DNA from: Blautia coccoides
GTDB lineage: Bacteria; Bacillota; Clostridia; Lachnospirales; Lachnospiraceae
Reading direction: 5' to 3'
DNA: 64,000 nucleotides
Assembly (NCBI RefSeq): GCF_034355335.1
Contig: NZ_CP136422.1
Span: 3,568,501 to 3,632,500, forward strand
Shown: positions 1-64,000 of the stretch, one piece after another
How positions within the stretch are numbered: position 1 is the first letter of the stretch
Layout of the letters: each line of letters begins with the position of its first letter
Program-made: the position numbers and the translations under genes
The notes under the pieces: model-generated
What the model was told of the DNA's origin: nothing
Databases searched by the model: none
The model's input: only the letters and a program-made list of their open reading frames with translations

Positions 1-693
1 AGTTTTGCCCATCTTCTTGCCCTCTGAATTCAGAAGCAGAGTGATGGTCATGGCATACGCATCTTTTCCCAGCTTACGGCGGATCAGCTCTGTTCCGCCC
101 AGCATATTGCTCCACTGGTCGTCTCCGCCGAACTGCATATTACAGCCGTAATTCTTGTACAGCATGTAAAAGTCATAGCTCTGCATGATCATGTAATTAA
201 ATTCAAAGAAACTCAGTCCTTTTTCCATACGCTGTTTGTAACACTCTGCGCGCAGCATATTGTTTACAGAAAAATGGGCGCCAACTTCCCTTAACATCTC
301 CACATAGTTGAGACCCAGAAGCCAGTCCGCATTATTTACCATAAGGGCTTTGCCCTCAGAGAAGTCAATAAAACGGCTCATCTGTTTTCTGAAACAGTCA
401 CAGTTATACTGAATGGTCTCCTCTGTCATCATCTGGCGCATATCCGTTCTCCCTGAAGGATCTCCGATCATGCCTGTGCCGCCGCCCAGTAAGGCGATTG
501 GCTTGTTGCCTGCCATCTGCAGACGTTTCATCAGGCACAGTGCCATAAAATGTCCCACATGCAGACTGTCGGCTGTAGGGTCAAAACCGATGTAAAAGGT
601 TGCTTTTCCATTGTTTACCAGATCACGGATTTCTTCCTCATCCGTCACCTGCGCGATCAGGCCTCTGGCTGTCAGTTCTTCATAGATTTTCAT
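1..693 (-). CDS. tyrS: Tyrosyl-tRNA synthetase, N-terminal 231 codons (runs off the window)
   Basis: Charges tRNA-Tyr with tyrosine in the cytosol. The visible part is the catalytic class I Rossmann domain. It starts [12 protein letters not shown], carries the class I HIGH-like signature as HVGH within [11 protein letters not shown] (about residue 45), and reaches the KMSKS-type loop (KKMGKT) at the window edge. The tRNA-binding C-terminal half is therefore missing here, not deleted. The ATG at 693 was chosen because AAAGGAG lies 7 bases upstream and the family starts there. A tyrosine T-box leader precedes it, so expression should rise when tRNA-Tyr is uncharged. Identity is secure. Confidence 0.95.
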
Positions 694-785
694 ACTGTTT
701 TCTCCTTTACTTATCTGTAAATTGTGATCGGACGAAAGCCGTATCTGTGCTTGGTGCCATCCAGCTCCAAGGACCTTTTGACCAC

Positions 786-823
786 TAAAAAAGCTCCCAT
801 CCTCTTCATAAAGGACGGGAGCT
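786..823 (-). terminator. T-box-controlled terminator upstream of tyrS
   Basis: On the minus strand AGCTCCCGTCC pairs with GGATGGGAGCT, followed by TTTTTTAG. It lies just after the T-box bulge, as expected for the alternative terminator of the leader. Confidence 0.85.
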
Positions 824-1103
824 GTATCCGCTTCCGTGTTACCACCTTTTTTCGCAGCCGGTTCACACCGTCTGCCTCAGTAAGTACGGCCTTATCACAA
901 GACGATACTCATCTGCACGATAACGTGTGCCATTCCGTCACAGCCTACTTAGCCCGCCGCTGCTGTCTGCAGCAAAAGCACTGTTCGGTGTGAAGCTCAG
1001 GGAGGTATTCATCGTCCGCTTCCTTCTGCGCCTCTCATCAACCGGCAGCTTTCTGTAGAATCCACGGGGATTACTTGTTCCCATCACAGCATTTCTGTAT
1101 ATG
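786..1103 (-). promoter_or_regulatory. Tyrosine T-box leader of tyrS
   Basis: The transcribed minus strand shows the parts of a T-box riboswitch in order. Stem I holds AGAAAGCTGCCGGTTGATG around 1040-1058. A UAC (Tyr) specifier lies at 1007-1005 in the context GAATACCTCC. The T-box bulge AAGGTGGTAACACGG lies at about 834-848, followed directly by the terminator hairpin. T-boxes bind cognate uncharged tRNA through the specifier and the NCCA end and prevent termination. The UAC specifier and the downstream tyrS agree with each other. Confidence 0.9.
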
Positions 1104-1109
1104 CAATCA

Positions 1110-1139
1110 AGTATACCCGTTAAAACTTTACTTTGTCAA
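1110..1139 (-). promoter_or_regulatory. Sigma-A promoter of the tyrS T-box transcript
   Basis: The -35 TTGACA (1139-1134) and -10 TATACT (1115-1110) are separated by 18 bases. This places the start point at about 1103, giving a leader of roughly 400 nt before tyrS. Confidence 0.75.
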
Positions 1140-1163
1140 GCCCTTTTTAGGATTTTTTAACAC

Positions 1164-2393
1164 TCAGCCCGCGGTGCGCCAGGTATATTCTCCATTCTCC
1201 TTGATACCGTAAAAATCTCCGAAATTCAGATCAAATATATCCTTTTCAATGCCTGAAATGGAAATCTCGTTTTTGATGAGATACTGCCAGATACCGGCAT
1301 GGGAGATATCTCCCTGAAGAAGCACGCCGACTACTTTTCCGCCACGGATTATCACACGTTTATAGTTGCTCGCGTCTTCTCTGACAATCACCACATCTGT
1401 CTCCTCCGGCACGATCACGCCTACGCAGAGGGAAACCAAGCCGAAGAAGTTAATGGTGTTTTTGACTGCATAGCGGTCTGTGTATTCCACATTTCCGCCC
1501 ATCATATTCAGGGCAGCCGTTTCTCCCTGTTTCTGGGCATTGGGCCAGATACCGGAAAGTCCCGTCACATCCCCGGCCGCATAGACGTCTGCTGCACCGG
1601 TCTGCAGATGATCGTTTACTTTCATTCCCCGGTCAACGACTATACCCTCGCCTTCCAAACCTGCAGTCGCGCTTCTCACGCCTGCTGCCACGATCACCAT
1701 ATCACAGGACAGAGCTTCGCCGTTGTCCAGGATGACTTGGGTGATCCTGCCTTCTTTATTCATTTTTGTTTCAGCAGCTTTTCTTCCCAGATAAAAAGAA
1801 GCACCTGCCGATTCAAAACGTTTCTGATATTCCAAGGCACCTGTTTTGTCAAGCTGAATGGGCAGGATCTGATCCGCCATCTCCACAATGGACACCTTTT
1901 TCCCTATTTCCATCAGGCCATAGGCCGCATCCAGGCCCACCAGACCGGAACCGATGATGACGATCTTATCCGCATTTTCCGCCATCTTGTCAATGGCAGC
2001 CGCATCCCGCAGATGACGCAGTCCAAACACATTTCCGGCTTCCCGCAGATTTCCCACAGGAGGTATAAAACTCTCAGCGCCTGTGGCGATCAGCAGTTTA
2101 TCGTAAGACACTTCCCCGCCGTCTGTCAGTTTGACTTTCTTCTCTGCCGTATCAAGGCCTGACACGGTTTTCCCTTTTATCCAGTTGATATGATTCGCCT
2201 CAAAAAAATCTTCCGGTACAAAATTCAGTTCTTCTGCTGTCCGCTCATGGCTTAAATACTTGTGCAGCATACAACGGGAATGTACCTGTTCGTCTGTGGA
2301 GATCATAGTGATCTCTGTCTCTTTATCTGCTTTCCGGATGGTCTTCGCTGCAGTAATGCCGGCAGCGCCCACGCCTAAAATCACATATCCCAT
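1164..2393 (-). CDS. FAD/NAD(P)-dependent oxidoreductase linked to CO dehydrogenase
   Basis: 409 residues, a pyridine nucleotide-disulfide oxidoreductase fold. There is an N-terminal FAD-binding GVGAAGITAA, a central NAD(P)-binding IIGSGLVGLDAAYGL (about residue 145) and a late FAD motif YAAGDVTG (about residue 270). Such proteins pass electrons between NAD(P)H and a ferredoxin or rubredoxin partner. It is the last gene of the CODH operon, one base after the CooF-like ferredoxin gene. I infer it couples ferredoxin reduced by CO oxidation to NAD(P), or protects CODH by oxidant scavenging as proposed for similar CODH clusters. The exact electron acceptor cannot be read from sequence. Confidence 0.8.
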   Translation of the reverse strand: MGYVILGVGAAGITAAKTIRKADKETEITMISTDEQVHSRCMLHKYLSHERTAEELNFVPEDFFEANHINWIKGKTVSGLDTAEKKVKLTDGGEVSYDKLLIATGAESFIPPVGNLREAGNVFGLRHLRDAAAIDKMAENADKIVIIGSGLVGLDAAYGLMEIGKKVSIVEMADQILPIQLDKTGALEYQKRFESAGASFYLGRKAAETKMNKEGRITQVILDNGEALSCDMVIVAAGVRSATAGLEGEGIVVDRGMKVNDHLQTGAADVYAAGDVTGLSGIWPNAQKQGETAALNMMGGNVEYTDRYAVKNTINFFGLVSLCVGVIVPEETDVVIVREDASNYKRVIIRGGKVVGVLLQGDISHAGIWQYLIKNEISISGIEKDIFDLNFGDFYGIKENGEYTWRTAG

Positions 2394-2394
2394 G

Positions 2395-2841
2395 CTACAC
2401 CTCCTCTATCCAGATCGCCTCTTTTGGACAGGCTTTTACACAACTGGGTTCCTCGCCTTTGTCAATGCAGAAATCACATTTGATCACTTTTAAGTGAGTC
2501 TTTTCATCCGGTTTCAAAACTCCATATGGACAGTTCATGACACACATGAAGCAGGAACCGCATTTTTTCTCGTTATACTGCACGTGGCCGGTCTTCTCAT
2601 CCTTTGTGAGTGCCCCGCTCATGCAGGACATCACACACTCCGGCTGGTCGCAGTGGCGGCAGAAAATAGGTGTATAGCCGCCCTGCGGATTTTTATAAAT
2701 ATAATTTCTGGTTTCATTGGAAATGTCTGTCACGTCCAGGTCATAAATTGTCCCCGGAGTTTCCCGGTGCGCCTGCATGCAGGCCAGGGAGCAGCTTTTA
2801 CAGCCGTCACATTTACTGGCATCTACCATTATTCTCTTCAT
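2395..2841 (-). CDS. cooF: CooF-like polyferredoxin (four 4Fe-4S cluster motifs)
   Basis: 148 residues with four cysteine clusters: CDGCKSCSLAC near the N-terminus, CRHCDQPECVMSC (about 60), CGSCFMCVMNCPYG (about 92) and CDFCIDKGEEPSC (about 123). This is the layout of the CooF/HycB/DmsB electron-transfer family. It lies between cooS and the flavoprotein in one operon, 17 bases after cooS, so it probably carries electrons from the CODH B/D clusters to the flavoprotein. The symbol reflects family and position; direct orthology to Rhodospirillum CooF was not tested. Confidence 0.85.
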   Translation of the reverse strand: MKRIMVDASKCDGCKSCSLACMQAHRETPGTIYDLDVTDISNETRNYIYKNPQGGYTPIFCRHCDQPECVMSCMSGALTKDEKTGHVQYNEKKCGSCFMCVMNCPYGVLKPDEKTHLKVIKCDFCIDKGEEPSCVKACPKEAIWIEEV

Positions 2842-2858
2842 AACCGCATCCCCCTGTA

Positions 2859-4742
2859 TCAGATATTTAAGCCTGCACGTTTTTCCTCGATGATCTTATC
2901 CAGAATATCAGCGCTCTCTTTTGCGTCACCATTGATGATAACCTGCCCGCCTGTGAGGGATTTCATATCCTCTGTCAGCACCTTTGTCACCAGCTTGCTT
3001 CCTGTCACAAACGGCGGCAGTCCCAGGTGCAGCGGCAGTCCTAAAGCCAGACCAAAGCATCCGTCAGCCAGAGCCTGTTCTTCAAGCCACTGGGCAGCAG
3101 ACAGTACCAGCGGAAGCTGAGGGATATCCACACCAATTGCCTCTGCAAGCTCTGTTGCAACGATCTCCAGACGGCCAATAGCAAGACAAGGTCCAAAATT
3201 CAGAACCGGCGGGATGTTCAGTTTTTCGCAGACAGCACGAAGCTTCGGTCCTGCATACTTGGCTGCTTCCGGTGTCATCAGTCCGCAGTTCTCAATACCT
3301 CCTGAAGAACAGCCCGCTGTCAGCACCAGAATATCTTTTGCAATCAGTTCTTTTGTCATTTCCACAGTCAGAACATCATGTCCGCCTGCTGTCAGGTTGG
3401 AACAGCCAACCACACCGGCAATACCTTTGATATCCCCTGAGACGATCAAATCGATGAGTGGTTTCCAGTTTCCGCCCAGGAATTCTTTTAAGGAGCCTTC
3501 GCTCACGCCTGTAAGCGTATTGTCATTTCCGTGTTCTGGCATAAGATTCAGCGGCACACTGCCTCTTCTCTCCTTATAAGCGGCAATGATCTCATCTATG
3601 ATCTCTTCACTCTGTTTTTCTCTCTCTTCAAATACATAAGGTTTCAGCTCTGCATTGGCCTTCTTTGCCACATCATCCAGACAGATCTGTTTGATCTTCA
3701 GCTCTTCGCAGATCGGCTCAATACCCGGAAGTGTACAGTTAAACTCAGAGAGCACTGCATCAATACCACCTGTTGCCAGCACAGCCTCACTGCTGTAGTT
3801 GTTTCCGGCATGACCGTCAAACACTTCTGTGTAATGTGCTCCGCGGAGCTGCAGATCCTGTCCCACGCAGGTACATCCAACCAGCTTAAATCCTTTTGCC
3901 CCTGCTGCCTTTGCTTTCTCTACAGCTTCTTTTGAAGTCAGTCTCTCCTGCAGATCCACAAAAATAGTGTGCTGATGTCCTGTGATCATGATGTTTATAT
4001 AATCTGGATCGATCACTCTGAGTCCCACAGGCGCCAGTCTCAGCTCCGGCTCACCAAGCAGAACGTCATTCAAAAGATTTGTCAGTGTCAGTCCGTAAAT
4101 ACCAGTAGAAATTCCAAGCTTCAGACAGTCTGTCAGCATATCCACAGGATCTGAATTCAGGTTTGTGGAACATTTCACAACCCCATGGAACACCTCACCT
4201 TTAGCGCCGCCCGGCAAAATGTCAAGCTCCTGCCACTTTTTGAATCTGGGAGCATAAGCCATCTTCTCCACCAGTTCCATCTTTTCATATTCCGGTTTAT
4301 ATAAATCATCCAGTACCTTCTGGGCAACGATCTGGGCGGTCTCCCACTTATCTTTTCCTTCCACGCCGAAAATCTCAGCTAATCTCTGGAGAGATTTTTC
4401 TCCTTTGATCTCGCCTTTTGCCATAGCTGTCTTTTTCACATTCAGCGCTGTATTCTCCACAATATGTATATAACATCCTGACCCGCTTGCCACAGCTCTC
4501 AGGAAATTACGAGCAACGATCACATCTGCCGTAGCACCACAGATTCCTCTCGGCGCCTTAGGTGTGATCCTGCACGGTCCGTTTGCACAAAGCCTGCAAC
4601 AGACACCCTGCAGACCAAACCCGCACTTTGTACTCTGTCCTTCCACCCTGTGATGTGAAGTCTCCATAGGCAGCTCCCGGATATACCCCTCCAGTTTCTT
4701 ATCCGCACTTGCACATGTGTTACATCCAAAACACTGATTCAT
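2859..4742 (-). CDS. cooS: Anaerobic Ni-Fe-S carbon monoxide dehydrogenase, catalytic subunit
   Basis: 627 residues, normal for monofunctional CooS. It interconverts CO and CO2 at a Ni-4Fe-4S C-cluster in a cytosolic homodimer. The N-terminus carries the D/B-cluster cysteines (CFGCNTC, then CGFGLQGVCCRLC with CANGPC). ITGHQHTIF (about residue 250) and the later cysteine motifs VGCTCVG, VGCSNL, TAGCSSGG and FGPCLAIGR match the C-cluster region. ACS genes are not in the window, so it may feed a Wood-Ljungdahl pathway elsewhere or work only for energy or redox balance. It is first in the operon, behind a strong promoter, with AGGAGG before the ATG. Confidence 0.95.
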   Translation of the reverse strand: MNQCFGCNTCASADKKLEGYIRELPMETSHHRVEGQSTKCGFGLQGVCCRLCANGPCRITPKAPRGICGATADVIVARNFLRAVASGSGCYIHIVENTALNVKKTAMAKGEIKGEKSLQRLAEIFGVEGKDKWETAQIVAQKVLDDLYKPEYEKMELVEKMAYAPRFKKWQELDILPGGAKGEVFHGVVKCSTNLNSDPVDMLTDCLKLGISTGIYGLTLTNLLNDVLLGEPELRLAPVGLRVIDPDYINIMITGHQHTIFVDLQERLTSKEAVEKAKAAGAKGFKLVGCTCVGQDLQLRGAHYTEVFDGHAGNNYSSEAVLATGGIDAVLSEFNCTLPGIEPICEELKIKQICLDDVAKKANAELKPYVFEEREKQSEEIIDEIIAAYKERRGSVPLNLMPEHGNDNTLTGVSEGSLKEFLGGNWKPLIDLIVSGDIKGIAGVVGCSNLTAGGHDVLTVEMTKELIAKDILVLTAGCSSGGIENCGLMTPEAAKYAGPKLRAVCEKLNIPPVLNFGPCLAIGRLEIVATELAEAIGVDIPQLPLVLSAAQWLEEQALADGCFGLALGLPLHLGLPPFVTGSKLVTKVLTEDMKSLTGGQVIINGDAKESADILDKIIEEKRAGLNI

Positions 4743-4795
4743 CTTTGATATCCTCCTAAAAAATATTAAAATTTTATTATTTACCTAAATATTTC

Positions 4796-4838
4796 CTTGA
4801 CTGTTAATATTATAACAATCTAGATAAAATTAGTCAAG
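4796..4838 (-). promoter_or_regulatory. Promoter of the cooS operon inside an inverted repeat
   Basis: The -35 TTGACT (4837-4832) and -10 TATAAT (4814-4809) are 17 bases apart. The perfect 7-base arms CTTGACT (4796-4802) and AGTCAAG (4832-4838) flank the promoter, one of them over the -35. A regulator binding this repeat would block RNA polymerase. The promoter is clear; the operator is inferred. Confidence 0.7.
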
Positions 4839-4865
4839 TATAACCGTAAAAAATTTTTCTTTATC

Positions 4866-5210
4866 TTTTTATAGACTTCTTGAATCTTCTTTTCTTGTTT
4901 CTTCTGCTTACTCTTTTATATATTTTTTGATATACTTCATCTGTAATAAATCCTGGATGCCCACCATAAACCATCAAGGTACCTTAGCCTTTTAAATAAC
5001 CTATAAAATCTGAAACACTTATTTTCTTACACTTAAATGCACATGGTCTATGCAAACTGCATCTGCTATAATATCAACATTTTTATCTCTACGATAATGT
5101 GTTTATTATTTCTCTGACATCTTCTTGAACCTTATCCTACAATACTTTGGAATAAAAACAATATAACATTGGCATCTCCATTTAGCATGTGATGTCCTTC
5201 TATTGTTCAT
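4866..5210 (-). pseudogene. Decayed IS200/IS605-type TnpA transposase
   Basis: Reading the minus strand from ATG 5210 (after GGAGATGGTCTAT) gives recognisable TnpA Y1-transposase blocks interrupted by stops. MNNRRTSHAKWRCQCYIVF and IPKYCR match the family N-terminus. DVDIIADA-like sequence is followed by CIDHVHLSVRK, the HUH metal-binding pair (HVH). GYLKG, a stop, then GTLMVYGGHP matches the conserved stretch normally reading GYLKGKSxLMIF. At least three in-frame stops and the lost catalytic tyrosine region mean it is dead. The sequence is more AT-rich than its neighbours. No intact partner tnpB is visible. Confidence 0.75.
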
Positions 5211-5322
5211 ATAGACCATCTCCTATGTTTTAGTATGGTTTAAGTTTGGCCTGCGACACCATTCTCAACATAACATAAAAGTTTTTCATTCAAAACCTCA
5301 CCGTTCCCAACTATTCCATTCT

Positions 5323-5339
5323 CCCCAGCATACCTGGGG
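5323..5339. other. Short hairpin upstream of the dead tnpA
   Basis: CCCCAG, a 5-base loop and CTGGGG. IS200/IS605 elements carry subterminal imperfect hairpins at their ends, so this may be the old left end of the element. It could equally be a weak plus-strand terminator, since GATCAGTTTTT follows. Confidence 0.35.
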
Positions 5340-5381
5340 GATCAGTTTTTCATTCTATATCCATCCCGATCTAAAAAAACA

Positions 5382-5563
5382 GCCGGACCTGGCCGCAGGT
5401 TTCCCTGTACGGACATCTAAGAGCGGTAGAGGATCTTTCAAGATCCACACGTTAGCAAGCACTTAGTGAAGAGCCCTAAGGCGATGAACTTAGTGCGGCT
5501 TACGTGTTAGCTTGAAAGTCCTCTGCTCTCGTCCGTACAGGGAAACCTGCGGCCAGGTCCGGC
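5382..5563 (-). repeat. 182-bp long inverted repeat, probably also the agcS terminator
   Basis: The outer arms 5383-5414 and 5531-5562 are perfect reverse complements over 32 bases. Inner segments pair imperfectly (GAGCGGTAGAGGA with TCCTCTGCTCTC, CACG with CGTG, GCACTTAGT with ACTTAGTGC at one mismatch), leaving a loop of about 20 bases around 5471-5489. On the minus strand the arm ends in CTGTTTTTTTAG directly downstream of the agcS stop, so the transcript would end in a giant hairpin with a U tract. It could be a mobile MITE-like repeat or a structured RNA. No target duplication was seen. Confidence 0.85.
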
Positions 5564-5599
5564 GTCCGGCATTAGCCACTTCCGGTATGGCATCCCCAC

Positions 5600-7021
5600 T
5601 TATTTTAAACTTCGTGAATCATCCCAACATTCCGTATTCCTTATCCCCAATTTTTCAGCCCGAAACACCGGTTCAACCCCCTTCTTTTTCTGCTCTTCAT
5701 AATCCCTGAGCACTTTAACAGCCGTCCCCCCAAGTACCAGGATCACCAAAATGTTAAGCACCGCCATTCCTCCCATAGTAATATCCGCCACATTCCATAT
5801 CACTGAGAAATCCGCCTGCGCCCCAAAAAACACTGCCAGCAGGCAGCTCACCCGAAACACAAACAAAAGTCTCTTGTCATCCTTAATAAACTTGATATTA
5901 GACTCCGCATAATAATAATTCCCCACCAAACTGGAAAACGCAAACGTAAAAATAGAAAATGTTATGAAATGGATCCCCCATGTTCCCACATTGGCGGAAA
6001 TCGCCTGCTGCACAAATGGAATCCCGTCCAGCACGCCTGATTTTCCCTCCACACCGGAGAGGAGCAGCATCATAGCAGTGGCAGAACAGATCAAAAGTGT
6101 ATCAATAAACACAGAGAGCACCTGAACCAGTCCCTGTTTTGCGGGATGGCTCACCGCTGCGCTGGCGGAAGCGTTGGGCGCACTTCCCATACCTGCCTCA
6201 TTGGAAAAAAGTCCTCTCTTGATCCCGATCACCACGGCACTTCCGGCAAATCCTCCGAAAATTGCCCGGCCGTCAAAAGCCTCCCGGAAGATCAGCGCAA
6301 ACACCTCAGGGATCCTTTCCGCATTCATCACCATGGTGGCAAGCCCCATGATCAGATATCCCCCGGCCATCACCGGCACGATCACAGATGTTATAAACCC
6401 GATCCTGTGGACACCTCCAAAAATGACAAAAGCTGTGGCCGCCGCAAGCACAGCGCCTATGACAGCCGGATATATACTGTCCGCATACCCCGGAATATAA
6501 TATTCCAGGGAAGAAGACATATTAAAGGACTGCAGTCCGTTAAATCCATAGGCAAAACATATGATTAAAAGTATCGAAAAAATAATCCCGAGATACCGCT
6601 TCCCAAGGGCTTTTTCCATGTAATAGGAAGGTCCCCCTCTGAAGTCTTTCCCATCTTTTACCTTGTACACCTGTGCCAGGGTACTTTCAATAAAGGCGGA
6701 TGCACTGCCGATCACAGCCATCACCCACATCCAGAACACAGCTCCCGGACCCCCGGCAGCAATGGCAGTGGCGATTCCGGCAATATTGCCGGTTCCCACT
6801 CTGGAAGCGGTTGATATCATCAGTGCCTGAAAAGAGGATACCTGCTTCTTGCCGTCCTTCACCTCTGCTCTTTCAAGCAGTACACGAAAAGCTTCGCCTA
6901 GCAGGCGCCCCTGTACAAAGCGGGTCCGCACAGTAAAATATACGCCGGCCCCCACCAGCAGTATCAATAACGGGTAGGTGTACATAAAATCATTCACACT
7001 AGTCAAAATATTATTCAGCAT
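5600..7021 (-). CDS. AGCS-family sodium:alanine/glycine symporter
   Basis: 473 residues, a polytopic membrane carrier that couples uptake of alanine or glycine to a sodium gradient. Family marks include GVYFTVRTRFVQGRLLG near the N-terminus, TGNIAGIATAIAAGGPGAVFW (about residues 78-98), the GGPSYYMEKALGK stretch (about 128) and GLFSNEAGMGSAPNASA (about 270). About ten hydrophobic helices are spread along the chain. The C-terminal tail after residue 440 is charged and family-variable. It is a single-gene unit: the upstream AAA ATPase gene ends 123 bases earlier and the giant inverted repeat follows the stop. The exact amino acid cannot be fixed. Confidence 0.9.
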   Translation of the reverse strand: MLNNILTSVNDFMYTYPLLILLVGAGVYFTVRTRFVQGRLLGEAFRVLLERAEVKDGKKQVSSFQALMISTASRVGTGNIAGIATAIAAGGPGAVFWMWVMAVIGSASAFIESTLAQVYKVKDGKDFRGGPSYYMEKALGKRYLGIIFSILLIICFAYGFNGLQSFNMSSSLEYYIPGYADSIYPAVIGAVLAAATAFVIFGGVHRIGFITSVIVPVMAGGYLIMGLATMVMNAERIPEVFALIFREAFDGRAIFGGFAGSAVVIGIKRGLFSNEAGMGSAPNASASAAVSHPAKQGLVQVLSVFIDTLLICSATAMMLLLSGVEGKSGVLDGIPFVQQAISANVGTWGIHFITFSIFTFAFSSLVGNYYYAESNIKFIKDDKRLLFVFRVSCLLAVFFGAQADFSVIWNVADITMGGMAVLNILVILVLGGTAVKVLRDYEEQKKKGVEPVFRAEKLGIRNTECWDDSRSLK

Positions 7022-7144
7022 TTGTTTTGTCCTTTCCAGTTCTTTGCCCGTCCGTCTTTACGGTTTCGTATCGTAACTTTTCAGATAGCAGCCAACGCGC
7101 AGACCTGTCTGAACTGTTACTTAGTATCTTCTTTTTTTTAATAA

Positions 7145-8698
7145 TTATAAAATTTTTTCACCTGTCTGAAGGAAATCGGACAATTGCCGGATCTCCTCCT
7201 TCAGCTCACTCTCCCTCTTCTCTGTCTGCAGGATCTCCCCTGCTGTTTGGTATGCCTTACAGCCGTTTTCCATAATGAATCTCATGACTGTCTCGTCCCT
7301 GGTGATCCCTTCTGTGAACACAGCCAACTCCTGTCCGCCCACAAACGCCTTTCCGGCAAATGCAAACGCCCGTTCCAAAAGCTGCTGCATATCCTTTCCG
7401 GAATCATCCAGCTTTTTCTTCTCCAGGCCGAACATTTCCTTCAGCAGCACGGACGCGGAACATACATTCCGGTTTTTTACCTTTTTCCACTCATAAAGGA
7501 ATCTCCTCACCCAGTCTGTCACATACAGGGCAAGGCTGGCTTCATTCTCCCTGTAAAGCCCCGCCTTCTTTTTCACTTCCCATGCCTGCTGCCGTTTTGC
7601 GATCTCATGATCCAGAATGGTATCCGCCTCTTCCGCATCCGGAGCCTCCAGACTGCTTTTCAGCCTGCGGACCTCCTCATAGAGTAACTTTGTCTGCCTT
7701 TCCCAGGCGGCATACTGAACAAGCGCTGTATGTACCGCTCCTAAGAGAAGACTGATCACCGCGGTTCGTTCGTCATACCCTGCTTTTTGCAGCCGCTCCT
7801 CCTTTTCCTCTATGGAAGCAGCATCCATAGTCCCGTCTAAAAGTTCAGAAAACCTATAGTCCTCCTGGTATTTTCTGCAAAGCCCGTAGAAACCCGCAAA
7901 ATCCTTTGCCACATCAGGATGCTGGATATACTGGAACACAAATTCGTCCGTGACGGGAAGCTCCAGCTCCTCATACACATACATCATCCGTGACAAGTCC
8001 TCCCATCCCCTGGCAGTGACAAAATACTGTCCCTCCGCATTTGCCTCAGTGCGATAGAAATTCTCCCTCCGCACATCTAAATACGCAGGAATGGATGGAT
8101 GTACCTCATGCTCCCTTGCATAACATTTCCACACGCCGTAATCCTCAGCCACCTGGATCCTTTTGACTCTGTCTAAGGTGACCATGTCAAATTCCCTCAC
8201 GGATTTATTGTACTGCGGCGGATTCCCTGCCGCCACGATGACCCAGCCCTTTGGTATCTTATGGCTTCCGAAAGTCTTACACTGGAGAAACTGCAGCATA
8301 GTAGGGGCCAGCGTCTCCGAGACACAGTTGATCTCATCTATAAAAAGGATCCCCTCGCTGCACCCTGTCTGCTCCATGCACTGATAGACCGATGCCACGA
8401 TCTCACTCATGGTATATTCTGTCACGGTATATTCTTTCCCGTCAAACTGCCTCTTTTCAATGACCGGCAGTCCCACTGCACTCTGCCTCGTATGGTGGGT
8501 GATAGTGTAAGCCACAAGTCCGACCTGCAGATCATCCGCGATCTGTTCCATAATTGCGGTCTTGCCGATTCCTGGAGGACCGATCAGAAGCACCGGCCTT
8601 TGATGAACTGCCGGTATGGCATAGCTTCCGTCTTTCTTCTTTTTTGTGTAGGCCCGCACAGTATTTTCAATTTCCTGTTTCGCCTGCCTGATATTCAT
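7145..8698 (-). CDS. MoxR-like AAA+ ATPase paired with a VWA protein
   Basis: 517 residues. The N-terminal AAA+ domain has Walker A GPPGIGKTA (about residue 37), Walker B GILFIDEINCVS (about 115), sensor 1 VAAGNPPQYN and an arginine-rich VTLDRVKRI. The C-terminal 250 residues are helical and unassigned. MoxR-type ATPases work with VWA partners as metal insertion or protein remodelling pairs, and the VWA gene ends two bases before this start. It is the last gene of a long operon that starts upstream of the NRPS. The substrate is unknown. Confidence 0.8.
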   Translation of the reverse strand: MNIRQAKQEIENTVRAYTKKKKDGSYAIPAVHQRPVLLIGPPGIGKTAIMEQIADDLQVGLVAYTITHHTRQSAVGLPVIEKRQFDGKEYTVTEYTMSEIVASVYQCMEQTGCSEGILFIDEINCVSETLAPTMLQFLQCKTFGSHKIPKGWVIVAAGNPPQYNKSVREFDMVTLDRVKRIQVAEDYGVWKCYAREHEVHPSIPAYLDVRRENFYRTEANAEGQYFVTARGWEDLSRMMYVYEELELPVTDEFVFQYIQHPDVAKDFAGFYGLCRKYQEDYRFSELLDGTMDAASIEEKEERLQKAGYDERTAVISLLLGAVHTALVQYAAWERQTKLLYEEVRRLKSSLEAPDAEEADTILDHEIAKRQQAWEVKKKAGLYRENEASLALYVTDWVRRFLYEWKKVKNRNVCSASVLLKEMFGLEKKKLDDSGKDMQQLLERAFAFAGKAFVGGQELAVFTEGITRDETVMRFIMENGCKAYQTAGEILQTEKRESELKEEIRQLSDFLQTGEKIL

Positions 8699-8700
8699 AC

Positions 8701-9984
8701 TTATGACCCTGCCTTTCTCTCATCCAGATACAGCCGAATGGCCCATGGAGGTATTTTTACATTTCCGGGCGGTTCCTTAATAAAAATAAATGCCGCCTCA
8801 TAATCTGGCTTCTCAGTGGGATAGATGCCGTCTCCGTCTGTAAAATACAACAGTCCTTTCAGATCTCTGATCTTTTTCTCCTTGATCAGCCTGTCCACAT
8901 AAGTAAATACGGGACGAAAGTCTGTACCGCCCCTTCCCTGTATACGGATCTGTTTCATATAGGCCCGCCAGTCCTCCTCACAGCCGAGTGTCACATCATC
9001 CTGGATGTAACAGTCACACTGTATGATATGGACATTCATCTTTTTGAAAAAATTCTCCCTTTCACTGAGCATGGAATAGGTCTCTTCCAAAAAACGCTGC
9101 ACCATTTCCCGGGAACAGGAGCTGGATGTGTCAATAGCTATGACAATCTCCTCAAGTTTGTATGCCTCTGTGTATTCCAGAGGCTCCACCAGTGGCATGT
9201 TACCATACATGGACAGTCCAAGGCAATAGGAAATATAATCAAAACTTTCCATATCGAGCTGTACTTCCTCTCTCTGCACAGCAAAACGCCGCAGAAATCT
9301 CCGGTAATCATACCTTCTTTTTTGCTGCAGCTCATACCATTCCTCTGGATTCCCTTTTTCACTTCCTGCCCTCTTGCCGGCATTCCCTGTATCACGGCTT
9401 GCATATGCCGCGGCTTTTTCCCATATCCTGCGGATCCCTTCAAGCTCCCCGCCTGAAATCTCCCGCCACAGTCTGTGCTCATCCGTAAAAAACAAGCTCT
9501 TCCAGGTATCTATGCACCTCTTTTCAAACTTTCCCTCCAGCAGCATTTCATAAATCTGTGCTGCGGTCCTGGAACTGTTTTCCTTCCAGAACAGACGGTA
9601 AACCTGGTCTTTTTCCTTCCCGGCCTTCCCTGTAAGATAGGGAAGTCCAAGACAGTCCACTGTATACTCTGCCACTATGTCACAGGCCAGATCCCACAAT
9701 TTTTCATCCCGATCCATTCGGTCTGCAGGATGCAGGTAGAGACAGTGGAAAAGGCTGTGCAGGTAAATCCTGTTGATATATTTTCTTCCCTTTTCCTGAA
9801 AATCAGCCAGAACCGCCTTGGGAGAATAGTAAACAGCCCTGCCGTCTGTACAGGTACAGACACATGTATCATCTGCGGCAGTTTTTAGAAAGCTGCATGC
9901 CAGCGCAAAAAAAGGACAGGCGCAGGAAATTTCCTGATCGGCCAATGCCCAGATCTCCTGCGCAATTTCCTCTGCCTGTCTCAT
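8701..9984 (-). CDS. VWA-like domain protein (DUF2201-type), partner of the AAA ATPase
   Basis: 427 residues from the ATG at 9984, which overlaps the upstream stop by four bases (ATGA). A longer frame exists, but this start is translationally coupled. The N-terminal helical half resembles putative metallopeptidase-like DUF2201 proteins: HSLFHCLYLH (about residue 72) is the degenerate HExxH position, with the glutamate replaced. The C-terminal VWA domain has a MIDAS-like motif AIDTSSSCS (about residue 290), GRGGTDF (about 365) and YFTDGDGIYP (about 388). Such proteins act with MoxR ATPases in multi-protein assemblies. Its role with the NRPS operon is unknown. Confidence 0.75.
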   Translation of the reverse strand: MRQAEEIAQEIWALADQEISCACPFFALACSFLKTAADDTCVCTCTDGRAVYYSPKAVLADFQEKGRKYINRIYLHSLFHCLYLHPADRMDRDEKLWDLACDIVAEYTVDCLGLPYLTGKAGKEKDQVYRLFWKENSSRTAAQIYEMLLEGKFEKRCIDTWKSLFFTDEHRLWREISGGELEGIRRIWEKAAAYASRDTGNAGKRAGSEKGNPEEWYELQQKRRYDYRRFLRRFAVQREEVQLDMESFDYISYCLGLSMYGNMPLVEPLEYTEAYKLEEIVIAIDTSSSCSREMVQRFLEETYSMLSERENFFKKMNVHIIQCDCYIQDDVTLGCEEDWRAYMKQIRIQGRGGTDFRPVFTYVDRLIKEKKIRDLKGLLYFTDGDGIYPTEKPDYEAAFIFIKEPPGNVKIPPWAIRLYLDERKAGS

Positions 9985-10334
9985 AATTCCATATCCTTTC
10001 CGCCAAATCCGAACTGCTCTTCTTTTTTTGACAGAAGCCATAATACACATTCTGTGTTTCCATACTTCTGTGCCAGCGCCAGAAGCTCATCCATCTGCAC
10101 AGAGGTTACCTCTGCCAGACCAAAAAGAACTTTTACGTTCTCCGTCTCTCTTGCCCGGATCAGTTTTTCCATGGCAGGGCGGAAGCGTTTTTTCAGATAA
10201 TCCCTGTACCGTCCGTACAGGGCACCGTCCTGGGGACACAGTTCAAAAAAACGCTCCAGCGCAATGGCTAGACGGATGTTCTCCTGTCCGCTTGACAGAA
10301 ATTTATCATCCAGTTCTCTGCTACTGCTCTTCAT
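9981..10334 (-). CDS. Small helical protein of unknown function
   Basis: 117 residues, charged and predicted helical, without signal peptide or membrane segment. The second half (AMEKLIRARETENVKVLFGL onward) resembles a short helical repeat of the ankyrin or HEAT kind, but no family is recognised. It overlaps the dehydrogenase gene before it by 14 bases and the VWA gene after it by four. It is therefore produced with them and is probably an accessory of the VWA/AAA pair. Confidence 0.65.
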   Translation of the reverse strand: MKSSSRELDDKFLSSGQENIRLAIALERFFELCPQDGALYGRYRDYLKKRFRPAMEKLIRARETENVKVLFGLAEVTSVQMDELLALAQKYGNTECVLWLLSKKEEQFGFGGKDMEL

Positions 10335-11187
10335 AATATTTGATCAGTGCCTGTGTGCCGAGATCGCCCATCCCCTCTTCATCCAGCTTTCTGTACATAT
10401 CCAGCACTTCCGTGAGGATAGGCAGGGTCAGCTTTCTGGCATCTGATTCTTCCAGGGCAATCTTCATATCCTTGATGTAATGCTTGATAAAAAATCCCGG
10501 TTCGTAATCCTCTTTTATCATGCGGGGTGCCATGTTATTCATCTGCCAGCTTCCCGCAGCGCCCTGGCTGATGCTGTCCAGCATGGTCTGCACGTCAAGT
10601 CCTGCCGCACGGGCATAGGTAATGGCCTCACACACGCCTGCGATCACTCCGCCCAGAGCGATCTGGTTGGCTGCCTTTGTATGCTGTCCGTTCCCGGCTT
10701 TTCCCTCATAGATGATAGTCTTGCCCATGGACTTAAACAACTCCAGACAGGCTTCAAAGGCTTCCTCGTCACCACCGGCCATAATAGATAATGTACCGTG
10801 CCTTGCACCTACATCTCCGCCGGAAACAGGGGCATCCACTGCGTAAATCCCCGCCTCCCTGGCTCTCTCATAAATCTCCATGGAAAGCTTCGGACTGGTT
10901 GTTGTCATATCAATGACATAGGTTCCCGGCCTGGCATTGGCTATGATGCCCGTCTCACCAAAATAAACCTCCCAAACATCCTCGGGATAACCCACCATGG
11001 TGATGACAGCCTCCCTGTCTCTGACGCACTCTGCCACAGTGTCACGCCATACGGCACCTTCTTCTATGATATCCTGCACCTTATCTTTTGTTCTGGTATA
11101 AATGGACAGTTCGTACCCGGCTTTCATCAGGTTGCGGACCATGGATTTTCCCATCACTCCCACACCGATAAAACCTATTTTTTTCAT
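10321..11187 (-). CDS. NAD(P)-dependent beta-hydroxyacid dehydrogenase (HIBADH/GarR family)
   Basis: 288 residues. The N-terminal Rossmann nucleotide site is IGFIGVGVMGKSMVRNL, and VDAPVSGGDVGARHG (about residue 117) is the substrate-binding loop. The catalytic lysine region is GNGQHTKAANQIA (about residues 161-173). Family members oxidise 3-hydroxyisobutyrate or reduce tartronate semialdehyde and related 3-oxo acids. It follows the ACP gene by 69 bases and overlaps the next small gene, so it lies in the NRPS-ligase-ACP transcript. Whether it acts on the peptide pathway or is a passenger is open. Confidence 0.85.
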   Translation of the reverse strand: MKKIGFIGVGVMGKSMVRNLMKAGYELSIYTRTKDKVQDIIEEGAVWRDTVAECVRDREAVITMVGYPEDVWEVYFGETGIIANARPGTYVIDMTTTSPKLSMEIYERAREAGIYAVDAPVSGGDVGARHGTLSIMAGGDEEAFEACLELFKSMGKTIIYEGKAGNGQHTKAANQIALGGVIAGVCEAITYARAAGLDVQTMLDSISQGAAGSWQMNNMAPRMIKEDYEPGFFIKHYIKDMKIALEESDARKLTLPILTEVLDMYRKLDEEGMGDLGTQALIKYYEEQ

Positions 11188-11256
11188 AACCTTACACCTC
11201 TTCTCGATTTCGCTTCTAACAGTTTACCATAATTCCGAAGATTTTACACCTGTTTT

Positions 11257-11508
11257 TTACAGTCCCTGCGCACGCATTTCCTTTTTCTGCATATAATCTA
11301 TCACATCCCGCACCTGAGACAGCTTCCACACATCCCGCACCGGGATTTCCACCTGAAACCTGTCCTCAAAGGCACAGACAAGATTTGCCACATCCAGGGA
11401 ATTCAGCGCCAGGTCCCTGATAAAATCCGTATCGGGGGTAAGTTCGCTGATTCCGGTCACCTGATATACAAGTTCTTCGATCACAGACAGGTAATCTTCC
11501 TTGCGCAT
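11257..11508 (-). CDS. Acyl carrier protein
   Basis: 83 residues with the ACP four-helix pattern and the phosphopantetheine serine in LALNSLDVANLV (about residue 38; Asn replaces the usual Asp before Ser). It overlaps the adenylating ligase stop by one base (TAATG), so the two are translationally coupled and probably act together: the ligase activates an acid and loads it here. It is a dedicated ACP and not the fatty-acid synthase AcpP, judging by position and the altered DSL motif. A phosphopantetheinyl transferase must be supplied from outside the window. Confidence 0.9.
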   Translation of the reverse strand: MRKEDYLSVIEELVYQVTGISELTPDTDFIRDLALNSLDVANLVCAFEDRFQVEIPVRDVWKLSQVRDVIDYMQKKEMRAQGL

Positions 11509-13157
11509 TAAAAACGCCCCCTTCTTATTTTGTGGATTGATGTTTTCTTAAATTCTGCCTCTGTCATACGGATGAGCTGTATTCTTTTGTGAAAAGGCAG
11601 TTTTTTATTCAACTCATAGATTTCCTCCTGGATCCGCTCCAGAACCTCATAGGAAGTCATATCCCTGGTCTTTTGCGGGTCCGCGTATATGACGGCGGAA
11701 AGCTTCACATCATCGGCAGTCTGCCCGTTGCTGGCACCATACACCATCACTTCTCTGACAAGAGGTATCTCACATATAAGCTCCTCCAGCTCCTCGGGCA
11801 TCACTTTCTTCCCATTGCTGAAAACCACCAGATTCTTTTTTCTTCCGGTAATGTAGAGAAATCCCTTCTTGTCCATGTATCCCAAATCACCTGTACAGAA
11901 CCAGCCGTCCGAAAACGCCTTTTTTGTCTCCTCGTCAGATTTATAATATCCTTTGAAAACAGAAGGGCCTTTTACCAGTATCTCTCCGTCCTGGATCTTC
12001 ACGCTGGTCCCCGGAAGCAGAACGCCCACAGAGTTTTCCCTGTGTCTGCGGTTTCTGTTTACAGAAACAAGAGGACCGCACTCCGTGACACCGTATCCCT
12101 GCAGAACTTTGATCCCATAACACCCAAATTCCTGGGCCAGCCGTTCATTCTGCTGGGCACCTCCGCATATGATAAGAAAAACCGAATCTCCAAGTACCCG
12201 GGTTACCGCCTGGTGTAAAAAGGGACTGGAGGACAGATGATACTTTTTCCGGCTCTGGTATCTTTGCAGCGCCTTTTTCGCCTCCTCCCGGGTGCCGTCC
12301 CGATTCTGTTCCAGCCGGATGCTGCGGATCAGAGACTCCATCATCATAGGTACAAGTAAGATCATCTCAGGACAAAACAGGCGGAGATCACGCATCCAGT
12401 TTTTAACGCTTCCATTCAGTCCCAGGTGCTGCCCCTGTGTCAGTACATTCAGCGCACCGCACACAAGGGAATAGGCATGATACAGAGGCAGACAGGTATA
12501 GGCCTTGGTCCCAGCTTCCACCAGTGCCTGGGCATGGCAGGCATTATACATAATATTGCCGTGGCTGAGCATGACCGGTTTGGGCGCGCTTATGGTTCCG
12601 GATGTATAGATAATAGCAGCCGTCTCTTCCCCCCGCACGTTATCCATCACTCGATCCAGCTCCGCCTCCCTGCTCTTCAATACCTTATATCCCCGGGAAA
12701 GAAGAGAGGAAAAGCTTCGTTCGTCATGATGATCCCACAGATAGATCACAGGGCAGCCGCAGGAGCCATGAAACAGAAATTCATACTCCCGGGAAACGGC
12801 AGTCATACAGGCATCCCCGTAAGTGATGCAATGCAGGATCTTCTCGTCCTGCTGCTCCACATCCACAGGCATTGCCACACCGCCAATTGAACAGCAGGCC
12901 AAAAACAGTACAAGCCACTCATAGCTGTTCTCTCCCACGATGGCCAGATGTTTCCCCGCGATCCCCATATCCAAGAGCATGAGCGCAAGAGCCTTCACAT
13001 CCCTTATAAGCGTCCGGTAAGTGTGACAGTGCTCCTTTCCCTCCCCGTCATAGACGGTGACTGCCGGTCTGTCTCCAAACCTAGCCTCTGCCTTTTGCAG
13101 AAATTCTCCCACTGTCTCATATGTATTCACATTGTTTAAAGGATAATCAAATCTCAT
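11508..13157 (-). CDS. AMP-forming acyl-CoA/acyl-ACP ligase
   Basis: 549 residues of the ANL superfamily (long-chain acyl-CoA synthetase-like). The P-loop IIYTSGTISAPKPVMLSHG (about residues 182-200) departs from the usual TSGTTGxPKG, with ISA in place of TG. Later motifs are normal: GYGVTECGP (about 340), WFCTGDLGYMD (about 415) and a lysine-bearing GRKKNLVVFSNGKKV (about 430). It overlaps the response-regulator gene by four bases and the ACP gene by one. The likely role is to activate a fatty or other carboxylic acid and load the neighbouring ACP, perhaps as starter for the NRPS. Confidence 0.85.
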   Translation of the reverse strand: MRFDYPLNNVNTYETVGEFLQKAEARFGDRPAVTVYDGEGKEHCHTYRTLIRDVKALALMLLDMGIAGKHLAIVGENSYEWLVLFLACCSIGGVAMPVDVEQQDEKILHCITYGDACMTAVSREYEFLFHGSCGCPVIYLWDHHDERSFSSLLSRGYKVLKSREAELDRVMDNVRGEETAAIIYTSGTISAPKPVMLSHGNIMYNACHAQALVEAGTKAYTCLPLYHAYSLVCGALNVLTQGQHLGLNGSVKNWMRDLRLFCPEMILLVPMMMESLIRSIRLEQNRDGTREEAKKALQRYQSRKKYHLSSSPFLHQAVTRVLGDSVFLIICGGAQQNERLAQEFGCYGIKVLQGYGVTECGPLVSVNRNRRHRENSVGVLLPGTSVKIQDGEILVKGPSVFKGYYKSDEETKKAFSDGWFCTGDLGYMDKKGFLYITGRKKNLVVFSNGKKVMPEELEELICEIPLVREVMVYGASNGQTADDVKLSAVIYADPQKTRDMTSYEVLERIQEEIYELNKKLPFHKRIQLIRMTEAEFKKTSIHKIRRGRF

Positions 13158-14668
13158 GTCTCCTCCAGTTCTCCCAGTTCACCATTCTCTATCAGTCCCA
13201 GAAAAACCTCTACCAGTCTTCCGTCAAATTGTGTTCCCTTTCCCAATGCAAGCTCTTCCTTAGCCTTTTCCAGAGACAGGCGCTTTCTGTAATGGCGGTC
13301 TGACATCATGGCGTCAAAGGCGTCTGCAATGGATATCATCCGAGCCTCCAGGGGGATCTGTTCTCCTGAAAGCCCGTCAGGGTAACCGCCCCCATCCATC
13401 CGCTCGTGGTGCGCCCGCACGATCTCTCCCAGATTGTGAAACATATCAATACAGGAAAGAATCTTCTCTCCAATCTCCGGATGTCTTCGTATCACCGCAA
13501 ATTCTTCCTCTGTAAGCTTGTCATCTTTGCACAAAATAGCATCAGAGACACCCACCTTGCCAATATCATGAAGCAGACCGGCACACCTGACACATTCCGT
13601 CTGGGATTCTTCCATTCCCATTTTTTCCGCTATCTTTTCCGCATACATGGAGACCCGGTCTGAATGTCCGCGGGTATAGTCATCCTTGGCATCCACCAAC
13701 AGACGGAGAGCCTCCACGGTCTGCATATAACTCTCTTTCATCCGGTCATAGGTCAGACTCAGTTTTCTGTTGTTTATGTTCAAAAGCATGTGAAGAATGG
13801 TGTTGTGCAGCGCCGTGGTGACCTGTTCCCCATAGACAGCCAGCAGGCGCCGCTGTACATCAGGATAGGAAGAATCCTTTCCGATCCCGAGGATCCCCAG
13901 AAAAATATCATGATTTGCCTTGAGCGGCACCAGAAACAGCCCCTCAAACTCCAAAATCTCTCCATCACTGCCGGCCTTCTGCACTGCCTGTTTCAGATGC
14001 GGATAATCCTCACTCAAAAATTGCTCCAATTCCTTCTCATATCTTCCATTCCCCTGAAAAATCTCATCCGGCAGAGTTTCCACAGACATGGAAGATATGA
14101 TCTTCTTTGGCTTGATCCAGGCAAATCCATTTTTATCATCCCCCAAATTCAGCATCTGCTCCAGGATCCTGCCCAACACCACCTCCAGAGACAAAAGCTG
14201 GTGTATACTGGGAATGGAGCCTAAAATGGAACCAAGCCCGTCCTGATAACGGTAAACGGTCCGCATCTGCCTGATGGATTTGACACAGCTTTCCACCAAA
14301 AGCTCCAGTTGGTCAAAGCGGTCACTCTTCTCAAAATACCCCTGGATATCCAGCTCCCGGACAGTATTCAAAGGCGGCGCAACCTCTCTGTGCCCGGTGA
14401 GCATGATCACAAATATCCTCGTGTCAAATGCTCTCAGGCGTGCCACTACCTCATCTCCGCAGATGGGATACATAATAAAATCCAGCAAAAGAATATCATA
14501 AGATTTATTTTTCATCATCTCCAGTGCAGCAAGCGGGTCATTTTCTGTGTCCACAGTGTAGCCGGAGGATTCAAAATAGGAATACAGCGCGTCCGTAATA
14601 TTCTTGTCGTCATCCAGAACCAGCATGGTGAAACCATTTTTCTGCTGTCCTGCCTTGTTTTTTCGCAT
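13154..14668 (-). CDS. Response regulator with HD-GYP output domain
   Basis: 504 residues. A receiver domain (about 12-130) has the acidic pair in LVLDDDKN, the phosphoacceptor Asp in ILLLDFIMYPICGDE and the conserved Lys in GYFEKSD. A GAF-like middle follows (about 150-300). The C-terminal HD-GYP domain has GHSDRVSMYA, LLHDIGKVGVSDAIL and HHERMDGGGYPDGLSG (the GYP motif). HD-GYP domains usually hydrolyse cyclic di-GMP. It starts 30 bases after the histidine kinase gene, its probable cognate sensor, and overlaps the ligase gene. No DNA-binding domain is present, so output is through a nucleotide signal or protein contact. Confidence 0.9.
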   Translation of the reverse strand: MRKNKAGQQKNGFTMLVLDDDKNITDALYSYFESSGYTVDTENDPLAALEMMKNKSYDILLLDFIMYPICGDEVVARLRAFDTRIFVIMLTGHREVAPPLNTVRELDIQGYFEKSDRFDQLELLVESCVKSIRQMRTVYRYQDGLGSILGSIPSIHQLLSLEVVLGRILEQMLNLGDDKNGFAWIKPKKIISSMSVETLPDEIFQGNGRYEKELEQFLSEDYPHLKQAVQKAGSDGEILEFEGLFLVPLKANHDIFLGILGIGKDSSYPDVQRRLLAVYGEQVTTALHNTILHMLLNINNRKLSLTYDRMKESYMQTVEALRLLVDAKDDYTRGHSDRVSMYAEKIAEKMGMEESQTECVRCAGLLHDIGKVGVSDAILCKDDKLTEEEFAVIRRHPEIGEKILSCIDMFHNLGEIVRAHHERMDGGGYPDGLSGEQIPLEARMISIADAFDAMMSDRHYRKRLSLEKAKEELALGKGTQFDGRLVEVFLGLIENGELGELEET

Positions 14669-14698
14669 ACCTTCTTCACCTCAAATAATCTTTTTCTT

Positions 14699-16519
14699 CT
14701 AACTTTGCAGGGGCAGCTCCACATAAAAGGCTGCTCCGCCCTCCGGCAGATTCTCAGCCCACATTCTGCCGCTGAACTTGCCCCTGATCAAGCCTGCGGA
14801 ACTGTAAAGTCCCAGGCCGGTTCCCATTGCCCCTTTTGTGGTCACCATGGAGTGAAACAGCCGGTCCATAACCTCCGGTGCAATTCCCGGTCCGCTGTCT
14901 TTCACTGCAATCAGAATATTCCCACCCTGTTTTCCTGCATAAAGGGTGATCTTCCCGCCCTCTTCCTTCATGGCATCCATTGCGTTGTCCACCAGATTGT
15001 TGACCACCTGCACCAGATTATTGATATCCCCCTTTAAAACAGCATCTCCGGGCAGTTCATTTTCCATGGACAAAATGCAGCTATGCTTTGCCAGGCTGTG
15101 CTTCATCAGCAGAAACACTCTTCTGAACACTTCATCCACCGTAAATTCCACAATGTTGTTGGTATTCATATTTGTAGCCAGCCCTTTTACCGTGGTGATG
15201 ATATCAGACATGTAGGCACAGCTCTCCTTTATCTTTCCAAGCCACTCTCTCATATCCCCCGCAATCTCTCGATGATCCTCAATCGTGACTTCCTCATCCC
15301 CCAGGCTCTCTGTATACTCATCCACCAGATTTTCCAGGGATTCCACACTGCCGGAGACAGACATGATAGGTGTCTTCAGATTGTGGGAAATCCCTCCGAT
15401 CATCTGCCCTAAGGAGGCCAGACGCTCCCGTTCCATCTCCTGACTCAATTTCTGCTGCTGCTGTCTGATCTCTTCTTTCACCCGCGTCACATCCTTAAAA
15501 AGCGCCACTACGCCCATCATTCTTCGTTTTCCGAATACAGGTGTCAGTTCCACGGAGTAGTAGATTTTCCTGTCCTCTTTGATCACTGCCTGCTCATACG
15601 TGATAACGCTCACCGTCTGCCTGCAGATATCAAAAAAGCTCAGCAGATCATAGATGACATCCTTTTTCTGCTCATCCAGAACTTCCACCTGCCGGTCCAG
15701 ATACACGTTATTTTTCATGCCGTAGCTCTCTCCAAAGGCCTCCTGGAAAGCATCGTTCATATTGATGATCTGACTGTCTGAAGATATGATCACATAGCCG
15801 TCCGAAATATTATCTATAATATTCTGCAGCGCAATGGGCTTGATATTCAGAAAATTAAGATAATAAATTGCTATCCCATGGCAGATAATGGTGAACATAA
15901 AAGCAATGGGTGTCGCCGCAATGGACAAATTCACGATCTTCAGCGTAGCCAGAAGGTTGACGCTTACCGGCACGATCAGCCCCCAGGCGAACAACACAGA
16001 CTGCCACACCGCGCTCTTATTCCTTTTCCTAATACCGTTTCTCAGAGCCAGCACAATGGATATGATACAATAAATATAATACTGGCTCCCCGACAAGATA
16101 AAAAGCGGTCCGAACTTCACCTCTGAGGCATAAATAGAAAACTGTTTATAAAACAGATGATGCCACGGATTCGTAAATACGATCAAAGATGTCACGATCG
16201 GAAGAATATAAAGGAAATAAAATATTCTCGGCAGACTCTCATAATTATAGATAAACGCAATGGTCAGAAGCAGTACGCTGACCACCATCAGCGCACAGGC
16301 AGAGCAGGTAATGGCATCCAGCACCGTCAGCACCTGAATACTGCCGTCCGCGCCTCCCAGAATTCCGGCGATCGCCAGAAGCCAGATGAGCAGAAAGGCG
16401 GATGCCACCACGTAAAGCCGCTGCAGAAGCGGCAGTCTGCCTTTTCTCAGACAGCTGTAAAGAAAGAAGATCAGAATGGTGATGGCTATATCCACCATAT
16501 GTGTCATGATACGTTCCAT
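14699..16519 (-). CDS. Membrane sensor histidine kinase (7TM input, PAS, HATPase)
   Basis: 606 residues. About seven or eight hydrophobic helices fill residues 8-220, the layout of the histidine-kinase N-terminal 7TM domain. A PAS domain (about 225-340) ends in MMGVVALFKDVTRVKEE. The H-box is GGISHNLKTPIMS (about residue 376), the N-box VNNLVDNAMDAM (about 500), and the G boxes DSGPGIAPE and MGTGLGLYSS. It autophosphorylates on His and should signal to the HD-GYP regulator next to it. It begins 20 bases after the NRPS stop, so sensor, regulator and synthetase share a transcript. The ligand may be a small hydrophobic molecule, possibly the NRPS product (inference). Confidence 0.9.
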   Translation of the reverse strand: MERIMTHMVDIAITILIFFLYSCLRKGRLPLLQRLYVVASAFLLIWLLAIAGILGGADGSIQVLTVLDAITCSACALMVVSVLLLTIAFIYNYESLPRIFYFLYILPIVTSLIVFTNPWHHLFYKQFSIYASEVKFGPLFILSGSQYYIYCIISIVLALRNGIRKRNKSAVWQSVLFAWGLIVPVSVNLLATLKIVNLSIAATPIAFMFTIICHGIAIYYLNFLNIKPIALQNIIDNISDGYVIISSDSQIINMNDAFQEAFGESYGMKNNVYLDRQVEVLDEQKKDVIYDLLSFFDICRQTVSVITYEQAVIKEDRKIYYSVELTPVFGKRRMMGVVALFKDVTRVKEEIRQQQQKLSQEMERERLASLGQMIGGISHNLKTPIMSVSGSVESLENLVDEYTESLGDEEVTIEDHREIAGDMREWLGKIKESCAYMSDIITTVKGLATNMNTNNIVEFTVDEVFRRVFLLMKHSLAKHSCILSMENELPGDAVLKGDINNLVQVVNNLVDNAMDAMKEEGGKITLYAGKQGGNILIAVKDSGPGIAPEVMDRLFHSMVTTKGAMGTGLGLYSSAGLIRGKFSGRMWAENLPEGGAAFYVELPLQS

Positions 16520-16539
16520 AAAATATCCCTGCTTTCCTC

Positions 16540-19500
16540 TCAGCTTTTAAAACAACGTACTGCCTGGTATAAATCTGTATTTTCCCAGTCAAACTGCGCA
16601 CGCTTCAGTTCACATACAGTCCTTCTTGCATCCACGTATATGGTGGTTTTCTGTGCTCTTCCCGAAAAATACGTCTCCGCGGCTGCCTGTATATATGGAG
16701 ATATATCTTCAGCCGCCTTCTTCCTGAGACTTTCCTCAAACACCTGGTCCGGGACACACTCCACCTTTTTGCACTCTTCCAGAAGATCCGCTAAAGTCAC
16801 CTCGTCAGGATTTGCTATATGCCAGGCACCTCCCGGCTGTCCCATCAGCCTGCAGACTGCCCGGGCACACTGGTCCACCGGTGTGATCTCAAGAAGCATT
16901 TGATCAAACCTTTTCGGCATCTGATCAAGTTCCAGAACACCTCTCACCAGTCGGTAAAATGCGTTGGTCTCAGGATTTATCTGGAATACCCCGTCACTTT
17001 TTCTGCCGATGAGACGTCCTACCCGGAAGATACCGGCTTTCAATCCCCTGTCCATGGCCCGGCAGACCAGCGTCTCTGCCAGGATCTTGCTTTTTACATA
17101 GGGGTTTTCCTCCCAGTTCTGTCCCATATCCAGGTCTCTCTCGGAAAATACCGCCGAAAGCCCTGGCGCATCCTTTAAAAATTCCCCCGCAACACTTACA
17201 GTAGAGATATGGATAAACAGCGCCTGCCCCTTCTCTGCAAAGGAAAGCACATTTTTCGTTCCCTCCACATTTGTCAAAAGCAGTTCCTCCATGGGCGCAT
17301 AATGACGCACATCCGCCGCTGCGTGGACTACGGTATCTATGGTACTGCTCAATTCGTGGTATAATGTCTCACTGATTCCCAGCTCCGGAAGCGTGATATC
17401 ACCTTCCAGTATCCTGATCTGTCTCTTTATCCTGTCCGCACCGTTTTTCCCGAAATAGAAAGAAAGTACCTTGTCAAGTCTGGCCTCTCCATTCTTTCTC
17501 AACAGACAGTATATGGTTTTCTCCCCGTCTGCTGCCAGCTCCCGCAGAAGATGTGCACCCAGATAACCGGTAGCTCCTGTCAAAAGCAGATTTTCACCCA
17601 CTTCCACTTTTTCGGAAAGGCTGCATACATATCTTGGAAGACGTTCTTCCTGTTCTTCCGTGACATCAGACTGTACCTTTTCACGATCTGCCTTCGGCGG
17701 CTGTTGGCTCTGGGCAGAAGTATCCTCTTTGATCTCTCCGATCATCTGCATCTGCTCCCGCAGGGTAGGATGCCGGTAAAAATCATTGAGTGAAAAATCC
17801 CAGTGCCGGCTGTAATAATGGCTCAGAACTACAATGGCAGTCAGAGAAGTTCCTCCCTGCATAAAAAAGCTCTTATCCGCCTCCGGCTCTTTCCCCAGAA
17901 CTTCCCGCCAGATATCCAGCGGCGTTTTGTCTGCCTCGGAACCTTCCTGCGGCTTCTCGGAAATCACCTCCTCCTGCCTCCTGTCCTCTTTCTCCTGCAC
18001 GGTTTCTTCATCACCGCCTAAAAGCAGCACATTCCGCTCCAGTTCCTTCCTGTCCACTTTTCCACTGGATGTACGGGGCAGCCGGTCAATGGACTTCACC
18101 TGACCAGGCACCATATAATCTGGAAGCTTCTTAGCCAGACAGGTTCTCACGGAATCTTCTGAAAAGTCCCCCTTAGGCACCAGGAACGCACAGAGGGAGA
18201 ATACCGTTTCCTCCCTTCTGACCGGTACCACTGCCGCTTCTTTTGCAAAACCGGACTGCAGAATCTGGGCTTCTATCTCTTCCGGCTCGATCCGGTGTCC
18301 ATTGAGCTTTATCTGGGCATCCGCTCTTCCCAGGCACTGCCAGTTACCATCGGCCCGCAGCCGTCCCAGATCACCGGTTTTATACATTCTCTCTCCCGGA
18401 AAGAAAGGATCCGGCAAAAATGCCTGTTCTGTCAAATCATCCCGGTTGATATATCCCTTCGCAAGACATTCCCCGGCAATGTAAATCTCACCCATACCTG
18501 TTGGCATGACCTGGCGCATCTCCTGATCCAGAAGATAATAACGGCAGTTGCCGATGGGTTTTCCTATATGGATGGCATTGTCCTCTGTAATGTCACCCTG
18601 GCAATTGTAAACGGATGTCTCTGTGGGACCATAGATATTAAATATCCTGGCATTTGTCAGACCCCTGATCCGCTCCTTCAGTGCCAGTGTCCAAGGCTCT
18701 CCCATAAGGATCAGAACTTCTGTCCGTGCCAGAACCTCTGCAAAAGAAGCCTCATGCAGGCACATCTGCATCCTGGAAGGTGTGAGCTGCAGCACGGTGG
18801 CCCCGTCCCGCTTCATCCTCTCCGCCATTTTCCAGGGAAGCAGCATTTCTTCCTCATCTGCCACACTGATATGTCTGCCCCGGGCAAGAGCCAGCAGTGT
18901 TTCGATGGTAAATACATCAAAAACACAATTGGACGCACAGAGCACACAGCTATTTTCATTTCCCAGAATGGTATCCACATGTGCCGCCAGATTGGAGACT
19001 GCCTTGTGTACCATCATGACTCCTTTGGGCTGCCCGGTTGTTCCTGATGTATAGATCACATTCAGTACATCCTCTCCCGTGCGCCCCTTTACAGGGAGCT
19101 TCGTCTTATCTCCGCCGAAGACAGGCAGGAGCACCGGACATGGTACCTCCCCCTGCAGTTTTATCTCTTCGCTTCGCAAAAGCAGCTTGGCTCCGGCATT
19201 TTCCAGCATGTAGCAGATCCGCTCCTTGGGAAGCGCCGGGTCCACCGGAAGATAAGCAGCTCCGGCCTTTAAAATCCCCAGCATGGCAGCCAGCATATCC
19301 CCGTCACGTTTCAGAAGAAATGCCACACGGTCCTCACGCCGGATACCCTTGCTTATCAGATAAGCTGCCAGATCGTCTGACCTGTCCTTTAATTCCCCGA
19401 AAGTATATGACTTTCCATTACCCCAGCATACGGCTGTGCGGGTCGGGTAAAGGCAGGCCTGCCGGTCGATCATACGGTCAATAAAGGTGCCGTCATAAGG

Positions 19501-22500
19501 CATCCTCAGATAATTGGGTTCCTCCAAAAGACGGATGCTGTCACAAGGCTCCAGAAGATTGATGCTGCCGATCTCCTGATGGGGAAGTTCCAGGATCTGT
19601 CTGAGGATTTCCAGGTAACAGCGGCTGTAAAACTCAATGGTCACGCTGTCAAACAGGGATTTCGCGTACTCAAAACAAAACCTGCTTTCCTCCCCGTTCT
19701 GGATCACTTCAAGATGAAGATCCATTTTTACAGATACCTCTTCCATCTGCAGCATGGTGAGTTTTGCTTCACCAAGAGGCAGATTTTTTGTCTGGGCGGC
19801 CGTCAAGGAAAAGAGCACCTGATACAGGGGATTTCTGTCCCTGTTACGCTCCGCATTTGACATAGCAACAATATCTTCAAGGGGTGTATCCTGGTTGTCC
19901 AGCATCTCCAGCACCCGCTCTCTCACCTGATGCAGATACTCCAGATAATTTTTTTTCCTCTCCGGTTCTAAAAAGACGGGAAGTGTATTCACAAACACAC
20001 CGGTTACCCCGCTCAGATCCCCGTGGCGTCTGCCGGAGACAGGGGTTCCCACCACGATCTTCTCCTGTCCGCACACACCAAAAAGCAGTATGCCAAATGC
20101 GGATAAGAGCATCATATATGGTGTGACCTGCTGCTGGGCACAGAATTTTCTTCCTGCCTCCTCCATCTCCTTGGGCATATGGAAGTAATACCTGCCGCCG
20201 CGTCCGTCAAACACACCGGGGCGTATCCTGTCTGTGGGAAGCCGCAGTTCCTCCCGGTTTTCAGAGAGCTTTGTCCTCCAGTACCCTTCCTGCCGTTTCT
20301 GCAGCTCGGCCGGTCTTTTTTCCACCCACCAGGCGTAATCCCTGTAAGTGGTATCCGGCATGCCTGTCTCCTCCTGGAGACACGCTTTATGAAGCCGTTC
20401 AAAGACAAGCTGGCTGCTCATACCATCAGATATGATATGATGGATGTCCAAAAGCAGATACTGCTTCTCCCCGTCTGTAAACATCCCTGCTCTCATAAGC
20501 GGCGGTCTGTCCAACTGAAAAGGCCGGATAAATCTGTCTGCCGCTTCTTTTATGTTCTCTCCCGTCACCTCCTCCAGCTCAAAATCCACCTGTTCGTGGA
20601 CGCGGGCCTGTACATTAGAGCCAGTGATCTCAAATCCGGTGCGGAAGGTTTCATCCTCACGGATGATCCTGCGAAACGCACAGGTAAGTGTTACCCTGTC
20701 CAGGTTTCCCTCAACAAGAAAAATCCCGGGCATGTGATACCCCGTCTTGGTCACATCTGTCTGTTCCAGTACATAAAAGCTTCTCTGGGCGGCTGTCAGC
20801 GGGTATGTTTGGTCCTTCGGAGCTTTGGGGATCTCCGTGTGGAAAGCGGAGGCATCTGCCTCTCTGCCCCGCAGCAGATTCGCAAAGCGACGTACCGTAC
20901 GGCAGGCATACAGCCCGGTCAGCTCAGGAAGGATAGAGAATTCCCGTTCCACTTCTGTGAGCATGGCAACTGCATTCAGGGAATCCCCGCCGTTTAAAAA
21001 GTAATCGGAATGGATACTCAGGTTCGGCTGCTGCAGAGATTTCTTCCAGATCTCCAACAGCTTTTCCTCCAGTTCATCAGCCGGAGCCTCCTGGATATCA
21101 GGCATGACCGGTTTTGGCAGCTTTTTGTGATCCACTTTTCCATTGGCCGTCACCGGCATCTCCTGCAACTGCACAGCCATTGCAGGGACCTGATATCTGG
21201 GAAGGTAGAACGCCGCATAAGCCAGAAGCTCATCCCCCTTTAATTGCTCTTCAGAAGTATAATAGGCAACCAGAAGATTATCAAAGGCCTTCACAGCAGC
21301 CATATTGACTTTTGGATGTGAAACCAGTTTTTCCTCTATCTCCGCAGGCTCCATTCTGTGTCCCAGAATTTTTAACTGTCCGTCTTTTCTGCCTGTGAAT
21401 ATGATCTCTCCATCCTGGGTCCAGTATCCCATATCGCCTGTACGGTACAGACGCTCGCCCGGAATATACGGGTCCTCCACAAATTTCTTCTTTGTCAGTT
21501 CCTCATCCCCGTGATAGCCACGGGCCAGGCAGTCTCCACCAATATAAAGCTCACCCACTGCCCCCACTGGCAGAGGCCGCATGGATTCATCCAGGATATA
21601 GATCCGGCAGTTCCCAAGCGGTTTTCCGATGGAGATCATCTCATTCCCGGTCACCGCGCTGTGACTCACAGCCACAGTGGCCTCAGATGGACCATACTGG
21701 TTATATAGCTGTACGGAAGAGCAGAAACGAAGCGCATGATAAAGCTCCGGAGGCATACTCTCCCCTCCGCACACGATACATTCTATATGAGACATGGCCT
21801 TTCCAAATGCCGCGTCCTTTAAATATTCCAACAGCCTGGAGGGTGTCAAAGCCATAAATCCTGTGTCATATCCGCAGATCAGTTCAGCAAGGGCTGAGGG
21901 CATATTGCACACTGCCTCCTCAGCCATCACAATAGTCCTGCCGTTGAGCAGCGCGCTGATGCTCTCCAGCAAAAAGGCATCAAACCCTACGTTACAGATA
22001 GACAGAACCGCACCTTTTGGGTAAAGCGGGGTCATGGCGGCTGCCAGATTCAGTACACTGTGCTGCTCCACCTCCACAGCTTTCGGCTTTCCGGTGCTGC
22101 CGGATGTATAGACCAGATACGCCAAATCATCCGGCCCCGCACAGGCACAGGCAGCCCCGTCTCCTTTTTGCAGCTCTTCTTCCGTGAAAACCGGTATGGG
22201 AAAATCAGCGGTTTCGGCTGTCCCGTCTGAGATAACAAGAGCTGCCCCGCTGTCCTCCAGCAGTTCCCTGATACGTGCTGCAGGCTGCCGGCAGTCCATG
22301 AGCAGCCATGCATTTCCCGAAAATGCCACAGCCGCCATTACAACAAGAAGCCTGTCACTGCGTTCCATGAGGACGGCTATATTTTTTCCTCCCTCAGGGC
22401 AAAAACAGGCAATCTTCTCTGCCAGTGTGTCTGCATCCCGCACCAGTTTTTCATAGGTCATCCGCTTATCCCTGAATATCACGGCTGCCCTTCCAGGATT

Positions 22501-23940
22501 CATAACAGCCTGTTCCCGCAGATGATCCGCTATATTCTGCTTTCTGGGATACCAGGTATCTGTCTGATTGAAGTCAAAAATAAGGCGTTCCTCTTCCTCC
22601 TCACTGATGACGGACAGCTCTTTTATGGGAGTTTTCGGATACAGCAGGGCGCTGTGCAGAATGTCCATCAGGTGCTGATGCAGCGTGGTGATCTCACGCT
22701 CGGAAAAAAGCTGCGTCTGATAATCGTAATCCACCTGAAACCGGTTGTCCTCATCCCTGCTGCTCAAATGGATGCAAAGAGGCTCTGCCTGATAGCCGCT
22801 GTAAAGCCAGCGGCCTTCCAAGGTCACCTGTGCGCCCTGTAGATGATGGATCTGTCCGTTCTGATAGGAGAGAACGATCCCGAAAAGCTGGTCCGGCGCT
22901 GCTCCCTCGTGATTTTGAGCTGCCAGCTTCTTTATCTCTGAAAACGGCATTCTCTGGTGATAGAGAAGCTGAAACCAGTCCGTCTGCAGTTTCTCATTAA
23001 ACTCCTGAAAGGAGATGGCGGCATCCAGCTCATTCACAAAAGGCAGGGTATTGACAAACATACCTGCCATCTGTTTCTCTTTAAAATTCAGACGGTTGAT
23101 CGTAGGAACACCGATACAGAATTTCTCCTGTCCTTTGATCCTTCGCAGATAGACAGCCAGAGCCATATAAAACACAGCAAAGGGTGATACCTTTTTTTCT
23201 CTGCAGAACCCTGCGATCATACGGTTCATCCTGTTGGAAACCGTAAAAGATCTGCGGATCCCAACAGGACTTACCTGTGCATAGGGGTGTTCTTTTGCCG
23301 CCGCGGGATTGATATCTTTCAGCATGGCCTGCCAATATACTGTGTCACGCTCAAAGCTCTTTGAGACAAGGTATTTGTTCTCAAGTTCAATATGCAGTGC
23401 ATAGTCCGGCATTGGCTCTTTCTTGGGTGCCTCGCCTTTCAGCATGTGAAAATAGTTGTGGATGATCCTGTTGGTCACAACGGTCTGGGACCAGGCATCT
23501 GCAATGATATGATGCACCTTTGTCAGGATTCCCCCTGTATTTTCCGCTCTCTTAAATAGTATCATCTGGCAAAGGGGAGAATCCAGAAGCGTGATGTGCT
23601 CCCGGGCCACAGAGACGTCCCAGATATCGGCCCCCTTTTTGTTCGTCCTGGAGAAGTCCAGAAACGGAACACTCCTTGGAATATGTGAATCTATGTACTG
23701 GCAGACTTCACCATCCCTGAGGGTGATCCTGGTGCGCAGAACCGGATAATCCTCATAACAAAGCCTGATACATTCCTGCAGATACTCCACATGAAAATTA
23801 CCGTCAATGCGCAGTACGGTACATATGGTATTGATAGGCGTACCCGGGTGGGCCATCTCCAGATTCCATATATTCTGCTGGCTGTTTGACAATGGCAGAA
23901 ATTCCCTGATGTCTTTTGTCTCTTGTGCTCTCTCTTCCAT
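16540..23940 (-). CDS. Two-module NRPS with terminal thioester reductase (C-A-PCP-C-A-PCP-R)
   Basis: 2,466 residues from the ATG at 23940 (GAGG five bases upstream; an open frame continues upstream). Order: C1 (about 10-440, HHIIADAW), A1 (455-975; YTSGSTGKPK, YGPSEAT, YRTGD, NGKVD), PCP1 (GGDSL, about 985), C2 (1060-1490, HHIISDG), A2 (1495-1985; YTSGTTGQPKG, YGPTETS, YKTGD, SGKVD), PCP2 (GGTSL, about 2030), R domain (2100-2460; GATGYLG nucleotide site, YVKSK active site). All key residues are present. The R domain releases the chain reductively as an aldehyde. C1 before the first A domain implies acylation of the first residue or a starter from another carrier. Hand-aligned specificity pockets (A1 about DALAVGQVA, A2 about DVIQIMIVY) gave no confident substrate. 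Confidence 0.93.
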   Translation of the reverse strand: MEERAQETKDIREFLPLSNSQQNIWNLEMAHPGTPINTICTVLRIDGNFHVEYLQECIRLCYEDYPVLRTRITLRDGEVCQYIDSHIPRSVPFLDFSRTNKKGADIWDVSVAREHITLLDSPLCQMILFKRAENTGGILTKVHHIIADAWSQTVVTNRIIHNYFHMLKGEAPKKEPMPDYALHIELENKYLVSKSFERDTVYWQAMLKDINPAAAKEHPYAQVSPVGIRRSFTVSNRMNRMIAGFCREKKVSPFAVFYMALAVYLRRIKGQEKFCIGVPTINRLNFKEKQMAGMFVNTLPFVNELDAAISFQEFNEKLQTDWFQLLYHQRMPFSEIKKLAAQNHEGAAPDQLFGIVLSYQNGQIHHLQGAQVTLEGRWLYSGYQAEPLCIHLSSRDEDNRFQVDYDYQTQLFSEREITTLHQHLMDILHSALLYPKTPIKELSVISEEEEERLIFDFNQTDTWYPRKQNIADHLREQAVMNPGRAAVIFRDKRMTYEKLVRDADTLAEKIACFCPEGGKNIAVLMERSDRLLVVMAAVAFSGNAWLLMDCRQPAARIRELLEDSGAALVISDGTAETADFPIPVFTEEELQKGDGAACACAGPDDLAYLVYTSGSTGKPKAVEVEQHSVLNLAAAMTPLYPKGAVLSICNVGFDAFLLESISALLNGRTIVMAEEAVCNMPSALAELICGYDTGFMALTPSRLLEYLKDAAFGKAMSHIECIVCGGESMPPELYHALRFCSSVQLYNQYGPSEATVAVSHSAVTGNEMISIGKPLGNCRIYILDESMRPLPVGAVGELYIGGDCLARGYHGDEELTKKKFVEDPYIPGERLYRTGDMGYWTQDGEIIFTGRKDGQLKILGHRMEPAEIEEKLVSHPKVNMAAVKAFDNLLVAYYTSEEQLKGDELLAYAAFYLPRYQVPAMAVQLQEMPVTANGKVDHKKLPKPVMPDIQEAPADELEEKLLEIWKKSLQQPNLSIHSDYFLNGGDSLNAVAMLTEVEREFSILPELTGLYACRTVRRFANLLRGREADASAFHTEIPKAPKDQTYPLTAAQRSFYVLEQTDVTKTGYHMPGIFLVEGNLDRVTLTCAFRRIIREDETFRTGFEITGSNVQARVHEQVDFELEEVTGENIKEAADRFIRPFQLDRPPLMRAGMFTDGEKQYLLLDIHHIISDGMSSQLVFERLHKACLQEETGMPDTTYRDYAWWVEKRPAELQKRQEGYWRTKLSENREELRLPTDRIRPGVFDGRGGRYYFHMPKEMEEAGRKFCAQQQVTPYMMLLSAFGILLFGVCGQEKIVVGTPVSGRRHGDLSGVTGVFVNTLPVFLEPERKKNYLEYLHQVRERVLEMLDNQDTPLEDIVAMSNAERNRDRNPLYQVLFSLTAAQTKNLPLGEAKLTMLQMEEVSVKMDLHLEVIQNGEESRFCFEYAKSLFDSVTIEFYSRCYLEILRQILELPHQEIGSINLLEPCDSIRLLEEPNYLRMPYDGTFIDRMIDRQACLYPTRTAVCWGNGKSYTFGELKDRSDDLAAYLISKGIRREDRVAFLLKRDGDMLAAMLGILKAGAAYLPVDPALPKERICYMLENAGAKLLLRSEEIKLQGEVPCPVLLPVFGGDKTKLPVKGRTGEDVLNVIYTSGTTGQPKGVMMVHKAVSNLAAHVDTILGNENSCVLCASNCVFDVFTIETLLALARGRHISVADEEEMLLPWKMAERMKRDGATVLQLTPSRMQMCLHEASFAEVLARTEVLILMGEPWTLALKERIRGLTNARIFNIYGPTETSVYNCQGDITEDNAIHIGKPIGNCRYYLLDQEMRQVMPTGMGEIYIAGECLAKGYINRDDLTEQAFLPDPFFPGERMYKTGDLGRLRADGNWQCLGRADAQIKLNGHRIEPEEIEAQILQSGFAKEAAVVPVRREETVFSLCAFLVPKGDFSEDSVRTCLAKKLPDYMVPGQVKSIDRLPRTSSGKVDRKELERNVLLLGGDEETVQEKEDRRQEEVISEKPQEGSEADKTPLDIWREVLGKEPEADKSFFMQGGTSLTAIVVLSHYYSRHWDFSLNDFYRHPTLREQMQMIGEIKEDTSAQSQQPPKADREKVQSDVTEEQEERLPRYVCSLSEKVEVGENLLLTGATGYLGAHLLRELAADGEKTIYCLLRKNGEARLDKVLSFYFGKNGADRIKRQIRILEGDITLPELGISETLYHELSSTIDTVVHAAADVRHYAPMEELLLTNVEGTKNVLSFAEKGQALFIHISTVSVAGEFLKDAPGLSAVFSERDLDMGQNWEENPYVKSKILAETLVCRAMDRGLKAGIFRVGRLIGRKSDGVFQINPETNAFYRLVRGVLELDQMPKRFDQMLLEITPVDQCARAVCRLMGQPGGAWHIANPDEVTLADLLEECKKVECVPDQVFEESLRKKAAEDISPYIQAAAETYFSGRAQKTTIYVDARRTVCELKRAQFDWENTDLYQAVRCFKS

Positions 23941-24062
23941 TCTTTCCTCTTTTTCCTCCGTATACATGATCGAACTTAGCCTTTCTTTTTCTGCACTGCT
24001 GAACTGACATATTTCGACATTTACAATTTGATTTTTATTATACAGGCTTACAATTCCTCGTG

Positions 24063-24842
24063 TCAATCATTCTGATAAGAATTACTATTATTAGTAAAAT
24101 TTACCAACACTTTAGCCATTACCTGTTTTAACCTTTTATTTGTCTGACTGTTTATGTGTAATTCCCTATTTTCACAGAAACCGCCTTCCGGAGGATTTTC
24201 CCCGCAGATATCTGCTCCGATACATTTTCTTGCTTCTGCCGCTTCCTCGATCCAGCTAATGAGACTGTCCAGTCTCACCTCTCCCTGGTCCCAGTTGGTA
24301 ACTGCATCCCTGCGGCAAAGGATATCCTTGTCCACAGAAAGATATAGGGGACAGGAGTCTTTTTTAAGAAATTCCCCGAATTTCTCCATTCTCCCTTCCC
24401 GCAATTCCTCCCCAGATATCCATGTCACCTTCTCTGTTGGCATATCCTTTCGGAGATCCACTTCTTTTGGACCCACAACACACACACTTTTCAGCATAGG
24501 ATTGCTACTCAGAGCTTCTCTCACCCAGCTTCCGCAGGACAAAAGTCCGAAAAAGGCAGACTCCTGCATATCTGTGTGGTTGTCAAAAAGAAGAAGGGAA
24601 AAAGGAACGTCTATCATCTCCATCCAAAGCTTGCTCAAATAATGATAATTGCCGGAATCCAGAAAATGAATGCCGAAGGGACCGTATTCCCTGATCTTCT
24701 CCTTGATATCCTGTTCCGACTCACAGGTGCAGTAGCAATTGACACCTTCCGCACGGGTAAAGTCCACCATTTCATAGGAATCCTGTCTATAGAAGTCCTC
24801 CTCCGGGTAAACACCGGAAAAATTCATGATGATCGTTTTCAT
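24063..24842 (-). CDS. Arginase/agmatinase-fold protein at the head of the NRPS operon
   Basis: 259 residues from the ATG at 24842, with AGGAG ten bases upstream. The ureohydrolase manganese motifs are visible: LLLFDNHTDMQ (DxHxD) and LYLSVDKDILCRRD (SxDxD), plus an upstream FGIHFLDSGNYHYLS. An additional acidic GADICGE sits near the C-terminus. Arginase-fold enzymes hydrolyse guanidino, formimino or amide C-N bonds. It is short and divergent, so substrate cannot be assigned. It ends 122 bases before the NRPS start on the same strand with no terminator seen between, so it is probably co-transcribed. Confidence 0.75.
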   Translation of the reverse strand: MKTIIMNFSGVYPEEDFYRQDSYEMVDFTRAEGVNCYCTCESEQDIKEKIREYGPFGIHFLDSGNYHYLSKLWMEMIDVPFSLLLFDNHTDMQESAFFGLLSCGSWVREALSSNPMLKSVCVVGPKEVDLRKDMPTEKVTWISGEELREGRMEKFGEFLKKDSCPLYLSVDKDILCRRDAVTNWDQGEVRLDSLISWIEEAAEARKCIGADICGENPPEGGFCENRELHINSQTNKRLKQVMAKVLVNFTNNSNSYQND

Positions 24843-24942
24843 ATTCTGATATCTCCTGTCTGAACGATTCCGTCTCCTCACAATTACGGTAAGCGCAAAA
24901 AACGCGCAGAACTGCCGGATCGTTCCTTCTGTTTTTTCTTTA

Positions 24943-24972
24943 ACCATAGCACAGACCGGCAGAATTTGTAAA
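24943..24972 (-). promoter_or_regulatory. Candidate promoter of the NRPS operon
   Basis: The -35 TTTACA (24972-24967) and -10 TATGGT (24948-24943) are 18 bases apart, about 100 bases before the arginase-fold start. The -10 is weak, so another promoter is possible. Confidence 0.45.
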
Positions 24973-25011
24973 CTGCAGGAACCGGTGTCCTGACAACTGG
25001 GCCGAATACGC

Positions 25012-25044
25012 AAAAAGACCGCCGCTTTTTTGTAAGCGGCGGTC
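25012..25044 (-). terminator. Terminator of hsp20
   Basis: An 11-bp perfect stem (GACCGCCGCTT with AAGCGGCGGTC) is followed on the minus strand by TTTTTG. It separates hsp20 from the NRPS operon. Confidence 0.9.
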
Positions 25045-25067
25045 CTCAAAGGAGGGGCAGAAAAAAC

Positions 25068-25520
25068 TTATCCTTCAATGGAGATATATTTGTTCTCTTC
25101 TACCTGCTTTTTTTCTTTTTTCGGAACGGTGAGACGAAGGATTCCGTCCTCAAACCTTGCACGGATCTCATCCTGAGTAACACCCTCGCCAACGTAGAAG
25201 CTTCTGGAACAGCTTCCGGTGTAGCGCTCTCTGCGGATATATTTGCCTTCCTTGTCCTCTTCATCCTTGTCAAGGCCTTTTACTGCCTGGATCGTCAGGT
25301 ATCCGTTCTCCAGTCTGGCAGATACGTTCTCTTTCTTGAAGCCGGGTAGGTCAATATCCACTTCAAAGGATTCATCTGTCTCTTTTACGTCGGTCTTCAT
25401 AAGATTCTTCTCGTTCTTTCCGTACAGTGGATTCTTTCTTCCGAAGAACTCCTTCTCAAAAGGAAAATCCATCCATTCATCAAATAAATCTTCTCCAAAA
25501 ATACTGGGCATCATTCTCAT
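25068..25520 (-). CDS. Small heat-shock protein, Hsp20/alpha-crystallin family
   Basis: 150 residues. An N-terminal FGEDLFDEWMDFPF arm is followed by the alpha-crystallin domain from about residue 43, with VDIDLPGFKKENVSARLENG, the RRERYTGSCSRSFYVGEG stretch and the closing FEDGILRLTVPKKE. It acts as an ATP-independent holdase binding unfolding proteins in the cytosol. AAGGAG lies eight bases before the ATG at 25520. It is a single gene with its own promoter, CIRCE operator and terminator, so it should be repressed by HrcA and induced by heat. Confidence 0.93.
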   Translation of the reverse strand: MRMMPSIFGEDLFDEWMDFPFEKEFFGRKNPLYGKNEKNLMKTDVKETDESFEVDIDLPGFKKENVSARLENGYLTIQAVKGLDKDEEDKEGKYIRRERYTGSCSRSFYVGEGVTQDEIRARFEDGILRLTVPKKEKKQVEENKYISIEG

Positions 25521-25602
25521 AAGTCATTCTCCTTTCATATATATCAATCAACGAATTGTTACATCTCGCAAGGGAAATTATCTTTTCTCTTGTTCTATCT
25601 GT

Positions 25603-25645
25603 AATATAGCATGCATTATTAGCACTGTCAACCACCGAGTGCTAA
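25603..25645 (-). promoter_or_regulatory. CIRCE operator overlapping the hsp20 promoter
   Basis: TTAGCACTG, nine bases, GAGTGCTAA (25619-25645) matches the HrcA operator with one change in 18 arm positions. The -35 TTGACA (25631-25626) lies inside it and the -10 TATATT (25608-25603) is 17 bases further. HrcA binding would therefore occlude the promoter. Confidence 0.92.
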
Positions 25646-25707
25646 TTTCACACTTTTTTCACATTTTTTCATTACTGTTTGATATATATAAAGGAATCTG
25701 ACTTATA

Positions 25708-27012
25708 TTATTTCTTTTTCCTGCTTTTATTTACAGCACTGGACAGAAGTTTGTCCAGATACACAGACTTAAACTGTTTGCTGGCAAGTGCCTGCTTCAG
25801 CGGAGGAAGATTTAAGATCACACCAAACACCGCCGCCATTGCCCTGTGGTTGGCAAATGCCTGATTGTCAAATATGAGATTCTGGAGTGTTCCCTTTTCA
25901 ATGGCCTGCAGCACAAATCTGTGCGTACTGTTCACCGGTGTTATGACCTGTACCGGGCGCCGCTCAAGCTTCAGGGAACCATTGGGGCATCTGGACGCAC
26001 ATACACCGCAGCCGAGACAGATCTCCGTATCTACCACAGGACGTTTTTTCTTTTTTTGGCCATCCTGGACTTCCACCATAGAAACAGCAAAGATAGGACA
26101 CGCCTTTTCACACTTTCCGCAGCCGATACAAGTATTTTCCTCCACGGATGGGATGTAATTAGTCGTTGCTACGGGCTGCATGGGTGAAAACTTTCTGGCC
26201 GCCTGCAGTGCCTCACAGCAGCATCCACAGCAGTTGCAGATAAAGGCCGGATCCTCTCTGACATTCTCCCCGATCTGCACAAGTCCTGCATCATAGGAGC
26301 GCTCCAAAGCATCCATTGCCTCCTCTTTTGAGATAAGCCGTGCATGTCCGCCGTGCTCCGCCAGGGAGCGGGCCACATTGCCGAAGGTCAGACATACATC
26401 CCAGGGGGCATCTATCTCGCAGGGATGTCCCGCATGATAAGCCTTATGCCTGCAGTAGCAGGTACCTAGCCCGATGTACTCCGCCTCCTCCACAATATGA
26501 CTGGCCCGCTCATGATCCAGGATATGCAGGGTATTCTCCGTGGTGAGCACCGGTTCCTGTACATAGACCCGGCCCAGCTTTGTCTCTGTGGCATAGAAAA
26601 GGTCTTTTACAAAATCCTCCTCCACATTCATATATTGATAGTACAGCTCGCTCAGATACTTCTGGTCAATATCCCCTCTGGTCCTCATGAGGGCAAATTC
26701 TATAAAACCGGCCATAGGCGGCGGCATAACAAAGCGGCGGACTCCCCTGTAAGTGGAATCCACCAGCAGTGCCTTCTCACACAGATGGTCTAAAACTTTT
26801 TCTGCCTTTGCCTCCGTGGTTCCCCAGATCCGGGCCGCCTTTTTCAAGGTAAAGGGGCGGACCGGCAGAAGCGCCACCCATTTCGCCTCCTTTTCTGTGT
26901 AGAGCACCTGCAGGATCTTATAGAAGGTGTCTGACGGCGGTGCCCCCTGAGTAAACCAGTTGATCCTGTCTTCCAAATTTTTGTATGCGTCTTTTGATGT
27001 TATATGTCCCAT
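25708..27012 (-). CDS. 4Fe-4S dicluster-containing protein of unknown role
   Basis: 434 residues. The N-terminal third resembles a winged-helix or methyltransferase-associated fold (FTLKKAARIWGTTEAKAEKVL). A cysteine-rich middle has GLGTCYCRHKAYHAGHPC and ICNCCGCCCEALQA (about residue 260), then two classical ferredoxin motifs CIGCGKCEKACP (about 297) and CLGCGVCASRCP (about 333). The sequence ends in a basic tail. It probably moves electrons in the cytosol. A nitroreductase gene precedes it by ten bases, so the two form an operon. No catalytic family is recognised. Confidence 0.7.
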   Translation of the reverse strand: MGHITSKDAYKNLEDRINWFTQGAPPSDTFYKILQVLYTEKEAKWVALLPVRPFTLKKAARIWGTTEAKAEKVLDHLCEKALLVDSTYRGVRRFVMPPPMAGFIEFALMRTRGDIDQKYLSELYYQYMNVEEDFVKDLFYATETKLGRVYVQEPVLTTENTLHILDHERASHIVEEAEYIGLGTCYCRHKAYHAGHPCEIDAPWDVCLTFGNVARSLAEHGGHARLISKEEAMDALERSYDAGLVQIGENVREDPAFICNCCGCCCEALQAARKFSPMQPVATTNYIPSVEENTCIGCGKCEKACPIFAVSMVEVQDGQKKKKRPVVDTEICLGCGVCASRCPNGSLKLERRPVQVITPVNSTHRFVLQAIEKGTLQNLIFDNQAFANHRAMAAVFGVILNLPPLKQALASKQFKSVYLDKLLSSAVNKSRKKK

Positions 27013-27022
27013 TTTAAATGCC

Positions 27023-27541
27023 CTATTCTACAAAATGTACCTCTCCTGTTTTTCTCACTTCTTTTTTCTCAGATCCCGCGGCATATCCAAGAGCTGCCAT
27101 GCCGAATACGCAGTGTGACTCCGGAATTTCCCAGCCTCTTAAGATCTCCCGCACCTCAGGATCACCGCAGATATCACGAAGCTGATTGATCCACACAGAG
27201 CCAATACCAAGGGAATGAGCCGCCAGAAACATATTTTCCATGGCACAGGCGTTGTCTTCCATGGAATGCTGGTTCTCTTTTTCATTGGAAGGGATGATCA
27301 GAACCTGTGGACTGTACATATCATAGCCGTCTCTTCCCAGCTTCCGCCCTATCACTTCCGCCAGCTTCCGGATCTTTTCCCTGTCTGTCACCACAGTGAA
27401 TTTCCAGGTCTGGCGATTCTGGCCGCTGGGGGCATAAAGTCCTGCCTGCACGATCTGTTCCAGCTCTTCCCGGGGAATTTCTTTATTCTGAAAGGCCCGG
27501 ATACTTCTTCTCGTCAAAATATTTTCCATTACTGTATTCAT
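27023..27541 (-). CDS. Nitroreductase-family FMN oxidoreductase
   Basis: 172 residues. It opens with ILTRRSIRAFQNKEIP, the FMN-binding arginines of the family, followed by LYAPSGQNRQTWKFTVV (about 35-50) and the later GIGSVWINQL. Members use NAD(P)H through FMN to reduce nitro groups, quinones or unsaturated bonds. AGGAGG precedes the ATG at 27541. It lies just upstream of the 4Fe-4S protein gene, which may be its electron donor (inference). The substrate is not predictable. Confidence 0.88.
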   Translation of the reverse strand: MNTVMENILTRRSIRAFQNKEIPREELEQIVQAGLYAPSGQNRQTWKFTVVTDREKIRKLAEVIGRKLGRDGYDMYSPQVLIIPSNEKENQHSMEDNACAMENMFLAAHSLGIGSVWINQLRDICGDPEVREILRGWEIPESHCVFGMAALGYAAGSEKKEVRKTGEVHFVE

Positions 27542-27655
27542 GTTCTGATTCCTCCTTATAACATTCAGACGGTCTGCACAATTTTGTCTGCCCGTCTGTC
27601 CAGCGTTTTCTCTTATATTTTATCACAACATCAGGAATTGTAAAGTATACCGCCC

Positions 27656-28891
27656 TCAGCCTGCCGCGCCGAAAGCCCACTTATCCATGGTTTTTTCCAG
27701 GCACCAGGGAAAATCTATCTTTTTTACAGACTGCTTGATCTTTACGGGACAGGTGAGAAATGTCTGTCCTCCCACCCGGTAGGTAATAGTTCCCACTTGG
27801 GTTCCCGCCTTTACAGGAGCTTTCAGAGATTCTTTCCCCTCATAGCTCACTTCAATCTCCTCATCCTGACGCATCAGCATGCCGAAATCTTTTGCGGTCT
27901 CCACTTCTACCTGGGTAAGGGCTGTATCTCCCAGGTGTTCGCTCTGTCCGTTCTTTACCTGTATGGCTGCCGGTATCTGCGGAAGTTCCGCGTCAAAAAA
28001 GGAGCGGTAGCTGTAATTTTCCAGCCCGTAATTCATGAGTTTTACTGTATCCTTCCACTTATAGGTTTTATTATTCGGCCATCCACATGCCAGAAGGGCC
28101 ACGATAAAGGTTTTGCCGTCTCTGGTAAGCGCCCCTACATAACAGTACCCCGCATTGGCTGTGAAACCTGTCTTTCCGGTAAGCGCACCCTCCATCATAT
28201 TGAGAAAGGCATTGTGGTTGTTGCAGGAAAAGCTGCGCTTTTTGTCCGCATCGTAAAAGCTGTAGGATGCAGTTCTGGTCACGTTCAGGAAATCTTCCCT
28301 GCATGGGGATTCCTTGATGCAATACTTCATAATACGTGCCAGATCTGCCGCTGTGGTAGAGTGCACCTTCTGCTCCTCCCCCACCGTAACAGAAGCGTCC
28401 AGCCCATTGGGCGTGATAAAATAGGTATCTTCGCATCCCAGCTCCCTGGCCTTGGCATTCATCATGTCTGCAAATCCCTCTACGCTTCCCCCTAAATGCT
28501 CCGCGATCATCACAGCCGCATCATTGTGGCTCTCCAGCATCAGGGAATAGAGCAGATCTCCAAAGCGGAAGGTTTCCCCTTCCGTCACTCCCAGATGCAC
28601 CTTGGGCCTGGAGGCGGCATAGGCGGAGGCAGTCACTATATCCTCCGCATTGCCATTCTCAAGAGCCAGTATACAGGTCATGATCTTCGTCGTACTGGCC
28701 ATGGGCCTTTTCTCAAACCCATTTTTTTCATATAGTATCCTTCCTGAGTCCGCATCCATAAGTACCGCTGAGGTGGCATACAGGCTTCCTACATCCTGTC
28801 CATTTTCCCCTGCCCAGACGGTATCTCTATGTACCACGAAGCATCCCGTTATCACTGCGCATACCAAAATCCAGCTTATAATTTTTTTCAT
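27656..28891 (-). CDS. dacF: D-alanyl-D-alanine carboxypeptidase (DacF-like penicillin-binding protein)
   Basis: 411 residues from the ATG at 28891. A signal peptide (MKKIISWILVCAVITGCFVV) is followed by the serine-peptidase triad of low-molecular-weight PBPs: ASTTKIMT (SxxK, about residue 68), SHND (SxN, about 127) and KTGFT (KTG). A C-terminal domain (about 300-385) is typical of PBP5-like enzymes. It trims the terminal D-Ala from peptidoglycan stem peptides outside the membrane. It lies downstream of scpAB, as is common in Clostridia. A cysteine in the signal (ITGC) could also act as a lipobox. Confidence 0.9.
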   Translation of the reverse strand: MKKIISWILVCAVITGCFVVHRDTVWAGENGQDVGSLYATSAVLMDADSGRILYEKNGFEKRPMASTTKIMTCILALENGNAEDIVTASAYAASRPKVHLGVTEGETFRFGDLLYSLMLESHNDAAVMIAEHLGGSVEGFADMMNAKARELGCEDTYFITPNGLDASVTVGEEQKVHSTTAADLARIMKYCIKESPCREDFLNVTRTASYSFYDADKKRSFSCNNHNAFLNMMEGALTGKTGFTANAGYCYVGALTRDGKTFIVALLACGWPNNKTYKWKDTVKLMNYGLENYSYRSFFDAELPQIPAAIQVKNGQSEHLGDTALTQVEVETAKDFGMLMRQDEEIEVSYEGKESLKAPVKAGTQVGTITYRVGGQTFLTCPVKIKQSVKKIDFPWCLEKTMDKWAFGAAG

Positions 28892-28953
28892 GCTTCCATC
28901 CCTGCACACAAAATTTCTTATACATTATATGCCTGTCCCTGGCAGAATATAAC

Positions 28954-29007
28954 AAAAAGAAGCTGTACCCAACCGGCTCACTCCCGATTTGGTACAGCTT
29001 CTTTTTA
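28954..29007 (-). terminator. Terminator after the UMF1 transporter gene
   Basis: A 16-bp stem (AAAAAGAAGCTGTACC with GGTACAGCTTCTTTTT) has a loop of about 20 bases and U-rich flanks on both strands. It ends the scpAB-containing transcript before dacF. Confidence 0.85.
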
Positions 29008-30249
29008 TTATGCAGCACTGCGGTTTATCTTCTCTGTTTTCCCGAACAGGAAAAATCCCATGAGAAACATGACAGCCAGCATACCCACTCCAGTCCTTGA
29101 ACTGCCGCTTAACTGTGTGGAGATACCCATGAGCATGGTTCCCATGAACGCCGCTCCCTTGCCGAAAATATCGTAAAATCCAAAATACTCACTGGAATTT
29201 TCCTTTGGGATGATCTTGGCAAAGTAAGACCGGGACAGCGCCTGGATCGCCCCCTGGAATACAGCCACACAGACAGCCAGAAACCAGAATTCCCACGCTC
29301 TGTCAAGCTGGAGAGCAAACAGCGCGATTCCGAAATATCCCAGAATACAGACTTTTATCAGCTTCTCGCTCTTAAACTTTGCCGAAAACTTTCCAAACAG
29401 CAAAGAACAGGGAAATGCCACGATCTGCGTCAGCAAAAGCGCCAGAAGAAGATGCGTGTCATCGATCCCCACATCTTTTCCGTAGGAGGTAGCCAGATCA
29501 ATGATGGTGTAAACCCCGTCAATATAGAAGAAAAAAGCCCCCAGAAAATAAAGTACCTTTTTATCCTTGTTGATCTTAAGGATGACTTTTTTAAGTCTGT
29601 AAAAACTTTCCCTCACGGGGCTGTCTTTTACTTCCACCCAGTGATTCTGCTCATAATTTTTCAAAAGAGGAATTGTGACTGCAAACCACCAGATCCCTGT
29701 GATCCCAAAAGAGATCATGGTGGCAGTGACCCCTGATATGCCCAGCTTCTCAGCAAAAAGTATGAGGAGCAGGCAGGCTGTAAAGGGAATGCAGCTCCCA
29801 ATATACCCCCATGCATATCCATGGGAGGATACCATATCCATCCTCTCGTCCACCGTCACATCTGCCAGCATGGAATCATAAAAAATAAGGCTCATGCTGT
29901 ATGTGGTCTTGGCGATCACCAGCACCACTAAAAATGCCAGCCACTGCTTTGGTATGGCAAGAGAAAGACATCCGACCACGCCAATCACAAAAAATGAGGC
30001 AAACATAGGCTTTTTATATCCTTTTGTGTCTGCCAGGGTTCCGAATACCGGTCCCATAAGCGCTACCAGGATCGTACAGACGGACAGGGCGTAGCTTAAA
30101 TACGCTGTGGAATCCGCCAGGGAAATCCCCTCTCCTGTAGCAATATTTTTAAAATATATGGGGATAATGGTGGTACACAGCATGACAAATGCCGAATTTC
30201 CCACATCATACAGCACCCACTGTTTTTCAAGTCTGCTTAATCCCTTCAT
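29008..30249 (-). CDS. UMF1/Atg22-like MFS transporter
   Basis: 413 residues with about 12 membrane helices. The start MKGLSRLEKQWVLYDVGNSAF and the pattern YDSMLADVT (about residue 123), SSHGYAWGYIGS (about 140) and LSRSYFAKIIPKENSSEYFG (about 340) are typical of the UMF1 group related to vacuolar Atg22 exporters. Bacterial substrates are largely unknown; amino acids are suggested for the eukaryotic relatives. AGGAGG precedes the ATG. It follows the phospholipase-like gene by 16 bases and is terminated by a strong hairpin. Confidence 0.88.
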   Translation of the reverse strand: MKGLSRLEKQWVLYDVGNSAFVMLCTTIIPIYFKNIATGEGISLADSTAYLSYALSVCTILVALMGPVFGTLADTKGYKKPMFASFFVIGVVGCLSLAIPKQWLAFLVVLVIAKTTYSMSLIFYDSMLADVTVDERMDMVSSHGYAWGYIGSCIPFTACLLLILFAEKLGISGVTATMISFGITGIWWFAVTIPLLKNYEQNHWVEVKDSPVRESFYRLKKVILKINKDKKVLYFLGAFFFYIDGVYTIIDLATSYGKDVGIDDTHLLLALLLTQIVAFPCSLLFGKFSAKFKSEKLIKVCILGYFGIALFALQLDRAWEFWFLAVCVAVFQGAIQALSRSYFAKIIPKENSSEYFGFYDIFGKGAAFMGTMLMGISTQLSGSSRTGVGMLAVMFLMGFFLFGKTEKINRSAA

Positions 30250-30265
30250 ACTCCTCCTGATTTTC

Positions 30266-31054
30266 TCAGCCGAAATTACCGCTGAAACGCTGTGACAGCC
30301 GCTCTTCCCTTACCATGCAGCCGTACAGATTGGTGAGTGCCTCTGCTGCCTCCTCCAATGCCTCATCATACAGATGACGCAGCACATCTGTTGCCATATC
30401 ACATCTCCTGTCCGGTTCGGCCGGTATGATATGGCCTCCCAGAGTATCGCGGCATCCGAACAGCTTCATGATTCCCATCAGCCCTTCTCTTTTCAGGCTG
30501 CAGCCGCAGACAAGAGCGTCTGTATAGAATTTCATGCCCCTTAGGGCCTTTGCCGCCTGCTTCACCGATATTTTTCCAAAAGCCCGGCTTATGGTCCGGC
30601 AGCCCTCCAAGGTGGGACAGATATTTACCGCAGGCCTGTAAGTGAAGGGATCTTTTCCCTCACGCAACATATAATACCGGTCAAGCTCAGACTCAATCTC
30701 TGAGTGGGAGGCTCCCGTCTCCTTTTCAAACCGCCGCACATAGGGGTGGCAGGTGCTGTCCAGGATATAATGGCAGCCAAATCCCAGAAGATACGAGAGC
30801 ATCTGCGCGGTTGGCTCCTCCTGGTACTTCACAACAGCCTGGCAGAAAAACTCTGCCGCATCCCTTACATGCACCTGATGTCCCAGTCCGCTGACCTTGT
30901 TCTTCACCAGGGGCTGATAATAAAATAAAATATCTGGTCCGTGCAGACCGATCAAATACATACTTTTTGATTCTCCGATTGCCTCTTTTATCTCGGAAGG
31001 AAGTCTTTTATATACCTCTTTGCCGAAAATATCATGCGTATAAGTTGTTGGCAT
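30266..31054 (-). CDS. Zinc-dependent phospholipase C-like protein
   Basis: 262 residues. The N-terminus MPTTYTHDIFG, LIGLHGPDILFYYQP (about residue 35) and the histidine-rich CHYILDSTCHPYVRR (about 100) match the zinc-dependent phospholipase C / S1-P1 nuclease-like fold, where His and Asp residues hold three zinc ions. No signal peptide is visible, so it probably acts in the cytosol despite the family name. It sits 15 bases after scpB in one operon. The substrate is unknown. Confidence 0.8.
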   Translation of the reverse strand: MPTTYTHDIFGKEVYKRLPSEIKEAIGESKSMYLIGLHGPDILFYYQPLVKNKVSGLGHQVHVRDAAEFFCQAVVKYQEEPTAQMLSYLLGFGCHYILDSTCHPYVRRFEKETGASHSEIESELDRYYMLREGKDPFTYRPAVNICPTLEGCRTISRAFGKISVKQAAKALRGMKFYTDALVCGCSLKREGLMGIMKLFGCRDTLGGHIIPAEPDRRCDMATDVLRHLYDEALEEAAEALTNLYGCMVREERLSQRFSGNFG

Positions 31055-31069
31055 GTCTCTTTCCCCCGT

Positions 31070-31639
31070 TTATACATCCAGTTTTAACTGAATTTCTTCT
31101 TCTGCCTCTGCCTTGAAATCTTCTATCTGCACCGGATCCAGCTCCGGCAGCTCGTCCAGTCCCTGAACCCCGAAATTCCTCAAAAATTCCTCCGTAGTTC
31201 CAAAGAGCAGGGGTCTCCCCGGCGCATCCAGGCGTCCTACCTCCTGGACCAGATTATACTCCATCAGCTTGTTCACCGCGTGGTCAGACTTGACGCCGCG
31301 GATCTTCTCAATTTCCAGCTTAGTGACTGGCTGTTTGTAGGCAATTATGGAGAGTGTCTCCAGCATAACGTCTGTCAGCACTGCCTTTTTAGGCTGCAGG
31401 GCAAGCTTGACCAGATAGTCATAATACTCTTCCTTTGTGCACATCTGATATGCATTTTCCAGCTCTATGATCTTAATGCCCCTGTCTTTGGCATTATATT
31501 TCAGCATCATATTCCGAATGATCTTTCTGGTGGTTTCCGTATCATGTCCTATAGCCTTAGCAATGGCAGAAACTTCAACAGATTCTCCCATAGCAAACAG
31601 AAGCGCCTCCACAGCGCCCTCCAGATGTTCAATTTCCAT
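31070..31639 (-). CDS. scpB: Segregation and condensation protein B
   Basis: 189 residues from the ATG at 31639, which overlaps the end of scpA by 11 bases. The paired winged-helix structure is recognisable in EHLEGAVEALLFAMGESV, VLTDVMLETLSIIAYKQPVT (about 90-110), IEKIRGVKSDHAVNKL and RLDAPGRPLLFGTTEEFL (about 137-154), which is diagnostic. ScpB dimers bind ScpA and the Smc head to form the bacterial condensin that organises and segregates the chromosome. Coupling with scpA ensures joint synthesis. Confidence 0.95.
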   Translation of the reverse strand: MEIEHLEGAVEALLFAMGESVEVSAIAKAIGHDTETTRKIIRNMMLKYNAKDRGIKIIELENAYQMCTKEEYYDYLVKLALQPKKAVLTDVMLETLSIIAYKQPVTKLEIEKIRGVKSDHAVNKLMEYNLVQEVGRLDAPGRPLLFGTTEEFLRNFGVQGLDELPELDPVQIEDFKAEAEEEIQLKLDV

Positions 31640-32393
31640 ACGGGTACCCTTCCTCCCTGCTCTCAATCTGAATATCATCGAAGATATGTTCCTGTCTGAT
31701 GAAAATTTTTCCTGTCTTCATCAGCTCCAGGATCGCCAGAAATGTGACGACCACCTGGAATTTGCTGGCCTGTTTTCCAAGAAGATCCCGAAAACTGAAC
31801 CGCCGGTGCCTTCTGGCATATTCCTCCACATCCGTCATTTTCTCAGGCAGGCTGACTTCCTCCTGTTCAATCTTACCGAACTTGCTTCGGATGGGGTCTT
31901 TTTTATCTTCCTGCCGTTTCAGTACGTCCTGGAAGATCTTGTGCAGACGTCCAAGTGTCAGACCGTCCAGAAGCTCGCCGGTGTCCACAGGCTCTCTGTA
32001 GTCCTCCACTTCTTTTGGAAGACTTGGAAGCTTGTAAATGCTTTTTGCCGCTTCTGACATCCGGTCCCTGAGTTCGTAAGACATATATTTATACATCTTG
32101 TACTCCAGAAGCTGACGCACCAGTTCATCTCTGGGGTCCTCCTCCTCACCGTCCTCATTGACTTCTTTTGGAAGGAGCATTCTGCACTTGATGGAGATGA
32201 GGGTTGCCGCCATAACCATGAATTCACTCATGATATTTAAGTCTTCTCTCTCCATCTGGTGAATGTATTCCATGTACTGGTCCGTTATCTCCACAATGGG
32301 AATGTCGTAAATATTTACTTTATTTTTCTCGATCAGGTGCAGAAGCAGATCCAGAGGACCTTCAAACACCGGAAGCTTTACCGGGATTCCCAT
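31629..32393 (-). CDS. scpA: Segregation and condensation protein A (kleisin)
   Basis: 254 residues. The N-terminal kleisin block reads KLPVFEGPLDLLLHLIEKNK and VNIYDIPIVEITDQYM. The mid-section ISIKCRMLLPKE and the C-terminal winged helix (VVTFLAILELMKTGKI) are typical. ScpA bridges the two Smc heads and binds ScpB. It is the first gene of the scpA-scpB-phospholipase-UMF1 group. The 202 bases upstream (32394-32595) hold no recognised gene. Confidence 0.95.
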   Translation of the reverse strand: MGIPVKLPVFEGPLDLLLHLIEKNKVNIYDIPIVEITDQYMEYIHQMEREDLNIMSEFMVMAATLISIKCRMLLPKEVNEDGEEEDPRDELVRQLLEYKMYKYMSYELRDRMSEAAKSIYKLPSLPKEVEDYREPVDTGELLDGLTLGRLHKIFQDVLKRQEDKKDPIRSKFGKIEQEEVSLPEKMTDVEEYARRHRRFSFRDLLGKQASKFQVVVTFLAILELMKTGKIFIRQEHIFDDIQIESREEGYPYGN

Positions 32394-32595
32394 TTGTTAT
32401 CATCCTTTTCCTGCCAATATGACTGTTCATGTGACCAACTGTTTTTGTAACTGTTACATACCATTACAGTCACCAAAAATCTATACGCCATACGCCGCTG
32501 CCGGTGCATGGGCATACCACTTACAGCATTTTACACTATTTTCTATAAAAAGTCCAGAATATTCCTCATGGCATACTGCCAACAATAGCACGGCG

Positions 32596-33813
32596 TTACA
32601 TCCTTTTTCCCAGCTCCTTCATTCGGCTGCACTCCTCCTGCCCGCATCTTTCCTTCCCATATCTTGCTTTCTCATAAATCTCATGAAACTCCCGGATCTC
32701 TTCCTTTTCCCACAGCCCCGCTGCTTTTTCAATCTCTTGGGGCGTGGAAGACTCCGGCACTTTTTTTACGGCTGTCCGCTCTATTTTCTTTTTATAATAT
32801 CTGCGGATGGTCTCATTTACGGAGCGGGGAGCGAAAAATCCGCTTTTTCGCCTTTCCTTTCCCAGGGACTCTTTTTTATCACCTTTTGCAGGTGAGAGAA
32901 ATTCCACACGGTCCCCGTCCGAAAGAACGGTTTCGTGATACTTTTTATATATATTGTAGAGAATACGGCAGATCACATAGACTGCTGCCGCCAGAAACAG
33001 CAGGATAAACACTTTTTCCAGTATCTGAAAAAGTGTCTGCCAGAAAGGGGAGGCCTCCCGGAACTCTCCCGGAAGAAAAGGCATCTGCCCTGCCATCTCC
33101 GGCTCCTCCTCAATGAGTTCCTCCGCCCCGCCCAGGCCGGAAAAAATCTTTCTCAGAACATTTAAGAGCAAATGCCCAAGCCTTTTCAGAAACCTGTCAA
33201 ACCCGGACACAGGCAGCAGCACCATTCCTGCAGTAATGAGAGCGCAGAAACCTCCAATGGCAATCCTGTTTCCCTCCGCGATCCTGTTTCTTGGGAATCT
33301 GTGAAGCTTCTCATTCTGTTCATACAGTTTGAGAAGGGAACGGCGGTTCTCCGAAAGAATGGTGAGCAGCCAGTAAGCTCCCGTGCAGAGACAGATCAGC
33401 CTTCCCAGCATACTCCTGTGGTATGCCAGTGCATAGATATAAACACCTGCAAAGATCAGAAGACCCGCGTAGGAAGGCCGCACCAGCATACTCTCTCCGC
33501 TTCCGGCCCGCTCAAAAAAGTATAGAAGGATAAGAAGGACTCCGCATAAAGTAAACGCTCCCCGCTCCCATATGGTTGAAGACACAAAATACAAAACTGC
33601 CAGACTCGCCGCGCCTGATGCCGCAAAAAGAAACAGACTTTTAAAACGACGCACTGTCCAGTATAAAAGAAATATGGGGACAAACAATATCAGGCTCTTT
33701 GCAGACTGGAGCGGTGTGATATCTCCCCCAAAAGACAGGATCATCAAAGCCAGACTGTCTGCCAGAAGAAACGTGTGAAAAAAACGGTATAAAACCAGAA
33801 GATCTATTTTCAT
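32596..33813 (-). CDS. Multi-pass membrane protein with DUF4129 tail
   Basis: 405 residues from the ATG at 33813, which overlaps the DUF58 stop in ATGA. Six or so hydrophobic helices occupy residues 10-200, and another helix (about 268-288) precedes a cytosolic DUF4129-like tail with VNETIRRYYKKKI, AAGLWEKEEIREF and a glutamate-rich end. In relatives this gene often carries a transglutaminase domain; none is present here. It forms a MoxR-DUF58-DUF4129 set whose biochemical function is not established. Confidence 0.75.
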   Translation of the reverse strand: MKIDLLVLYRFFHTFLLADSLALMILSFGGDITPLQSAKSLILFVPIFLLYWTVRRFKSLFLFAASGAASLAVLYFVSSTIWERGAFTLCGVLLILLYFFERAGSGESMLVRPSYAGLLIFAGVYIYALAYHRSMLGRLICLCTGAYWLLTILSENRRSLLKLYEQNEKLHRFPRNRIAEGNRIAIGGFCALITAGMVLLPVSGFDRFLKRLGHLLLNVLRKIFSGLGGAEELIEEEPEMAGQMPFLPGEFREASPFWQTLFQILEKVFILLFLAAAVYVICRILYNIYKKYHETVLSDGDRVEFLSPAKGDKKESLGKERRKSGFFAPRSVNETIRRYYKKKIERTAVKKVPESSTPQEIEKAAGLWEKEEIREFHEIYEKARYGKERCGQEECSRMKELGKRM

Positions 33814-34934
33814 CTCGGCACCTCCCAGCGCAGGATCTCCATACAGGAGGAAGAGGGCAGTTTCCATTCCATATCCTTATACAGCGTGGAGATCCACATG
33901 GCACTGCCGCCAATTTTTGCAAGGGCTTCCATCTCTGTAAAAAGAGACCTGCCCTGGTTTTTGGATATGAGCACAGGAATGCCCTGACCCTCTGATAAAA
34001 GACGGCGCTGCCTGCTTAGAAGCTCAGGAAATTTACCCACAGGAAGCTCCAGATCCAGCCTTGCCAGATTCTGATACAGCTTTACAAGCTGGCCTCTTCC
34101 CGTGCCCGGCAGTACGGCGATGGGGGTCTCTGTGATATGGTCCCTTCCATTGGTGACAAGGCCTGTAGCAATTCCTCTCTGCAGAAGCTGCTCTGCCAGA
34201 GAGACTGCCAGAGAAATGCCTGCCTCGTGGATCTCCCCGTATTTCCATATGGTCTCATCCTCCACATCCAGGTAGATAAGGACCTGGGCACTGGAGGTGG
34301 AATCCAGAAGATTTACCATAAGGCCTGCTTCTTTTGCGGAGGCTTTCCAGTTGATCTTATTCATGGGGTCTCCGGGCCGGTATTCCCGCAGACCGCGGAA
34401 GGAAAAGGGATCCTCGTACATCCGCTGCCGCACAAGAACCTGTCCCATCAGCTTTTTAAAGGGAATCTCCATGCCTGAAAAGGGAATGGTTCTGGGATAC
34501 ACATACAGATGGGTGGAAACAGGAACCGTCAGGTACATTTCACGGTTCATAAGGAGACCTCTTGTCAAAACTTCTGCCTGCTCAATCTCATAGTATCCCC
34601 GTTTTCCTGCTAAAAACGGGATTTCCCGCTGGATCTTCTGATAAAAAAGCACAGAAAAGATATCTCTTTTATATGTATAGTCGGAGATACTGGTATTTTC
34701 CTCCTCCTCAAAAAAAAGATTTCTATGTACTCTGAACGCTGCCTGCAACATGGGGAGAAGCAGCCATTTTCTGTTTTCAATGGTCTCCGTCAGATATGCT
34801 CTCTCCCCCTCATGAACGGGCTGCTCCTGGAACTTTACATCCAGTTCAAGGTGTCTGTCCCAATTCTTTCGGTAAAACCCCTCTGCCAAAAACTGGAGCA
34901 GGACAGCCCCCAGCAAAAGTAAAAAAATTGTCAT
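33810..34934 (-). CDS. DUF58 protein with VWA-like fold
   Basis: 374 residues from the ATG at 34934, which shares ATGA with the MoxR stop. A single N-terminal helix (IFLLLLGAVLLQFLAEGF) is followed by a beta-rich region and the DUF58 signature REYRPGDPMNKINWKASAK (about residues 183-201), then a VWA-like region (VLIYLDVEDETI). DUF58 proteins are the usual partners of MoxR ATPases and are thought to be delivered or remodelled by them. Flanking genes support this. Confidence 0.88.
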   Translation of the reverse strand: MTIFLLLLGAVLLQFLAEGFYRKNWDRHLELDVKFQEQPVHEGERAYLTETIENRKWLLLPMLQAAFRVHRNLFFEEEENTSISDYTYKRDIFSVLFYQKIQREIPFLAGKRGYYEIEQAEVLTRGLLMNREMYLTVPVSTHLYVYPRTIPFSGMEIPFKKLMGQVLVRQRMYEDPFSFRGLREYRPGDPMNKINWKASAKEAGLMVNLLDSTSSAQVLIYLDVEDETIWKYGEIHEAGISLAVSLAEQLLQRGIATGLVTNGRDHITETPIAVLPGTGRGQLVKLYQNLARLDLELPVGKFPELLSRQRRLLSEGQGIPVLISKNQGRSLFTEMEALAKIGGSAMWISTLYKDMEWKLPSSSCMEILRWEVPR

Positions 34935-35881
34935 GGTTTTCTCTTCCACTCCTCTGTGGGTACAGGAACCTGGTCCAAGATCCGTTTCATTGCCTGGCTG
35001 CCGCTCTCCTCCTGCCCGTACCCGGAGGTCATGACCATCCTGTGCGCCAGTATGGGAACCGCCACATCTTTTATATCCTCCGGCACCACATGATCCCTGC
35101 CTTTTACATAGGCATAGGCTTTTACACCGTTAAACAAGGCCAGTGTTCCTCTGGGGCTTACACCTGCTATCACATCCCCCGCCGTTCTGGTGGCCTGTAC
35201 CACCTCCACCAGATAGGACTTCAGATCCGGGTGTACATATACTTTTTTATACTCTGCCCTGGCATTTAACAGTTCCTCCCTTGTGCACACACAGGGAAGC
35301 TCCGTGAGTGGCTGTCTGTCCTCAAAGCGTTCCAGGATCGCCAGTTCCTCCTCCTTGTCCGGCAGTCCCATGGAAAGGCGCATAAAAAAACGGTCCATCT
35401 GGGCTTCCGGAAGAGGAAAGGTACCTGTAGTCTCCACTGGATTCTGGGTGGCGATCACAAAGAAGGGTTCTTCTAACTTTCTGGTTTCCCCGTCAATAGT
35501 GATCTGATGCTCCTCCATGCACTCTAAAAGGCTTGACTGGGTCCTGGGCGTGGCCCGGTTGATCTCATCAGCCAGAAGGATATTGCAGAACGCAGGTCCC
35601 TCTTTAAAAAGAAATTCCCCTGCCTTCTGGTTATAATAGTTCAATCCTGTCACATCTGAGGGCAGCAGATCCGGTGTAAACTGGATCCGGGAAAACTTTC
35701 CGTCCATAGAGCGCGCCAGGGATTTTGCCATCATGGTCTTGCCTGTCCCCGGAACATCCTCCAGAAGAACATGGCCTCCGGCGGTCAGGGCTGTCAGAAG
35801 AAGGTCCAGTACCTTTTCCTTTCCCACAATCACCTTCCCGATATTTTCACGTATTTTTACTATACAATTTTTCTCTTCCAT
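34931..35881 (-). CDS. MoxR-family AAA+ ATPase
   Basis: 316 residues from the ATG at 35881 (GAGGTG just upstream). Walker A is LEDVPGTGKTMMAKSL (about residue 38), Walker B NILLADEINRATPRTQ (about 100), sensor 1 VIATQNPVE and the arginine finger region AQMDRFFMRL. It acts as a hexameric chaperone-like ATPase. It overlaps the DUF58 gene by four bases and starts two bases past the metallophosphoesterase stop. It is distinct from the longer AAA protein at 7.1-8.7 kb, which has its own VWA partner. Confidence 0.93.
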   Translation of the reverse strand: MEEKNCIVKIRENIGKVIVGKEKVLDLLLTALTAGGHVLLEDVPGTGKTMMAKSLARSMDGKFSRIQFTPDLLPSDVTGLNYYNQKAGEFLFKEGPAFCNILLADEINRATPRTQSSLLECMEEHQITIDGETRKLEEPFFVIATQNPVETTGTFPLPEAQMDRFFMRLSMGLPDKEEELAILERFEDRQPLTELPCVCTREELLNARAEYKKVYVHPDLKSYLVEVVQATRTAGDVIAGVSPRGTLALFNGVKAYAYVKGRDHVVPEDIKDVAVPILAHRMVMTSGYGQEESGSQAMKRILDQVPVPTEEWKRKP

Positions 35882-35882
35882 C

Positions 35883-36734
35883 TCACACCTCTTTCGGCAG
35901 ACATTCCAGCACCACCAGCTCTCTCGGATCATTGATCCTCAAAGGCATGGTGTGCTCTCCCAGTCCTGCGCCTGTGATCATAATCTGTTCACTGCCTGTT
36001 ATTTTCTGTCCCGGGCGGGCTTTTTTTGCCGAAGTCTTTGGACCTTTTCTGTATTCCCCGTATCCATAGCGGGGAAACAGCCTAAAATCAGGGCTGATAA
36101 CACTGCCAAAAAACGGCAGCCTCATCACGCCTCCGTGATAGTGACCCGACAGGATCAGATCCGCCCCCCACGCAAAATATTCATCCCCGTACCTGGGTGT
36201 GTGGGCCAGAAGGATCTCATATACATCCTTATCCGGCCTGCCGATGAGATGTTCAAGCTCTGCCCTTCCGGGTCCCCTCTGCAGTCCTCTGCTGTAATAC
36301 TTATAAGGCAGGTCCAGTCCGGTAACCGCCACGGTCTCCCCTTTTATCTGCAGAACGGTACGCTGGTTTTCCAGATAAGAAACTCCCATCTGCTTTATTT
36401 TTTTCTCAAAGGCAGAGAACCTTCCGCCATATTCCTCTGTAAACAATTTCATCCGCTGCTCGTGATTGCCCGGCGCATACAATACAGGCGCCAGCTTTGC
36501 AGCCTCACCGAGAAATGCCGCAGCCGGTTTCAGGGATGCATCTGTTTTCCCAAGCACCAGATCTCCGGCTATCAGTACGGCATCCGGGCCGAGAGCCTTT
36601 ATCCTGTCAAAGACCGGCTCATTTTTTTCCCCGAACACCACATTGTGGAGGTCACTTATCATCACGAATTTCAGCGGATGTCTTTTGATCTTATCTGTTG
36701 TAATCCTATAAGTTGTGGTCACAAATTTCTTCAC
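35883..36734 (-). CDS. Calcineurin-like metallophosphoesterase
   Basis: 283 residues. The five metal-binding blocks are visible: MISDLHNVV (DxH, about residue 26), LIAGDLVLG (GD), YAPGNHEQR (GNHE, about 98), LLAHTPRYGD (about 180) and LSGHYHGG (GHxH, about 203). There is no signal peptide and only a weak hydrophobic start, so it is probably peripheral on the cytosolic face. Related YaeI/YkuE enzymes hydrolyse lipid or cyclic nucleotide phosphates. It is first in the operon with the MoxR-DUF58-DUF4129 genes. Confidence 0.9.
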   Translation of the reverse strand: MKKFVTTTYRITTDKIKRHPLKFVMISDLHNVVFGEKNEPVFDRIKALGPDAVLIAGDLVLGKTDASLKPAAAFLGEAAKLAPVLYAPGNHEQRMKLFTEEYGGRFSAFEKKIKQMGVSYLENQRTVLQIKGETVAVTGLDLPYKYYSRGLQRGPGRAELEHLIGRPDKDVYEILLAHTPRYGDEYFAWGADLILSGHYHGGVMRLPFFGSVISPDFRLFPRYGYGEYRKGPKTSAKKARPGQKITGSEQIMITGAGLGEHTMPLRINDPRELVVLECLPKEV

Positions 36735-36843
36735 GAATATTCCCTGCTTTTCTTTCTTTTCTCGTAACTGTTCAGTACAGTTACCTTTTCTCTCTATTTT
36801 ACCCTATAAAGCCGAAAAAGAAAAGATGGGACTCTCTTTTTTC

Positions 36844-38193
36844 CTAAACATTACTGTTCACAAAAATTTTTTCCTGCTGCTTCATAACAATGCGATACAT
36901 AAAAAACAGCAACACGCCGGCAAACACCCAGGCCACAGGGCTGGCCAAACATGCCAGAAGGTAGCTTTTGTTCATCCCCGCAGCCAGAGCCACAATACCC
37001 CGGCCTAAAAGCTCTGCCACGCCTGCCATCATAGGAAGAACACCATATCCCATACCCTGAATGCCGTTTCGGTATACGTTCACAATGGTCAGGGCAATAA
37101 AGAACAGGGATGCGCACTTCAGGTAAATATCCACCTGGCCCATCAGTGTCTGCACATCGCTTGACACAAAGAGATATGTCAGATACTTTCCGAAGAAAGC
37201 TGTCAAAAGGCCGAATATCAAAGAATAGACCACACCGATCCAGGTGGACGTCCTGAATCCCTTTCGTATCCGGTCTATCTTTCCCGCTCCCATATTCTGG
37301 GCACAGTAAGTTGCCATGGTGGTTCCCAGCGCCACATACGCCTGTGTGGCGATCTGCTCCACCTTGCTGGCTGCCGTAAATGCCGCTACTGCCATGGACC
37401 CCAGCATATTCAGCGCGGACTGTACCATCATGGTGCCGATCGCCGTGATAGAGTATTGGAGCGCCATAGGAATGCCGATCCCTACCTGCATCTTCACAAT
37501 ATGGGCAGACAGGCGGAAATCATCCTTCTGAAGGCGCAGTTCCGGCATTTTTTTTGCAATATACACCAGACAGAGAACGCCCGAAACACCCTGGGAGATC
37601 ACAGTGGCATAAGCCGCGCCTGCTGCTCCCCATTGAAACACAATGATAAATAACAGATCCAGCAGTACATTCAAAAGCGCTGACAGGATCAGAAAATAAA
37701 GCGGCACCTGGCTGTTCCCCAGTGCTCTCAGAACGCTGGCAAGCAGATTGTACAGCACTGTGGCAAAAATACCTCCGCAGATGATCATAATATACTGATA
37801 CGCGTCAGCAAAGATATCCTCCGGGGTGTGCATGAATTTTAACAGCCCGTGCATGCCCAGCATACTGATCATGGTCATGACAACGGTGACCATCAGGGAC
37901 AGCACTGCCGCGGACCCCACGGTCCGCCTCATATTCTTCATATCTCCCGCGCCGTATCTCTGGGCAGTCAGCACAGTAAAGCCTGCCGTCAGTCCCAGCA
38001 TAAATCCTATGATCAAAAAGTTAATAGTACCCACACTTCCCACCGCTGCCAGTGCTTTGGTACCAACGAATTTTCCTACGATGATAGTGTCCACCATGCT
38101 GTAAAACTGCTGAAAAATATTTCCGATGAGTACCGGAATTGTAAAACCTACGATCGCTTTTGCCGGGCTGCCGGCTGTCATATCTTTCTGCAT
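36844..38193 (-). CDS. MATE-family multidrug/sodium antiporter
   Basis: 449 residues from the ATG at 38193, preferred over nearby starts because GAGGAG lies five bases upstream. Twelve hydrophobic helices fall in two halves, with MTAGSPAKAIVGFTIPVLIG at the start and the family motif QQFYSMVDTIIVGKFVG. The second-half start is ISVGIGIPMALQ-like. It exports cationic drugs or metabolites in exchange for sodium or protons. It is a single gene separated from its neighbours on both sides. Confidence 0.93.
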   Translation of the reverse strand: MQKDMTAGSPAKAIVGFTIPVLIGNIFQQFYSMVDTIIVGKFVGTKALAAVGSVGTINFLIIGFMLGLTAGFTVLTAQRYGAGDMKNMRRTVGSAAVLSLMVTVVMTMISMLGMHGLLKFMHTPEDIFADAYQYIMIICGGIFATVLYNLLASVLRALGNSQVPLYFLILSALLNVLLDLLFIIVFQWGAAGAAYATVISQGVSGVLCLVYIAKKMPELRLQKDDFRLSAHIVKMQVGIGIPMALQYSITAIGTMMVQSALNMLGSMAVAAFTAASKVEQIATQAYVALGTTMATYCAQNMGAGKIDRIRKGFRTSTWIGVVYSLIFGLLTAFFGKYLTYLFVSSDVQTLMGQVDIYLKCASLFFIALTIVNVYRNGIQGMGYGVLPMMAGVAELLGRGIVALAAGMNKSYLLACLASPVAWVFAGVLLFFMYRIVMKQQEKIFVNSNV

Positions 38194-38283
38194 GTCTCTC
38201 CTCATTCTCCCTGTAAACAATGTGTCCGCCGGCAGACAGAAAAGCGCCGCACCGTCTCTTCTCCGCCATCAAGTCATTTTCAC

Positions 38284-38313
38284 GAAAAAGGAAGGTGCCA
38301 GCGGGCACCCTCC
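38284..38313 (-). terminator. Terminator of the second carboxypeptidase gene
   Basis: The stem GGAAGGTGCC with GGGCACCCTCC is followed on the minus strand by TTTTTCG, 66 bases downstream of the stop at 38379. Confidence 0.75.
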
Positions 38314-38378
38314 GTCTTTTTGTTACCGGGCTATTATAATGCAAACAATTCTATCCTGCAATACCCTAATTCTATTTT

Positions 38379-39542
38379 TTAGAAAAAAGTTTTGAATACC
38401 TTTTTTACATAATCCATATAGACGGCCTTCTCAACTTTTTCGTCAAATAAAAGGTTCACGCTGCCTATCTTTTTCCCGTTGAGATAATAGTCTGCCGTCC
38501 CCGCTTTTCCCCCTTTCTTTACAGGGGCCTGTGCGCTTTTCTTCAGATTGATCTTCTTCTGTACCTTGTCAAGAGCCTCTCCTTTTGTATCCAGATAGCG
38601 AAAATCTCCCTCATAGGACACTGAGGTATCTTCCTGAACAGCCCCCTTCACAGGAACCTTTGGCAGGCTGTCTTTGTTTTCATCCACATAAAGATTACAG
38701 GCCCCAAAGCCCAGATTCAGCATAGCTGCCGCATCCTTGAACCGTACCTTATAGTCAGGCGCTGTCATGACCACGCTGATCAGTGTGATCCCATTTCTCT
38801 TTGCCACTTCAGAGACACAGTATTTTGCCAGGCTGGTGCTCCCGGTTTTTAATCCCACACAGCCGTCATAGCTGCGGAGAAGCTTGTTTGTGTTGGTTAG
38901 GCCAAATTCACTGCTTCCCTTTGCTGTGTTGTGGGTAATATTCTCCATCCAGATAGAGGAGAAATCCAGAACCTTGGGGTATTTTGTAACCAGCTCCCTG
39001 GACATGAGTGCCACATCATATGCCGTTGTGTAGTGGTTGGTGGACTCTGTCAGCCCGCAGCAATCCTCAAAGTGGGTGCCGGTCATGTTAAGCCCTGCTG
39101 CCCTCTCGTTCATGCGTTTGACAAACTCCGCCTCACTTCCGGCTATGTGTTCCGCCATGGCCACACTGGCATCATTTCCGGAGGCAATGACAATACATTT
39201 AATCATGGTCTCCACTGTCTGCTTCTCGCCTTCCTCCAGATAGACCTGGGAACCGCCCATGGACTTAGCGTAGGCACTTGTGGTCACTTCATCCTCCATA
39301 TGTAGGGTGCCCTTTGCGATCTCATCAAAGATCAGCACCAGTGTCATGATTTTCGTAATACTGGCCGGATAGACCTTGGTATCTTTGTCCTTCTCGTAGA
39401 TTATGGTTCCTGTGGATGCCTCCATGAGAACCCCATGAGGTGCTGTAATCAAATCCTCCCCTTCCGCATGCACGGTAACCGGCAGGGCTATATTGATGAT
39501 AAGGGAAAATAAGACCAGAAAAACAGATGCTTTCCGAAACAT
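38379..39542 (-). CDS. D-alanyl-D-alanine carboxypeptidase (second copy)
   Basis: 387 residues with a clear signal peptide (MFRKASVFLVLFSLIINIAL, cleavage after VHA). The active-site triad is ASITKIMTL (SxxK, about residue 62), SGND (SxN, about 117) and KTGST (about 220). The C-terminal PBP5-like domain reaches the end. It acts on peptidoglycan outside the membrane. It is a paralog of the enzyme at 27.7-28.9 kb. A promoter with TTAACA, 17 bases and TATAAG lies directly upstream near 39565-39590. Confidence 0.93.
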   Translation of the reverse strand: MFRKASVFLVLFSLIINIALPVTVHAEGEDLITAPHGVLMEASTGTIIYEKDKDTKVYPASITKIMTLVLIFDEIAKGTLHMEDEVTTSAYAKSMGGSQVYLEEGEKQTVETMIKCIVIASGNDASVAMAEHIAGSEAEFVKRMNERAAGLNMTGTHFEDCCGLTESTNHYTTAYDVALMSRELVTKYPKVLDFSSIWMENITHNTAKGSSEFGLTNTNKLLRSYDGCVGLKTGSTSLAKYCVSEVAKRNGITLISVVMTAPDYKVRFKDAAAMLNLGFGACNLYVDENKDSLPKVPVKGAVQEDTSVSYEGDFRYLDTKGEALDKVQKKINLKKSAQAPVKKGGKAGTADYYLNGKKIGSVNLLFDEKVEKAVYMDYVKKVFKTFF

Positions 39543-39606
39543 ACCGCTCTCCCGTAGTAATACTCTTATAGAATTGTATTACACCAATGTTAAAAATAGA
39601 ATACAG

Positions 39607-40458
39607 TCATGAAATCCAGGTGAAATTCAACTCGTATGTTCCCACTCCATCCTTAAAGGAGGCTTTGCAGTTATCATATCCGTTGGCTCCAAGGCCGGAA
39701 CGCCATTTTTTGGCCGAAAAAGTAAAGCTGTTTTTCCGCTCTTTTACGGTTCTTATTTTGATCAGTATCCCCTCCGTAAAATAGGAACCGTCTTCACTCA
39801 ACAGCCCTTGTTCCTTCAAGTCTTCCTGTGTGGCAAGGATCACCTCCGGGTTTGGATACTTTACGGAACCCGGACTGCCGATACTGTCTTTCTGCCAGTT
39901 TTCCAGAAGCGGCCCCAGCAGATATCTGACTGCCTCTTTTTCACTGTCGGAAAGATTTTTAACCTGCGTCAGATCCAGGGCCATAATACGCATATTGTCG
40001 TTTAGTCCGGTGTCATTTCCGTAAATTCCCTTTATGATATCCAGGTACAAACCGACATAATCATTCTCCTGTCCCAGAATGTGGATTTCCTGCACACCGG
40101 TGATTCCCAGGGGATAACGCTCCATGATCGTACTGTCTTCCTGAAGCAATAATCGAATGCGCATTCCGGGTTTCAACGCGTCCCCTTTTACCTCCTGTCT
40201 ATCCTGATCATATATTTTGACACCATCCATCCCTGTATCCATAAGTCCTTCATTGGCATCTTCTTCACGCAGCATAAGAAGTGACGGATCATGGACTTCT
40301 ATGATCTTTCCGGTAATAGTATTCTCTTCCCCTTCCTTCTCTTCTCCTGCCGGCACATACCCGTTCTGGTTTTGACCGCAGGCAGATAAGATCAAGGTAC
40401 ATAAGAATACCAGGATTCCTAATACAGCAGCTCTTTTTCCTGTTTGACTAATTCTCAT
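39607..40458 (-). CDS. Putative lipoprotein of unknown function
   Basis: 283 residues. The signal segment LGILVFLCTLILSACGQ contains a lipobox (LSAC), so it should be a diacylglyceryl-anchored lipoprotein on the outer face. Residues 45-125 look like a small beta-barrel (ITGKIIEVHDPSLLMLR, MRIRLLLQEDSTIMERYPLG). Residues 140-270 contain a mixed domain ending in FTFSAKKWRSGLGANGYDNC. No catalytic family is recognised. It stands alone between the carboxypeptidase and the CmpB-like gene. Confidence 0.7.
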   Translation of the reverse strand: MRISQTGKRAAVLGILVFLCTLILSACGQNQNGYVPAGEEKEGEENTITGKIIEVHDPSLLMLREEDANEGLMDTGMDGVKIYDQDRQEVKGDALKPGMRIRLLLQEDSTIMERYPLGITGVQEIHILGQENDYVGLYLDIIKGIYGNDTGLNDNMRIMALDLTQVKNLSDSEKEAVRYLLGPLLENWQKDSIGSPGSVKYPNPEVILATQEDLKEQGLLSEDGSYFTEGILIKIRTVKERKNSFTFSAKKWRSGLGANGYDNCKASFKDGVGTYELNFTWIS

Positions 40459-40628
40459 TTTACGATTCCCCTTTCCTTAACAGCAAAATATTATTTTTTA
40501 TATAGAGCTGTGTCAAAAAAAGCCCCTTTTGTTGCACAATATCCTGTTTCTGCTGCATTTAATTTCTTGTCTTATGATAACATATGAGCCTTACCACGCT
40601 GGCTGATTGGGAGTATGCTCCGCAAAAT

Positions 40629-40657
40629 CTAAAAAGGAACGCCCTCCAGGCGTCCCT
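40629..40657 (-). terminator. Terminator of the CmpB-like gene
   Basis: On the minus strand GGACGCC, a short loop and GGCGTTCC are followed by TTTTTAG, six bases past the stop at 40663. Confidence 0.8.
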
Positions 40658-40662
40658 CATCA

Positions 40663-41259
40663 TTAAGATCTGCCATAGATCAGGGCGCGTATCCCCTCTC
40701 TCACCTCTCCCAAAGAGGCAGGCAGACTGTCTTTTTTCTTTTCGTATAAGGTATGTAAAAAATCTGCTGTAAACAGCGCGATCATCAGTGATCCAGCCCG
40801 GTATCCCACGCTGAACGGGTAACTGTCCACAAAGCGCTCCACACCTTCGTGCAGAAACAGAAACAAGCCCAATGTGTAGAATCCCCAGGCAATAGTGCTC
40901 TCCAGGCAGAGAATTCCTTTGTAATTAAAAGGCTTCTCCGAATAATCCCACCACACTTCACCGAACAATGCCTGCATGATCCTGGCTGTCACATACTCCA
41001 GCAGTGTGGGAAACACACAGCCCAGCACATATAACAGCAGAAGGTTATGGCAAAACGGCCTCAGCAGAAAAAACACAGACAAGGCTCCCACTCCGTAAAT
41101 AGGGCAGAAAGGCCCTCTCACAAAACCCCTGTTGGTAAGCCGCCTGTTACAGATTGACATGTAGATAGATTCCACCACCCATCCCAAAATACTGTAGGCT
41201 AAAAACCACTGGGTGATATGGTAGAGATCTATTCCCAACATACTCTTTGTCCAAATCAT
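40663..41259 (-). CDS. CmpB-like putative membrane permease (PF06541 type)
   Basis: 198 residues with four or five membrane helices. The start QWFLAYSILGWVVESIYMS, followed by NRGFVRGPFCPIYGVGAL (about residues 42-60) and LLEYVTARIMQALFGEVWWDYS (about 85-106), is characteristic of the family annotated as putative ABC transporter type IV (CmpB). Despite that name no ATPase partner is nearby and the function is unsettled. GGGGAG lies before the ATG at 41259. The 179 bases upstream to cls contain no clear gene. Confidence 0.75.
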   Translation of the reverse strand: MIWTKSMLGIDLYHITQWFLAYSILGWVVESIYMSICNRRLTNRGFVRGPFCPIYGVGALSVFFLLRPFCHNLLLLYVLGCVFPTLLEYVTARIMQALFGEVWWDYSEKPFNYKGILCLESTIAWGFYTLGLFLFLHEGVERFVDSYPFSVGYRAGSLMIALFTADFLHTLYEKKKDSLPASLGEVREGIRALIYGRS

Positions 41260-41438
41260 ACTTCATCTCCCCTTATATCATTGGCGCATCTCGTAACATG
41301 TGTCTACATTACTAAAGTGGAGCTGAAAATTCATTGTGATGCACAGCTTACTGATATCAATTTTCAGACCCACTCCGGTTTTATGTGCCCATTCTATCAT
41401 GGGAGCCCCCAGCTTGTAAAGAAAAAATACTTTCCTTC

Positions 41439-42974
41439 CTAAAGCATGGGGGCAAAGAGTCTCAGGATACTCTGTGCCATGCGCACAAAAATATTCCGGC
41501 TGCGGCAGAATTTCATAGAGATTTCCCTGCATTTCGGGAAAGTGTCCTCCATATCATCCTTCACCTGCATAACAGCTCTGCTCCGGTACATCCAAACTGC
41601 ACACTCAAAATGCAAATACAGACTCCTGTAGTCCAGATTAATAGTCCCCACAGAAGCGATCTCGTCATCACAGACAAAAGATTTGGAATGAATAAATCCC
41701 GGCGTATACTGAAAGATCCTGACTCCTGCCTCCAGAAGCTGTTCATAGTAAGACTGTGTGAGAAGAAACACCATCTTCTTGTCCGGTATTCCCGGCGTCA
41801 CAATGCGCACATCCACGCCCTTTTTAGACGCAAGGCACAGGGCTGTCATCATCTCATTGTCAATGATCAGATACGGTGTGCAGATATATACATATCGTTT
41901 CGCCTGGTTGATGATATTCAGGTAAACATTCTCACCTACGATCTCATTGTCCAGAGGGCTGTCCCCGTAGGGCTGTACAAATCCGTCATTCTCAAATTCC
42001 TCCGGATGATAGATATAGGGTCCGTACGCCGGCAAGTGGCTTCTTGTGCGTGTGATAACTGCCCACATCTGCAGAAACATCACAGTGAGATTCCACACGC
42101 CCTCACCGTGCAGCATAACCCCGGTATCCTTCCAGTGTCCAAACCGTACATCCTCATTGATGTATTCGTCTGCCAGATTAATGCCCCCTGTGAACCCTGT
42201 ATGCCCGTCGATCACCAGAATCTTTCTGTGGTCCCGGTTATTGAGTATGATGTTCAGCACAGGCCGCACCGGATTAAAAGCCGCGCACTTGATGCCCTTT
42301 TTCTGCAGTTCTTTATAATATCTGTGCGGCAGGGTGGTCACACACCCCATATCATCATAGATCAGGCGCACATCCACGCCTTCCTTTACCTTTTCCTCCA
42401 ACACCTGAAGGATTTCCCGCCACATTCTTCCGTCGTGTATAATAAAATATTCCAGGAAAATAAAATGCTCCGCTTTCTTGATCTCCTCCAGCATATCCAC
42501 AAACATGGTATCCCCCACCGGGTAATACTTGGTGGTCGTATTCTTATGAAGAGGAAAACCTGCATAATCCCTGATATAGGCTGACTGGATAGAAACTCCC
42601 AGGTCCATATCCTGAAGCTCTGCCCTTGTTCCGGGATCTTCCTTGAAATAATTGCCGATCTCATTGAGTACAGCCTCAGATTCCCTTGTCATTTTCTTAG
42701 CAACGCGGGATTCACCAAACAGCAGGTACACAATAGCGCCAAAGACGGGAATGACAAGGATCAGAATGGTCCAGGCAAGCTTGTAAGAAGGGTTGATCTT
42801 CTTATTGACCAGCCACAGCACCAGGAACAGACTCAGGATATTCATGATCCATCCCACAGTAGCGGAGATATTCCTCATTCCCCACGCCAATGCCACCAGC
42901 CATACAAGCTGCAGCAGCACAGCCAGGGCAAATACAAAGATCCGGCTGGACACCAGGTCAATGATCTTTTTCAT
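41439..42974 (-). CDS. cls: Cardiolipin synthase
   Basis: 511 residues of the phospholipase D superfamily. Two N-terminal membrane helices plus a third (residues 10-75) precede two HKD motifs: NRDHRKILVIDG (about residue 250) and IHSKSFVCDD (about 425, with SVGTINLDYRS after it). It condenses two phosphatidylglycerols to cardiolipin and glycerol at the inner membrane. The single-gene unit is read away from rpsU. Length and domain order are normal. Confidence 0.93.
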   Translation of the reverse strand: MKKIIDLVSSRIFVFALAVLLQLVWLVALAWGMRNISATVGWIMNILSLFLVLWLVNKKINPSYKLAWTILILVIPVFGAIVYLLFGESRVAKKMTRESEAVLNEIGNYFKEDPGTRAELQDMDLGVSIQSAYIRDYAGFPLHKNTTTKYYPVGDTMFVDMLEEIKKAEHFIFLEYFIIHDGRMWREILQVLEEKVKEGVDVRLIYDDMGCVTTLPHRYYKELQKKGIKCAAFNPVRPVLNIILNNRDHRKILVIDGHTGFTGGINLADEYINEDVRFGHWKDTGVMLHGEGVWNLTVMFLQMWAVITRTRSHLPAYGPYIYHPEEFENDGFVQPYGDSPLDNEIVGENVYLNIINQAKRYVYICTPYLIIDNEMMTALCLASKKGVDVRIVTPGIPDKKMVFLLTQSYYEQLLEAGVRIFQYTPGFIHSKSFVCDDEIASVGTINLDYRSLYLHFECAVWMYRSRAVMQVKDDMEDTFPKCREISMKFCRSRNIFVRMAQSILRLFAPML

Positions 42975-43018
42975 CTTCTCACCATCCTCTCTTTGCGTTT
43001 CATTTTCTGCAGAGTCGT

Positions 43019-43050
43019 AAAAAAGCCCCTGGCATTGTCCAGAGGCTTTT
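43019..43050 (-). terminator. Terminator of rpsU
   Basis: The minus strand shows AAAAGCCTCTGG, a loop and CCAGGGGCTTTTTT immediately after the rpsU stop. The A and T flanks make it usable on both strands. Confidence 0.9.
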
Positions 43051-43058
43051 ACTGCACA

Positions 43059-43235
43059 TTAATTATATTTACGTTTTCTAGCTGCTTCAGATTTTTTCTT
43101 ACGACGAACGCTTGGTTTCTCGTAATGCTCTCTTTTACGGATTTCCTGCTGAATGCCTGCTTTTGCACAGCTACGCTTGAAACGACGTAAAGCGCTATCC
43201 AAAGTTTCGTTTTCTTTTACGATTACATTTGACAT
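43059..43235 (-). CDS. rpsU: 30S ribosomal protein S21
   Basis: 58 residues starting [20 protein letters not shown], with the basic family body [20 protein letters not shown]. The ATG at 43235 was chosen over an upstream extension because GGAGG lies just ahead and the family starts with this sequence. It is a small-subunit protein that aids mRNA base-pairing at initiation. A monocistronic unit with its own promoter and terminator. Confidence 0.97.
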
Positions 43236-43312
43236 AGTCTCACACCTAACCTCCCTCCAGTTGTAGATTGTGCATAATACAACTGTCTGGGTATTTTTAC
43301 TGCACATCAAAT

Positions 43313-43340
43313 ATTATAGCAGATTTTTGCCGTACGTCAA
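43313..43340 (-). promoter_or_regulatory. Promoter of rpsU
   Basis: The -35 TTGACG (43340-43335) and perfect -10 TATAAT (43318-43313) are separated by 16 bases, about 78 bases before the start codon. Confidence 0.85.
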
Positions 43341-43458
43341 CTATTTTGGCTTATTTTCTTTAAAATATTTTATTTAAATTTTATTTTAACTGGCTAGCAG
43401 AAGTTTAGCTGCTCTTATTTTTTTCTTTACCATCTATGGCACGCCTCTACAACGCTTT

Positions 43459-44187
43459 CTATCTGTACTCTACCTCCAGCACATACTGGTCACTGCGGTA
43501 GACGCTGAAAGATAGTTCAACTGGCATATCTCCTGCCGCATAGGCAATTCTTCTGGTACAAAGAACAGGATAATTCTCCTCTACCTCCAAAAGTTCACAG
43601 ATTTCCTTCCCCGCTCCCTTTGCCTCTACCATATCCTTTGCACGCACGATATCCGTATCACAGTATTTTTTCAAGCTGGCATAGAGAGACTGTGTGGTAA
43701 AATCTATATCCATCAGTATCCCGCTCACAGAACTGGTCAGATATGCCTCTTGAAGCACAATTGGTTCATTATGTACTTTGCGCAGTCTTTTTAAATACAT
43801 GATGCTGGAAGTGAGAGGAATATTGAGTGACTCGGCTGCCTCCCGGCCCGCGGGAATCATTTTTTTCTCCAAAACTATAGTCTCCACCTGGAAGCCTTTC
43901 TGGGTCAGCGAATCATTAAAACTCATTTTTGCTGACTTACTGCCCTCCTTGCGCATCTTGCTGACAAATGTGCCACTTCCCTGTATCCTGGTGAGATATT
44001 CCCGGTTTACCAGTTCCATAAGAGCTTTATTTACAGTCATACGGCTGACCCCAAACTGCTCTGCCATTTTATCCTCCGCCGGAAGCTTCTGCCCTGCCTT
44101 ATACTCTCCGCTTATTATTTTATTATAAATGGACTCCCTGATCTGAAGATATGCCGGTGCCCTCTTAAATTCATCTTGATTCATCAT
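43459..44187 (-). CDS. GntR/HutC-subfamily transcriptional regulator
   Basis: 242 residues. The N-terminal winged helix (about 10-80) has PAYLQIRESIYNKIISGEYK, LPAEDKMAEQFGVSRMTVNK and GSGTFVSK. The C-terminal UTRA ligand domain (about 95-235) marks the HutC subfamily, which binds small metabolites and is released from DNA by them. HutC proteins recognise sites of form GTnTAnAC. Such octamers lie before this gene and in the divergent promoter region at 55.3-55.4 kb, so it is the likely local repressor of the region 4 catabolic genes. Confidence 0.9.
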   Translation of the reverse strand: MMNQDEFKRAPAYLQIRESIYNKIISGEYKAGQKLPAEDKMAEQFGVSRMTVNKALMELVNREYLTRIQGSGTFVSKMRKEGSKSAKMSFNDSLTQKGFQVETIVLEKKMIPAGREAAESLNIPLTSSIMYLKRLRKVHNEPIVLQEAYLTSSVSGILMDIDFTTQSLYASLKKYCDTDIVRAKDMVEAKGAGKEICELLEVEENYPVLCTRRIAYAAGDMPVELSFSVYRSDQYVLEVEYR

Positions 44188-44269
44188 TCCTACCTCCGCT
44201 AAAAAACAATCCCTGTTAAATTAATTCTACTGTGTTTTATAAGTAGTATAACATAAAATTTCTAAATAT

Positions 44270-44277
44270 GTATAGAC
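44270..44277. promoter_or_regulatory. Candidate HutC-type operator before gntR
   Basis: GTATAGAC fits GTnTAnAC and lies beside a possible gntR -10 (TATACT at 44250-44245), over the -35 zone. Autoregulation is inferred; a single octamer could be chance. Confidence 0.4.
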
Positions 44278-44414
44278 AATCATATGTATTATTTTATAAA
44301 GCACCTCTCAAAAAGCTGTCATTCACCGACTATTACCTCACGTTAACCGGCATTAATATGCAATTCATTGGATTTTGTGCTCATCCCAAAGTGTATTTTT
44401 GCACAAATATAACA

Positions 44415-44440
44415 AGGCCCATAATGGGCCTCGTTTTTTT
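44415..44440. terminator. Bidirectional terminator between the flavodoxin-like gene and gntR
   Basis: AGGCCC, a 5-base loop, GGGCCT, then CGTTTTTTT on the plus strand; the minus strand continues TTGTTATATTT. It lies 19 bases after the minus-strand gene stop at 44450. The stronger U tract is on the plus strand, where no gene was recognised. Confidence 0.6.
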
Positions 44441-44449
44441 GAGTTACTA

Positions 44450-45013
44450 TTACCTACAGAGTTCATTTAATCGTCTTGCCAGATAACGTGCCTTCTCTTT
44501 TGCCTTCTCGTTTTCACGGACTGGATACTGGTCTGTCTGTTTCGCATAAACAGTACCGATACACTCTGCCTCCATATGGTCAAAAGCAAAGTCCACGACA
44601 CCGTCCATCAACAGTTCCATGTTGACCCATTTTCCGCCTGTGGTCACCAAAAGGGCACCATACTTATCTTTTGGTTTATCGCCGTCATTCTTTCTAATAT
44701 GGCGATTTGACCAGTAGGACTGCAGTCTTGTAAATAGAGTATACATAGGCGCTGAAATGATTCCAAAGTGCATAGGCGTAGCGATGACCACGGCATCACA
44801 GATGTCAATATAGTCATACAGTTTTGTCATATCATCCTTGATAGAACATCCCTTTTTCTTAAAACAATATTTACAATCCCTGCAGGGTGAAATATTGGCG
44901 TGATAGCAGTCTACCACCTTCACTTCCCCTTCCAGTTCCATAAGCATCACATCCAGAAGATGTTTTGTGTGGCTGTCACTCTTTGGTGAGCCGTACAGTA
45001 CCAATGTCTTCAT
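44450..45013 (-). CDS. Flavodoxin-fold FMN reductase
   Basis: 187 residues from the ATG at 45013, with AGGAGG seven bases upstream; it shares one base with the permease stop (TGATG). MKTLVLYGSPKSDSHTKHLL is the FMN-phosphate loop of the NADPH-dependent FMN reductase / flavodoxin-like family. CRDCKYCFKKKGCS (about residue 46) adds a cysteine cluster typical of the iron-sulfur flavoprotein branch, which often lacks or holds one cluster. ATPMHFGIISAPMY is the isoalloxazine loop. Coupled to the NCS2-like permease, it may reduce an imported compound (inference). Confidence 0.85.
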   Translation of the reverse strand: MKTLVLYGSPKSDSHTKHLLDVMLMELEGEVKVVDCYHANISPCRDCKYCFKKKGCSIKDDMTKLYDYIDICDAVVIATPMHFGIISAPMYTLFTRLQSYWSNRHIRKNDGDKPKDKYGALLVTTGGKWVNMELLMDGVVDFAFDHMEAECIGTVYAKQTDQYPVRENEKAKEKARYLARRLNELCR

Positions 45014-46614
45014 CACGATTCCTCCTTTTCTTCTGCACAGGGCTGAAGGCTTTCCTTATTCCTTCCAGCCATTGCAATAACTGCAAATATCACTGCAAAT
45101 AAGAGATATGTTCCAGCATACACCGGTGAAGCGGCAAATTCAACACTTGGCGCATGAATCAATCCGATAAATGCGCATGCTGCCGCTATCACAAAGGCCA
45201 CCGCTGCATTTTTCCACTTATGGTCTATGATAAAGATCAGGATACTGGAAAAAATGATAGCAATGAGCATGGAACCTTTTGACAGATCATAGAATCCGCC
45301 GGCCACCCCGGCACCTGCAAGATGCCCTGCGTCCACTGTCACTGTACTGACATCAAAGCCGATCCCCCCCGCGCTCAGCGCCTCGCCGATGGCATTCGTC
45401 GCCGCGGAGACTCCATTCTCAATCTTGCCGTACAAAAGCTCGAAGATAGGAATGGCTGTTGCCAATATCATAGCAGGATAATATTTCTTATCCACCACCT
45501 CAAAGGCCTGCGCACCTGTGGTCATAGCCACAAAGATCAGCAATACCAGCGTTGCACTGGCAGGTATGACAGATGTGGCGATGGCTACCAGCCCTGTCAG
45601 GCAAAGGATCAGATAAATGCCTCCTGTGAAAATTGCAAAGGAAGTTCCCGCTTTTGCCTTTTTCCAGGCCGGATGTCCCCAGTAACAGTTCATAGGAAAT
45701 GGATTTCCAAAAAGGGAGCCGATCAGGTTGCTGCACCCTGTTCCCAGCAGACAGATTTTTTTGTCATAATGCTCATCGCTCTGCTCCGCCTGTTCAATGG
45801 CCTGAAGCAGTGCCGTCACATCGGAAAATGCAAATGCCAGTACCAGCGGAAGAAATCCCAATGCCCCCTGGAAAGCTTCCCCGCCCAAAAGACCGATCTG
45901 CGGCAACGGCACATAGAATCCCACTGTCTTAAATGCCCCCGTGAATTCAGCTGGGTTCATGACACCTGTCGCCCAGGCGATAAGGGTTCCGATCCCCACC
46001 GCAATGAATGCCGGTGAGAACATTTTAGGTTTGATCTTTCCAAAGTTAAAAAACAGAAGAATAAATAAGGTTGGAATAATGACTATCGGATGGGCAAATC
46101 CGTCGCCCATGGATGCCATCAGCAGGAAGGCCATAGACCCTCCCACCAGGCCGCCCAGCATGGCCTGGCTTGGTACATGTTTCATAACAAACTTGATAAT
46201 AAAAGCAAATGCCAGAATGACCAGCGAGTAAATCACATTGACATTGACCGCCACCTTCCAGGCATAGATCGCATCCCCGGTGGCAAAATAAGTGGGCATG
46301 ATGATCGCATACAGCCACACAAAAAATGTTCCTGCACTGATTCCTCCCGGAAGTGCGGTAATGTTCTGATTTCCCGTCTTTTTCCCCAGGTATCTGGCGT
46401 AAAATGTGTTAAAAGCCAGAAGCAAAAATGCGGTAAATCCAATAGAAGATACAATTTTCCCAAAAATAATATCGTTCGGCATTGCCATAACACCGCTCAG
46501 GATACTGACACCCACCAGTATTTTTGTAAATCCGTCAAAGAAAACTCCGATGGTGGCATCAATATCACCGCTCTTAAACCATGGAATCTTCACTCCTTTG
46601 TTTTCCCCAGACAT
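45013..46614 (-). CDS. NCS2-like permease (xanthine/uracil permease superfamily), copy 2
   Basis: 533 residues with about 13-14 membrane helices. The block NITALPGGISAGTFF (about residue 83) and FPMNCYWGHPAWKKAKAG (about 315-332) are shared with the paralog at 53.7-55.2 kb (FPTSVYYGHPGWKKIGTR). The fold resembles UraA/UapA-type transporters that import nucleobase-like heterocycles with protons. Substrate is unknown. AGGAG precedes the ATG. It is now separated from the kinase-aldolase genes by the IS110 insertion. Confidence 0.75.
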   Translation of the reverse strand: MSGENKGVKIPWFKSGDIDATIGVFFDGFTKILVGVSILSGVMAMPNDIIFGKIVSSIGFTAFLLLAFNTFYARYLGKKTGNQNITALPGGISAGTFFVWLYAIIMPTYFATGDAIYAWKVAVNVNVIYSLVILAFAFIIKFVMKHVPSQAMLGGLVGGSMAFLLMASMGDGFAHPIVIIPTLFILLFFNFGKIKPKMFSPAFIAVGIGTLIAWATGVMNPAEFTGAFKTVGFYVPLPQIGLLGGEAFQGALGFLPLVLAFAFSDVTALLQAIEQAEQSDEHYDKKICLLGTGCSNLIGSLFGNPFPMNCYWGHPAWKKAKAGTSFAIFTGGIYLILCLTGLVAIATSVIPASATLVLLIFVAMTTGAQAFEVVDKKYYPAMILATAIPIFELLYGKIENGVSAATNAIGEALSAGGIGFDVSTVTVDAGHLAGAGVAGGFYDLSKGSMLIAIIFSSILIFIIDHKWKNAAVAFVIAAACAFIGLIHAPSVEFAASPVYAGTYLLFAVIFAVIAMAGRNKESLQPCAEEKEES

Positions 46615-46714
46615 CTTGTTCTCCTTCTCCTATTCTACTACAATATGTTTATGGTTAATATCCCTTACAGCCAGTAAGGAATTATCCATCTTGTTGCTTA
46701 AGCTGTATAATGAT

Positions 46715-46890
46715 GGAGCAATCGGTATATCGTCTTCCAATCTTGGACTTCGCGTCCGTAAATTAGACTGATAACCAGCTCCTCATTCGCAGCGTTCGTT
46801 TTATGCAGGTTGAATCGCCATAGGTGCATTCGCGTCACACCACAGTAGATTGAATAGGCAATGAGTAAAACTGGTATTTATCCATTGCAA
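46715..46890 (+). ncRNA. Candidate IS110 bridge RNA
   Basis: The upstream non-coding end folds into two loop domains. Domain 1: GGAGC (46715-46719) pairs with GCTCC (46778-46782), GTCT (46732) with AGAC (46765) and GGAC (46745) with GTCC (46754), leaving an internal loop. In it TAAATTAG (46759-46766) is the exact reverse complement of the target CTAATTTA (48239-48246). The opposite strand CAATCT matches the left target TAAGCT at four of six. Domain 2: TGCAGGTT (46804-46811) equals the donor end TGCAGGCT (48233-48240) with one wobble-compatible change. Guide logic follows that established for IS621. The 3' end is approximate. Confidence 0.75.
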
Positions 46891-46912
46891 TAATCTTAAG
46901 GAGTGACAATTT

Positions 46913-48121
46913 ATGAACGCAGTAGGTATCGATGTTTCAAAAGGTAAGAGTATGGTTGCTATCATGCGACCTTTCGGTGAAATTGTTTCCGCACCTTTCG
47001 AAATCAAACACACAGCCAGTGATATCCATTCACTTGTAGAACTCATCAACTCTGTTGAAGGGGAGTCCCGAATCGTGATGGAGCACACAGGACGTTATTA
47101 TGAAGTCCTCGCCCATCAGCTTTCAAAGGCAAATCTTTTCGTCAGTGCCATTAACCCAAAACTTATCAAAGACTTTGATAATGATTCTCTTCGTAAAGTG
47201 AAATCTGATAAAGCGGATGCTGTTAAGATTGCCCGATATGCTCTTGACAAATGGCAAAATCTTAAACAGTATAATGTTATGGATGAATTACGCAATCAGC
47301 TCAAAACCATGAACCGTCAGTTCGGCTTTTACATGAAGCACAAGACGGCTATGAAAAATAATCTTATCGGCATCCTTGACCAAACCTATCCTGGTGTTAA
47401 TACTTACTTTGACAGTCCTGCACGCAGTGACGGCAGCCAGAAATGGGTTGATTTTGCATCTACATACTGGCATGTGGACTGTGTCCGTAAAATGTCTCTG
47501 AATGCCTTTATCGACCATTATCAAAACTGGTGCAAACGTAAGAAGTACAACTTCAGCCAATCCAAAGCTGAGGAAATCTATGGAAAAGCAAAGGAACTTG
47601 TTCCTGTACTTCCTAAGGATGACATTACAAAGCTTATTATCAAGCAGGCTGTAAACCAGCTTAACAGTGCTTCTACAACCGTTGAATCACTACGCACACT
47701 TATGAATGAAACTGCATCCAAACTCCCAGAGTATCCTATTGTTATGGCGATGAAAGGGGTTGGTGCTTCGCTTGGTCCTCAATTGATGGCTGAGATTGGT
47801 GATGTTTCCCGTTTTACCCATAAAGGTGCTATTACTGCTTTTGCCGGTGTAGATCCCGGTGTTAATGAATCGGGAAGTTATGAACAAAAAAGTGTTCCAA
47901 CTTCAAAACGAGGCTCATCTGATCTTAGAAAGACTTTATTTCAGGTAATGGATGTCTTAATAAAAACACACCCACAGGATGATCCTGTGTATCAGTTCAT
48001 AGATAAGAAACGGGCACAAGGCAAGCCTTATTATGTCTATATGACTGCAGGTGCCAACAAGTTTCTAAGAATCTATTACGGACGAGTGAAAGAATATCTT
48101 TCATCTCTTCCAGAATCCTAA
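46913..48121 (+). CDS. IS110-family DEDD recombinase (transposase)
   Basis: 402 residues, apparently intact. The N-terminal RuvC-like DEDD domain shows VGIDVSKGKS (first Asp), IVMEHTGRYYE (Glu) and KSDKADAVKIARYAL (the closing Asp pair, about residue 100-110). The C-terminal IS116/IS110/IS902 domain reads VMAMKGVGASLGPQLMAEIG (about 280) and AFAGVDPGVNESGSY, which holds the catalytic serine. An AAGGAG site lies seven bases before the ATG. IS110 recombinases integrate a circular DNA intermediate guided by a bridge RNA encoded in the element end. It is the only plus-strand gene in this stretch. Confidence 0.93.
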   Translation: MNAVGIDVSKGKSMVAIMRPFGEIVSAPFEIKHTASDIHSLVELINSVEGESRIVMEHTGRYYEVLAHQLSKANLFVSAINPKLIKDFDNDSLRKVKSDKADAVKIARYALDKWQNLKQYNVMDELRNQLKTMNRQFGFYMKHKTAMKNNLIGILDQTYPGVNTYFDSPARSDGSQKWVDFASTYWHVDCVRKMSLNAFIDHYQNWCKRKKYNFSQSKAEEIYGKAKELVPVLPKDDITKLIIKQAVNQLNSASTTVESLRTLMNETASKLPEYPIVMAMKGVGASLGPQLMAEIGDVSRFTHKGAITAFAGVDPGVNESGSYEQKSVPTSKRGSSDLRKTLFQVMDVLIKTHPQDDPVYQFIDKKRAQGKPYYVYMTAGANKFLRIYYGRVKEYLSSLPES

Positions 48122-48138
48122 TCATCATTATAATTCTC

Positions 48139-48166
48139 AGACCAGCACTGGTGTGGTGGTCTTATT
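48139..48166 (+). terminator. Terminator of the IS110 transposase
   Basis: AGACCAGCAC, TGGT, GTGGTGGTCT followed by TATTTTG, 18 bases after the transposase stop. Confidence 0.65.
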
Positions 48167-48261
48167 TTGATACCTAATTTTCAACCTGTATAAAATTTTC
48201 AATGTTCTTCAATTTAGCCTTGACTTTTTATTTGCAGGCTAATTTAGCTGTCCCACTGTTC

Positions 48262-49218
48262 TCAATCCATAAAATCATAATGGAAGCGGTAACGGAAGTA
48301 CGCAAAATATTCATTATACATATGGATGGACAGTATCTTTGCATGCGGATGTGATTCCGCTGAAAATCCTTTATCTGCCTTTCCCAGAGTCATAGTATCC
48401 CCGCCGCCGATATAGACCGCGGAAAGATTCAGGAAAAATTCGTCCATCAGCCTCTTTTTCACAAGAAAATGGCCGTACCCCGGGGATTCAATCAGCAGCC
48501 TGTCGATCCCGATTCTCTTTAATATCTGCATCGTTACCGGAGAATCCGGAAAACTGCCTTCCCCTGTCACAAGGATGGGAAGCACTCCGCTGCCCGCTTT
48601 TGACATTTTTTCCTTCAGAACTTTCTCTCCGTCTTCCTGTACTGCCACCAGATATTCTCCCTTAAAATTCTCTTTTATATAGGCCAGCCCGTTTGGTGAG
48701 GTCACCATCATACAAGGAATCTCTCTGCTTTTTAGCAGGGCATGGTCCAGGGGCACATCACGCGCATCCAAAGTCATGACAATATTCAGAGGTATCTTTG
48801 GCAGCCCTGCCGCACTCCTGGCACTCTCAATCTCATCATCCATGCAGTACATGGCATAATCCGCGTCCGTCTTCATAGAATTGCCCCCGATAATGGCTGC
48901 ATCGCAGGTGCCTCTCAGGGCATTCAATATCCAGAAATCCGTATCCTTTCCGCCCCCGGCCATCATATTTTTTCCCGCAACATAGAATGCACTGGGCTTA
49001 TCCGCATATGCCAGTTTCCCGTCAATGGATGTGACGAATGAAGAAAAAATATACGGTCTGTCCTCAAGCGGTTCCGGGAATGTCAGTTCACTGCCATACA
49101 CAGTTCTAATCTTCTCTGAAGGCACTGGGGTATGCGAATAGCTGTCCAGTTCCCCGCTCCTGAAAATCTGTCTGATCTGAATCTCTTCCGCCTGAAACGG
49201 AATCTTATCCAAACTCAT
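48262..49218 (-). CDS. RibD C-terminal (DHFR-fold) reductase, copy 2
   Basis: 318 residues from the ATG at 49218 (AGGAGG upstream). The DHFR-like pyrimidine reductase core reads FSSFVTSIDGKLAYADK (about residues 54-70), TDFWILNALRGTCDAAIIGG (NADPH-binding) and LLIESPGYGHFLVKKRLMDE (about 262-281). In riboflavin synthesis this domain reduces the ribosyl group of a pyrimidine intermediate. It is stand-alone, lacks the deaminase half, and is longer than usual. A paralog of nearly equal length lies at 52.6-53.6 kb. Both belong to the kinase-dehydrogenase-aldolase operon, so a biosynthetic riboflavin role is unlikely. IS110 sits 22 bases beyond its stop. Confidence 0.82.
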   Translation of the reverse strand: MSLDKIPFQAEEIQIRQIFRSGELDSYSHTPVPSEKIRTVYGSELTFPEPLEDRPYIFSSFVTSIDGKLAYADKPSAFYVAGKNMMAGGGKDTDFWILNALRGTCDAAIIGGNSMKTDADYAMYCMDDEIESARSAAGLPKIPLNIVMTLDARDVPLDHALLKSREIPCMMVTSPNGLAYIKENFKGEYLVAVQEDGEKVLKEKMSKAGSGVLPILVTGEGSFPDSPVTMQILKRIGIDRLLIESPGYGHFLVKKRLMDEFFLNLSAVYIGGGDTMTLGKADKGFSAESHPHAKILSIHMYNEYFAYFRYRFHYDFMD

Positions 49219-49243
49219 TCTCTTACTCCTCCTGTCTGTGGTT

Positions 49244-50686
49244 TTAAAGTGCCTCTGTTTCGGCATCCAGCTTCACCAGGGTTTCCCGAAGCTCCTGATA
49301 TTTTTCATATAATTTCCGGTATCTTCTGGTTCTCTCCTCATCTGGTTTTATCACCTGGCTGTCGCCGAACCATGTCTCTGTCAGTTCGCTGTAACTCTTC
49401 ACTGCCCCGCTTCCGTATCCTGCCAAAAATGCGGCGCCTAAAGCGGTGGAACTCTTTGGATTATAGTGCAGTTCTCTTCCGATGACATCTGCAAACATCT
49501 GACAGATTTCTCTGGAATTTGCCCCGCCTCCGAAAATATTGATCTGTTTTACGGGCAGGTTAAAATTCCTGATATTGGAACAGGCATTATAGGCGATTCC
49601 CTCCAGCATGGCGTGATACAGATGATACTGTGTATGGCATCCCCGGTATCCCAGCATGAACTCTGCATCCGGTCCGAAAAAGGATGCCTCTGTCTGCAGT
49701 TTGTAATGTGGGAAATACCAAAGCCCGTCCGTTCCCGGCTCAATCTCATCCAAATGGGAATTCAGTTCCTCCCAGTCCTCATATCTCAGATTCTTTCTCA
49801 GATGCAGGATACTCTCCCCAAAGGAAAAAATCCGTCCTGCAAAATGCCCTTTCTTCTCTCCATAATGAGGAACATCTACATATTCTTCCGGAGAGTTCTC
49901 TGCATACATGGAAGTCCCTGAGGTTCCCAGATATATCATAAAATGTCCCGCATTGTAGGCTCCGCCCCCCAGCATAGAGGCAAAGGTATCCCCTACTCCG
50001 GCAATGACCTGTGTATTGACGGAAAGTCCTGTCTCCTCTGCCGCAGACTGGGACACACAGCCGATCACAGCGTTTGCCGGCTTTAACTGCGGAAAGATAT
50101 CTGCCGGAAGACCGAATACCCGGGCCGCCTCCTCATTCCACGCCAGCTTCTCCTCATCGAACATTCCCCCCACCATGGAAGCTGCATCATAATCCATGGT
50201 ACTGTCTCCGGTGAGTCTGTATCCGATATATCCATGGGGCACAAATACTTTGCTGATCTTTTTGAAATTCTCCGGCTCATGTGCTTTTACCCAAAGGATC
50301 TTGGGCAGCATGTGCCCGTGTGTGACTGCAGGGCTCAGCTTCTCCTGTATCTCCTGGAGCTCATGCTCTGCCCTGACATCTGTGTGCAGCATGGCACTGC
50401 GGACAGCATTCCCCTCCCTGTCCACAGCACACAATGCAGGGATCAGTCCGGTGACTCCCACAGCCCGGATCTGCTCTGCGGACACATTCTCTTTTTCAAG
50501 AAAACAGGATACCGCCTGGCAGAATTCCTCCCACCACATTTCCATGCTCTCTTCCTGCCAGCCGGGATATTTCACCTGGATATCATGTTCTCTCTGAAAT
50601 TTCTCTACTACATTTCCCTGAAGGTCTGTGAGCACTGCCTTGGAGCTCAGTGTCCCGATATCAAACCCTATTAAATACCCTTCCAT
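49244..50686 (-). CDS. FGGY-family carbohydrate kinase
   Basis: 480 residues from the ATG at 50686. The N-terminal phosphate loop is IGFDIGTLSSKAVLTD and the metal/substrate region VGVTGLIPALCAVD (about 80). IAGVGDTFASMLGGGAYNAG (about 255) and the C-terminal signature NIFGGGANSREICQMFADV (about 388-406) are typical of xylulokinase-type FGGY kinases. It phosphorylates a sugar, polyol or ketose. In this operon it would act before the class I aldolase. The specific substrate is not assigned. AI-2 kinase LsrK belongs to the same family and is an alternative. Confidence 0.88.
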   Translation of the reverse strand: MEGYLIGFDIGTLSSKAVLTDLQGNVVEKFQREHDIQVKYPGWQEESMEMWWEEFCQAVSCFLEKENVSAEQIRAVGVTGLIPALCAVDREGNAVRSAMLHTDVRAEHELQEIQEKLSPAVTHGHMLPKILWVKAHEPENFKKISKVFVPHGYIGYRLTGDSTMDYDAASMVGGMFDEEKLAWNEEAARVFGLPADIFPQLKPANAVIGCVSQSAAEETGLSVNTQVIAGVGDTFASMLGGGAYNAGHFMIYLGTSGTSMYAENSPEEYVDVPHYGEKKGHFAGRIFSFGESILHLRKNLRYEDWEELNSHLDEIEPGTDGLWYFPHYKLQTEASFFGPDAEFMLGYRGCHTQYHLYHAMLEGIAYNACSNIRNFNLPVKQINIFGGGANSREICQMFADVIGRELHYNPKSSTALGAAFLAGYGSGAVKSYSELTETWFGDSQVIKPDEERTRRYRKLYEKYQELRETLVKLDAETEAL

Positions 50687-50744
50687 ACTACATTTTCCTT
50701 TCCTGAAACATTCATCCTGATCTATACGGTCCTGACGGAGCCTC

Positions 50745-51773
50745 TCAGTCCATGAGCACAACGGGACGGTAAGACGAAACCTGTCTCGCCTCAATGAGGG
50801 CGTCCTCAATCTTTTCAAAGGGGAATCTGGATGTAATCAGGCGGTCCAGAGGCAGTTCTTTTAAGCTCAAAAGCTCTGCGGCAACACGGATAGTCTCTTT
50901 TGTATGCTTGGTCACACCTGTGATCGTAATCTCCTTATAATGGAACCATTTCGGATTAACGGTAAAGGAATCGTTGGGGCCTGTACCTCCGTAGATGACC
51001 AGAGTGCCGCGGATGGCCAGTGCCTGGATAGCTCCCTCGATTGCCGCTTTTCCCCCTGCCGTGAAAAAAGCCTTCTCCACACCTCTGCCGTCTGTGATCT
51101 CCTCAACTGTTTTTTGAAGATCTTGTTCCAGAGGATTGACCACATGATCGGCACCAAACTCCAGAGCTTTCTTTCTTCTCTCCTCAGACGGTTCGCTTAC
51201 GATCACCTTTGCACCCCTGAGCTTTGCCAGAAGGATATGGATCACCCCCATGGCACCGGCGCCGCAGATCAGCGCATAATCTCCGCTTCCGATTCCAGAC
51301 ATATTCATGCTGTGTGTCACACAGGCCAGAGGTTCTGCCAGAATTCCCCGCTCAAATGGTACGCTCTCGTCGATTTTAAACACTTCATATCCCTTGGCAA
51401 TGAATTTGTCCGCAAATCCGCCGGGTCCGTCCACGCCAGGAATTTTCTGTACATCTTTTGCATTTTCACACTGGTTGTCATATCCCTTTCTGCAGTAATA
51501 GCACTCACCGCAGCGCGTCAGACTGAGGACGATCACTTTGTCACCGGGTTTCAGCTTCTGCGCTACTTTGCTCCCTGCTTTTTCCACAACGCCGCAGATT
51601 TCATGGCCGCCTGCAAAGGGAAATCCCTGGGATTTGCCATAATAATATCCCTGTTCAAAGGTACAGATGCCCACTGCCTTGACGTCTATAAGCACCTCAT
51701 CCTCCTGCATTTCGGGCAGTGTCACATCTATCATCTCTATTTTGCCAGGTTCCGGCATAATTGCTGCTCTCAT
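50745..51773 (-). CDS. Zinc-dependent medium-chain alcohol/polyol dehydrogenase
   Basis: 342 residues. The structural zinc lobe is CGECYYCRKGYDNQC (about residues 92-106). Catalytic zinc ligands appear in VGICTFEQGYY and GGHEICGVVEKAG (about 55-67). The Rossmann site is CGAGAMGVIHILLAKLRG (about 170). It oxidises a secondary alcohol or polyol with NAD(P). AGGAGG precedes the ATG. It lies between the aldolase and kinase genes on one strand, supporting a dehydrogenase-kinase-aldolase route for a polyol or sugar acid. Confidence 0.9.
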   Translation of the reverse strand: MRAAIMPEPGKIEMIDVTLPEMQEDEVLIDVKAVGICTFEQGYYYGKSQGFPFAGGHEICGVVEKAGSKVAQKLKPGDKVIVLSLTRCGECYYCRKGYDNQCENAKDVQKIPGVDGPGGFADKFIAKGYEVFKIDESVPFERGILAEPLACVTHSMNMSGIGSGDYALICGAGAMGVIHILLAKLRGAKVIVSEPSEERRKKALEFGADHVVNPLEQDLQKTVEEITDGRGVEKAFFTAGGKAAIEGAIQALAIRGTLVIYGGTGPNDSFTVNPKWFHYKEITITGVTKHTKETIRVAAELLSLKELPLDRLITSRFPFEKIEDALIEARQVSSYRPVVLMD

Positions 51774-51792
51774 ATTCTTCTCCTCCTGCTTT

Positions 51793-52575
51793 TTATCCTC
51801 TTAAAATTTCATAAGCTTCCTCTACTGACACATTTCTGTGGATAATGGCAGAAAGTGCTCTGGTCATGCGCACCGTATTGCCTCCGCCCCAGACATTCCT
51901 TCCAATCGCCACACCGCTTGCACCTGCATCCATAGCTGCCTTTATGGATGCCAGGAACTCTTTTTCGTCATCTGTCTTCGCGCCGCCCAGAACAACCAGA
52001 GGCACGAATGTCTCATCCACGACTCTTTCAAATCCCGGTGCATATCCCACTTTCATGAAGTCGCATCCTATCTCGCAGGCGATCCTTGCGCCTCTCGCAA
52101 TATTATCCAGAGTCTTGAACTCTTTTCCTGCATCGAATCCGCCCGGTACCGGCTCAGAACATACCGGCATTCCTATGCTGTCACAGTAAGCAATAGCCTC
52201 GGCCAGATGCGGATATGTCGGTTCCTCCACACCTATACCCTGTCCCACATTTACCATAACCGCGTCTGCTCCCATACGCAGGGCATATTCCGCATCAAAT
52301 ACAAGTCGGCTGTCATGCCCCTGTCCCATATAAGTGGGAGGCAGGTCCAGTCTGGCTATATATCCCAGCGGTGCCAGCTCTTTCGCAAACTTTCTGGCAA
52401 CTCCAAAGTTGCACAACACCGCGTCTGCCCCACCCTCTGCAATCTGGCTCAAAGTCTCACCGGGATGTTCCAAACCGGCTGATGCACCGTTAAAAGTACC
52501 GTGGTCCATGGCAACGATCAGCGCTTTTCCATCCTCTTTAAATATGTGGCTCATTCTTCTTGTTTTCAAATTCAT
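51793..52575 (-). CDS. Class I aldolase (DeoC/FbaB/LsrF family)
   Basis: 260 residues, a TIM barrel. ALIVAMDHGTFNG (about residues 18-30) is the family phosphate-side motif. CDFMKVGYAPGF (about 170) carries the Schiff-base lysine. VVLGGAKTDDE (about 195) and GASGVAIGRNVWGG (about 228-241) form the phosphate-binding end. It would cleave a ketose phosphate into two carbonyl fragments. Length and motifs match the FbaB/LsrF branch, not class II aldolases. Placed 19 bases before the dehydrogenase gene in the operon. Confidence 0.88.
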   Translation of the reverse strand: MNLKTRRMSHIFKEDGKALIVAMDHGTFNGASAGLEHPGETLSQIAEGGADAVLCNFGVARKFAKELAPLGYIARLDLPPTYMGQGHDSRLVFDAEYALRMGADAVMVNVGQGIGVEEPTYPHLAEAIAYCDSIGMPVCSEPVPGGFDAGKEFKTLDNIARGARIACEIGCDFMKVGYAPGFERVVDETFVPLVVLGGAKTDDEKEFLASIKAAMDAGASGVAIGRNVWGGGNTVRMTRALSAIIHRNVSVEEAYEILRG

Positions 52576-52613
52576 ACTATCGTATCCTTTCTGTATTTCC
52601 CATTCGGGTGTTT

Positions 52614-53573
52614 TTATTTTTCTGTTGCAGGGTAAATCATCCTGTATCTTGTATAGAAGAAATGGGGACTGTGTATATGCATAGTCACAATTTCACTGTG
52701 TGGGTGGCTGGTAGACGGGAAGGACTGGCTGGATGTGCCGATTCCTGTAGCCTGTCCGCCTACAAACACACAGGAAGTATTGATAAATATTTCATCCAGA
52801 ACCCCTTCACGCATCATGTGGTGACAGTATGTTGGAGATTCCACCAATACCTTTTCCATTCCCATGGCTCTCAGCACTTTCATGATCTCTGTAGTATCTG
52901 TGTCAGAACCTTCTCCTGTCACCAAAACTGCAATCTTACCCAGATTTTCTTCTGTCAAACAGCGGATTTCTTTTCTGTCAGCCTCACTGTCTGCTGTTGG
53001 AAGCTTATAATAAGGTTTGTTGATCTCCTTTTTCAGGTTCTCGAACCCATTGGGGGAAGTTGCGATCACCACCGGAACCTCTTCCTGTCCAAAAACAGGA
53101 TTTCCAAAGGGTATTTTCCTGCCGGATGTAGTCACAATAACCGTCCAGGGGGCCAGGGGCCTTCCATTTTCAGTTCTGGCCTGCAGCAGATCCGGGTCAT
53201 AGGCACTGCCCGAATATTCCGGCTCTTTGATCAGTGTGCCGCTGCCGATAATGATTCCGTCACAGTTGGCTCTCAGAAGATTGAGGACCCAGAAATCAGC
53301 AGTTGCGCCGTCTTTATCCAGCATATTGGTCTTTGCAATCATGGGTCCCACTTCATTGTCTTCAAAGGCAATCTTCCCGTCCACGGACATAACATAAGAT
53401 GCGTAAGTAAGCGGCCTCTCTTTTGGTGTCTCCCCAAACATCAGCTTTCCGTACACTCTGTCCGTCTTCTTGCAGGGAAGACCTTCTTTTACATACCCCA
53501 TTTTTTCCGTATTGTCATAAATCTTTTTTAATTCAATGGGTTTTTCATCAAATTGAATCTGTGGTATTGCCAT
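52614..53573 (-). CDS. RibD C-terminal (DHFR-fold) reductase, copy 1
   Basis: 319 residues. It parallels the protein at 48.3-49.2 kb along its length: YASYVMSVDGKIAFEDNE, ADFWVLNLLRANCDGIIIGS, VTGEGSDTDTTEIMKVLRAM and VESPTYCHHMMREGVLDE. It should bind NADPH and reduce a ribosyl-like or pteridine/pyrimidine-like substrate. Two diverged copies in one operon suggest two successive or stereochemically distinct reductions, or a heterodimer. GGAGAAGG lies before the ATG. Not accompanied by any other riboflavin gene. Confidence 0.82.
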   Translation of the reverse strand: MAIPQIQFDEKPIELKKIYDNTEKMGYVKEGLPCKKTDRVYGKLMFGETPKERPLTYASYVMSVDGKIAFEDNEVGPMIAKTNMLDKDGATADFWVLNLLRANCDGIIIGSGTLIKEPEYSGSAYDPDLLQARTENGRPLAPWTVIVTTSGRKIPFGNPVFGQEEVPVVIATSPNGFENLKKEINKPYYKLPTADSEADRKEIRCLTEENLGKIAVLVTGEGSDTDTTEIMKVLRAMGMEKVLVESPTYCHHMMREGVLDEIFINTSCVFVGGQATGIGTSSQSFPSTSHPHSEIVTMHIHSPHFFYTRYRMIYPATEK

Positions 53574-53694
53574 AGTACCTTCTCCTTTTCCTTGTACATT
53601 CTTTTATATTATCACAAGAACCTTCCGGTTCCTGCCTTTATCTGCAACAGCCTTTATCCGGGCGTCCCCTTGCAAAAGGCCGGTTACATTCCAT

Positions 53695-55236
53695 TTAAAT
53701 TTGAATCTTTTCAAACAATTTTTTCTTCTCCCTGTGCTCTGCAAAAAAGCACCCGGCTCCCACCGCAAGATAAATCACAGAGAACATGACCCCTGTACGC
53801 GGCAGCCAGCTCATCTGTTCACAGTGTATAAAGCCCATCGCTGACAGAACTGCCAGCAGAATTGCCGTGAACCCTGCCGCCTTGAATCTTCTCCGGTAAA
53901 TATATGCCATCCAGGCCGCATAGAGCAGGCTGGAAGCAAATGCGCCGTAAGACAACACCTGAAATGCATAGACAGCGACTCCGGCATCACCGAACTTTTC
54001 AAGTCCAATCTCGGCCACACTGGTGCCTGCCACAGACAGGACATCATTGATAAGATTGCAGATATACTGGGCTAGTATAGGAAACAGCGATACAAATATC
54101 ACACTGCTGTACTCCTTCTCCAAGTTGTCCACAACCTCTGATGCCACGGTGAGACCTACGAATACAAGAAGTATGATGATCACTTCATAGGGTACGATTT
54201 CCAATATCATGAGCGGTATCCCGAAAAAGCAAGTGAGATACATCACTGCCATACAGAGCGTATATCCGCTCCTGGTCCCAATCTTCTTCCATCCCGGATG
54301 TCCGTAATAGACGGATGTTGGAAAAGGGCTTCCTGTGAAAGAGGAAACTATTGTCGTCATCCCATCCAGTATCATGCTGCGTTTCACAGGATATCTGTCT
54401 CCTGACATGGCAGCGCTTTGTACTGCCTGCATGGTGGAGATAAAATTGGCAATCTGAAGCGGTACGATGATGGAGAGATACGGTCCAATCTTCCCAAACC
54501 CCTCAAACACATCCGTAACCGTCAGACTTGGCGGATAAAATCCCACAAAATCCAGCGATTCCCGAAAACTCTGTGTACTGCAGTAACCGGTTATCCAGGC
54601 CAGCACCCCTCCCAATACCAGGATCACAAGTGTATTCGGGATTCCTTTTACAAAAGGACGTTTTACCCTGAATGCCAAAATCAGCAGGAACAGCGGCAGC
54701 ACACTGATAACAGGCGCCTGGAATACAGTGACGAATCCATTGAAGGAAAGCCATACAAGTGCTCCGGCTGCCATATTCCCCATCAGCGCGGAGTTCGGTA
54801 TGTATCTCACCAGATAACGGCTCACAAATCCTCCCAGTACCTCAATGATACCTCCTAAGAAACACGCCGCCAGTGCAATCTGCCATGCCATAACAGCATC
54901 CCCTGTTTTCCTGTATATGGGAACCAAAATAAGGAACAGCCAGGCAAATACCTGTGTGGAGCTTACTCCAAACGGCAGTGCCGTCACATCTGTGCGCCCT
55001 TCTTTTTTCCCCAGAAAATATGCTTCCCCAAAATAGATCAAACACCCCGAAATGGACCCAACTGCGATTCCAGGCAAAATCTTCCCCATCACGATCTCAG
55101 CAGGAAATCCCTCAGTAAGATAAAGCACACCAACTATTGCTGCTATTTTTGAGAACACATCCCCAAACAATCCGAAAAATGCTTCCCAGTCCCCTTTTCC
55201 AAAATATCTATATTTCCACCCCAATACCTTTTCCAC
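53695..55236 (-). CDS. NCS2-like permease, copy 1 (first gene of the operon)
   Basis: 513 residues from a GTG at 55236, supported by GAGG seven bases upstream. About 13 membrane helices. DVTALPFGVSSTQVF (about residue 78) and SPFPTSVYYGHPGWKKIG (about 300) align with the copy at 45.0-46.6 kb. Probable proton or sodium-linked importer of a nucleobase-like or heterocyclic compound. It heads the operon of two RibD-like reductases, aldolase, dehydrogenase and kinase, and is divergent from the DUF6506 gene across a region of repeated octamers. Confidence 0.75.
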   Translation of the reverse strand: MEKVLGWKYRYFGKGDWEAFFGLFGDVFSKIAAIVGVLYLTEGFPAEIVMGKILPGIAVGSISGCLIYFGEAYFLGKKEGRTDVTALPFGVSSTQVFAWLFLILVPIYRKTGDAVMAWQIALAACFLGGIIEVLGGFVSRYLVRYIPNSALMGNMAAGALVWLSFNGFVTVFQAPVISVLPLFLLILAFRVKRPFVKGIPNTLVILVLGGVLAWITGYCSTQSFRESLDFVGFYPPSLTVTDVFEGFGKIGPYLSIIVPLQIANFISTMQAVQSAAMSGDRYPVKRSMILDGMTTIVSSFTGSPFPTSVYYGHPGWKKIGTRSGYTLCMAVMYLTCFFGIPLMILEIVPYEVIIILLVFVGLTVASEVVDNLEKEYSSVIFVSLFPILAQYICNLINDVLSVAGTSVAEIGLEKFGDAGVAVYAFQVLSYGAFASSLLYAAWMAYIYRRRFKAAGFTAILLAVLSAMGFIHCEQMSWLPRTGVMFSVIYLAVGAGCFFAEHREKKKLFEKIQI

Positions 55237-55260
55237 AATAAATCCTCACCTCACATATTT

Positions 55261-55417
55261 GTATATACGTATATATGTCTATATGAGCATTATATTCGAC
55301 GACAAGCATCTTGTAAATAGATTTTTCCTTACTTTTTTGAAACTGTGATTCTGCATAAATTCGTATATACAAATTTATCACTATTTGCCATTGCATTTTT
55401 CGTATATACGTATATAC
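55261..55417. promoter_or_regulatory. Cluster of GTATATAC octamers in the divergent control region
   Basis: Tandem GTATATAC-GTATATAT-GTCTATAT (55261-55284), a single GTATATAC (55363-55370) and tandem GTATATAC-GTATATAC (55402-55417). The octamer equals the HutC rule GTnTAnAC and is palindromic. The first cluster lies just downstream of the permease promoter and the last covers the DUF6506 promoter, as expected for repressor sites. The regulator is probably the GntR protein at 43.5-44.2 kb (inference). Confidence 0.75.
55289..55317 (-). promoter_or_regulatory. Promoter of the permease-reductase-aldolase operon
   Basis: The -35 TTTACA (55317-55312) and -10 TATAAT (55294-55289) are 17 bases apart. 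Transcription would start near 55282, inside the first octamer cluster. Confidence 0.75.
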
Positions 55418-55418
55418 T
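55391..55418 (+). promoter_or_regulatory. Promoter of the DUF6506 gene
   Basis: TTGCAT (55391-55396), 16 bases, TATACT (55413-55418). The tandem octamers 55402-55417 overlap spacer and -10, so repressor binding would block it. Confidence 0.6.
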
Positions 55419-55440
55419 AATTAGAGGAGGTATAATAATT

Positions 55441-55740
55441 ATGAAAATTGTAAAGTTTGCATCTATCGTAATGGGTGAAGGATACACCCCTGAAAGCGAA
55501 AAAGCTTTCTTTCAAAATCCCCATAATGATACTTCATTCTTCGGAGTGTCAAGTCTTGAGGAAGCCTGCAAATTGGCTGTGGAGCTGAAGTTACGCGGCT
55601 ATAAATGCCTGGAACTGTGCGGCGCTTTCGGCGCGGACGGTGCCCAAAAAGTCATTAAGGCCACAGATAGCAAAATAGCTGTGGGATTTTCCATACATCT
55701 GCCCGAGCAGGATAATTTATTCGACAGACTCTTTTCCTGA
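55441..55740 (+). CDS. Small DUF6506-like protein
   Basis: 99 residues from the ATG at 55441, with AGAGGAGG upstream; an upstream extension was rejected because it lacks a ribosome site and would run through the promoter. The sequence MKIVKFASIVMGEGYTPESE, FFGVSSLEEACKLAVELK and LELCGAFGADGAQKVI looks like a compact alpha/beta ligand-binding fold, similar to small proteins annotated DUF6506. No catalytic residues are recognised. Divergent from the permease and sharing its operators, it is probably induced with the catabolic operon. Confidence 0.7.
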   Translation: MKIVKFASIVMGEGYTPESEKAFFQNPHNDTSFFGVSSLEEACKLAVELKLRGYKCLELCGAFGADGAQKVIKATDSKIAVGFSIHLPEQDNLFDRLFS

Positions 55741-55801
55741 ATGGGTTCTCTCTGCCTTCCGCTAAAAGACCTGCACCTTACCAAAACATTTGAGCAAAAT
55801 C

Positions 55802-55850
55802 AAAAAAAGCGCCAGAACTCTTTATTTTCCAAAGAATTCTGACGCTTTCG
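55802..55850. terminator. Convergent terminator between the DUF6506 gene and alaS
   Basis: AAAGCGCCAGAACTCTTT pairs with AAAGAATTCTGACGCTTT (two G-U or mismatch positions). On the minus strand TTTTTTTG follows, fitting alaS termination; it also serves the plus-strand gene that ends at 55740. Confidence 0.85.
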
Positions 55851-55901
55851 TATTTCTTAACTGCTCAAAATAAAATTATAATAGATTTTTAAACACATCA
55901 A

Positions 55902-58541
55902 TTATTTTAACTGGCCTTCCAGCAGTTCTGCTGCTTTTTCCAGGGCTTCTGGCACTTTTTCCGGATTCTTCCCGCCGGCCTGAGCCATATTTGGACGTCC
56001 GCCGCCGCCTCCGCCTACAACCGCAGCCATACCTTTTACCAGGTTGCCTGCATGTGCACCGGCTTTCATAGCACTGTCTGTCACCATTGCCAGCAGATTT
56101 ACTTTACCGCCGTTTACACTGGCCAGGACAACCACGCCTTCACCCAATTTTTCTTTTAACTGGTCACCCAGATCACGCAGTCCGTTCATATCCACATCTG
56201 CCACGGATACAGCCAGCAGCTTTGTGCCTTTCACCTCTTTTACCTGGTTCATCACATCGCCCACTGCCTCCTGTGCCAGTTTTGCTTTCAAGGACTCATT
56301 TTCACCGTGGAGTTCCTTCACCTCTGCCTGCAGATGAGCGATCTTGTCCACTGCCTCCGCCGGGGTGGTTTTCAAAAGTGCTGCGATCTGAGCCAGTTTC
56401 TGTTCCATTTCTTTATAGTAATCGAACACACCGTCACCGGTCAGTGCCTCGATACGGCGCACACCGGCTGCGATGCCCGCCTCAGAAACGATCTTAAAGG
56501 TTGTGATCACACCTGTATTGGATACATGGGTACCGCCGCACAGTTCCTTGGAGAAATCTCCCATGGAAACCACGCGCACACTATCTCCGTACTTTTCCCC
56601 AAAAAGAGCCATGGCCCCTGTTTTCTTGGCGTCTTCAATGCTCATAACCTCTGTCACAACGGGAAGTGCTGCCTGGATCTCCTCATTGACCATTGCCTCC
56701 ACCTGAGCCAATTCCTCCTGGGTCATAGCCTGGAAATGGGCAAAGTCAAAGCGCAGCCTGTCCGGTGTCACAAGAGAACCCTTCTGCTCTACATGGGAAC
56801 CCAGAACCGTTTTCAGGGCTTTCTGCAGAAGATGGGTGGCACTGTGGTTCTTACAGGTATCCGCACGGTCTTTTGCGCTGACCTTTAAAGTCACCACATC
56901 GCCTGTCTTTAACATACCTTTTGTCAGTCTTCCCACATGGCCCACCTTGCCGCCGCGCAGCTTAATGGTGTCCTCTACAACGAACCGGGCATCTCCCAGC
57001 TCGATCACGCCTTTATCGCCTTCCTGTCCGCCCATGGTAGCGTAGAACGGAGTCTCCTCCACAAATACGGTTCCCTTCTCGTCCTCTGTCAGTGCCTCCA
57101 CGATCTCTGTATCTGTGGTGAGAACTGTGATCTTGGACTGATGGGACAGATTGTCATATCCCACAAACTCAGTTGTGACTTTCGGGTCTATTTCATCATA
57201 TACGGTAGCATCAGCTCCCATATAATTGGTCACTTCGCGGGCCTTTCTGGCCTTTTCCCTCTGTTCTTCCATGGCTGTTTTGAAACCGGCCTCATCAATA
57301 GTGATCCCTTTTTCTTCCAGGATCTCCTTTGTCAGATCCAGAGGGAATCCATAGGTATCATATAACTTAAACGCGTTCTCACCGGAAAGCTGTGTACTTC
57401 CCGCTGCTTTCATCTCTGCTTCCATCTCTTCCAGAATATGCAGACCCTGGTCAATGGTTTTGCTGAACTGTTCCTCTTCTTTAGTCAGAACATTAAAGAT
57501 GAAGTCCTTCTTCTCATCCAGCTCCGGATAACCGTCCTTGGATCCTTCAATGACTGTACTGCTCAGCGCAGCCAGGAAATTGCCTTTTACACCCAGAAGA
57601 CGTCCGTGGCGGGCAGCGCGGCGGATCAGACGGCGCAGCACATATCCCCTGCCTTCGTTGGTGGGCATAATGCCGTCGGAGATCATAAAGGTAGCGGAAC
57701 GGATGTGGTCTGTGATCAGACGGATGGAAACATCCACATTTTCGTCCTTTTTATACTCTGTGCCGGTCAGCTCACAGACTTTGTTTCTGAGGGCGCAGAT
57801 GGTGTCAATATCAAAGATAGAGTCCACATCCTGCACGGCAACAGCCAGACGCTCCAGGCCCATTCCTGTGTCAATGTTCTTCTGCTGCAGTTCTTCGTAG
57901 TGGCCTTCCCCGTCATTTTCAAACTGGGTGAATACGTTGTTCCACACTTCCATGTAGCGGTCACACTCACAGCCCACAGTACAGCCGGGTTCCCCGCATC
58001 CATAGCGCTCGCCTCTGTCGTAGTAAATCTCGGAACATGGTCCGCAGGGCCCTGCGCCGTGCTCCCAGAAGTTGTCCTCTTTTCCAAAACGGAAAATACG
58101 CTCTGCCGGAATTCCGATCTCTTTATTCCAGATATCAAAGGCCTCGTCATCGTCAAGATAGACGGAAGGATACAGACGGTCCGCGTCAAGGCCTACCACC
58201 TCGGTCAAAAATTCCCAGGACCAGCGGATCGCCTCCTTCTTAAAATAATCTCCAAAGGAGAAATTGCCCAGCATCTCAAAAAATGTGCCGTGGCGGGCAG
58301 TCTTGCCTACATTTTCAATATCACCGGTACGGATACATTTCTGACAGGTGGTCACCCTTTTTCTGGGCGGCACCTCAGCGCCTGTAAAGTATGGCTTCAG
58401 CGGCGCCATACCGGAATTGATCAACAATAAACTCTTATCATTATGGGGAACAAGAGAAAAACTCTTCATAGCCAGATGGCCTTTTCCTTCAAAGAACTCC
58501 AAAAACATTTTCCGAAGTTCGTTCACTCCGTATTTCTGCAC
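55902..58541 (-). CDS. alaS: Alanyl-tRNA synthetase
   Basis: 879 residues, full length, from a GTG at 58541 with AGGAGG eight bases upstream. The class II catalytic core spans residues 1-250 (FLEFFEGKGH, TCQKCIRTGDIENVG, RHGTFFEMLGNFSFGDYFK). The editing domain has HSATHLLQKAL (about 570) and CGGTHVSNTG (about 668) with its zinc ligands. The C-terminal oligomerisation domain ends in VVGGGGGGRPNMAQAGG. It charges tRNA-Ala and clears Ser or Gly mischarges. It has its own promoter and, unlike tyrS here, no T-box leader. Confidence 0.97.
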   Translation of the reverse strand: MQKYGVNELRKMFLEFFEGKGHLAMKSFSLVPHNDKSLLLINSGMAPLKPYFTGAEVPPRKRVTTCQKCIRTGDIENVGKTARHGTFFEMLGNFSFGDYFKKEAIRWSWEFLTEVVGLDADRLYPSVYLDDDEAFDIWNKEIGIPAERIFRFGKEDNFWEHGAGPCGPCSEIYYDRGERYGCGEPGCTVGCECDRYMEVWNNVFTQFENDGEGHYEELQQKNIDTGMGLERLAVAVQDVDSIFDIDTICALRNKVCELTGTEYKKDENVDVSIRLITDHIRSATFMISDGIMPTNEGRGYVLRRLIRRAARHGRLLGVKGNFLAALSSTVIEGSKDGYPELDEKKDFIFNVLTKEEEQFSKTIDQGLHILEEMEAEMKAAGSTQLSGENAFKLYDTYGFPLDLTKEILEEKGITIDEAGFKTAMEEQREKARKAREVTNYMGADATVYDEIDPKVTTEFVGYDNLSHQSKITVLTTDTEIVEALTEDEKGTVFVEETPFYATMGGQEGDKGVIELGDARFVVEDTIKLRGGKVGHVGRLTKGMLKTGDVVTLKVSAKDRADTCKNHSATHLLQKALKTVLGSHVEQKGSLVTPDRLRFDFAHFQAMTQEELAQVEAMVNEEIQAALPVVTEVMSIEDAKKTGAMALFGEKYGDSVRVVSMGDFSKELCGGTHVSNTGVITTFKIVSEAGIAAGVRRIEALTGDGVFDYYKEMEQKLAQIAALLKTTPAEAVDKIAHLQAEVKELHGENESLKAKLAQEAVGDVMNQVKEVKGTKLLAVSVADVDMNGLRDLGDQLKEKLGEGVVVLASVNGGKVNLLAMVTDSAMKAGAHAGNLVKGMAAVVGGGGGGRPNMAQAGGKNPEKVPEALEKAAELLEGQLK

Positions 58542-58585
58542 GGTTCATACCTCCTGATTGTAACTATCATAAATCACTGGTTTTA

Positions 58586-58614
58586 ATAATAGCACAGGAA
58601 TTGTCAGGTTTCAA
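58586..58614 (-). promoter_or_regulatory. Promoter of alaS
   Basis: TTGAAA (58614-58609), 17 bases, TATTAT (58591-58586), with a leader of only about 40 bases. The -35 overlaps the stop of the membrane-protein gene upstream. Confidence 0.7.
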
Positions 58615-59240
58615 GAAAGAAAAGCGGGAATTTTGCGGCCTTCCAGGATTGGTTCTGTCAAATTGGTGCGGAAATACTGGATAAGCGGTCCCGTCGTAAG
58701 GGCAATGATAACTGTTGCGATTCCAAGCTCTCCTCCCGCCAGGGTTCCTGCGATCAGGCAGGTGAGGTCAACAGCGATCCTGCAGTATTTGAATTTTCCA
58801 ATCTTTCTGTCATCCATGATCAGGGCAATGGCGTCATAAGTAGATACTCCCAGGTCTGCAGTGTAGTACATGGCTCCTGAAAATGACATCAGGAAGATTG
58901 CGCCTACAAGACATATGATCCTGACACCCAGCGAAGGCGCTTCACAAATGCTTCTAAGTGCTGATAACACCGCATCTGTCATTGCGCCATACAGAAGCAG
59001 ATTCATAAGTGTAGACAAACCTACCAGACTTTTTTTCAGCTTCCATGCAAACACAAGAAGCACGGCACACATAACATTGGCCACCACAGCAAAACTGGTA
59101 TGAAAAGTCTGCGCTATTCCGGTCAGCAGTACACTGTATGGGTCAACACCAAAATTGGCGTAGCGGAAAAAAGCCACGCTGACTGCTGTCATAACAATTC
59201 CAATAAATGCCATGATCCCTCTTTTACTTTTTCTTTCCAT
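58611..59240 (-). CDS. YczE/YyaS-family membrane protein
   Basis: 209 residues with five or six hydrophobic helices. MAFIGIVMTAVSVAFFRYAN, FGVDPYSVLLTGIAQ (about residue 30), TADLGVSTYDAIALIMDDR (about 127) and RIAVDLTCLIAGTLAGG match the YczE/YyaS/YitT-like family. In Bacillus, YczE is linked to surfactin production, but the molecular role is unknown. AGGAGG lies before the ATG. It is divergent from an AraC regulator that probably controls it (inference). Confidence 0.82.
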   Translation of the reverse strand: MERKSKRGIMAFIGIVMTAVSVAFFRYANFGVDPYSVLLTGIAQTFHTSFAVVANVMCAVLLVFAWKLKKSLVGLSTLMNLLLYGAMTDAVLSALRSICEAPSLGVRIICLVGAIFLMSFSGAMYYTADLGVSTYDAIALIMDDRKIGKFKYCRIAVDLTCLIAGTLAGGELGIATVIIALTTGPLIQYFRTNLTEPILEGRKIPAFLS

Positions 59241-59297
59241 TCTTATTCCCTCCTGAACCTTTACAGAGCGCGCACAATGCGGGCCTTTTGATTTCTC

Positions 59298-59326
59298 TTG
59301 TACTTGTTTCCGGACTCTAGTATAAT
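59298..59326 (+). promoter_or_regulatory. Promoter of the AraC-family gene
   Basis: TTGTAC (59298-59303), 17 bases, TATAAT (59321-59326), giving a leader of about 75 bases. Confidence 0.75.
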
Positions 59327-59407
59327 GACATAAAGCAGTATTTTCTATCAGAATTTCAGCAGATTTTATAACAATATCATCATATTTTAGTTCAGGGGGT
59401 GTTTTCT

Positions 59408-60334
59408 ATGAAATCATCTGTTGTATCAGTGGATAAAAATTTAAAGGAACAAATATCACACGGAAATTATGCATTTCCCGTGGATGTGCGCTGTATAGAT
59501 TTTCAAGCGGAGGGAAACGCCGCACCTTCTTACTTTGTCTGTCATTGGCATCCCGAATCAGAACTGATGCTTGTCCTCTCCGGCGCTATGCGGTATCAGG
59601 TCAATGAGACAATTTATGATATGAAGGAGGGGGAAGGTCTTTTTATCAATTCCAACTGTCTGCATATGGGTACGATAATCAGCGGAGAGGCCTCCACTTT
59701 ATCCGTCATTTTTCATCCCCGTTTTTTGTATGGATACGAAGACAGTCTGATCCGTGAAAAGTATATCTCCCCGATCCTGGACTCAGCCGCCTTTCCCGCA
59801 TACTCTTTGAGCTCTGAAAATACAGATGAAAGCCATGTCATACCCGGTCTTCTGCTTCGATGCCTGCATCTGTATGAAGAAAAACCCCTTGCCTGGGAAC
59901 TGCACGTGAAAGCCAGTCTTCTCTCCTGCTGGGGTGCTCTGTTTGCCGTGTTCACAGAAAAAGGAACCAAACGAAAGATAACAGCACGGAGCAGGGAATC
60001 CACGGGAAAAGCCAAATCCATCCTGGAATTCATCCAGAGTCATTATACGCAGAAAATTTCTCTAGCAGATATCGCGGATGCCGCAGCACTGAGCACGGGG
60101 GAATGCGGACGTATCTGTAAGCGCATTCTGCATCAGACGCCTTTTGAGTATCTGAACGCCTATCGTGTGGAACAGAGCATTCCCGACCTGCTGAAAAAAG
60201 ATCTCTCCATCACAGAAATCGCATTAAAGCACGGCTTCTCCGGTTCCAGTTACTATGCCGAGACCTTTAAAAATGTAAGAGGCATTACACCTTCCGCCTT
60301 CCGACGCAGTCTTATAAACAGCGATAAAGATTAA
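59408..60334 (+). CDS. AraC-family transcriptional regulator with cupin sensor
   Basis: 308 residues from the ATG at 59408; an in-frame GTG nine bases earlier overlaps the ribosome site. The N-terminal cupin domain (about 15-150) includes FVCHWHPESELMLVLSGAM and EGEGLFINSNCLHMG, typical of sugar-sensing AraC proteins. The C-terminal double helix-turn-helix (about 200-300) has ISLADIADAAALSTGECGRI and LSITEIALKHGFSGSSYYAE with TPSAFRR at the end. It probably acts on the divergent membrane-protein gene or on itself. Confidence 0.9.
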   Translation: MKSSVVSVDKNLKEQISHGNYAFPVDVRCIDFQAEGNAAPSYFVCHWHPESELMLVLSGAMRYQVNETIYDMKEGEGLFINSNCLHMGTIISGEASTLSVIFHPRFLYGYEDSLIREKYISPILDSAAFPAYSLSSENTDESHVIPGLLLRCLHLYEEKPLAWELHVKASLLSCWGALFAVFTEKGTKRKITARSRESTGKAKSILEFIQSHYTQKISLADIADAAALSTGECGRICKRILHQTPFEYLNAYRVEQSIPDLLKKDLSITEIALKHGFSGSSYYAETFKNVRGITPSAFRRSLINSDKD

Positions 60335-60335
60335 A

Positions 60336-60368
60336 GGGCTGCTGCACGAAATGATCGTGCAGCAGCCC
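60336..60368. terminator. Strong hairpin after the AraC-family gene
   Basis: A perfect 14-bp stem (GGGCTGCTGCACGA with TCGTGCAGCAGCCC) and 5-base loop, one base past the stop codon. The plus-side tail is CTAAAAAT, not U-rich, so efficiency as a factor-independent terminator is uncertain. Confidence 0.65.
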
Positions 60369-60485
60369 CTAAAAATATCCGCATCTATTACAACACTATA
60401 GCATACCGCTCAATACAAGTCTAGTAATTTTCTCCTGTTCTGTTATGATGATCTTGCCGGCAATAAAAAACAAGGAGAATAATAT

Positions 60486-61253
60486 ATGAGAGCAAAATCA
60501 TGGGATTGGTATAAAAATAACTGGTCACTGGAAATAAAAAAACAGTCCTGGGCAGAAGATACCAACCGCCAGGTAGATTTCATCATTAAAACTTTACACT
60601 TAAACGGCAGCGAAAGAATCCTGGACCTGGCATGCGGTTACGGACGCCATGCTCTGCGGTTTGCAGAAAAAGGATATTCAGTTACCGGAATTGACCTTAC
60701 CGAAGATTATATCCTTGATGCCAGAATAAACGCTGAAAAAAGGAATCTGAAGAATATATCCTTTATACATACGGATATCCGCAGTATAGATTTCCCCGGT
60801 GAGTATGACGTGGTTCTGAACCTTGCAGACGGTGCGGTTGGATATTTGGAGACAGAGGAAGAGAATCTGAAAATATTTGATGTTATTTCCAAAGCTCTAA
60901 AGCCTGGCGGCAAACATTTTATGGATATCTGTAACGCGGAATTCGCAGAGCTTCATTTTCCTATGCGCGGGTGGGATGCCGGCAGAAATGCGCTTTCTCT
61001 GTCCGAATTTGAGTGGGATCCTACTAAACGGACTATGTTGTTCGGCGGAACCGAACTTCCCTACGGGGCGCCTGCAAAACCACCTGTCATTCAGGAAGGG
61101 GATCCCATAAGGCTTTATTCCTTAACAGAACTTCAAAATATCCTGGCACAGAGAGGAATGAAAATAGAACAGGCTTTCTCCGATTTCTCCGGAAAACCTG
61201 CCAACAGCAGCCATTTACAACTGATGGTCTATTCCACAAAATACAGGTATTAA
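60486..61253 (+). CDS. Class I SAM-dependent methyltransferase
   Basis: 255 residues. Motif I is ILDLACGYGRHALRFAEKGY (about residues 40-59), motif II VTGIDLTEDYI with the acidic ribose ligand, and SFIHTDIRSIDF (about 97) marks the adenine pocket. LKPGGKHFMDI (about 143) is motif III. The family covers small-molecule and some RNA methylation; the target is unknown. AAGGAG lies before the ATG. It is a single gene between two hairpins, with no operon partner to narrow its role. Confidence 0.88.
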   Translation: MRAKSWDWYKNNWSLEIKKQSWAEDTNRQVDFIIKTLHLNGSERILDLACGYGRHALRFAEKGYSVTGIDLTEDYILDARINAEKRNLKNISFIHTDIRSIDFPGEYDVVLNLADGAVGYLETEEENLKIFDVISKALKPGGKHFMDICNAEFAELHFPMRGWDAGRNALSLSEFEWDPTKRTMLFGGTELPYGAPAKPPVIQEGDPIRLYSLTELQNILAQRGMKIEQAFSDFSGKPANSSHLQLMVYSTKYRY

Positions 61254-61290
61254 ATATATATAATTTATGAATTGTTGCCTTGTCTGCAGT

Positions 61291-61318
61291 GGAACCGGAG
61301 CCTGCCTGCTCCGGTTCC
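61291..61318 (+). terminator. Hairpin after the methyltransferase gene
   Basis: GGAACCGGAGC, six bases, GCTCCGGTTCC, 37 bases past the stop; no strong U tract follows. Confidence 0.6.
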
Positions 61319-61438
61319 ATCTATGTATGCGGAAATTTCAAAAAACATCAGATACAGCCCCTGTTATTTTCTCTTATATTTTTGCCCATGATAAAAACTG
61401 AAAAATTTCACAAAAATATCTAAAATCCCAACAAAATA

Positions 61439-61467
61439 TTGTATATTCATTATATACGCTGTATAAT
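61439..61467 (+). promoter_or_regulatory. Promoter and long leader of the GPH transporter
   Basis: TTGTAT (61439-61444), 17 bases, TATAAT (61462-61467). This leaves a leader of about 195 bases to the ATG at 61671. The leader holds an AGGAGG followed ten bases later by ATG TAA (61617-61622) and a small hairpin (GTCTGT with ACAGAC, 61634-61652). Confidence 0.65.
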
Positions 61468-61670
61468 TAACAGAAGAAAAAACAAATAACTGACTACTAT
61501 TTGCACAAAAGAAATATGAAAGCCTTAAATAAAACTGTGAACTATACTTCTTACTGATCACCTGAAAATTATGTACGGAATACATAAAATAAAAAAGAAT
61601 AGGAGGGAACGTGACCATGTAACTTATAACAAAGTCTGTTCTTTATACAGACAGCATAGGAGGAAGGATT

Positions 61671-63109
61671 ATGGAAGAGCACTGTAATCATGAGCAGAAC
61701 AGCAATGAACACAAAGAAATCAGCAAATCATTAAAACGCTTTTTTGGCGTGGGAGATTTTGGTTTCAATTTTATGACCAATATTGAAACTTATTATTTCC
61801 AATTTTTCCTGACAGATATTGCGAAGTTCACAATACCTATCGTAACCCTCATAGCTACGCTCACAAGTCTGGTAGATGCGGCACTGTCCTGGGTATACGG
61901 TGTTTTGCTCAACACCATGAAACCCATGAAATGGGGGCGTTACCGCTCCTGGCTGGTGGTGACCCGTGGCTGGTGCCGTTTCTCTATGCGTTTCAGTTCA
62001 TCAAGCTGAATGATGGAGTGGCAGGTATTGTCATTATCATTGTGGCCACGATCACCAGCCATATTGCCTGGAACATTCCTTTTGTGGCAAATATTTCAAT
62101 GATCAACATTGCCTCCAAAACACCGGAGGACAGAATGGCACTCTCATCGACAAGGGCTTTATGGGGCGCACTTGGTATGGTTCTCTATTCTTATGTAGGA
62201 CCGGGGGTTGTATCCATTCTGGCCGCTGTTGTGGGAGCCAAAAATTCATACGGTGCGGCTGCGTTTGTCTTTGGTGCTGTGATGGCAGCAGGATATTTTG
62301 CACACTTTAAAATGTTTGAAGGATATGAAGAAAGCGGTGCGGAAGAATTTGCCAGGCTTCAGAGAGAGAAAAAAGCAAAACAGGATCAGCACACAGCAAA
62401 GGGACATGGAATGCTGAAATCCCTGGCAGCAAATCCCTATCTTCTGGGACTGATCGTTGCGGATTTGGCAAAATACGTCTACATGTTTGTGGCAAGCGGT
62501 ATTGCCGTCTACTATTTTACCTATGTTGCAGGCAATGCAGGACTGACAGCCACCTTTATCCTCATTTCCAATCTTTTGGGAGTTGCTGCATCTTATCTTT
62601 CCAAAAGAGCCGCCGGTAAATTTTCTGCCAGAAACACGGTTATCATTTCTTATCTGTGCATGGTAGTTGTGCTGGTACTCGGTTTCATATTCTACAACAG
62701 CACCTGGATGGTTCTTATTATGGTAAGTATCGCGCAGTTCTTCTGTACCATGACCAATGCCTGCGGACCGGCGCTCTACGCAGACTGTGCAATTTACAGT
62801 GAGTATAAAACAGGCACAAATGCCACCGGCATGATCATGGGATTGAGCAATATCCCACTGAAGATCGGTGTTGTTAGCAGAGGTATCCTGATCAATGCCT
62901 GCCTGGCCATGGCAGGGTTCTCCCTTGCAGTGGTGCAGTCCAATGAAGTTACAGTAAAACTAGCACGTGGGATCAGCATGGGATTCACTATCATTCCGGC
63001 TATCGCAGTAGGGCTCGGAGCATTGATCCTCATATTCGGTTATAAGCTGTCAAGCAAGGATATCGAAAAGTATTCCGCTGAAATCGAAAAGAGAAAACAA
63101 AACAGATAA
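61671..63109 (+). pseudogene. GPH-family sugar/sodium symporter broken by a frameshift
   Basis: Two frames together read as one MFS transporter of the glycoside-pentoside-hexuronide group. The first (61671-62009) begins SLKRFFGVGDFGFNFMTNIE and runs to MKWGRYRSWLV. The second continues DPWLVPFLYAFQFIKLNDG to the end (about 480 residues joined). One missing base near 61960 (GTGGTG-ACC where GTGGTGGAC would restore WLVVDPWLV) causes the switch. The remaining 380 residues are uninterrupted, so the event is recent, or is a sequencing error. AGGAGG precedes the ATG. Intact relatives import sugars with sodium or protons. Confidence 0.85.
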
Positions 63110-63127
63110 CCAAACAAAAGATAAAAT

Positions 63128-63172
63128 AAAGGCATGACCGTGCACTGGAAACACCTGCACAGCCATGCCTTT
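63128..63172. terminator. Convergent terminator between the transporter and the GNAT gene
   Basis: AAAGGCATG pairs with CATGCCTTT, with an inner GTGCA/TGCAC stem; A-rich and T-rich flanks serve both strands. Confidence 0.8.
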
Positions 63173-63197
63173 ATAAATTTGATATTTTCTAATCCGC

Positions 63198-63734
63198 TTA
63201 AATATCAAGAGGTAAATACATTGGAGTACATTCAATATCTGAATCTTCCGCTGAAAACCCCATATCCTCTTCCAAATCCTCAAATCCATTTCTGCAATAC
63301 AAGCCATACCCTTCTTTTGTTGAACTTAGTTTCACAAAAGAAAAACCCACATATTCCCGTCGAATATACTCTATTTTTTCCAAACAATCATTTAATAAAA
63401 CATCTGATAGATTTATTTTGATCCCGTCATCTGTATACATCTGCAAAAGTCCATGGAATTGTTCATCCAGCGCAAAACAATTTATATGAATAGCACCACC
63501 TATCTTTTTTGTGATCTTATTGTCGTACTGTTCTATGTAACCTAATCCCAAATTGTAATAACCTATAATATTTTGATTGTCTTCTGACAAAAATACGTAT
63601 GTTTTGCCAAAACCATCATCCAACGAAACAGACTCTCTTAAAAATTTATCCAGATAATTATTTCCTGAATGGAAAGAAGATGCCAGCTTTTGCAAACTGG
63701 CATCATACTTAACAACATTTAGCGCTTTCTCCAT
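63198..63734 (-). CDS. GNAT-fold N-acetyltransferase, possible toxin
   Basis: 178 residues. YLDKFLRESVSLDDGFGKTY, the core strand IIGYYNLGLGYIE (about residues 56-68) and HINCFALDEQFHGLLQMY (about 83-100), where the acetyl-CoA loop normally reads Q/RxxGxG/A, fit a GNAT fold close to tRNA-acetylating TacT/AtaT toxins; YCRNGFEDLEEDMGF closes the domain. The pyrophosphate loop is degenerate (FHGLL). It starts one base after a 57-residue protein, the classic layout of antitoxin then GNAT toxin. A plain acetyltransferase is the alternative. Confidence 0.72.
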   Translation of the reverse strand: MEKALNVVKYDASLQKLASSFHSGNNYLDKFLRESVSLDDGFGKTYVFLSEDNQNIIGYYNLGLGYIEQYDNKITKKIGGAIHINCFALDEQFHGLLQMYTDDGIKINLSDVLLNDCLEKIEYIRREYVGFSFVKLSSTKEGYGLYCRNGFEDLEEDMGFSAEDSDIECTPMYLPLDI

Positions 63735-63735
63735 A

Positions 63736-63909
63736 TTACCTCTTCGTAACTTTTATCTCCGCTATTTTTGTAGAAGGATCAACATTGACTGTAAAATCAT
63801 GAGAACGAATAAACTCTCTCCGTGACTTTGCTTCAGCCAGCAAAGGTTTTTTCACAGATAAATCTTTTTTTGTAATAAAAGGCTGTTTTGAAACACAAGC
63901 ATAGTTCAT
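63736..63909 (-). CDS. 57-residue basic protein, candidate antitoxin
   Basis: Starts at ATG 63909 with AGGAGG seven bases upstream. It reads MNYACVSKQPFITKKDLSVK, continues with KPLLAEAKSRREF and ends EIKVTKR. It stops one base before the GNAT start (TAATATG), so the two are almost certainly translated together. It is not a recognised ribbon-helix-helix antitoxin, which would be about 80-95 residues; the middle could form one helix. No other function is suggested. Confidence 0.65.
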   Translation of the reverse strand: MNYACVSKQPFITKKDLSVKKPLLAEAKSRREFIRSHDFTVNVDPSTKIAEIKVTKR

Positions 63910-63933
63910 GATAATCCTCCTTTCTTTACATGA

Positions 63934-63962
63934 ATTATAACATTAGATAAATTTACTGTAAA
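63934..63962 (-). promoter_or_regulatory. Promoter of the 57-residue protein-GNAT pair
   Basis: TTTACA (63962-63957), 17 bases, TATAAT (63939-63934), about 25 bases before the start codon. Confidence 0.7.
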
Positions 63963-64000
63963 GTATAAAATGTTGTCACCTATATCTTTTACAATATTAT

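Follow-up and report, generated by a model that had tools for sequence, protein, structure and literature searches.

The window analysed here, a stretch of 64,000 nucleotides from Blautia coccoides, contains a biosynthetic cassette with all genes on the minus strand, in the order non-ribosomal peptide synthetase (NRPS), sensor kinase, REC-DUF3369-HD-GYP response regulator, acyl ligase and acyl carrier protein (ACP). The NRPS (16540..23940, 2466 aa from its likely ATG) had been described as complete and reductase-terminated, with the organisation C-A-PCP-C-A-PCP-R, and the Pfam domains bear this out (Condensation, AMP-binding and PP-binding, two matches each, and NAD_binding_4). Its open reading frame reaches a TTG at 24066, which was rejected as the start codon: this TTG belongs to the -35 box of a sigma-70 type promoter (TTGACA-18-TATAAT, 24037..24066, minus strand), and the ATG at 23940, with a purine-rich ribosome-binding site ahead of it, is the likelier start. 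The promoter, at which the cassette transcript is predicted to begin, is the sole site matching at 12/12 positions among 22 promoter-like sites in the 15.7 kb scanned (shuffled sequence yields 16.2 sites on average, counted at any quality).

The spacing reported in the preliminary description is exactly that obtained from the gene coordinates: gaps of 20 bases between the NRPS stop at 16540 and the kinase and of 30 bases between kinase and regulator, followed by overlaps of 4 bases (regulator/ligase) and 1 base (ligase/ACP). Its operon span of 9981..24842 had to be narrowed to a cassette of about 11257-24066. The promoter match sits 5' of the NRPS and leaves an arginase-like gene (24063-24842) outside; this gene, a HIBADH-type gene (10321-11187) and a 117-aa ORF (9981-10334), all on the minus strand, are matched at just one of the best 80 of at least 552 confirmed kinase loci, that of Blautia parvula (E 1e-5, fetched flanks). 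These three genes look like passengers.

The core genes behave differently. Within the same best 80 of at least 552 kinase loci, the NRPS lies directly ahead of the kinase in 79, the exception (L108) having an unrelated 398-aa ORF upstream; where the locus leaves room, the regulator follows the kinase in 70 of 72 cases and ligase and ACP follow in 52 of 64. In the remaining 12 the latter two are absent downstream, and in L121 and L122 they are located upstream. The cassette was also found again in all six nearest NRPS relatives, and the kinase-regulator pair occurs over Lachnospiraceae, Oscillospiraceae, Erysipelotrichaceae and Christensenellaceae as well as in one Coriobacteriia MAG. Whether these neighbours are conserved in related loci had been named beforehand as the point on which the idea of a regulated synthetase operon would stand or fall; they are, and the idea survived. 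What was called unusual, a sensor-regulator pair within the synthetase transcript, is the norm within this family. One could argue that the operon is of the ordinary gut dipeptide-aldehyde NRPS kind and that the pair is a local Blautia passenger, the NRPS itself matching the published type; with the pair conserved across four families and the Coriobacteriia MAG, and genuinely passenger-like genes matching at 1/80 loci, this is very improbable, and the regulator as a passenger is contradicted by the 70/72 and 6/6 counts. In many bacteria of gut and rumen, kinase and putative c-di-GMP-degrading regulator are thereby seen as fixed members of the set.

The kinase (14699..16519, minus strand) combines a seven-transmembrane sensor (7TM, PF16927) with PAS, HisKA and HATPase_c domains (Pfam HisKA_7TM/PAS/HisKA/HATPase_c), and the regulator (13154..14668, minus strand; Pfam Response_reg/DUF3369/HD_5) is a putative c-di-GMP phosphodiesterase. 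The term phosphorelay, used for them earlier, is strictly too much: histidine kinase and response regulator form a simple two-component pair, and Pfam detects no Hpt domain in any protein of the cassette. Family alignments, each including the window, comprised 73 regulator, 78 kinase, 57 ligase, 33 ACP and 79 NRPS rows, with weak-scoring ORFs, ligase ORFs above 700 aa and ACP ORFs above 150 aa left out. The catalytic residues of the kinase are intact in nearly all rows. HD and HHExxDGxGYP residues are present in the window's regulator, and almost every aligned regulator preserves the receiver residues and the HD and GYP motifs, the Asp of HHExxDG being replaced by Asn in five and by Ser in one of 71 filled rows. 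The best NCBIfam match is the NosR family (NF053512), with which the regulator shares REC and HD-GYP domains with intact motifs; its 204.6 bits, however, fall below the cut-off of 400. By description it may also be likened to RpfG-type proteins, which we take to be response regulators of REC plus HD-GYP type, but it differs from both in being wired to an NRPS cassette.

The AMP-forming ligase (11508..13157, minus strand; Pfam AMP-binding) carries the P-loop TSGTISAPKPV. This loop is indeed atypical, as had been remarked, but is a trait of the family rather than of this gene, the consensus over the 57 ligase rows being TSGTTSxSKPV. The best solved relatives are CoA ligases, with the acyl-ACP synthetase 8hsy lower in the ranking. 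Next to it lies the ACP (11257..11508, minus strand; Pfam PP-binding, Ser in LNSLD); the ligase presumably activates a fatty acid and loads this partner ACP. N-acylation of the product, suggested earlier with a perhaps, is plausible, ligase and ACP accompanying the NRPS in the above-mentioned 52 of 64 loci.

On the NRPS, the first condensation domain (22552..23904; motif HHIIADA) varies in the last motif position (Gly 40, Ala 17, Ser 4 of 61 filled rows, window included), and its subtype, starter or other, was compared by a PDB ranking that does not separate subtypes. The adenylation domains carry the codes DALAVGQVA(K) (A1, 21112..22539) and DVIQIMIVY(K) (A2, 18037..19524), at positions that we take to be anchored on PheA numbering. 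The A1 pattern D[AV][LI]x[VIL]GQ[VI][AG] was present in all 49 readable core rows (window counted) and the A2 code differs by lineage, suggesting for the core family a single scaffold re-aimed at different proteases. In a group of distant kinases the A1 codes depart from the core pattern in 14/14 readable NRPSs; together with the 12 of 64 loci lacking ligase and ACP downstream, this indicates that the kind of product is not uniform across carriers. The thioester reductase domain (16543..17619; NAD_binding_4) has 6vtj and AusA (4f6c) as nearest solved relatives. The AusA model (NF047350) of Staphylococcus matches residues 1036-2409 of the NRPS, yet at 1132.1 bits the whole protein falls well short of the 2500 that NCBIfam requires and thus outside the AusA equivalog. 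The cassette further differs in having ligase and ACP genes alongside and in an NRPS that begins with a condensation domain, which AusA is not known to do.

Similar in type are the N-acyl dipeptide aldehyde clusters of gut Clostridia, such as those described in PMC8518294, BGC0001686 (N-octanoyl-Met-Phe-H) and ruminopeptin (N-acyl Leu-Glu aldehyde). A two-module, reductase-ended NRPS of this kind is expected to make an N-acyl dipeptide aldehyde; the likeness is one of description, with no assignment of the cassette's A-domain codes to Met, Phe, Leu or Glu. The cassette has the domain order C-A-PCP-C-A-PCP-R, and an acyl-activating ligase with carrier protein, which we take to be a defining feature of the published clusters, is present. 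From domain order and published relatives, we infer that the product would be a small fatty-acylated peptide, released as aldehyde or found as pyrazinone.

An indication of what the HD-GYP regulator may act upon comes from one rumen/gut clade, in which an extra PAS-GGDEF gene lies ahead of the NRPS. In the 12 upstream genes of this kind, the GGDEF domain retains GG[DE]EF and the RxxD site, together with N and D at the positions that we take to be the base contacts of c-di-GMP makers. In 10 of 11 visible clade genomes (mostly MAGs, completeness unstated) the cassette GGDEF is the only GGDEF match (E 1e-12), and in 10 of 11 the cassette HD-GYP is the sole HD_5 match (E <=1e-8). The GGDEF threshold of E <=1e-12 applied to 18 + 48 of the 80 kinase loci; of the remaining 14, L053, L079 and L112 fall in searched genomes (G148, G015, G214; GGDEF E 0.001), so that the counts leave out eleven loci. 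L096 (G305) and G175 denote one contig, and single matches were assigned to the cassette by hand via contig coordinates.

Usually adjoining the clade's GGDEF gene is an activator whose N-terminal part resembles the AfsR and EmbR folds (8k60, 2ff4) and which matches AfsR models weakly by sequence. It differs from AfsR/SARP activators in its position beside cyclase and NRPS and in its C-terminus, a degenerate GGDEF fold that has lost the catalytic motif and kept RxxD (8/8), as in degenerate-GGDEF c-di-GMP receptors; this suggests a putative c-di-GMP-receptor-like protein. In L101 the activator gene lies at 468-1676, and its C-terminal domain takes up residues 270-403. It does not adjoin the cassette in L085 and L104, and no homologue was found in the clade genome G308 at E 1e-20. 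PilZ receptors were found in none of 12 genomes. Sole cyclase and HD_5 matches inside the cassette, no PilZ and a degenerate-GGDEF activator point to a private c-di-GMP circuit serving one pathway.

The Blautia cassette itself contains neither cyclase nor activator, and its genome has 40 GGDEF, 15 EAL and 5 HD_5 matches. The c-di-GMP control proposed earlier is backed by comparative genomics; in Blautia itself such control is deduced and would operate amid these 40 GGDEF matches. Cis control by a riboswitch was rejected: no Rfam match at gathering score occurs in the whole window, L049 or L050. In L058 a T-box is the sole such match; the c-di-GMP-I riboswitch was found in 2/12 genomes (in each genome, the 150 best candidates of a first look were scored), twice in G000, far from the window, and once in G309. 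In the distant kinase clade, 19 GGDEF-family matches were obtained in seven genomes (E 0.001) and none of the 11 read is canonical (seven GGDDF, four motif-less), which makes c-di-GMP doubtful there. This favours the view that kinase and HD-GYP protein act without c-di-GMP, by protein contact or through another cyclic nucleotide, the clade's GGDEF being incidental; contact-acting and cGAMP-specific HD-GYP proteins exist. We nevertheless regard it as rather improbable, since almost every regulator in the alignment retains the HD and GYP motifs, the 12 GGDEFs upstream have their presumed functional positions conserved, and a sole cyclase match adjoining the NRPS in 10 genomes is hard to call incidental.

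We consider it probable that this is a conserved N-acyl dipeptide aldehyde cassette, with a dedicated c-di-GMP switch governing its output. Readable directly from the DNA are five genes in fixed order, with intact catalytic residues and a promoter match of their own. In the proposed scheme, the ligase would activate a fatty acid and load the ACP, the first condensation domain would acylate the first amino acid with that fatty acid (constant A1 code in the core family), module 2 would append a lineage-specific second residue, and the reductase domain would release the product as an aldehyde, a protease-inhibitor warhead. An outside cue, sensed by the 7TM kinase, would lead to phosphorylation of the regulator and degradation of c-di-GMP by its HD-GYP domain. 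In the rumen/gut clade a PAS-GGDEF cyclase would also act from within the cassette, joined in most members by an AfsR-type activator whose degenerate GGDEF domain keeps the RxxD inhibitory-site motif, so that synthesis, breakdown and read-out of c-di-GMP may reside in one gene block, the messenger seemingly being reserved for the pathway. In Blautia the HD-GYP arm would act against a larger c-di-GMP pool, with any receptor unlinked. For the stronger statement, that c-di-GMP is a private messenger of one pathway with its whole toolkit in the clade's operon, and that the Blautia version joins a larger network, we see even chances.

What the kinase senses could be the product itself. Quorum-type self-sensing, with the 7TM domain binding the released aldehyde or pyrazinone, would be a compatible addition to the c-di-GMP switch, but we consider it unlikely. 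The kinase is strictly linked to the NRPS (79 of the best 80 of at least 552 loci), and sensor distance correlates with A-code distance when the kinase domain is controlled for (partial r 0.56, 0/500 permutations as high, 57 rows). If the NRPS backbone is controlled for instead, partial r drops to 0.16 (kinase domain -0.19), so that co-inheritance accounts for most of the correlation, which is confounded as an argument for product sensing; moreover, the sensor residues TNPxHHLxY are invariant across seven kinases although A2 codes vary.

N-acyl dipeptide aldehydes of gut Clostridia reportedly inhibit cathepsins and proteasomes in vitro and cause ER stress in epithelial cells (PMC8518294). Title-level literature searches gave no account of what switches these compounds on and, with Guo 2017 and Schneider 2018 outside their scope, nothing that ties HD-GYP or GGDEF to gut NRPSs. 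A candidate for such a switch is provided by the cassette, some of whose carriers show no second cyclase for c-di-GMP. Whereas c-di-GMP is usually associated with motility and biofilm, these findings suggest that one metabolite alone can claim it, and that a c-di-GMP-receptor-like domain may form part of AfsR-type activators.

As the linkage of NRPS, kinase and regulator across the loci around kinase homologues indicates, kinase and regulator belong firmly to the cassette, and the window is no exception in having them. An alignment of seven kinases, used as the query against the genome collection, yielded at least 552 confirmed relatives, and the loci are those of the best 80: the NRPS lies at most 1.5 kb upstream of the kinase, on the same strand, in 79 of the 80, and the regulator directly follows the kinase in 70 of the 72 loci with room for it. 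The preliminary description considered a phosphorelay within the synthetase transcript unusual; among relatives a kinase-regulator pair is the norm. Conservation of the neighbours, raised there as a check, holds for kinase and regulator; the acyl ligase and ACP are found downstream in 52 of 64 loci with room, and the kinase-regulator pair persists in distant loci devoid of them there. In two loci (L121, L122) the ligase and ACP genes precede the NRPS instead, and in L121 a 217-aa PPTase-family gene separates the ACP from the NRPS. L122 belongs to a Coriobacteriia (Actinomycetota) MAG, a hint that the cassette has moved across phyla or that the contig was misbinned. For an ORF cluster of 28 loci, most of the 14 listed members are located behind the ACP, and the two members examined by family search (L070, L080) are PPTase-family proteins. 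In the NRPS family search, 46 of 299 genomes gave a match at 1e-60. All six best relatives besides the window (39-58% identity) have NRPS, kinase, regulator, ligase and ACP in the same order; the next two (genomes G054 and G076) showed no kinase or regulator match within the approximately 20 kb fetched, where G076 has matches to ligase and ACP.

In the window, the five genes follow each other on the minus strand, the first two junctions leaving 20 and 30 bases and the last two overlapping by 4 and 1, as described previously, and Pfam matched the proposed domain make-up. The genome is a single contig of 6.1 Mb; its Condensation matches number four, of which the cassette NRPS accounts for two and a 467-aa ORF for another, with the fourth below the cut-off; two PPTase-family matches lie outside the cassette. 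A perfect TTGACA-18-TATAAT at 24066-24037 (minus) is probably a promoter belonging to the NRPS, for which ATG 23940 is the likelier start codon. The upstream arginase-fold gene (24063-24842, minus) has its 3' end in the -35 box. Among the sites listed, none between the ACP and the next gene is terminator-like, so read-through into this 3-hydroxyisobutyrate-dehydrogenase-type gene (10321-11187, minus) is possible; a 117-aa ORF lacking a Pfam match (9981-10334, minus) follows. Among the 80 loci, the arginase-like gene, the dehydrogenase-type gene and this ORF were matched only in Blautia parvula, the nearest named relative there (kinase 93%, NRPS 85%). Further downstream, at 7145-10050 (minus), the ORF list contains a pair resembling, by eye, an AAA ATPase and a metallopeptidase/VWA-like partner.

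Catalytic residues, counted with the window row included, are largely retained: the receiver Asp in 73/73 regulators, the HD pair in 70/73 and HHE plus GYP in 71/73 (remainders being gaps or X), the kinase His in 78/78 and the ACP Ser in 33/33 rows, while the Asp of ExxDG is replaced in 6/71 regulators. Among 79 NRPS rows, the reductase Tyr is present in 76/76 and the Lys in 73/75 filled rows. The ligase P-loop TISAPKP, earlier called atypical, is indeed odd but a variant of a family trait, given the consensus TSGTTSxSKPV (Ser at position 6 in 44 and Pro after Lys in 38 of 56 filled rows). In the 7TM sensor, kinase residues 116-144 (TNPxHHLxYxxFS..SE..GP, invariant in the seven kinases aligned first) are a candidate ligand site.

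Adenylation codes were read at positions anchored on PheA numbering and on the alignments. The core group comprises 62 rows, the window included; all 49 that are readable carry D[AV][LI]x[VIL]GQ[VI][AG] in the first domain, as do none of the 14 readable rows of the distant kinase group. The second domain differs between lineages: the two Blautia have DVIQIMIVY, Robinsoniella and the Faecalicatena group DVTQILIVH, and the rumen clade (the gut and rumen kinase clade discussed below) DCVELGMVF in 8 of its 12 readable rows. In the core family, the residue adjoining the putative aldehyde seems to be the position changed by evolution. In 14 distant loci (L103, L111, L113, L115-L117, L119-L122, L124-L127) the kinase stands behind NRPSs with quite different first-domain codes where readable; these may represent the same switch with other putative products.

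A GGDEF gene directly precedes the NRPS in 12 loci, all retaining the GG[DE]EF motif and RxxD. Eleven of them form, together with L097 and L100, one clade of the kinase tree (L086 stands apart), whose regulators lack DUF3369 and whose genomes mostly are MAGs. Ten of the 12 genomes have no GGDEF match (E 1e-12) besides the NRPS-adjacent gene; the genome of L086 has 29 and that of L109 two, the second being a weak match in an ORF that also matches EAL. Of the 11 clade genomes, 10 have no HD_5 match other than the cassette HD-GYP (G305 has a second), no EAL match was obtained in eight and no PilZ match in any, and no c-di-GMP-I riboswitch was found in 10 when the 150 best candidates per genome were scored. 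In seven genomes (G299, G300, G302, G303, G304, G306, G307) the searches yielded just one GGDEF and one HD_5 match, both within the cassette. GGDEF occurs in 46 of 48 further carriers; L097 and L100 are the exceptions, and since their contigs start inside the NRPS this is what would be expected if the sole cyclase gene had been on the part that is missing. L101 (468-1676) and relatives encode an AfsR/SARP-type activator whose C-terminus is a degenerate GGDEF domain retaining RxxD; homologues unlinked to the cassette occur in Blautia (G000:C1:5593343, 342139, 1140853).

Outside this clade, the Blautia genome encodes numerous c-di-GMP enzymes besides the cassette. On another branch, L095 (6057-7604) encodes directly behind the regulator a 7TM(PF16927)-PAS-GGDEF protein, which by its domains joins a sensor of the kinase's family to a predicted cyclase in the same cassette. 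Seven distant-clade genomes (L114, L116, L117, L119, L120, L126, L127) have 19 GGDEF-family matches listed; the 11 read comprise seven with GGDDF and four without such a motif, none being canonical, so any c-di-GMP role in that clade is doubtful. The one match read in G349 (L106) is canonical.

All functional assignments for the cassette are predictions from sequence. The published background was taken from PMC12327764 and PMC8518294. The biosynthetic part looks like a new member of an already known type; what sets the cassette apart as a variant is the putative hard-wired c-di-GMP switch, apparently self-contained in one clade.
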